Notes under the pieces: generated by a model
Databases searched by the model: none
Told to the model about the DNA's origin: nothing
The model's input: the letters and a program-made list of their open reading frames with translations, nothing else
IMG/VR virus record: IMGVR_UViG_3300048586_000594
Coordinates: 1 to 22,877 of that record
DNA length: 22,877 nucleotides
Origin: a virus
Reading direction: 5' to 3' (one strand)
Program-made: the position numbers and the translations under genes
Shown here: piece after piece, positions 1 through 22,877 of the stretch
Numbering within the stretch: the first letter of the stretch is position 1
Layout: each line of letters begins with the position of its first letter

Positions 1-117
1 CACGGCCTGGACCCGGCCAAGCCGCTGGTGGTCAGTCCCACCGCCCGCACCGCGGGTGACCTGGCGCAGACCGTGGCGGAGGCCGCCGGCACCACCACCG
101 TCACCCGCGTGCCCTGA
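1..117 (+). CDS. 3' end of an unidentified phage head gene (partial)
   Basis: The frame is open from base 1 and ends at TGA 115-117, giving the last 38 residues of a protein (ending TTTVTRVP). It is Ala/Thr/Val-rich with no recognisable motif. Its stop overlaps by one base the ATG of the next gene (TGATG), so the two are probably translationally coupled. In lambdoid phages with a fused protease/capsid gene the portal gene usually lies just upstream, so a portal C-terminus is a reasonable guess. That is inference from position only. Confidence 0.5.
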   Translation, partial: HGLDPAKPLVVSPTARTAGDLAQTVAEAAGTTTVTRVP

Positions 118-323
118 TGCTCACCTCGCGTGGCGTAGCGCTGCAGGGTGTCGGCCTCAGCGCGCTGGCGCTGGCGCTGCAGGGCCTGATCGGGGGCGAT
201 GCACCGCCGCTCCCGCCGTGGTGGCAGGGCGGGTTCACCAGCGTGTTCCTGCCCGCGCCGAAGCTGCAGTTCACGGACGCGATCGAAGACGAAGAGGCGC
301 TGCTCATCGCCCACGCAATCTGA
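117..323 (+). CDS. Small conserved phage protein, function unknown
   Basis: A 68-aa protein starting at ATG 117, one base into the stop of the upstream gene. The N-terminus (about residues 1-27) is Leu/Ala/Gly-rich and mildly hydrophobic. The middle is proline- and tryptophan-rich (around PPWWQGG), and the C-terminus has an acidic patch (IEDEEALL). Small proteins of this style, ending in an acidic EDEEALL-like segment, sit just before the protease/capsid gene in other proteobacterial siphophages as I recall. I know of no assigned role. The coupled start and its position between head genes support it being real. Confidence 0.6.
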   Translation: MLTSRGVALQGVGLSALALALQGLIGGDAPPLPPWWQGGFTSVFLPAPKLQFTDAIEDEEALLIAHAI

Positions 324-330
324 TGCAAAT

Positions 331-358
331 CGGAAATGGTTTGCCTTACTCATTTCCG
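331..358 (+). other. Hairpin between small head gene and protease/capsid gene
   Basis: CGGAAATG (331-338) and CATTTCCG (351-358) form a perfect 8-bp inverted repeat around a 12-nt loop, extendable by a T-G wobble pair at 330/359. The 49-bp gap it occupies is clearly less GC-rich than its surroundings. It lies 14 nt upstream of the chosen ATG 373 and could affect initiation or stabilise a processed mRNA end. No T-run follows, so it is not a typical terminator. Confidence 0.4.
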
Positions 359-372
359 GATTGCTCGCCACG

Positions 373-2220
373 ATGCTGGTCATGAACATGCCCAGCGAAC
401 TGATCCCCGGTACCCGCAGCGAGCGCTTCTTCCAACTTGGCGGGGAGCGCAGCGCCATCAACGTCGAAGACCGCACGGTCGAACTCGCGTTCAGCAGCGA
501 CACCGACCAGGTGCAGCGCGGCTGGGGCGTGGAGATCCTGGACCATGCGCCCAAGAGCATCCGCCTGGGCCGCCTGAAGTCGGGCGGCCCGGTGCTGGTG
601 GACCACGACAGCCGCGACCATGTCGGCGTCATCGAATCGGTACGGATCGGCGCGGACAAGGTTGGCCGCGCCGTGGTGCGCTTCGGGAGGAGCGTGCGTG
701 CTGGTGAGGTGTTCCAGGACATCGTGGACGGCATCCGTCGCAACGTTTCCGTCGGCTACCTGATCCACGCCGCCGTCCTCGAGGCCGAGCGCGACGGTGT
801 GCCCACGTACCGCGTGACCGACTGGGAACCCTACGAAATCTCCCTTGTCAGCATCCCCGCCGACGCTTCCGTCGGCGTGGGCCGTGCTGCGCCACCCATC
901 ACCCGCAAGGACCCCGCCATGACCACCGAAACCGAAATTCCCGCGGTCAACGCCGCCGACGAACAGCGCCGCGGCGCCGAAGCCGAGCGCACCCGCGTGC
1001 GCGAAATCCTCGCCATCGGCGAAGCGCACAACCTGCGCGAACTCGCCGGCAAGGCCGTCGCCGACGGCGTCGCCCTGGACACCTTCCGCGCCGAAGCGCT
1101 CGCCAAGGTGCGCACCCAGCCCACGCAGACGGCCGAGATCGGCCTCACCGTGAAGGAAACCAACAACTACAGCATGGTCCGCATGCTGCACTCGCTGGCC
1201 AACCCCACCGACCAGCGCGCCCGCGAGGCCGCCGCGTTCGAACACGAATGCAGCCGCGCCGCCGCGGAGAAGCAGGGCCGCGACATCAAGGGCATCCTGG
1301 TGCCGTATGACGTGCTGCGCGGTTCCATGCAGCGCGAACTGACCGTGGGCACCGCCACCGCCGGCGGCCACACCGTCGAGACCATGCTCGACAGCGCGAA
1401 CTTCATCGAGTTGCTGCGCAACGCCATGGTCATCACCCGCATGGGCTCGCGCATCCTGGACGGCCTGGTCGGAAATCTGGCCATCCCGCGCATGACCGGC
1501 GGCGCCACCGGCTACTGGGTGGCGGAATCCGGCAGCCCGACCGAAAGCCAGCAGGCGTTCGACCAGGTGACCATGTCGCCGAAGACCGTGGGCGCCCGCA
1601 CCAAGCTGTCCCGCCGCCTGCTGCTGCAGTCCAGCATCGCCATCGAGAACCTGGTCCGCAACGACCTGGCCACCGTGCTGGGCCTCACCCTGCAGGCCGC
1701 GGCCATCAAGGGCGGCGGGTCGAATGAACCCACCGGCATCCTGGCCACGGCCGGCATCGGCGCGGTCGCCGGCGGCACCAACGGCCTGGCGCTCAACTGG
1801 GCGAACACCGTGGCGCTGGAAACCGCCGTGGCGGTGGCCAACGCGGACGTGGGCACCCTGGGTTACCTGACCAACGCCAAGGTGCGCGGCAAGGCCAAGA
1901 CCACGGAGAAGTTCGCCGGCACCAACGGCATGCCGCTGTGGGCGGACGGCAACACCCCGCTCAACGGCTACCAGACCGCGGTCACCAACGCCGTGCCCAG
2001 CAACCTGACCAAGGGCTCCGCCTCCGGCATCTGTTCGGCGCTGATCTTCGGCAACTTCGCCGATCTGCTGCTGGGCATGTGGGGTGGCCTGGAACTGCAG
2101 GTGGACCCGTACAGCGCGGGCGACTCCGGCAGCGTGATCGTGCGCGCTTTCCAGGACACGGACGTCGCCGTCCGCCACCCGGAAAGCTTCGCCGCGATCC
2201 AGGACCTGCTGACCACCTGA
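373..2220 (+). CDS. Prohead protease / HK97-fold major capsid fusion protein
   Basis: A 615-aa protein that would supply the maturation protease, scaffold (delta-like) domain and capsid shell subunit in one chain. Residues about 25-165 resemble the HK97-type prohead protease: His78 in the VDHDS motif and Ser126 in NVSVGY are the likely catalytic pair. Residues about 183-260 are charged and helical, as expected of a removable scaffold. Residues about 330-615 are the HK97-fold capsid part (SGSPTESQQAFDQVTMSPKT region; C-terminal FQDTDVAVRHPESF). Fused protease/capsid genes are a known variant. Start: ATG 373, 382 and 388 are all in frame and none has a strong ribosome site. The frame is open back to 199, but that stretch overlaps the preceding gene and is Arg/Ser-rich, so I excluded it. 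An internal start at 919 is listed separately. Confidence 0.9.
   Translation: MLVMNMPSELIPGTRSERFFQLGGERSAINVEDRTVELAFSSDTDQVQRGWGVEILDHAPKSIRLGRLKSGGPVLVDHDSRDHVGVIESVRIGADKVGRAVVRFGRSVRAGEVFQDIVDGIRRNVSVGYLIHAAVLEAERDGVPTYRVTDWEPYEISLVSIPADASVGVGRAAPPITRKDPAMTTETEIPAVNAADEQRRGAEAERTRVREILAIGEAHNLRELAGKAVADGVALDTFRAEALAKVRTQPTQTAEIGLTVKETNNYSMVRMLHSLANPTDQRAREAAAFEHECSRAAAEKQGRDIKGILVPYDVLRGSMQRELTVGTATAGGHTVETMLDSANFIELLRNAMVITRMGSRILDGLVGNLAIPRMTGGATGYWVAESGSPTESQQAFDQVTMSPKTVGARTKLSRRLLLQSSIAIENLVRNDLATVLGLTLQAAAIKGGGSNEPTGILATAGIGAVAGGTNGLALNWANTVALETAVAVANADVGTLGYLTNAKVRGKAKTTEKFAGTNGMPLWADGNTPLNGYQTAVTNAVPSNLTKGSASGICSALIFGNFADLLLGMWGGLELQVDPYSAGDSGSVIVRAFQDTDVAVRHPESFAAIQDLLTT
907..921 (+). 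promoter_or_regulatory. Internal ribosome site and start for free capsid protein
   Basis: AAGGA at 907-911 lies 7 nt before an in-frame ATG at 919 (Met183 of the fusion), exactly where protease sequence ends and the scaffold-like domain begins (MTTETEIPA). A product starting here would be 433 aa, a normal size for a scaffold-plus-capsid HK97-type subunit. The fusion's own start has no comparable Shine-Dalgarno sequence. The motif is directly visible; its use in vivo is inferred. Confidence 0.5.
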
Positions 2221-2232
2221 GCCTGACCCACC

Positions 2233-2267
2233 CGCCGCCGGGTTGCCCCTGTCAGGGCCCGGCGGCG
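2233..2267 (+). terminator. GC-rich hairpin after the capsid gene
   Basis: CGCCGCCGGG (2233-2242) pairs perfectly with CCCGGCGGCG (2258-2267). The 15-nt loop can form an inner stem (CCCT with AGGG). It sits 12 bp after the capsid stop and 33 bp before the holin start. There is no T-run, so it is more likely an attenuator or mRNA-stabilising end than a full intrinsic terminator, and it could lower lysis-gene expression relative to capsid. Confidence 0.5.
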
Positions 2268-2299
2268 CGGTGGCCCTCACCACGTCAAGGGATTGAACA

Positions 2300-2503
2300 A
2301 TGCAGTCGAACTTCGCGCATGAAGCCAACGTGGCGGCGATGAAGGCAACGCCCGCCGTTGCGGTCATGACCGCATCGGTATCTGGCTGGTCGGTGCAGCA
2401 GTGGATGTACGCCGCCACCATCGGTTACATCGTGCTGCAGGCCGGCTACCTGTGCTGGAAGTGGTGGAGCGAGTTCCGCCGCGGAAACAGGCGCCGCAAG
2501 TGA
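2300..2503 (+). CDS. Holin, pinholin-like, two hydrophobic segments
   Basis: A 67-aa inner-membrane protein expected to time lysis. A strong ribosome site (AAGGGA 2287-2292, 7-nt spacing) precedes ATG 2300. Residues about 15-30 form a weakly hydrophobic Ala/Val/Thr/Ser segment (ATPAVAVMTASVSGW). A short SVQQ linker follows, then a strong membrane segment at 35-56 (MYAATIGYIVLQAGYLCW) and a very basic tail (FRRGNRRRK). This layout parallels the class II pinholin S of phage 21, whose first segment is a weak signal-anchor. An internal ATG at 2339 (Met14) could give a shorter 54-aa form, recalling holin/antiholin dual starts, although its ribosome site is weak. The endolysin gene overlaps its stop. 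Holin is well supported by context; the pinholin subtype is inferred. Confidence 0.75.
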   Translation: MQSNFAHEANVAAMKATPAVAVMTASVSGWSVQQWMYAATIGYIVLQAGYLCWKWWSEFRRGNRRRK

Positions 2504-3027
2504 ACGACGATCGCGCCCCCTCGCGCCTGCCGGTCAAGCTGCTGGTCCTGAGCGTGGCCGGCTTCGTTGCGTGGGTGGCCAGCGAAGGCTACACGCCCAC
2601 CCCGGTCATCCCGACCAAGGGCGACGTGCCCACCATCGGCCACGGCTCCACCCGCTACGAAGACGGCACCCCGGTGCGCCTGAGTGACCCGCCGGTCACC
2701 CGCAAGCGTGCGGAGCAACTGGCGCGCAACCTGCACGCGCAGGAAGAAACGCGCTTCAAGGATTCCCTGCCCGGTGTGCGGATGACGCAGGGCGAGTACG
2801 ACCTCTACCTGGACTTCGTGGGCCAGTACGGCATCGGCAACTGGCGTGCGTCCAGCATGCGCAAGCACCTGCTGCGCGGCGAGTACCGCGCCGCCTGCGA
2901 TGCGCTGCTGCGCTACCGCTACACCGCGAAGTTCGATTGTTCGACGCCGGGCAACCGCCGTTGCCCCGGCGTGTGGACGCGCCAGCGCCAGCGCCACGCC
3001 AAGTGCATCGCGGAGCAAGCCGCATGA
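2500..3027 (+). CDS. Signal-anchored (SAR-type) GH24 endolysin
   Basis: A 175-aa lysozyme-like muramidase that would cut peptidoglycan glycan strands. The start is GTG 2500, overlapping the holin TGA by 4 bp; an in-frame ATG at 2401 lies inside the holin gene and was rejected. Residues 12-27 form a weak hydrophobic anchor (VKLLVLSVAGFVAWVA) ending directly at the catalytic Glu29 (SEGY). This is the signature of SAR endolysins, exported by Sec and held inactive in the membrane until it is depolarised. The active-site loop is GDVPTIGHGST (D42, T45). The spacing differs from the usual E-8-D-5-T of T4 lysozyme. The C-terminus has three Cys and the NRRCPGVWTRQRQRHAKC motif common in phage lysozymes. 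Rz follows with an ATGA overlap. Confidence 0.88.
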   Translation: MNDDRAPSRLPVKLLVLSVAGFVAWVASEGYTPTPVIPTKGDVPTIGHGSTRYEDGTPVRLSDPPVTRKRAEQLARNLHAQEETRFKDSLPGVRMTQGEYDLYLDFVGQYGIGNWRASSMRKHLLRGEYRAACDALLRYRYTAKFDCSTPGNRRCPGVWTRQRQRHAKCIAEQAA

Positions 3028-3593
3028 ACCTCGATCCCATCCGCGCCGCCATCGCGCCCTACGCGCTGCTGATCAAGCTGGGGCTGGTCGCGGTGCTGGC
3101 CATCAGCATGTTCATCGGCGGCTGCAACCACGGCGCGGCGAAGTGGCAGGGCAAGTACAAGGCCGAAGTCGCGGAGCGCATGTACGACCAGATCGAAATC
3201 GAAACGATCCTGGAACAGCACGCCGAAAACACCCGCGCCGCGGACGCCAAGGCGAAGGCGGACAGCGCCCGCGCGGCGGCCGATCGCAAGGCCAACGACC
3301 AACGCCACAAGGAACTGACCCATGAAGCTGCCAAGGCTCGCGCTGCTCTCGCTGCTGCTCTGCGCAACGGCACTGCTCGGCTGCGCCCGGAGTTCGCCTG
3401 TGCTGCGCCCGGATCCGCCGAAGGTGGAACTGCCGCCGCTGCCGGCGGACAAGATGATCAAGCCGGACTTCGGCGAGCGCGGGAGGAAGCGATTTCTGAC
3501 GACATCGCCGACCACGACCGCGCCGACCACTGGATCGGGTGGCTCCAAGCCGATCTGATCGCCACCCGCACCGCCTGCGGAGTGACCCCATGA
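3024..3593 (+). CDS. Rz-like i-spanin (inner-membrane lysis protein)
   Basis: A 189-aa protein starting at ATG 3024 in an ATGA overlap with the endolysin stop. Residues 13-33 form one transmembrane segment (after K18: LGLVAVLAISMFIGG). A long Ala/Lys/Glu-rich helical region follows at about 38-120, a probable coiled coil typical of Rz. Spanins join inner and outer membranes and disrupt the outer membrane in the last lysis step. The outer-membrane partner Rz1 is encoded inside this gene from 3322, in the +1 frame. The tail beyond about residue 125 is Gly/Ala-rich and is constrained by the overlapping frame. Cys34 follows IGG, which loosely resembles a lipobox; I consider a signal anchor more likely. 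Confidence 0.85.
   Translation: MNLDPIRAAIAPYALLIKLGLVAVLAISMFIGGCNHGAAKWQGKYKAEVAERMYDQIEIETILEQHAENTRAADAKAKADSARAAADRKANDQRHKELTHEAAKARAALAAALRNGTARLRPEFACAAPGSAEGGTAAAAGGQDDQAGLRRAREEAISDDIADHDRADHWIGWLQADLIATRTACGVTP
3322..3558 (+). CDS. Rz1-like o-spanin lipoprotein nested in Rz
   Basis: A 78-aa protein in the +1 frame wholly inside the Rz gene. It has its own ribosome site (AAGGAA 3309-3314, 7-nt spacing to ATG 3322). The signal peptide (MKLPRLALLSLLLCATALLG) ends in a clear lipobox, ALLGC, with Cys21 as the lipidation site. The following segment is proline-rich (LRPDPPKVELPPLPADK), as in other Rz1 proteins. It would be an outer-membrane lipoprotein binding the Rz C-terminus across the periplasm. 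Embedded Rz1 genes are well known in lambda-like phages. Confidence 0.88.
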   Translation: MKLPRLALLSLLLCATALLGCARSSPVLRPDPPKVELPPLPADKMIKPDFGERGRKRFLTTSPTTTAPTTGSGGSKPI

Positions 3594-3814
3594 GCGCCCC
3601 CGCCGCCCACTTCGAAATCTACCGCGACCCCACCGGCGACTGGCGCTGGCGCCTGCGCGCACGCAACGGGCGAATTGTTGCGGACAGCGCGGAAGCCTAC
3701 GCCAGCAAGCGCAACGTGCAGCGCGCCGTCATGGGCCTGCTGGACGCGGTGGAAGGCGCGCTGATCGCCGCCGCCTCTGGCGAGCGCGTGGTGATGCAGG
3801 AGGTGGCGGGCTGA
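3590..3814 (+). CDS. Small DUF1508-like protein
   Basis: A 74-aa protein starting at ATG 3590, overlapping the Rz stop (ATGA). Residues 8-55 (FEIYRDPTGDWRWRLRARNG, then SAEAYASKRNVQRAV) fit the DUF1508/YegP-type beta-strand module, in which an aromatic strand pair is followed by an 'xGE.Y.SK...' turn. The function of this module is not settled. The gene ends in a TGATG overlap with the next gene, so it belongs to the late operon. It is either an accessory gene carried with the lysis cassette or a minor virion protein; I cannot tell which. Confidence 0.65.
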   Translation: MSAPAAHFEIYRDPTGDWRWRLRARNGRIVADSAEAYASKRNVQRAVMGLLDAVEGALIAAASGERVVMQEVAG

Positions 3815-4593
3815 TGCGCGCCAACCTGCTCCGCATCGACGTGGACCCGGACAGCGTGCTGGCCCGGCAGTTCACTGCGCTCGAGCAGAAGAACCTGCCG
3901 TTCGCCGTCATGCAGGCGGCCAACAACACCGCATTCGCCGTGCGCGAAGAGTGGAAGCGGCGCATGCCGCAGGTGTTCGACCAACCCACCGCGCTGACCC
4001 GCAACGCGATCGTGTACCGCAAAGCCACCAAGGCCAACATGGCCGCCGAAGTGCTGGTGCGCGATGACGCGTTCAAGGGCACGCCGCCATCGCGCTACCT
4101 GCAGGCGCAGGTGAAGGGCGGGCAGCGCCTGATGAAGCCGTTCGAGAACCGCCTGGCCGCGCAGGGCATCCTGCCGTCCGGCCTGCAGGCGGTGCCGGGC
4201 AAGGGCGTGCATCTGGACGCGTACGGCAACATCCCGGGCGGCGTGCTCAACCGCGTGTTGTCGCAGCTGGGTGCGCGCTTCGACCCGGCGCAGAACGAAA
4301 CCGAGACCAGCCGCGGCCGTCGCCAGAAGCGCGAGGCGAAGAAGACCCGCGGCGATTACTTCGCAGTGAAGGCCAAGCGCGGCGGCTTGCGCCCCGGCGT
4401 CTACCAGCGCGTGCGCACGGCCTTCGGCAGCGGCGTGGCCATCATCCTGGCGTTCGTCCGCAAGGCCACCTACAAGCCGCGCTACCGGATCTTCGATCTG
4501 GCCGAGCGCCTGCACGCCCGCCAGTTCAAGTTCCAGTTCGAACGCGAACTGGAGAAGGCCGTGCAAACCAGCAAGTTCCGGGGGCGCGGATGA
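3814..4593 (+). CDS. gpZ-like minor tail / connector protein
   Basis: A 259-aa basic protein starting at ATG 3814, one base into the previous stop. The N-terminal part (LPFAVMQAANNTAFAVREEWKR) and the Lys/Arg-rich C-terminal helix (RQFKFQFERELEKAVQTSKF) resemble minor tail proteins of the lambda gpZ kind. Those act in tail completion or head-tail joining. The position supports this, because FII-, U- and tail-tube-like genes follow in lambda order. It is longer than lambda gpZ (192 aa), with an extra central region at about 85-195. The assignment rests mainly on gene order. Confidence 0.6.
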   Translation: MRANLLRIDVDPDSVLARQFTALEQKNLPFAVMQAANNTAFAVREEWKRRMPQVFDQPTALTRNAIVYRKATKANMAAEVLVRDDAFKGTPPSRYLQAQVKGGQRLMKPFENRLAAQGILPSGLQAVPGKGVHLDAYGNIPGGVLNRVLSQLGARFDPAQNETETSRGRRQKREAKKTRGDYFAVKAKRGGLRPGVYQRVRTAFGSGVAIILAFVRKATYKPRYRIFDLAERLHARQFKFQFERELEKAVQTSKFRGRG

Positions 4594-4934
4594 GCACGGC
4601 AGCCTGGATCCGCGCATTCGACGAGATGGCTTTTCCTTGCTTCCAGGGCACCGGCATGGCCGACATGGTCACCTACACGCCACTGGCAGGCGTGGCAATG
4701 GATTGCCGTGCATACGTTGAGCAGGGCGCTGAAATTCTCGACACATACGGCGTCCCGATCGCTGCGAATCGTATTGCCGTCGGGCTTTTGTGCGCTGATG
4801 TGGAACAGCCTCAAATGGGCGCCGCGGTCGTGATCGACGGCGAATCCTATGTGCTCGATGCGCAGGTTGTGGCGACGAGTAGCGGACTGAGAACTGACGC
4901 CAGCATTTGTGTCTGGGTGGTGCTGCCCGCATGA
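4590..4934 (+). CDS. gpFII-like head-tail joining protein
   Basis: A 114-aa protein starting at ATG 4590 in an ATGA overlap. Its size matches lambda gpFII (117 aa). It is largely beta-strand (VTYTPLAGVAMDCRAYV, then GAAVVIDGESYVLDAQVV, then ASICVWVVLPA), as expected of the head-tail stopper that closes the portal channel. Position between a gpZ-like and a gpU-like gene supports the call. The base composition is odd: from about 4680 to 4915 it uses many A/T-ending codons (ATT, TGT, TTT, CGT, GTT), unlike the GC3-saturated genes on both sides. That suggests recent exchange of this small gene. Confidence 0.6.
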   Translation: MSTAAWIRAFDEMAFPCFQGTGMADMVTYTPLAGVAMDCRAYVEQGAEILDTYGVPIAANRIAVGLLCADVEQPQMGAAVVIDGESYVLDAQVVATSSGLRTDASICVWVVLPA

Positions 4935-5383
4935 GCACGCCCGTCTACGACTACCTGCAGCTGATCAAGACCGTGCTGGCGGAGATCCGCACCGCCAACG
5001 GCTACCAGACCGACCTTGGCGCGCTGGTGTCGCTGGAGGACACCCAGCAGCTGGACGATGACGGCGCCCGCCTGGTGCTGATGCAGGACACGCTGGGCCG
5101 CTCCACCGACCCGGCCATCCGCGGCGCCGGCTACCGCCTGCAGTTCGCCGTGGTCGCCCAGCACCCGCGCAGCGGCGGCGACACGCAGCTGCGCCTGCAC
5201 CGTGCCCAGTCCGATGTCATCCGCTGCCTGTCGGACCTTGCCCTGCTCAGCGCCACGTTCAAGACCGCTGGCGTGTCCCTGCCGTTCCCTCAATTCGAAG
5301 AAAGCGTCATGGCCTCGCAGGTGGAAGGTATGGCGTGGGTCGGCGTTGCCGTCCGCTATTCCGCACACCTGCGCCCTCGCTAA
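4931..5383 (+). CDS. gpU-like tail terminator protein
   Basis: A 150-aa protein starting at ATG 4931 in an ATGA overlap with the previous gene. Its alpha/beta pattern fits tail terminators of the gpU class: an N-terminal helix (YDYLQLIKTVLAEIRTANGY), a strand GYRLQFAVVAQ, and a helix LHRAQSDVIRCLSDL. Tail terminators cap the growing tail tube and bind the neck. It directly precedes the major tail protein, as in lambda. The in-frame upstream start at 4907 would lie inside the preceding gene and is not preferred. Confidence 0.6.
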   Translation: MSTPVYDYLQLIKTVLAEIRTANGYQTDLGALVSLEDTQQLDDDGARLVLMQDTLGRSTDPAIRGAGYRLQFAVVAQHPRSGGDTQLRLHRAQSDVIRCLSDLALLSATFKTAGVSLPFPQFEESVMASQVEGMAWVGVAVRYSAHLRPR

Positions 5384-5404
5384 CCCTCAACAGGAGACAC
5401 CGCA

Positions 5405-6163
5405 ATGTCCATTCCTTCCACTGATTACAGCTACCTCGGCAGCGGCTCGATCCTGATCCGCGAATACGGCACCGCCGCGCCGTTGGTCTCGCTGGGCAAT
5501 TGCTCGGCCCTCACCTTCAGCCCGCAGGAGGACGTGAAGTCCCTGCTGGACTACACCGCGCCCGGCGGCAACAAGCGCAACGAAGTGCGCCGCCTCACCG
5601 GTGTGGACATGTCCATGACCTTCCATGACTTCGGTGGCTCGCAGTTCGCCCTCGGCCTGCGCAGTGAAAGCACCGCCATCACCGCCGGCACCGCCACGGA
5701 TGAAGACGCGGTGGCGTACAAGGGCGGCTACACCAAGCTGGCCAAGATCGCCACGGCCCTCACCCTGGTGGAGCCGCAGGGCGGCGGCACGGCCTACACC
5801 GCCGGCACGGACTACGAGCTGCGCGACGGCATGCTGTACATCCCCTCCACCTCCACCATCCCCAACCCGATCGCCGGCGCGGCCAACCTCGACGTCACCT
5901 ACACCTACGTGGCGCAGGAAAAGGTGGAAGCGCTGGTCAATTCCAACAAGCAGTACGAGTTGGTCTTCATCGGCCTCAACGAAGCGCAGAGCGGCAAGCG
6001 CGTGCGAATTGTTGCGCACAAGGTCAGCGGCGGCGTGATCCAGGAGATCGCGGTGCTGGGCGATGACTTCGGCTCCGGCCAGATCAGCGGTGCGCTGCTG
6101 GCGGACAGCACCAAGTCCGGCGCGGGCATCAGCCAGTTCATGACCTGGGAAAACGAAGCCTGA
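5405..6163 (+). CDS. Major tail tube protein
   Basis: A 252-aa protein with the best ribosome site of the tail module (AGGAGA 5392-5397, 7-nt spacing), as expected for an abundant structural protein. It is the first gene since the holin not overlapping its predecessor. Features typical of siphophage tube proteins are the DFGGSQFALGLRSES region, a Gly/Thr-rich beta middle, and a C-terminal Ser/Gly-rich strand region (FGSGQISGALLADSTKSG). It is the positional counterpart of lambda gpV. A strong hairpin follows its stop, also common after tube genes. Confidence 0.8.
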   Translation: MSIPSTDYSYLGSGSILIREYGTAAPLVSLGNCSALTFSPQEDVKSLLDYTAPGGNKRNEVRRLTGVDMSMTFHDFGGSQFALGLRSESTAITAGTATDEDAVAYKGGYTKLAKIATALTLVEPQGGGTAYTAGTDYELRDGMLYIPSTSTIPNPIAGAANLDVTYTYVAQEKVEALVNSNKQYELVFIGLNEAQSGKRVRIVAHKVSGGVIQEIAVLGDDFGSGQISGALLADSTKSGAGISQFMTWENEA

Positions 6164-6172
6164 TCCGTCTCA

Positions 6173-6199
6173 CCCCGGCGCCAGCGTCTGGCGCCGGGG
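6173..6199 (+). terminator. Strong hairpin after the tail tube gene
   Basis: CCCCGGCGCCAG (6173-6184) and CTGGCGCCGGGG (6188-6199) form a perfect 12-bp stem with a CGT loop, 9 bp after the tail-tube stop. It is followed by GCGTT, not a full T-run. It could act as a partial terminator that keeps tube mRNA above the downstream chaperone and tape-measure mRNA, or as a 3' stabiliser. The inverted repeat is certain; termination is inferred. Confidence 0.6.
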
Positions 6200-6230
6200 G
6201 CGTTGCCCGCTTTCCACCTGACAGGATCCC

Positions 6231-6779
6231 ATGAACAACAACAACCACGCCGCCGAAGACGACACCGCCGCGGCCTTCATTCCTGCACCGCGATCCGTGG
6301 AATTCAACGGTGCCGAGATCGTCATCGACACGTTCGACGTGCTGCAAACGATCCGCCTGATCCAGCAGCTCAAGGGTGTGCTCGTGCGCGTGCGCGAGGG
6401 CGCGCTGCCGCTCGACCGGATCCAGGCGCTGATCGGCAAGATCGTCGACGCGCCGGAGGAAGACGAAGAGGCGAGCGCTGATTTCGACCTCACCGCTGCG
6501 GAGATGGAGCTGGTGATCTCGCTGCTCTCCGAGTTCGCCGAGCCGATCACGGAACTCGTGGCCATTGCCATCCGCAAGCCGGTGGCGTTCGTGCAGTCCT
6601 CGAAAGACTTCACCGGACTGATCCGCCTCTGCATCGCCATCGGCAAGGTGAACGCAAGTTTTTTCGGCCAGCAGGCCAGCGCGCTCCTGGCCGACCTGCG
6701 GTCCGTGGGGGCGACCAATCCGGCAAGTGGCGCTGGGCTGACGCCATCCACGGCCTCTGCCGCGTCGGCTACCCACTGA
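6231..6779 (+). CDS. Tail assembly chaperone G-like (zero-frame product)
   Basis: A 182-aa acidic, helical protein starting at ATG 6231 after AGGA (6223-6226). It lies between the tail tube and tape-measure genes, the fixed position of the siphophage chaperone pair that coats the tape measure during tail assembly. Helical stretches include FDVLQTIRLIQQLKGVLVRV, and ELVISLLSEFAEPITELVAI at about 92-111. The C-terminal 20 residues are low-complexity Ala/Ser/Thr/Gly. As in lambda, a longer fusion with the next frame is predicted through a slippery site at 6659-6665. Confidence 0.8.
   Translation: MNNNNHAAEDDTAAAFIPAPRSVEFNGAEIVIDTFDVLQTIRLIQQLKGVLVRVREGALPLDRIQALIGKIVDAPEEDEEASADFDLTAAEMELVISLLSEFAEPITELVAIAIRKPVAFVQSSKDFTGLIRLCIAIGKVNASFFGQQASALLADLRSVGATNPASGAGLTPSTASAASATH
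6659..6699 (+). promoter_or_regulatory. -1 programmed frameshift site (T TTT TTC plus stem)
   Basis: The heptamer TTTTTTC at 6659-6665 is phased as T TTT TTC in the chaperone frame (Phe codons 6660-6662 and 6663-6665), matching the X XXY YYZ rule for -1 slippage. Downstream, GGCCAG (6674-6679) can pair with CTGGCC (6687-6692) 8 nt after the heptamer. GCAGG (6671-6675) can also pair with CCTGC (6695-6699). The -1 frame is open from here through 6946. Slippage would give a GT protein of about 238 aa. Confidence 0.8.
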
Positions 6780-6793
6780 GGGACGTGTTGACC

Positions 6794-6946
6794 ATGCCGC
6801 TGCCGCAGTTCCGCGTGTTGTCCGAAGCCGAGGCGCGGTCCCAGCGCCGCGCCCAGGTCAACGCGTGCATGGCGGCGCGCAGCGCGCAGATGGAAGGCAA
6901 GGACTTCGAGAAGCTGATGAAGGGGCTGGGCGGCGATGGCAAATAA
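6794..6946 (+). CDS. T-like extension of the tail chaperone (GT via frameshift)
   Basis: From its own ATG 6794 this frame encodes only 50 aa, but it is open back through the slippery site at 6659. It is most likely translated as the C-terminal 93 residues of a GT fusion. The frameshifted stretch before 6794 reads as real protein (WADAIHGLCRVGYPLRDVL), which would be unexpected of noise. The rest is charged and helical (SEAEARSQRRAQV, then EGKDFEKLMKGLGG). GT proteins bridge tape measure and tube subunits in lambda. It ends with TAA 6944-6946, overlapping the tape-measure start by 11 bp, as in other siphophages. Confidence 0.75.
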   Translation: MPLPQFRVLSEAEARSQRRAQVNACMAARSAQMEGKDFEKLMKGLGGDGK

Positions 6947-9449
6947 CACCGACCTGCGCGTCCGCATCAGTGCGGACATGGCCGACATCAAGCAGGGCCT
7001 CGGGCTGCTGCGCGGGGAGTTGGCCAAGGTCAAGGCGCAAGCCGCGCAGACCGCGCCGGACACCACCGCGTGGAGCCGCGGCCTGGCCGGGCTGCGCCAG
7101 CAGGTGCTGGACGTGGCGGCGGCCTATGTCAGCTGGCGCGCGATCAGCGGCATCGTGCGCGGGGTGTTCGATTCGTTCGACAGGATGGACCGCATCGATG
7201 AAATGCGGCAGATGGTTGCGCTGTCGTCGGAAGAACTCAGCAAGTTCGCCTACGCCGCGCAGTTCTCCGGCGTGGAACTGGAATCGCTGGGCAAGGGCTT
7301 CAGCTTTTTCCAGCGCAACCTGTCCAAGAACGGCGAGCTGCTGAAGACCCTGGGCGTGGACGCGCCCAGCCTCAGCGGCAAACTGCGGCAGCTGCTGGAC
7401 GTGTTCTCGAAGTTGCCGGACGGCCCGGAGAAGGCGGCCGTGGCGGCGGAACTGTTCGGGTCGCGCTTCGGCGCCAACCTGATCCCGCTGCTCAACGAAG
7501 GCGTGCAGAAATTCGATGAATTGAGCGAGGCCGCCGCCCGCACCGGCAACGTCTTCACCGACGAAGCCACCGCCGGCGCCGCGCAGTTCAACGACAACCT
7601 GGACACCATGAAGTCCACGCTGTCTGGCGTGTTCAACGTGGCCGCGCAGCAGCTGATCCCGGCCATGTCGGCGTATGCGGGGGAGGCCAACGAAGCCGCG
7701 CAGCAGAGCCAGCTGGCCGCCGAGGGCGGCCGGTTCCTGGCCAGCGCGTTCAAGATCGTGGGCGTCGGCGCCGCGATCGTGAAGAACACCGTGGAAGCCG
7801 TGGTCAACGTGCTGGCCTTCCTGGCCGATAGCGCGCTGAATACCGCGCGGACCATCACCACGGCCCTGGGCGGTGCGTTCAGCACCGTGGGCGCCTCCAT
7901 GAAGGCGTTCCTCAGCGGCGGGCCGCTGGCCGCCTTCAACGTCTTCACCGAAGGCGTGAAGAAGAACTCTGGCGCGCTGCTGGCGGCAAGCAAGACCAAC
8001 GCCAACCAGATCAAGGGCGGCTGGAATGCCATGCGGGATGGCGTGACCAGCGCCGTGTCGGACGTGGGCAGGGCGTTCGACGCCGCCTTCGCCACCGGCA
8101 ACGCCAGCGCGAACCGTGCGAAGGATGGCGTGCAAGGCATCGGCACCGCGGCGCAGGAGGCCACCGCCAAGGGCGAAGCCCTGCGGAAGACGCTGGCCGC
8201 CCTGTTCAACCCCAATCCATCGGGCGGGGCGAAGGCCGCGTCCGCCGCGAAGGACAAGGCGAAGGAACTCATCGCCGGGCTGGCCGACCAGGGCGCGCTG
8301 GCGCTGGATCAGGTCGACCGCGATCTGGACGCGCTCGAGCAGCGTTACGAAGACGGGCTGGTCAAGCTGTCCGACTACTTCGCCCAGCGCCAGGCGCTGG
8401 AACTGCAGCGCATCGACACCAAGATCGAGGAAGCGCAGGCCGATGCGCTGGCCGCGAAGAGCAGCGAAGAGCAATCCCGCGCCCTTACCGAGATCATCAA
8501 GCTGCAGCGCGATCGCGCGGCCATCGGCCCGGCCACGGCACGCGAGCAGGCCAAGGCGGAAAAGGAAGCCGCGGCGGCCACGCTGGAAAACCTGCGGGCC
8601 AAGCAGGCGGACATCCAGCAGCGGTTGCAGGGCGGCACCGACTTCATCGCCGCGCAGGTGCAGATCGGCGCGGTTGGGCCGTTCGAAGCGGAGCGCCAGC
8701 TGTTCGACCTGCGCCAGCGCAGCATCGAGCAGCTGCGCGCCCTGCGGCAGGCGGTGGTCAATTACCTGGCGGCGCAGGCGGCGGGCAGTCCGGAGCATGC
8801 GGCGGCCATTGCCGGCCTGCAGGATCTGGACACCCAGATCGCGCAGGTGCAGGCCTCCCAGCAGACCTTCGCCAACGGGGTGAAAGAGCAGGCCACGCAG
8901 TCGCTCACCACCTTTTTCACCGACCTGGCGAACGGCGCGAAGAGTTTCAAGGACGCGTTCAAGGACATGGTGGTCAGCTTCGTGCAGGGGCTGGCGCGCA
9001 TGGCCGCGGAAGCGCTGGCGCAGCAGGCCATCCAGGCCTTGTTCCGCACGCTTGGCAGCGGTTTCGCGCAGGGCGGCGCCTTCACCAGCAGCGGCCAAGC
9101 CTTCGCCAAGGGCGCGGCGTTCGCGCTGCCCGGGCTGATGGCGTTCGCCAACGGCGGCGCGTTCACCAACCAGATCTTCAGCGATCCCACGCTGTTCAAG
9201 TTCGGCGCCGGCGGCCAGTTCGGCGTGATGGGCGAAGCCGGCCCGGAAGCGGTGATGCCGCTCACGCGCGGGCCGGGCGGGCGGCTGGGCGTAGATGCGC
9301 ATGGTGGCGGCGGTGGCCGCAGCCGGGTCACCACGCCCATCGTGGTGCTGGGTGACCGCGCCCTGGCCGATGCGCTGGCCGGCACCGCGGGCGAGGACGT
9401 GGTGATCACCCACGTGATGAACAACATCGACAAGATCCGGGGCGCCTGA
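6936..9449 (+). CDS. Tail tape measure protein (lambda gpH-like)
   Basis: An 837-aa protein starting at ATG 6936 (upstream AAGGGG 6920-6925), overlapping the T frame. The N-terminal 50 residues (LRVRISADMADIKQGLGLLR) and the block at about 55-195 are typical tape-measure sequence. Residues about 265-330 are Ala/Val-rich and could span a membrane. Residues about 430-610 are long charged helices (coiled coil). The C-terminus is lambda-family: AFANGGAFTNQIFS, FGVMGEAGPEAVMPLTRG, then a Gly-rich tail. It sets tail length and is thought to enter the host envelope. At about 1.5 angstrom per residue, this length predicts a tail of about 125 nm. A long open frame on the opposite strand is a GC-bias artefact. 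Confidence 0.93.
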   Translation: MANNTDLRVRISADMADIKQGLGLLRGELAKVKAQAAQTAPDTTAWSRGLAGLRQQVLDVAAAYVSWRAISGIVRGVFDSFDRMDRIDEMRQMVALSSEELSKFAYAAQFSGVELESLGKGFSFFQRNLSKNGELLKTLGVDAPSLSGKLRQLLDVFSKLPDGPEKAAVAAELFGSRFGANLIPLLNEGVQKFDELSEAAARTGNVFTDEATAGAAQFNDNLDTMKSTLSGVFNVAAQQLIPAMSAYAGEANEAAQQSQLAAEGGRFLASAFKIVGVGAAIVKNTVEAVVNVLAFLADSALNTARTITTALGGAFSTVGASMKAFLSGGPLAAFNVFTEGVKKNSGALLAASKTNANQIKGGWNAMRDGVTSAVSDVGRAFDAAFATGNASANRAKDGVQGIGTAAQEATAKGEALRKTLAALFNPNPSGGAKAASAAKDKAKELIAGLADQGALALDQVDRDLDALEQRYEDGLVKLSDYFAQRQALELQRIDTKIEEAQADALAAKSSEEQSRALTEIIKLQRDRAAIGPATAREQAKAEKEAAAATLENLRAKQADIQQRLQGGTDFIAAQVQIGAVGPFEAERQLFDLRQRSIEQLRALRQAVVNYLAAQAAGSPEHAAAIAGLQDLDTQIAQVQASQQTFANGVKEQATQSLTTFFTDLANGAKSFKDAFKDMVVSFVQGLARMAAEALAQQAIQALFRTLGSGFAQGGAFTSSGQAFAKGAAFALPGLMAFANGGAFTNQIFSDPTLFKFGAGGQFGVMGEAGPEAVMPLTRGPGGRLGVDAHGGGGGRSRVTTPIVVLGDRALADALAGTAGEDVVITHVMNNIDKIRGA

Positions 9450-10621
9450 TGCCGCTGCCGATCTGGGACATCCGCCAAGGCCACGAACTGCGCCACACGC
9501 TGCAGTTCCTGACCGATGTGCTGCCCGCGGCCACGGCGTTCGAGCAGCGCCGCAAGCTGCGCCTGGCGCCGCGGCACCGCATCCGGTCCACCTTCGTGGT
9601 GTCCGGTCAGCGCCGGCAGCAGTTGGAGATGAAGCTGGCGCGGCACGCGGGGGAGGAATGGGAACTGCCGCTGGTGATGTTCGGGCAGGCGCTGGCGGCG
9701 CCGCTGGCGTCTGCGGCCACCAGCATTCCGGCGGACACGGTGGACCGCGGCTTCGTGGCCGGTGGCCGCGCCCTGCTGGGCGAGCCGGACAGCGACGTGC
9801 GCGAGCTGGTGAACATCGCCAGCGTGTCCGCCGGCACGCTCACCCTGACCGGCACCACCGCCAGCGCGTGGCCGGCCGGCACCATGCTGTACCCGCTGCG
9901 TCGGGCGCGGCTGGTGGCGCCGCCGGAGTTGCCGCGCTTCACCGGCACGGACATCTACGGCGAAGTCGAGTTCGAACTCACCGAGCCGCTGGACTGGCGC
10001 ACCCACACCTGGGCGGACACCTACCGCGCCGCGCCGGTGCTGCCGTTCGAGGTGGACTGGTCGCAGGATCCGCTGCTGTCCCTGCCGCGCCGGCTGCTGC
10101 CGGTGGACGTGCAGACCGGCGTGCAATCCTTCTACGACCTGCCGGACGTGCCACTGGGCAGCCTGCAGGTGGCGTACACCGCGGTCGGGCGGGACGGCAT
10201 CGGCGACCTCTACGCCATCCTCTACGCGCTGGCCGGCCGTCTGCGCTCGGTCTGGGTCAGCAGCCTGGCGCGTGATCTGGAGCCGGTGGCATCCGCCAGC
10301 AGCGGCAGCACCACGCTGGACGTGGAGGCCTTCGGGCTGGACGACGCCGATCTGCCGGCCACGCGCCGGGACATCCGCATCCAGTTCGCCAGCGGGGCGG
10401 TGGCGTATCGCCGCATCACCAACGTGACCACGCCCAGCGCCGGCGTGGAGCGCATCACGCTGGACAGCGCGCTGGGCACGGCGATCGCACCCGGCGACGG
10501 CACGGTGATCAGCTGGCTGTGGCTGGCGCGGCAGGCGGCGGACGTGAACGCGCTGGGCTACTGGACCGGCGACGTGATCGAAACCACGCTGGCCTTCGAG
10601 GGCATCAACCATGACCTCTGA
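9449..10621 (+). CDS. Distal tail / baseplate protein, large
   Basis: A 390-aa protein starting at ATG 9449 in a TGATG overlap with the tape-measure stop, where the distal tail protein is normally encoded. The N-terminus (MPLPIWDIRQGHELRHTLQFLTDVL) is followed by several beta-rich stretches, including a Gly/Thr/Ser segment (VSAGTLTLTGTTASAWPAG, about residues 130-148) and a similar repeat-like one near 310-345. The pattern suggests stacked beta-barrel domains of a Dit-type ring protein. I do not recognise a named family with confidence. The next gene overlaps it by 11 bp, so both are probably coupled. Confidence 0.55.
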   Translation: MPLPIWDIRQGHELRHTLQFLTDVLPAATAFEQRRKLRLAPRHRIRSTFVVSGQRRQQLEMKLARHAGEEWELPLVMFGQALAAPLASAATSIPADTVDRGFVAGGRALLGEPDSDVRELVNIASVSAGTLTLTGTTASAWPAGTMLYPLRRARLVAPPELPRFTGTDIYGEVEFELTEPLDWRTHTWADTYRAAPVLPFEVDWSQDPLLSLPRRLLPVDVQTGVQSFYDLPDVPLGSLQVAYTAVGRDGIGDLYAILYALAGRLRSVWVSSLARDLEPVASASSGSTTLDVEAFGLDDADLPATRRDIRIQFASGAVAYRRITNVTTPSAGVERITLDSALGTAIAPGDGTVISWLWLARQAADVNALGYWTGDVIETTLAFEGINHDL

Positions 10622-11423
10622 AACCCGCGAGTACAGCACCGAGGACGGTGCGCCGAAGACCTATTTCCGCTTCACCCGCGGCACCGTGCACTGGTACTAC
10701 ACGGACGCCGACCGCGCGCAGACCTACGGCGGCCAGACCTACACCCTGGCGGCCATCAGCCATTCGGAAATCACCGATGGCGGGGACAGCGGCAAGATCA
10801 GCATCACGATCACCATGCCGAAGGACTTGCCGGTCGCGGCCAACTGGTCGCCGTGGCCGCCGCAGGACACCATCGTGGTCACCATCATGACCCAGCACGA
10901 TGGCGAGTCCGACGTGCTGGTGGACTGGATCGGCCGCGTGATCCAGCCGAAGTGGTCCGACAGCACGCTGACACTCACCAGCGAACCCACCGCGACCACG
11001 GCCAAGCGCGGCGGCAAGGGCCGCAAGATTCAGCGCCAGTGCGACCTGGTGCACTACGGCCCGCTGTGCGGCGTGGATCCGGCCGGGCATGAACTGCCGG
11101 CCACGTTGACCGCGGTCTCCGGCTTCGACCTCACCGCCACCGCGTTCCTGTCGCTGCCCAGCGGGCGGCTGGCCGGCGGCTACATCGAGTGGGTGCGGCC
11201 GGACGGCTTGACGGATCGCCGCAGCATCGATGCGCACACCGGCAGCACCATCACCGTCGACTACGGTTCGGAGGATTTCGAGATCGGCCTCGATGTGAGC
11301 GCCTATCCCGGCTGCAACCACACCGACGAAGACTGCGGCGACTACTACGCCAACCAGTTGAACAACGGCGGGTTCAAGTGGCTGCCCAAGCGCAACGTCT
11401 ACGACGGGAGCCCGGTGCGATGA
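10611..11423 (+). CDS. BR0599/DUF2163-type minor tail protein
   Basis: A 270-aa protein starting at ATG 10611, overlapping the previous gene by 11 bp. The N-terminal domain (YFRFTRGTVHWYYTDADR, YTLAAISHSEIT, ISITITMPKD) and the Cys-containing C-terminus (CDLVHYGPLCGVD; PGCNHTDEDCGDYYANQLNN; GGFKWLPKRN) match the phage BR0599/DUF2163 pattern. Those proteins sit in the tail tip of siphophages and gene transfer agents. Six Cys (QCDLV, LCGVD, GCNHT, DCGDY region) could form disulfides or bind metal. Probable role: hub protein at the distal tail, next to the tip attachment protein. Confidence 0.7.
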   Translation: MTSETREYSTEDGAPKTYFRFTRGTVHWYYTDADRAQTYGGQTYTLAAISHSEITDGGDSGKISITITMPKDLPVAANWSPWPPQDTIVVTIMTQHDGESDVLVDWIGRVIQPKWSDSTLTLTSEPTATTAKRGGKGRKIQRQCDLVHYGPLCGVDPAGHELPATLTAVSGFDLTATAFLSLPSGRLAGGYIEWVRPDGLTDRRSIDAHTGSTITVDYGSEDFEIGLDVSAYPGCNHTDEDCGDYYANQLNNGGFKWLPKRNVYDGSPVR

Positions 11424-11770
11424 TGACCCTGGCGCTGCAGTATTCCGTCGACGCGCTGCCCTTCGTGCTGCTGCTGGTCCTGATCGACGGCCTGCTGTCG
11501 CCGCGCGGGCGTCGCCCAGGCGCGCAGCTGCCCATCGCCAACTGGATCATCCAGATCGGCCTGATCATCATCAGCAGCCTGATCAGCCGCGCACTGGCAC
11601 CGAAGCCGAAAGCCCCGGAGCCGCAGAAGGCCGATATCCCGGACGTGAAAGACGGCAAGCGCGTGATTCGCATCTACGGCGCGAACTGGATCACCGAACC
11701 CGGGCAGCTGGCGATGAAGCAGATCGACCCGCCAGACCCCATCAAGGCCAAGCAAGGGAAGAAGGGATGA
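11420..11770 (+). CDS. Hydrophobic tail-tip assembly protein, unknown
   Basis: A 116-aa protein with tandem ATG codons at 11420 and 11423. I chose 11420 because it overlaps the previous stop and has GGAG at 11407-11410. Two hydrophobic segments (residues about 9-26, LPFVLLLVLIDGLL; and about 42-60, WIIQIGLIIISSLI) are followed by a Lys/Pro-rich stretch (KPKAPEPQK) and a conserved-looking core (DVKDGKRVIRIYGANWITEPGQLAMKQ). Its position just before the J-like protein recalls lambda gpI/gpK genes, which act in tail-tip assembly and are partly hydrophobic. I do not recognise the family. Confidence 0.6.
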   Translation: MMTLALQYSVDALPFVLLLVLIDGLLSPRGRRPGAQLPIANWIIQIGLIIISSLISRALAPKPKAPEPQKADIPDVKDGKRVIRIYGANWITEPGQLAMKQIDPPDPIKAKQGKKG

Positions 11771-12002
11771 TTGTCCGCGTTCACCACCTTCGGCTGGTGC
11801 GCGGCTACTCCGCGCGCCCGGGCCTGTGCAACCGCGGCGCCCGCGCGTGGTTCGCGCAGCGCGGCTGGGACTGGAGCGCCTTCGTGCGTGACGGCATCGC
11901 CTCCGACGTGCTGCTGGCCACCGGCGACGGCTTCGCCATTGCGCTGGTGCAGGCCGCGCTGGCCGCGGAGTCCACGCCGTGAGCCTGAAGCCGAAAGCCC
12001 CG
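11602..12002 (+). repeat. 16-bp direct repeat flanking a small gene
   Basis: GAAGCCGAAAGCCCCG occurs at 11602-11617, inside the 116-aa gene, and again at 11987-12002, at the very start of the J-like gene. Both copies are read in the frame encoding KPKAP. Recombination between the copies would delete 385 bp and fuse the two frames, although 385 is not a multiple of 3 and the outer frames differ accordingly in absolute phase. It may be chance codon bias or a relic of modular exchange. Confidence 0.45.
11767..11982 (+). CDS. Small conserved phage tail-region protein
   Basis: A 71-aa basic protein starting at ATG 11767 in an ATGA overlap and ending in a GTGA overlap with the J-like gene. Its sequence (HHLRLVRGYSARPGLCNRGARAWFAQRGWDWSAFVRDGI) resembles small proteins found between tail-tip genes in other proteobacterial phages, as I recall. 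No function is known to me. The tight overlaps at both ends support a real, translated gene. Confidence 0.65.
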   Translation: MIVRVHHLRLVRGYSARPGLCNRGARAWFAQRGWDWSAFVRDGIASDVLLATGDGFAIALVQAALAAESTP

Positions 12003-15000
12003 ACCATCGGCTACCACTACAAGTGGGCCATGCACTTCGCCTGGTGCCGCGCCGCCGATGCGCTGCACAAGGTCGAAGCGGGCGCCAAGAGCGTTTGGGA
12101 AGGCTTCGCCTACCAGAACAGCCAGATCACCATCAATGCGCCCGAATGCTGGGGCGGCGAGAAGGCCGAGGGCGGCGTCACCGGCACCATGGACGTGCTG
12201 TTCGGCGGCGCCACGCAAGGCGCGAATTCGTACCTCGCAGGCGTGTTCGGCGGCCCGCAGACCGGCAACCGCAACGTGGTCAGCACCGTGTTCCGCGGTG
12301 GCCGATACGGCGCGTTCGTTCCGAATCCGAAGCCCATGCACATGCTGTGGGAATGCATCCACGCCATGTTCCCGGGCGGGGTGGCGTGGTATCCGGAGAA
12401 GGCGGCGATTCCGCTGGCGGACAGCGAGATCACCGTGCTGGTCGACCCCGACGTGCTGCTGGACGCGAACGATTCATCGCTCAACGGCAGCGGTGGCGGG
12501 TTCGATTTCTATGTGCCGCCCGGGGCGACCATCGTGGTCACCTTGGGGGCGTCCGCCACCGGGTGGAGTTTCACGCCCAGCGACGACTACCAGCCCTACA
12601 ACTACAGCTACCTGACCTGGTGGAACCGCTTCGGGATTGCCAACCTCGACGCGCCGGGCGTGAACGAGGGCAACTTCTGGCCGGACCGCTACGGGACGGC
12701 AGCGGAGGCGTATGCGGCGCACGCCTCCGACGAGGCCGAACTCCCCGCACCCGCCGGCGGCAACTACCGCCTCTACCTGTGGGATGCCGAGATAGACGAC
12801 AACCGCGGCACCGGCTCTTTCGCGGTGTCCTATCGCCGCCCGACCGGCATCAACGCCATGAACCCCGCCCACATCATCTACGACGCCCTCACCGGCGAGG
12901 AGATGCAGGGCGAGCCCACCGGCCTGATCGATGAGGCCAGCTTCATGGCCGCGGCGGATACGCTGTTCGCGGAGGGCTTCGGCCTGTGCACCGCCTACGA
13001 CAGCGATGCGGAATCCCCGTGGGACTTCATCCAGCGGATCTGCAACGTGGCCGGCGCCGCGTGCAGCCAGAGCCGCATCACCGGCCTGTACTACCTGGAC
13101 CTGATCCGCAACGACTACGACATCGAGGATCTGCCGATCATCGGCGACGACGACATCATCGAATGGCAGGAAGAAGCCACGGTGCCGGCGGAGATGGTCA
13201 ACAGCGTGGCGGTGACCTGGTTCGACGTGCTGAACAAGGAAGAACGCACCACCGCGCCGGTGGTCGCGCTGGGCCACGTGCGCACCAGCGGCGAGGTGAT
13301 CCCGCAGACCAGCGTCTACAAGGAAATCCCGTTTGAGGACATCGCCCTGCGCTGCGCCAAGCGCGACGTGGACGGCAAGAGCAAGCCGCTGCGCAAGTTC
13401 AGCCTGACCGTGCAGCGCAAGCACCGGTTCCTGCGCCCGTCCATGCCGTTCCGCCTGCAGGCGCCGAAGCGCGGCATTGCGGACATGGTGTGCCGGCTGG
13501 GCCAGATCAGCCACGGCGTGCACCTGGACGGCCGCGTGCGGATGGTGGCGGTGCAGGACATCTTCGGCCTGCCGTCTGCGGTGCACATCAGCCCGATCAC
13601 CCCGCCGATCGAAGAAACCGACCCCACGGCCTCCGCCCTGGCCGTGGCCATCGAAGCGCCGTACATGGAACTGGCCGGCACCCTCAGCGCGACCGACCTG
13701 GCCGCCGTGGGCGAGGAAGCCGGCTACCTGCTGACCGGCGCCAGCGCGCCCACGCGCGGCCAACGGTATGCGATCTACAGCGCCCTGCTGGCAGAAACGC
13801 TGGAACGCCGCGCCACGGCGGACTTCGCCCCGCATGCCACCACCGCGGGCGCCGCGTTGCCGCTGGACAGCACCGTGGCCCTGGCCACGCAGACCCTGCC
13901 GGAGCGCATCACCGAAGGCGAGTGGGCGCTGTGGGACGACGAGATCATCCGCGTGGACAGCATCATCGGCGGCGTGTTGACCATGGGCCGCGGCTGCGCG
14001 GACACCGTGCCTGCCGCGCACGCCGCGGGCACCACCATCCTGTTCATGGGCGCATGGGGCGGCAGCGACCTGCGCGAGTACGTGGTGGGCGACGAACTCG
14101 CGGTCAAGCTGCCCACGTCCACCGGCAGCGAAGAACAGCCGCTGGCCGACGTCGACCAGCTGGACGTCGAGTTCCGCCAGCGCCAGTTCCGCCCGTACCC
14201 GCCCGGCAACCTGGTCCTCAACGGCGAGCCGTTCTACACCAGCGGCGCCATCATCCCCAGCCCGCCCGGCGGCGGCGGGGGAGGCGGTGGCGGTGGGGGT
14301 GGGCCCGGCGGCGGCGCACCGGGCGAAGACCGCTACCTGATCTACACGCCTGACGGCCTGCCCGCGAGCCGCGAGCTTGGCCCCAATGGCGGTTTCGCGG
14401 ATGACGCGCCGTTCCCGTACCCGCCGCCGGAGGTGTTCGGCAGCAACGTGATCCCGAACGGCGATTTCGCGGATGCCGGCGATCTGGCCGAGTGGACGTT
14501 GAGGGATTGGAGCGCGCTCCCTGCGCTGACCTGGACAATCGACACCGGCAAGCTGCGCTACGCGGGCGACCCGAACGCAGACGGCGGCTATCGCAGCACC
14601 ATTGCCGCGCGTCATGCGAATTACACGATGGGCGCTGCACCCTTCACCCTGTGGCGCGCACACGTATCGGCGAAGGTGCGCACGTTGACGCCTGGCACCA
14701 AAGCGCAGGTTGGCATCATCGTCTCCGGCATCGGCGTTGGCGACTATCTGTCCGCACCGGTTGAAGTCTCCAGCGAGCAGACGATCAGTTACGAGATGGA
14801 TCTGCCGTTCGCGGTGTTGGAAGGCGGCGTGCGGCTCAGGTATCCGTCGATCCGCCCCACGCTGAAGGTCACCACGGACGCCGGTGCGGCCACGGCGCTC
14901 TGGGACGATGCCTCGCTGGAGTTCGAGGACGTGTCGCCCGCGTTCACTGAAATCTTCCCGGCCGGCGTGGACATGCTGGGCGGCGATACCGACTGGGACA

Positions 15001-15428
15001 TCTGGCCCCTCGACGCCTACACCCCGGCGCACGCATGGAGCAGCGGCACGCTGACGGTGACCGTGGGCGATGGGTACATCCCGGCGAAGTACTTCGCGCT
15101 GAAGGACCCGATTGCCAGTTTCGACACGCCCGGCCAGTACATCCGGCTGGAAGCGGACGTCTGGAGCAACGACGAGATCGATTCCTTCCACTGGACGTTC
15201 GGCGGGGTGATGCTGGGCTTGGCGAAAAAGACCGCCGCCGGGTATCAGATCCTCAGCAGCGGCCTGTGGCGCCGCGGCGATTTCACCGCATCCACCGCAT
15301 GGCTGCGCCTGTACGAAGCGCCCGGCGTGGGCGAGACCTGGCATGTGCTGATCGGCTTGCGCGGCCACGCCACGAAGGTGGCGAAGGTGCGCAGCCTGCG
15401 CGTGTTCCGCAGCGGGGTGATCGACTGA
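11979..15428 (+). CDS. J-like tail tip attachment protein
   Basis: A 1149-aa protein, the largest gene of the tail tip, starting at GTG 11979 in a GTGA overlap. Residues 1 to about 600 are conserved-looking hub sequence. They include MHFAWCRAADALHKVEAG, a block at about 330-400 (FGLCTAYDSDAESPWDFIQRICNVAGA), and IIEWQEEATVPAEMVNSVAVTW, which resembles the putative phage tail (Phage-tail_3-type) domain. At 764-782 there is a Gly-rich hinge. Beyond it lie ~370 residues of beta-rich modules (NVIPNGDFADAGDLAEW, typical of carbohydrate-binding-like units) with lower GC3. In lambda-like phages this protein contacts the receptor, so the C-terminus probably determines host range. Short overlaps place it in the late operon. 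Confidence 0.85.
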   Translation: MSLKPKAPTIGYHYKWAMHFAWCRAADALHKVEAGAKSVWEGFAYQNSQITINAPECWGGEKAEGGVTGTMDVLFGGATQGANSYLAGVFGGPQTGNRNVVSTVFRGGRYGAFVPNPKPMHMLWECIHAMFPGGVAWYPEKAAIPLADSEITVLVDPDVLLDANDSSLNGSGGGFDFYVPPGATIVVTLGASATGWSFTPSDDYQPYNYSYLTWWNRFGIANLDAPGVNEGNFWPDRYGTAAEAYAAHASDEAELPAPAGGNYRLYLWDAEIDDNRGTGSFAVSYRRPTGINAMNPAHIIYDALTGEEMQGEPTGLIDEASFMAAADTLFAEGFGLCTAYDSDAESPWDFIQRICNVAGAACSQSRITGLYYLDLIRNDYDIEDLPIIGDDDIIEWQEEATVPAEMVNSVAVTWFDVLNKEERTTAPVVALGHVRTSGEVIPQTSVYKEIPFEDIALRCAKRDVDGKSKPLRKFSLTVQRKHRFLRPSMPFRLQAPKRGIADMVCRLGQISHGVHLDGRVRMVAVQDIFGLPSAVHISPITPPIEETDPTASALAVAIEAPYMELAGTLSATDLAAVGEEAGYLLTGASAPTRGQRYAIYSALLAETLERRATADFAPHATTAGAALPLDSTVALATQTLPERITEGEWALWDDEIIRVDSIIGGVLTMGRGCADTVPAAHAAGTTILFMGAWGGSDLREYVVGDELAVKLPTSTGSEEQPLADVDQLDVEFRQRQFRPYPPGNLVLNGEPFYTSGAIIPSPPGGGGGGGGGGGGPGGGAPGEDRYLIYTPDGLPASRELGPNGGFADDAPFPYPPPEVFGSNVIPNGDFADAGDLAEWTLRDWSALPALTWTIDTGKLRYAGDPNADGGYRSTIAARHANYTMGAAPFTLWRAHVSAKVRTLTPGTKAQVGIIVSGIGVGDYLSAPVEVSSEQTISYEMDLPFAVLEGGVRLRYPSIRPTLKVTTDAGAATALWDDASLEFEDVSPAFTEIFPAGVDMLGGDTDWDIWPLDAYTPAHAWSSGTLTVTVGDGYIPAKYFALKDPIASFDTPGQYIRLEADVWSNDEIDSFHWTFGGVMLGLAKKTAAGYQILSSGLWRRGDFTASTAWLRLYEAPGVGETWHVLIGLRGHATKVAKVRSLRVFRSGVID
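14268..14324 (+). repeat. Glycine hinge, G-rich low-complexity coding tract
   Basis: Twelve consecutive Gly codons (14268-14303, residues 764-775) are followed by Pro, three Gly, Ala, Pro and Gly. Codons vary (GGC, GGG, GGA, GGT), so this is not a perfect microsatellite. It separates the conserved hub from the C-terminal beta modules. The + strand has clustered G runs that could form a quadruplex. Confidence 0.8.
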
Positions 15429-15429
15429 C

Positions 15430-15804
15430 ATGCTGACCCTGACCTGGCAAGACCACAACCGCCTCCTCCAGGCCGATCAAGTCGTTGCCTACGACGACGG
15501 CGACACCGGCCGCGAAGACGGCCAGCAGACCATTGTCGAGTGGCGCTTCGGCGCCAGCAGCACCGGCCCCTGGGGCGCGCCCACCATCAGCACCGTGACC
15601 GCTCCGCAGACCGCCAGCTACGACCCGCCCGGCGACGGCTGGGTGCAGATCACCTGCTACACCATCCGCGATGGGCTGGTGAGTTGGCAGGCGCATGTGG
15701 GGGTGCTGCAGGTGGTGGGCGGCGGCCTGTTCGATCCGACCCCATACGAAGACGAAGACGGCGACCTCTACGTCGACCAAGACGCCAACATCTACGAGGG
15801 CTGA
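15430..15804 (+). CDS. Small tail-tip/fibre-associated protein, unknown
   Basis: A 124-aa protein starting at ATG 15430, 1 bp after the J-like stop. Residues about 35-95 (IVEWRFGASSTGPWGAPTIS, then DPPGDGWVQITCYTIRDGLVSWQAHVGVLQV) are beta-rich and could form an Ig- or FN3-like fold. The acidic C-terminus (PYEDEDGDLYVDQDANIYEG) has regularly spaced Asp residues, similar to a calcium-binding loop, though no standard EF-hand is present. Position among receptor-binding genes suggests a virion accessory or fibre partner. I do not recognise the family. Confidence 0.6.
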   Translation: MLTLTWQDHNRLLQADQVVAYDDGDTGREDGQQTIVEWRFGASSTGPWGAPTISTVTAPQTASYDPPGDGWVQITCYTIRDGLVSWQAHVGVLQVVGGGLFDPTPYEDEDGDLYVDQDANIYEG

Positions 15805-15807
15805 CCC

Positions 15808-16350
15808 ATGCCGAACAAGCGTTTCAACGACAACCCCGCGCTGATCGCGCTGGCCGGCACCGAGATCCTGGCCGGCACCTCGATCGCTGGTGGCAGCGCG
15901 GATCCCACGGGCAGCATTGCTGCTGGGCAAGACATCAAGGTGTCGGTGGCGAAGCTACGCGACTGGCTGGCGCAGAACGGCACGAAAACCTGCCTGGCGA
16001 TCGCCTGCAGCGATGAGTCCACCGCGCTGACCGCCGGGACCAACAAGGCGAAGTTCATCAACCCGTTCCCGACCGTCTTCAACGTGGTTGCAGTGGTGGC
16101 ATCGCTGTCCGCGGCGCAGACCAGCGGCAGCATCTTCACTGTCGACATCAACGAGGCGGGCACCTCGATCCTGTCGACCAAGCTCACCATCGACAACGAC
16201 GAGACCAACAGCAGCACCGCGGCCACGCCGGCGGTCATCAGCGACGGCGCGATCGCGGCCTTCGCGGAGGTCGGCGTTGACATCGACCAGGTCGGCGGTG
16301 GACAGGCCAAGGGCCTGAAGGTGTACCTGATCGGGTGGCTGTCGCCGTGA
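15808..16350 (+). CDS. Putative tail fibre / virion surface protein
   Basis: A 180-aa protein starting at ATG 15808. The N-terminal 55 residues (NDNPALIALAGTEILAGTSIAGG, then DIKVSVAKLRDWLAQNG) look like a fibre attachment segment. Residues about 60-180 form one beta domain (CLAIACSDESTALTAGTNKAKF; FTVDINEAGTSILSTKLTI; AATPAVISDGAIAAFAEVGV; AKGLKVYLIGW). I recognise this module from many phage tail-fibre and adhesin-type proteins, where it probably assembles as a trimeric or collar-like domain. It ends in a GTGA overlap with the LamG protein, so the two are likely made together and may form one receptor-binding structure. Confidence 0.65.
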   Translation: MPNKRFNDNPALIALAGTEILAGTSIAGGSADPTGSIAAGQDIKVSVAKLRDWLAQNGTKTCLAIACSDESTALTAGTNKAKFINPFPTVFNVVAVVASLSAAQTSGSIFTVDINEAGTSILSTKLTIDNDETNSSTAATPAVISDGAIAAFAEVGVDIDQVGGGQAKGLKVYLIGWLSP

Positions 16351-17216
16351 GCCGGGTCATCGTCCCGCGTCGAAGCCTGATTCTGCCGAGCCGCTTCCGG
16401 CAGAAGCAGGGCGGGTTCATCATGAACCCGTATGCACATGGCGGTTCCGCAGACGATGGCATCAGCTTCGCCAACGTCCGATTGCTGTTGCACGGTGACG
16501 GCGCGGACGGCGCGACCAGCATCACCGACAGCAGCAGCTACGCGCGCACGATGACGCGGGTTGGCACCTCTGAAATCGACACCGCGCAGAGCGTGTTCGG
16601 CGGTTCATCGCTCTACATTCCCGCCAGCACCAGCGGCTGGACGTGCGTGTCCGATGCGAACCTGGACATGCGCACCGGCGCCTTCCAGCTTGACTGGCGG
16701 CACCGCCTTGCGGCCAACCTGACCAGCACCTCGCAGTTCGACACGGTGCTGGCGATGGTCAATGGCGACACGTGGTTCTATGAGTGGGCGATAGGCCTCG
16801 ATCGCAACTACATCCGGTTTTACTACGGGCGCCGCGGCATCACCTCCGGCGGCATCCGCTGGCTGCTGCCGGGCGGCTACGACTTCGGCACGCTGGGCGG
16901 CGTGCAGGTCGCGTGCTCAATCGCCCGAGACACCTCAGGCAAGTGGGGCGCATGGGTCGATGGCAACCGATGCACGCAATACCAGACAGCCGCGCAATCC
17001 GGCTCCCCGGCATGGGGCGGCGTCACCACTGGCACCTTGACCGATGGAACCGATTTCGGGTCATCCGGCACCCGCACCTTGAACGTGGGCAGGTTCTGGA
17101 CGTTCAGCGGGCTGGCCGTGGATAAGCACATCGATGAGCTGCGCTATGTGACCGGCCAGAGCCGCGACGTAACCAGCGATTACACCCCGCTCGCGTCGGC
17201 ATTCCCGAACAGCTGA
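16347..17216 (+). CDS. LamG-like lectin-domain tail adhesin
   Basis: A 289-aa protein. The start is GTG 16347, overlapping the previous stop (GTGA) and giving MSRVIVPRRSLILPSRFRQK, an N-terminus that looks like a virion-binding tag. An ATG at 16335 in frame is less likely. Residues about 40-280 fit a concanavalin A/LamG-type jelly roll: VRLLLHGDGADGATSITDSS, SVFGGSSLYIP, then an IARDTSGKWGAWVDGNR strand pair and KHIDELRYVTGQSRDVTSDYTP near the end. Such domains bind glycans, so a receptor-binding role on the host surface is likely. Its composition is less GC3-biased than the head genes. It is the last late gene and ends 3 bp from the convergent integrase. Confidence 0.75.
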   Translation: MSRVIVPRRSLILPSRFRQKQGGFIMNPYAHGGSADDGISFANVRLLLHGDGADGATSITDSSSYARTMTRVGTSEIDTAQSVFGGSSLYIPASTSGWTCVSDANLDMRTGAFQLDWRHRLAANLTSTSQFDTVLAMVNGDTWFYEWAIGLDRNYIRFYYGRRGITSGGIRWLLPGGYDFGTLGGVQVACSIARDTSGKWGAWVDGNRCTQYQTAAQSGSPAWGGVTTGTLTDGTDFGSSGTRTLNVGRFWTFSGLAVDKHIDELRYVTGQSRDVTSDYTPLASAFPNS

Positions 17217-17219
17217 GTC

Positions 17220-18311
17220 CTACCGCCCCGCCACATCCTCCGGCTTCAGGTGTGTATAGCGCTTCAGCGTCGCCCAGCTTTCGTGCAGCGTGAACTGCGC
17301 CACTTCGTGGATGGGGTGGCCAAGTTCGAATAACCGGCTGGTGGCTTCGTGCCGCAGGTCGTGGAAGTGCAGATCCTCGATGCCCAGCACCTTCATGCCG
17401 CGGGTGAAGGCGGCGCCGATCGCGTCCGTGTTGAACGGGAAGATGCGCGGCACCTCGGTGGTGGTGCCGTCGCTGTTGACCACGTGCCGCTTCGGTTGGC
17501 GTTCGATGATCGCCCAGGCCGCCTCCGACATGCGGAAGTGCTTGTGGTTCCCGATCTTCTTACGCGGGTGCTTGACGTCGCGCAGCAGGGCGGTGCGCTT
17601 GGCGGGCTCGAGGTCGGCCCACTGCAGGCGGGTGATTTCCTCCATGCGGCGGGCGCTGGCCAGCGCGAAGCGGACGATATCGCCCATCGGCAGGGCGCCG
17701 CGGCGGCCGTCCATGAACGCCAGGATGATCGCTTCTTCGCCCCGATAGTCGCCGTGCGCAGCCTTCAGGCGCCGCTCCCGGGTCTTCGGCTTGGCGATGG
17801 TGCGCTCCTGGCGCAGGAACTCGCTGGCGTCCTCCAGCGCCTGCAGCGGCACCGGCACGCGCAGCTTGGCGGCCACCGACTTGAACACCTGCCTCAGCCA
17901 GATCACGTCATTGCCCGCCGTGGCCGGCCCGGCGCCGGCATCGCGGCGGCTGTCGATGTAGTCGATGAAGTCGCTGGCGCCCATCCGGTCCGCCCGCTTG
18001 TCCGCCAGCGCGCCCAGCTTCAGGCGCAGCAGGTCCGCCTTTTTCGTGCGGCCCCACGGTTCCTCCGGCCGCTCCCGGCCTTCATACCAGGTCACCATCT
18101 CGCCGATGGTCATGCGCTTGCCGACCGCCTCGCCGCGGGCGCGCTGGCCTTCCAGTTCGGCCTCCCGTCGGCGGATCCATTCCTTCGCCAGCGCCGCGGT
18201 GCCGAAGGTCTGCGATTCGGTGTGCACCAGCACCCCGTCCCGCTTGACCCGGATTTGCGCGGTGTGCCGAACACCGCCAGACTTGCTGCGCCGCGCTACG
18301 ATCGTTCCCAT
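17220..18311 (-). CDS. int: Tyrosine site-specific integrase, dusA-associated type
   Basis: A 363-aa phage integrase of the tyrosine recombinase family, reading away from dusA. Catalytic residues are visible: Arg222 (RRMEEITRL), Lys247 (DVKHPRKK), His317-x-x-Arg320 (HFHDLRHEATSRL), His343 (LHESWATLKRY) and nucleophile Tyr352. The N-terminal ~60 residues (arm-binding type, with SKSGGVRHTAQIRVKRDG) and a SAM-like core-binding domain at about 68-165 complete the expected layout. The gene starts at 18311, 83 bp from dusA, the arrangement known for integrases that insert into the dusA 5' end. No terminator separates its 3' end from the convergent late operon. No excisionase gene is visible nearby. 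Confidence 0.95.
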   Translation of the reverse strand: MGTIVARRSKSGGVRHTAQIRVKRDGVLVHTESQTFGTAALAKEWIRRREAELEGQRARGEAVGKRMTIGEMVTWYEGRERPEEPWGRTKKADLLRLKLGALADKRADRMGASDFIDYIDSRRDAGAGPATAGNDVIWLRQVFKSVAAKLRVPVPLQALEDASEFLRQERTIAKPKTRERRLKAAHGDYRGEEAIILAFMDGRRGALPMGDIVRFALASARRMEEITRLQWADLEPAKRTALLRDVKHPRKKIGNHKHFRMSEAAWAIIERQPKRHVVNSDGTTTEVPRIFPFNTDAIGAAFTRGMKVLGIEDLHFHDLRHEATSRLFELGHPIHEVAQFTLHESWATLKRYTHLKPEDVAGR

Positions 18312-18314
18312 TGG

Positions 18315-18393
18315 TGCTACATGGCCGGTTGCGTAGCACGCACTGTAGCATTTCGGTTAGCCAATACCCGGGAAAACACGGAAATACGTAGCG
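18315..18393. repeat. Four GTAGCA-type hexamers between int and dusA
   Basis: TGCTAC at 18315-18320 (GTAGCA on the other strand), GTAGCA at 18333-18338 and 18345-18350, and GTAGCG at 18388-18393. The middle two are direct repeats 12 bp apart. The cluster lies beside the integrase start and the presumed attachment core, where arm-type integrase or excisionase sites would be expected. They could equally be operators for the int promoter. The sequence repeats are certain; their role is inferred. Confidence 0.5.
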
Positions 18394-18394
18394 A

Positions 18395-19429
18395 ATGCAG
18401 CAGGCAGGAACCCCAACAGAATCAGCCTCTAAGCCGCGCAGCCCTTATGTTTCAGGCAATATCAGGCTGTCCGTCGCCCCCATGATGGACTGGACCGATT
18501 CGCATTGCCGGGCCTTCCACCGCGTGCTGGCGCCGCATGCGCGCCTGTACAGCGAGATGGTCCACGCGAACGCGGTGATCCACGGCGACCGCGCGCGCCT
18601 GCTGGCGATGAACGCGTCCGAGCACCCGGTGGCGTTGCAGCTGGGCGGCAGCGAGCCGGCGTTGCTGGCACAGGCCGCACGGATCGGCGCCGAGGCCGGC
18701 TTCGACGAGATCAACCTCAATTGCGGCTGCCCGTCCGACCGCGTGCAGGCCGGGCGCTTCGGCGCCTGCCTGATGCGCGAGCCAGCGCTGGTCGCCGACA
18801 GCGTGGCGGCGATGATCGCGGCGGTTCCCGGGGTGCCGGTGACGGTGAAATGCCGTCTCGGTGTGGACGACGACCACGAGTGGGAGCGTTTCCTCGCCTT
18901 CATCGACGCCATCGCCCAAGCGGGCTGCGCGACCTTCGTGGTGCATGCACGCAATGCCTGGCTGCAGGGCCTGTCGCCGAAGGAAAACCGCGAGGTGCCG
19001 CCGCTGCGCTACGACTGGGCGTATCGGTTGAAGCAGGAACGCCCGCAGTTGCAGGTGATCGTCAACGGCGGCATTGCCGACGCCGCGGAAGCGACCGCGC
19101 ACCTGGCCCATGTCGAGGGCGCGATGCTCGGTCGCGCGGCGTACCACACGCCTTACCTGCTGCACGAACTGGATGTCGCGTGGTTCGGCGGTACGCTGCG
19201 TTCGCGCGTGGAACTGCTGCGTGCCTATCGCCCGTACGTGGACGCACAGTTGGCGAAGGGCGTGTTCCTCAAGCACATCACCCGGCACGTGCTCGGCCTG
19301 TTCGCCGGCCAGCCCGGCGGGCGTGCGTTCCGCCAGGTGCTGAGCGAAGGCGCGCACAAGCCGGGCCCCGACTGGGCGCTGGTCGAACAGGCGCTGGCGC
19401 TGACCGAACGCAGGGAGCAGGCGGCATGA
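18395..19429 (+). CDS. dusA: tRNA-dihydrouridine(20/20a) synthase DusA
   Basis: A 344-aa FMN enzyme that uses NADPH to reduce uridine to dihydrouridine at D-loop positions 20/20a of tRNA. Clear DusA motifs: LSVAPMMDWTDSHCR (residues 25-39), EINLNCGCPSDRVQAG with catalytic Cys112, FGACLM, VTVKCRLGVDD, FVVHARNAWLQGLSPKENR, and IVNGGIAD. The first ~24 residues (MQQAGTPTESASKPRSPYVSGNIR) are unlike normal DusA, which begins just before LSVAPMMDWTD. They are probably encoded by the prophage end after integration. ATG 18395 is the only in-frame ATG before the core and has only a weak ribosome site (GGAA 18380-18383). The enzyme therefore looks functional but with a replaced 5' end and promoter. Confidence 0.95.
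   Translation: MQQAGTPTESASKPRSPYVSGNIRLSVAPMMDWTDSHCRAFHRVLAPHARLYSEMVHANAVIHGDRARLLAMNASEHPVALQLGGSEPALLAQAARIGAEAGFDEINLNCGCPSDRVQAGRFGACLMREPALVADSVAAMIAAVPGVPVTVKCRLGVDDDHEWERFLAFIDAIAQAGCATFVVHARNAWLQGLSPKENREVPPLRYDWAYRLKQERPQLQVIVNGGIADAAEATAHLAHVEGAMLGRAAYHTPYLLHELDVAWFGGTLRSRVELLRAYRPYVDAQLAKGVFLKHITRHVLGLFAGQPGGRAFRQVLSEGAHKPGPDWALVEQALALTERREQAA
18464..18499 (+). other. Presumed prophage attachment region in dusA
   Basis: This stretch encodes RLSVAPMMDWTD, the most conserved DusA N-terminal block. It is the known insertion region of dusA-associated integrases, and DusA-like sequence starts here abruptly. The attachment core should lie in or just upstream of it. Only one copy is in the window, so the exact core cannot be defined; the other copy should lie at the left end of the prophage. 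Confidence 0.5.
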
Positions 19430-20337
19430 TCACCCGCGACATCGATGCCTTCGTCGCCTTCGCGCGCAACGCTGCCGCCGATTTCGGCCCGGCGACCGCA
19501 CGTGCGGCGTTCCTGGTGGCACCCGACGGCTTCGCCCTGGCCGAACAGTCGGCGCAGGACAACGCGTACATGGCCGATGCCGCGGCCTTCGACGCGCAAC
19601 GCGCCTCGATGGAGCATCGCGACCTGCAGCGCGCGATCTCCGCGGTGCTGCCGACGGTGTGCTTCGCCGGCGATCCTGCCACCCCCGACGCGGTGTTTCC
19701 CAACAATGTCTTCGGCACCGCCGCCGGCACGTACATCCTCGGCCGCATGCGCCACGAAGTGCGCCAGCGCGAGGCGACGCGCGCTGACATCCGTGGCTTT
19801 TTCCGCGACGTGCTGGGCTACGCCGGAACCGACCTCTCCACCCAACCGCATCCTTGCGAGCTGACCGGCGCGCTGGTGATCGACCGCGCACGCGGCCTGG
19901 GCTTCTGCGGCCTGTCCGAGCGCTGCGACGAGGCGGGCGCCGCGCTGATGCACGAGGCCTTCGGCCTGCGCGCGACCCTGATGTTCGACCTGGCCCCCGG
20001 CGAGTACCACACCAACGTGGTGCTGGCGGTGCTGGCGGGTCGTGCCACGGTGCTGTGCCCGCGCGGGTTCGCCGATGCCGCCGTGCCGGAGGCCATTGCC
20101 GGGCTGTACGCACCGCATGCGCTGGTCTGTGACGCCACCGAACATGCCGCGTTCGCTGGCAATTGCATTGCCTTGTCCGCGGAGACCGTGTGGATGAGCG
20201 CACGCGCGGACGCGGCACTGACCGGGGTCCATCGCGCGCAACTGGCGACGGCGGGGTTCCGGGTCGAGACCGTGGCGTTGGCGGCGATCGAAGCGGCGGG
20301 CGGCTCGTTGCGCTGCTGCATCGGTGAGGTGTTCTGA
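19426..20337 (+). CDS. CtlX-like citrulline/arginine-type hydrolase
   Basis: A 303-aa member of the amidinotransferase/dimethylargininase superfamily, closest in pattern to the CtlX (FN0238-like) group, which acts on citrulline- or arginine-type substrates. Motifs: DAVFPNNVFGT (residues 88-98), ALVIDRARGLGFCGLSERCD, EYHTNVVLAV with catalytic His195, FAGNCIAL, and the C-terminal LRCCIGEVF with Cys297 as likely nucleophile. Length is normal for the group (about 300). ATG 19426 overlaps the dusA stop (ATGA), implying co-transcription, so it shares the promoter altered by prophage insertion. The exact substrate cannot be read from the sequence. No signal peptide; cytoplasmic. Confidence 0.8.
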   Translation: MITRDIDAFVAFARNAAADFGPATARAAFLVAPDGFALAEQSAQDNAYMADAAAFDAQRASMEHRDLQRAISAVLPTVCFAGDPATPDAVFPNNVFGTAAGTYILGRMRHEVRQREATRADIRGFFRDVLGYAGTDLSTQPHPCELTGALVIDRARGLGFCGLSERCDEAGAALMHEAFGLRATLMFDLAPGEYHTNVVLAVLAGRATVLCPRGFADAAVPEAIAGLYAPHALVCDATEHAAFAGNCIALSAETVWMSARADAALTGVHRAQLATAGFRVETVALAAIEAAGGSLRCCIGEVF

Positions 20338-20376
20338 GGCCGCGCGGCATGACCGCCATCACGACGTCACCACCAA

Positions 20377-20413
20377 CCTGAACGCCGCGGTATCCTGTTC
20401 AGGAAACTTCAGG
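20377..20413. promoter_or_regulatory. TTCAGG repeats upstream of PepSY-phoPQ genes
   Basis: Within the 132-bp gap before the PepSY-like gene, TTCAGG occurs at 20398-20403 and 20408-20413, direct repeats 10 bp apart. An inverted copy, CCTGAA, lies at 20377-20382; CCTGAAC/GTTCAGG make a 7-bp inverted repeat. Tandem half-sites one helical turn apart are typical of OmpR/PhoP-family regulators, so this may be an autoregulatory PhoP site. No convincing -35/-10 pair was identified. Confidence 0.4.
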
Positions 20414-20469
20414 GCCGATTCACCGGCTGCGCCCAGAATTGCGCCATCCCTCCCGCAGGTGCTGTTGCC

Positions 20470-20874
20470 ATGTCCCGTCGTCGCCCCCCAACGCTGAAGC
20501 TGCTGACCATCGCCATCCTGGCGGTGCTGCCGGCGCTGTCCGCGCATGCGGGGCCGCAGTCGCAGGACCGTAGCCGAACCCAGGAACGTGACGACAACCG
20601 CGACGGCCGCAAGGATTCGCGCAGCAGCCTGTCCGACGCCGTGCGCCAGGTCGAACGCGATACCCGCGGCGAGGTGCTGTCCGCCGAGCGCGTGCAGTAC
20701 GACGGCCGCGACATGCACCGGGTCAAGGTGGTCGACGACCAGGGCCGGGTGCGCGTCTTTATGCAGGATCCGCAGCGCCGTGATGGCGACAACGGCAATA
20801 CGCCGCCGCCGCGCAGCAACGACAGCCGGAGTTCGCAGCGCCGGCCGCCGCCTGCACGCGACGACGACGACTGA
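20470..20874 (+). CDS. Small secreted PepSY-like protein upstream of phoP
   Basis: A 134-aa exported protein. Residues 1-27 form a Sec signal peptide (KLLTIAILAVLPALSAHA, cleavage after AHA). The mature protein starts with a very hydrophilic Arg/Asp/Gln/Ser region. It then has one PepSY-like module at about 52-100 (SLSDAVRQVERDTRGEVLSAERVQYDGRDMHRVKVVDDQGRVRVFMQD), the pattern of 'helix, GEVLSAE, beta hairpin'. The C-terminus is low-complexity Pro/Arg/Ser ending in four Asp. Small PepSY proteins encoded just upstream of phoPQ-type systems are common in this bacterial family and may tune periplasmic sensing; that role is inferred. It lies 59 bp upstream of phoP, probably in one operon. Confidence 0.75.
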   Translation: MSRRRPPTLKLLTIAILAVLPALSAHAGPQSQDRSRTQERDDNRDGRKDSRSSLSDAVRQVERDTRGEVLSAERVQYDGRDMHRVKVVDDQGRVRVFMQDPQRRDGDNGNTPPPRSNDSRSSQRRPPPARDDDD

Positions 20875-20933
20875 TCCGGCAGCCTGAGTTCGACCGCACT
20901 TCCACGCGGCATCCAATTTTCGAAGGAGTCACC

Positions 20934-21617
20934 ATGCGTATCCTGCTCGTCGAAGACGAAGCCCCGTTGCGCGAAACCCTGGCCGCGCGCCTCAAGCGCG
21001 AGGGCTATGCGGTCGATGCCGCCCAAGACGGCGAGGAAGGCCTGTACATGGGCCGCGAAGTGCCGTTCGACGTCGGCATCATCGACCTCGGCCTGCCGAA
21101 GATGTCGGGCATGGAGCTGATCAAGGCCCTGCGCGACGAAGGCAAGAAATTCCCGGTGCTGATCCTGACCGCGCGTTCCAGCTGGCAGGACAAGGTCGAT
21201 GGCCTCAAGCAGGGCGCCGACGATTACCTGGTGAAGCCGTTCCATGTCGAAGAGTTGCTGGCGCGCATCAATGCGCTGGTGCGCCGCGCCGCCGGCTGGA
21301 GCAAGCCCACCCTGGAATGCGGTCCGGTGATGCTGGACCTGGCCGCGCAGACGGTGAGCGTCAACGGCGCCAATGTCGACCTGACCAGCTACGAGTACAA
21401 GGTGCTCGAGTACCTGATGATGCATGCCGGCGAGCTGGTCTCGAAGGCCGACCTCACCGAGCACATCTACCAGCAGGATTTCGACCGCGATTCCAACGTG
21501 CTGGAGGTCTTCATCGGCCGCCTGCGCAAGAAGCTGGATCCGGACGGCGCGATGAAGCCGATCGAGACCGTGCGTGGCCGCGGCTACCGCTTCGCGATCC
21601 CGCGTAGCGGCGATTGA
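20934..21617 (+). CDS. phoP: PhoP-like OmpR-family response regulator
   Basis: A 227-aa two-component regulator. The receiver domain (1-118) has the acidic pair Glu7-Asp8, phosphoacceptor Asp51 (IIDLGLP), Thr79 (LILTARS) and Lys101 (LVKPFHVEEL). The C-terminal winged-helix DNA-binding domain (about 127-222) includes LTSYEYKVLEYLMMHAGELVSK and the recognition helix DSNVLEVFIGRLRKKLD, ending RGRGYRFAIP. A strong ribosome site (AAGGAG 20923-20928, 5-nt spacing) sets the start. The sequence is very close to Xanthomonas PhoP as I know it. It would control envelope and Mg2+/peptide-stress genes when phosphorylated by the kinase encoded next. Confidence 0.93.
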   Translation: MRILLVEDEAPLRETLAARLKREGYAVDAAQDGEEGLYMGREVPFDVGIIDLGLPKMSGMELIKALRDEGKKFPVLILTARSSWQDKVDGLKQGADDYLVKPFHVEELLARINALVRRAAGWSKPTLECGPVMLDLAAQTVSVNGANVDLTSYEYKVLEYLMMHAGELVSKADLTEHIYQQDFDRDSNVLEVFIGRLRKKLDPDGAMKPIETVRGRGYRFAIPRSGD

Positions 21618-21660
21618 TGGCAACGTCGCGCAGCGTCCACTGAGCACGCGACCGACGCGG

Positions 21661-22877
21661 ATGGCATCGGCCGAGCCAGCAGCAACAGACGACGACGGCG
21701 CCGCAAGGCGCCGTCGTTTGCGTATCGGCCAACCGCGCTCGCTGCAGTCGCGCCAGCTGTGGGCGGCCAGCCTCGGCCTGATCGCGTTCCTCGCGCTGGC
21801 GGGCTATGCGCTGGACTTCGCCTTCCAGAGCACCGCGCGCAGCGGCATGCGCGAACGCCTGCACAGCTACGCGCTGGCCTACGCGAACAGCGATTTCGCC
21901 CGCGACGGCAGCGTGATCCCGCCCTACGACCCGCCGGATCCCCGCTTCAAGCGGCCGGGCAGCGGCCTGTATGCGCAGATCGTGTTGCCCGCCGGGCATT
22001 GGGAATCGGATTCCGCGCAAGGCCCGCGGCTGCCCAAAGGCGCGATGCTGAAGGCCCGTGAGCAGGTGTTCGAAGGCCCGTTGCCGCTGACCCAGATCAA
22101 CGGCGACGCGGGCCAGGTCTACCGCTACGGCTATGGCCTGATCTTCAGCGGGAGCGACGATGCGCGCCGCGAGTTCCCGTACACCGTGTACATCCTGGAG
22201 GACACCACCGCGCTGGGTCGGCAGGTCGCCGCGTTCCGCTCCGCGCTGTGGATCAACCTGGGCGGCGCCGGCGTGGTCCTCCTGCTGCTGCAGATGCTGG
22301 TGCTGCGCTGGAGCCTGCGCCCGCTGCGCGACGTGATTTCCGAACTCAAGCGGGTGCAGGCGGGTGGCGCATCCGGCATGAGCGAGGCGCATCCGCGCGA
22401 ACTGGAACCGCTGACCGAAAGCATCAATGCCTTCATCGAGAGCGAGCGCGAGAACCTCGACCGCCAGCGCAACACGCTGGCCGACCTCGCCCACAGCCTG
22501 AAGACGCCACTGGCGGTTTTGCGGTCGCGGCTGGACAGCGACACCGGCGAACAGGAACTCCGCGAAGAAGTGGATACCCAGCTGCGGCGCATGAACGACA
22601 TGGTGTCCTACCAGCTGGCGCGCGCCGCGCGCTCGGGCCACCAGTTGTTCGCGGCGCCGATCGAGGTGGAGCCGCACGCCGAGCAGATCGTCACCGGGTT
22701 GGAGAAGGTCTACGCGGGCAAGCGCGTGCTCTGCGAATTCGAGATCGCCCCGCAGGCGCGCTTCCACGGCGAGACCGGCGACCTGCAGGAGCTGCTGGGC
22801 AACCTGCTGGAGAATGCGTTCAAATGGGCGCGCTCGCGCGTGCTGCTGACCGTGGCCGAGGGCGAGACGGCGCCGAA
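21661..22877 (+). CDS. phoQ: PhoQ-like sensor histidine kinase (cut by window end)
   Basis: The first 405 residues of an inner-membrane sensor kinase; the 3' end is outside. Layout: basic N-terminus, membrane segment 1 at about 37-57 (LWAASLGLIAFLALAGYALDF), periplasmic sensor domain at about 58-195, membrane segment 2 at about 197-218 (LWINLGGAGVVLLLLQMLVL), HAMP-like linker, dimerisation domain with phosphoacceptor His in DLAHSLKTPLAVLRSRL (His278), and the start of the ATPase domain with N-box LLGNLLENAFKWA. ATG 21661 is the only upstream in-frame ATG. It lacks a ribosome site, and the next 60 bp contain a strong hairpin, so TTG 21718 directly after the hairpin is an alternative start. It lies 43 bp downstream of phoP. 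Confidence 0.88.
   Translation, partial: MASAEPAATDDDGAARRRRLRIGQPRSLQSRQLWAASLGLIAFLALAGYALDFAFQSTARSGMRERLHSYALAYANSDFARDGSVIPPYDPPDPRFKRPGSGLYAQIVLPAGHWESDSAQGPRLPKGAMLKAREQVFEGPLPLTQINGDAGQVYRYGYGLIFSGSDDARREFPYTVYILEDTTALGRQVAAFRSALWINLGGAGVVLLLLQMLVLRWSLRPLRDVISELKRVQAGGASGMSEAHPRELEPLTESINAFIESERENLDRQRNTLADLAHSLKTPLAVLRSRLDSDTGEQELREEVDTQLRRMNDMVSYQLARAARSGHQLFAAPIEVEPHAEQIVTGLEKVYAGKRVLCEFEIAPQARFHGETGDLQELLGNLLENAFKWARSRVLLTVAEGETAP
21692..21717 (+). terminator. 11-bp hairpin with GCAA loop between phoP and phoQ
   Basis: ACGACGGCGCC (21692-21702) and GGCGCCGTCGT (21707-21717) form a perfect 11-bp stem closed by a GNRA-type GCAA tetraloop, followed by TTTGCG. It falls inside the first 20 codons of the kinase if ATG 21661 is the start, encoding DDDGAARRRR. 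It may be an attenuator that limits kinase relative to regulator, or a translation-blocking structure. The repeat is certain; the function is inferred. Confidence 0.45.

Follow-up and report, generated by a model that had tools for sequence, protein, structure and literature searches.

A prophage integrated in dusA of a Thermomonas-like host appears to supply the start codon and first 23 residues of the gene

Introduction

When a phage has integrated at the 5' end of a gene, where does the start of that gene come from? The question is raised by the window analysed here, which is the whole of IMG/VR record IMGVR_UViG_3300048586_000594 (22,877 bases, with the left prophage end missing) and in which phage genes adjoin a dusA gene. 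Integrases associated with dusA (DAI), and the islands and prophages specific to that gene, were described by Farrugia et al. 2015 (PMC4482086); about half of the dusA-specific islands are prophages (PMC4482086). The dusA-specific island IMEVchUSA3 of Vibrio cholerae provides a new start, N-terminus and promoter for dusA (PLoS Genet 2021, PMC8409611), and a translational lacZ fusion to that promoter was active, with expression below that of native dusA (PMC8409611). ICE SXT in prfC has been named as a precedent (PMC8409611), though its target is unrelated to dusA and it lies outside the DAI family.

Results

Organisation of the window

Phage head and tail genes occupy 199..17216 on the + strand, a late region with an incomplete left end and PHROGs matches to a major head protein, an endolysin, a major tail protein, a tape measure, tail assembly and tail proteins. 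A tyrosine recombinase of the DAI family follows on the - strand (17220..18311; PF00589, E 2.5e-17), then a leader (18312..18394) and the dusA ORF on the + strand (18395..19429; PF01207, E 3.3e-78). The integrase and dusA starts (18311 and 18395) are divergent with 83 bp between them, the spacing given by the first-pass annotation. A DDAH/CtlX-like pentein gene (19426..20337, + strand; PF19420, E 1.1e-30) overlaps dusA by 4 bases; to its right lie a gene for a response regulator (20934-21617) and then one resembling histidine kinases, which runs off the right end of the window. The late phage genes (199-17216) point toward dusA across the opposite-strand integrase and the leader (17220-18395). 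No + strand terminator was found in 17100-18600, so read-through from the late genes into dusA during induction is possible. Opposite the tape-measure and tail genes are long - strand ORFs at 6936-9449 and 11979-15428 (851 aa, 994 aa), probably a by-product of the 68% GC content.

The integrase is apparently intact, judged by its sequence. The R-H-R-H/Y catalytic set of tyrosine recombinases is complete, and residues R222, K247, H317, R320, H343 and Y352 are present in 103-109 of 109 aligned homologues. Aligned over 98%, the protein is 39% identical to the integrases of BcepMigl and BcepIL02, 38% to that of DC1, 36% to that of H66 and 33% to that of AH2, all of which are named as DAI carriers (PMC4482086). 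A related integrase was found in 39 of 395 genomes of the host family, the nearest being 73% identical. Searching viral contigs for the same phage with exact start-region and arm patterns gave no closely matching second copy.

The start of dusA is foreign to the host

Homology to DusA begins at residue 24 (RLSVAPMMDWTD), and residue 5 of the solved dihydrouridine synthase 3b0p aligns to this same residue, so the replaced part consists of the tail before the first strand and the residues leading into that strand. The in-frame codons upstream of the homology run back to a stop and contain a single ATG, at 18395. The start codon and first 23 codons (MQQAGTPTESASKPRSPYVSGNI) thus occupy 18395..18463 on the + strand; the core (GTCGCCCCCATGATGGACTGGACCGA; 18473..18498, + strand) lies inside dusA, encodes VAPMMDWT(D) and is shared with attL, attR and attP-type junctions of relatives, and the rest of the gene (18499..19429, + strand) is a host dusA body with 80-90% DNA identity to Thermomonas-type dusA.

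The comparison set comprised 80 related dusA loci fetched from bacterial genomes, the nearest being those of Thermomonas (DusA 86-90% identical; 90% for Thermomonas haemolytica). The breakpoint in identity was located by aligning the window, in register with the core, against seven prophage-free Thermomonas-type dusA loci. Both 18312-18394 and 18395-18463 gave 41-49% identity to these seven loci, as compared with 42-46% for shuffled sequence, and from 18464 onward the identity was 80-91%. In prophage-free relatives DusA begins about 12-15 residues before RLSVAPMMDW, typically with M..ASPAIPADQL. The 23-residue start was absent from all of the prophage-free Thermomonas-type relatives, and no integrase relative was found upstream of dusA in the prophage-free relatives. 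The first-pass annotation had placed the beginning of conserved DusA at about codon 24 and had regarded the preceding codons as atypical; both points are borne out, the prophage-free relatives carrying neither the 23-residue start nor, beyond shuffled-level identity, the sequence upstream of it.

Prophage-bearing relatives show the reverse relationship. The leader is 64-68% identical in the six with the nearest integrases (L084, G355, G103, G105, G218 and L085) and 59% identical in G301; by this measure it is prophage-derived and would form the P' arm of attP. The N-terminal codons share 46-62% DNA identity with class-2 prophage-bearing relatives, the best being L084 at 62% (shuffled, 44), and are at shuffled level only with G105. 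The dusA body is 73-85% identical to those of prophage-bearing relatives, below its similarity to Thermomonas. As read from these alignments, the reversal of similarity at the core is the pattern made by site-specific recombination, and an origin of the start codon, the 23 residues and the leader in the prophage is well supported.

Two candidate relics of phage starts elsewhere were considered. Lysobacter niastensis (L023), whose DusA N-terminus resembles a phage start, was rejected as a fossil of one, having a TACAAT box upstream and neither integrase nor arm repeat. N-termini of the form 'RYxxSI' are unsupported as relics given that the host-side attL fragment of G319 has RYAASL.

Attachment sites in related elements

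The core pattern was located in 12 of the 39 genomes with a related integrase, and attL/attR pairs occur in genomes whose integrases are 56-73% identical. Both sites lie on one contig in G269 (attL 17966, attR 62281, 44 kb apart) and in G342 (17 kb apart), and on separate contigs of one genome in G103, G218 and G340; G105 has attR and, on another contig, a candidate attL that is weaker, having 2 mismatches. In G269 the attL reads MHSISANAIRLS and then, across the junction, VAPMMDWTDGEK followed by a stop, while the attR reads MIESESSASEARNPGNPRDKAQIRLS and then VAPMMDWTDTHCR. Every attL passes from a host start through the core into non-dusA sequence, with an early stop in most, and every attR passes from a phage start through the core into the dusA body in frame; no stop interrupts the frame from the phage start into dusA in any of the 16 attR junctions inspected. 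Junctions of attP type, from free phage or otherwise (L090, L093, L156), have the start and core and then sequence unlike dusA, as does L092, which lies on a record-end contig and continues from start and core into non-dusA sequence. The distance from int to core is 161-174 bp in isolate and metagenome-assembled genomes with the same arrangement.

The window core matches the region of 21-bp semiconserved repeats described by Farrugia et al. (PMC4482086). The attR copy of these ∼21-bp repeats is within the window and the left end is outside the record; relatives show both ends. A search for a second core copy across the 22,877-base window, like that for the left prophage end, found none. The dusA fragment expected at the left prophage end is therefore seen in the attL of relatives, the left end of this element lying outside the record. 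With the similarity step at the core and the open frame, these attL and attR sites uphold the first-pass view of a prophage integrated in the 5' end of dusA with its N-terminal codons replaced.

Tandem and decayed elements were also encountered. In contig G319:C2 cores occur at 77754, 115024 and 152294 (L216, L224, L226), a spacing of exactly 37,270 bp, and these are two elements of identical length in tandem in dusA. In Lysobacter sp. ISL-50 (L071, 3152-6038) only 2.86 kb separates attL from attR and the integrase is in fragments, while dusA keeps the element-supplied start with an open frame. L062 looks like an element that has lost its integrase. Together, L071 and L062 indicate that the exchange of starts can outlast the element.

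Repeats in the leader vary together with their opposite arm

The leader contains TGCTAC at 18315 and GTAGCA at 18333 and 18345 (together 18315..18350), one inverted and two direct copies, and there is only one further GTAGCA/TGCTAC copy in the window, at 15655. The same layout between int and core recurs in relatives (L217, L214, L164, L165, L168 and others), and in attL and attP a matching copy is found about 54 bases past the core, on the opposite arm. The motif varies among elements (GTAGCA, GTACCA, GGAGCAC, GGTGCAA, TTACCACC) and the two arms usually differ together: the mean longest shared word was 9.2 for own arm pairs and 6.9 for mismatched pairs (13 elements, permutation p 5e-5), with G402, the tandem-like L100, L106 and L116, and L092, which ends within a short contig, left out. 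Three of the four junctions G402, L100, L106 and L116 match their own arm less well. In L116 a GTAGCAA arm is paired with a GTACCA arm, and its record (G410) has a second integrase, L235, with GTACCA repeats in its leader, so this hybrid junction probably joins two elements in tandem. Similar mixed junctions occur in L100 and L106, with only one integrase found for each. The likeliest reading of the leader repeats, on the pattern of their sequences, is that they are arm-type sites for the integrase or for an excision factor (RDF). A literature search found no text combining dusA, arm-type and integrase.

Loss of the native promoter

Among dusA loci without a detected integrase, 42 of 74 have a TANAAT box, mostly TACAAT, that ends 4-10 bases (typically 6-9) ahead of an in-frame start; it precedes the dusA start in all eight of the loci L003-L010. 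A box so close to the start codon suggests, as far as sequence can tell, a leaderless transcript across much of the family, and native dusA mRNA is probably leaderless in the nearest relatives. At attR junctions the box occurs in 1 of 16 (Fisher p 2e-4 even with this one counted), and that match, in L217, was discounted as it falls within the reading frame. The attL fragments of G269, G340 and G005 (n=3) retain the box, at the far side of the prophage. Integration thus cuts dusA off from its native promoter, the box being rare at attR and still present in three attL.

A consensus scan of 17100-18600 for a sigma-70-like site found none, and no clear Shine-Dalgarno sequence precedes the new dusA start. 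The first-pass annotation had the prophage supplying start codon, N-terminus and promoter. The start and N-terminus stand; with no replacement sigma-70 site in the scan, the supply of a promoter by the prophage is inferred from topology and from published precedent for the Vibrio member of the DAI family (PMC8409611).

The downstream gene

The gene at 19426..20337 is, by sequence comparison, a conserved host neighbour: it is present in 72 of the 80 related dusA loci, within 250 bp downstream in 66, although it is not nearby in the Thermomonas-type loci L004, L006, L007 and L009. The overlap with dusA had been noted in the first-pass annotation and is confirmed at 4 bases, as is the resemblance to CtlX at the level of the wider family PF19420. 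Against the CtlX equivalog NF046062 of NCBIfam the protein scores 93 bits for a cut-off of 334, so its sequence places it as a DDAH/CtlX-like pentein in the wider family only, and a role in citrulline or arginine metabolism is speculative. Any effect of the prophage on tRNA modification or on citrulline/arginine metabolism is likewise speculative; a polar effect on the downstream gene is possible.

Discussion

The window very probably holds the right end of a temperate tailed phage integrated in dusA, its attR joining phage leader and start to a host dusA body. The host would be a Thermomonas-like member of the Lysobacteraceae, and the dusA-associated tyrosine recombinase would integrate the phage at the dusA block encoding VAPMMDWTD. 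Beside int, attP would carry a stretch that finishes with a start codon, some 23 codons and the phage's own copy of the core. Crossover in the core would then give attR, with phage leader, phage start and host dusA body in frame, and at the other end attL, with host promoter, host start, core and an early phage stop. Expression of dusA and of the overlapping host gene would come from phage-derived DNA until the prophage excised. The mosaic boundary at the core, the open frame, the homologous starts in related prophages and attP-type junctions and the attL of relatives can all be read in the sequences; what we infer is that the phage-derived DNA has promoter activity, that the prophage excises and how its own left end is built.

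The alternative that survives best accepts the exchange of starts but assumes little or no expression of dusA and its downstream neighbour, the open frame being a leftover of the att core with no working prophage promoter behind it. Loss of the native TACAAT box, together with the want of a sigma-70-like site or clear Shine-Dalgarno sequence, would fit this, as would the absence of a phenotype from dusA deletion in the A. baumannii assays tested. The tested Vibrio element can be cited on either side, for it lowers dusA expression but does drive it. Since the frame from the phage start is open in 16 of 16 inspected attR junctions and is still open in the eroded L071, a silent or weak gene is considered unlikely. 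Joining of phage and host contigs by the assembler at the conserved core is very improbable. It would fit a record that belongs to a virus collection and has host genes at its end, and a core that is naturally repeated in such elements, but isolate and metagenome-assembled genomes share the arrangement, with int and core 161-174 bp apart, so that the joined form is the expected structure of a lysogen. Ordinary drift of host sequence beside a prophage that merely adjoins dusA is scarcely credible, for while N-termini ahead of RLSVAPMMDW do differ among hosts, the similarity step at the core is sharp, the upstream part resembles prophage-bearing genomes and not the nearest hosts, and attP-type junctions have the same kind of start.

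Integration of a phage that brings its own start to dusA agrees with the DAI elements of Farrugia et al., in which the integrase adjoins the dusA 5' end divergently, the core lies in the same block of dusA and the 5' end is replaced in frame. The window differs in its host, a Thermomonas-like member of the Lysobacteraceae, and in its leader repeats, read as likely arm-type sites. Farrugia et al. predicted -10/-35 sites after integration (PMC4482086), and none of that type was found in the window. Most DAI prophages have an excision factor of PrtN/RdfN type across attP, which in the window would fall at the missing left end. IMEVchUSA3 is a mobilizable island whereas the window element is a phage, and its new N-terminus has native length and 61% identity, compared with 23 residues in the window, unrelated in sequence, against about 12-13 in Thermomonas-type DusA. 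The closest elements are prophage UViG_3300028590_000136 (L084), G355, G103, G105 and G218, with integrases 64-73% identical, a homologous leader, GTAGCA repeats and int-core spacing of 161-165 bp, but with other hosts and divergent N-terminal codons.

The mechanism is thus already published, in 2015 (Farrugia et al.), and was tested experimentally for relatives in 2021 (PMC8409611). The present analysis adds a new host group and two further points: a conserved promoter box close to the start is lost, and repeats in the leader covary with the opposite arm. It may be suggested, tentatively, that occupancy of the leader sites by the phage integrase or excision factor sets the expression of dusA and the downstream gene, replacing a leaderless constitutive native promoter. 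A native promoter box no more than 10 bases from the start codon, and always cut away, provides an explanation at the level of sequence for changed dusA expression, and the covarying arm repeats can be used to match integrases to their sites and to spot tandem or hybrid elements by sequence alone. Another bacterial group thereby confirms that such phages are built to keep dusA readable.
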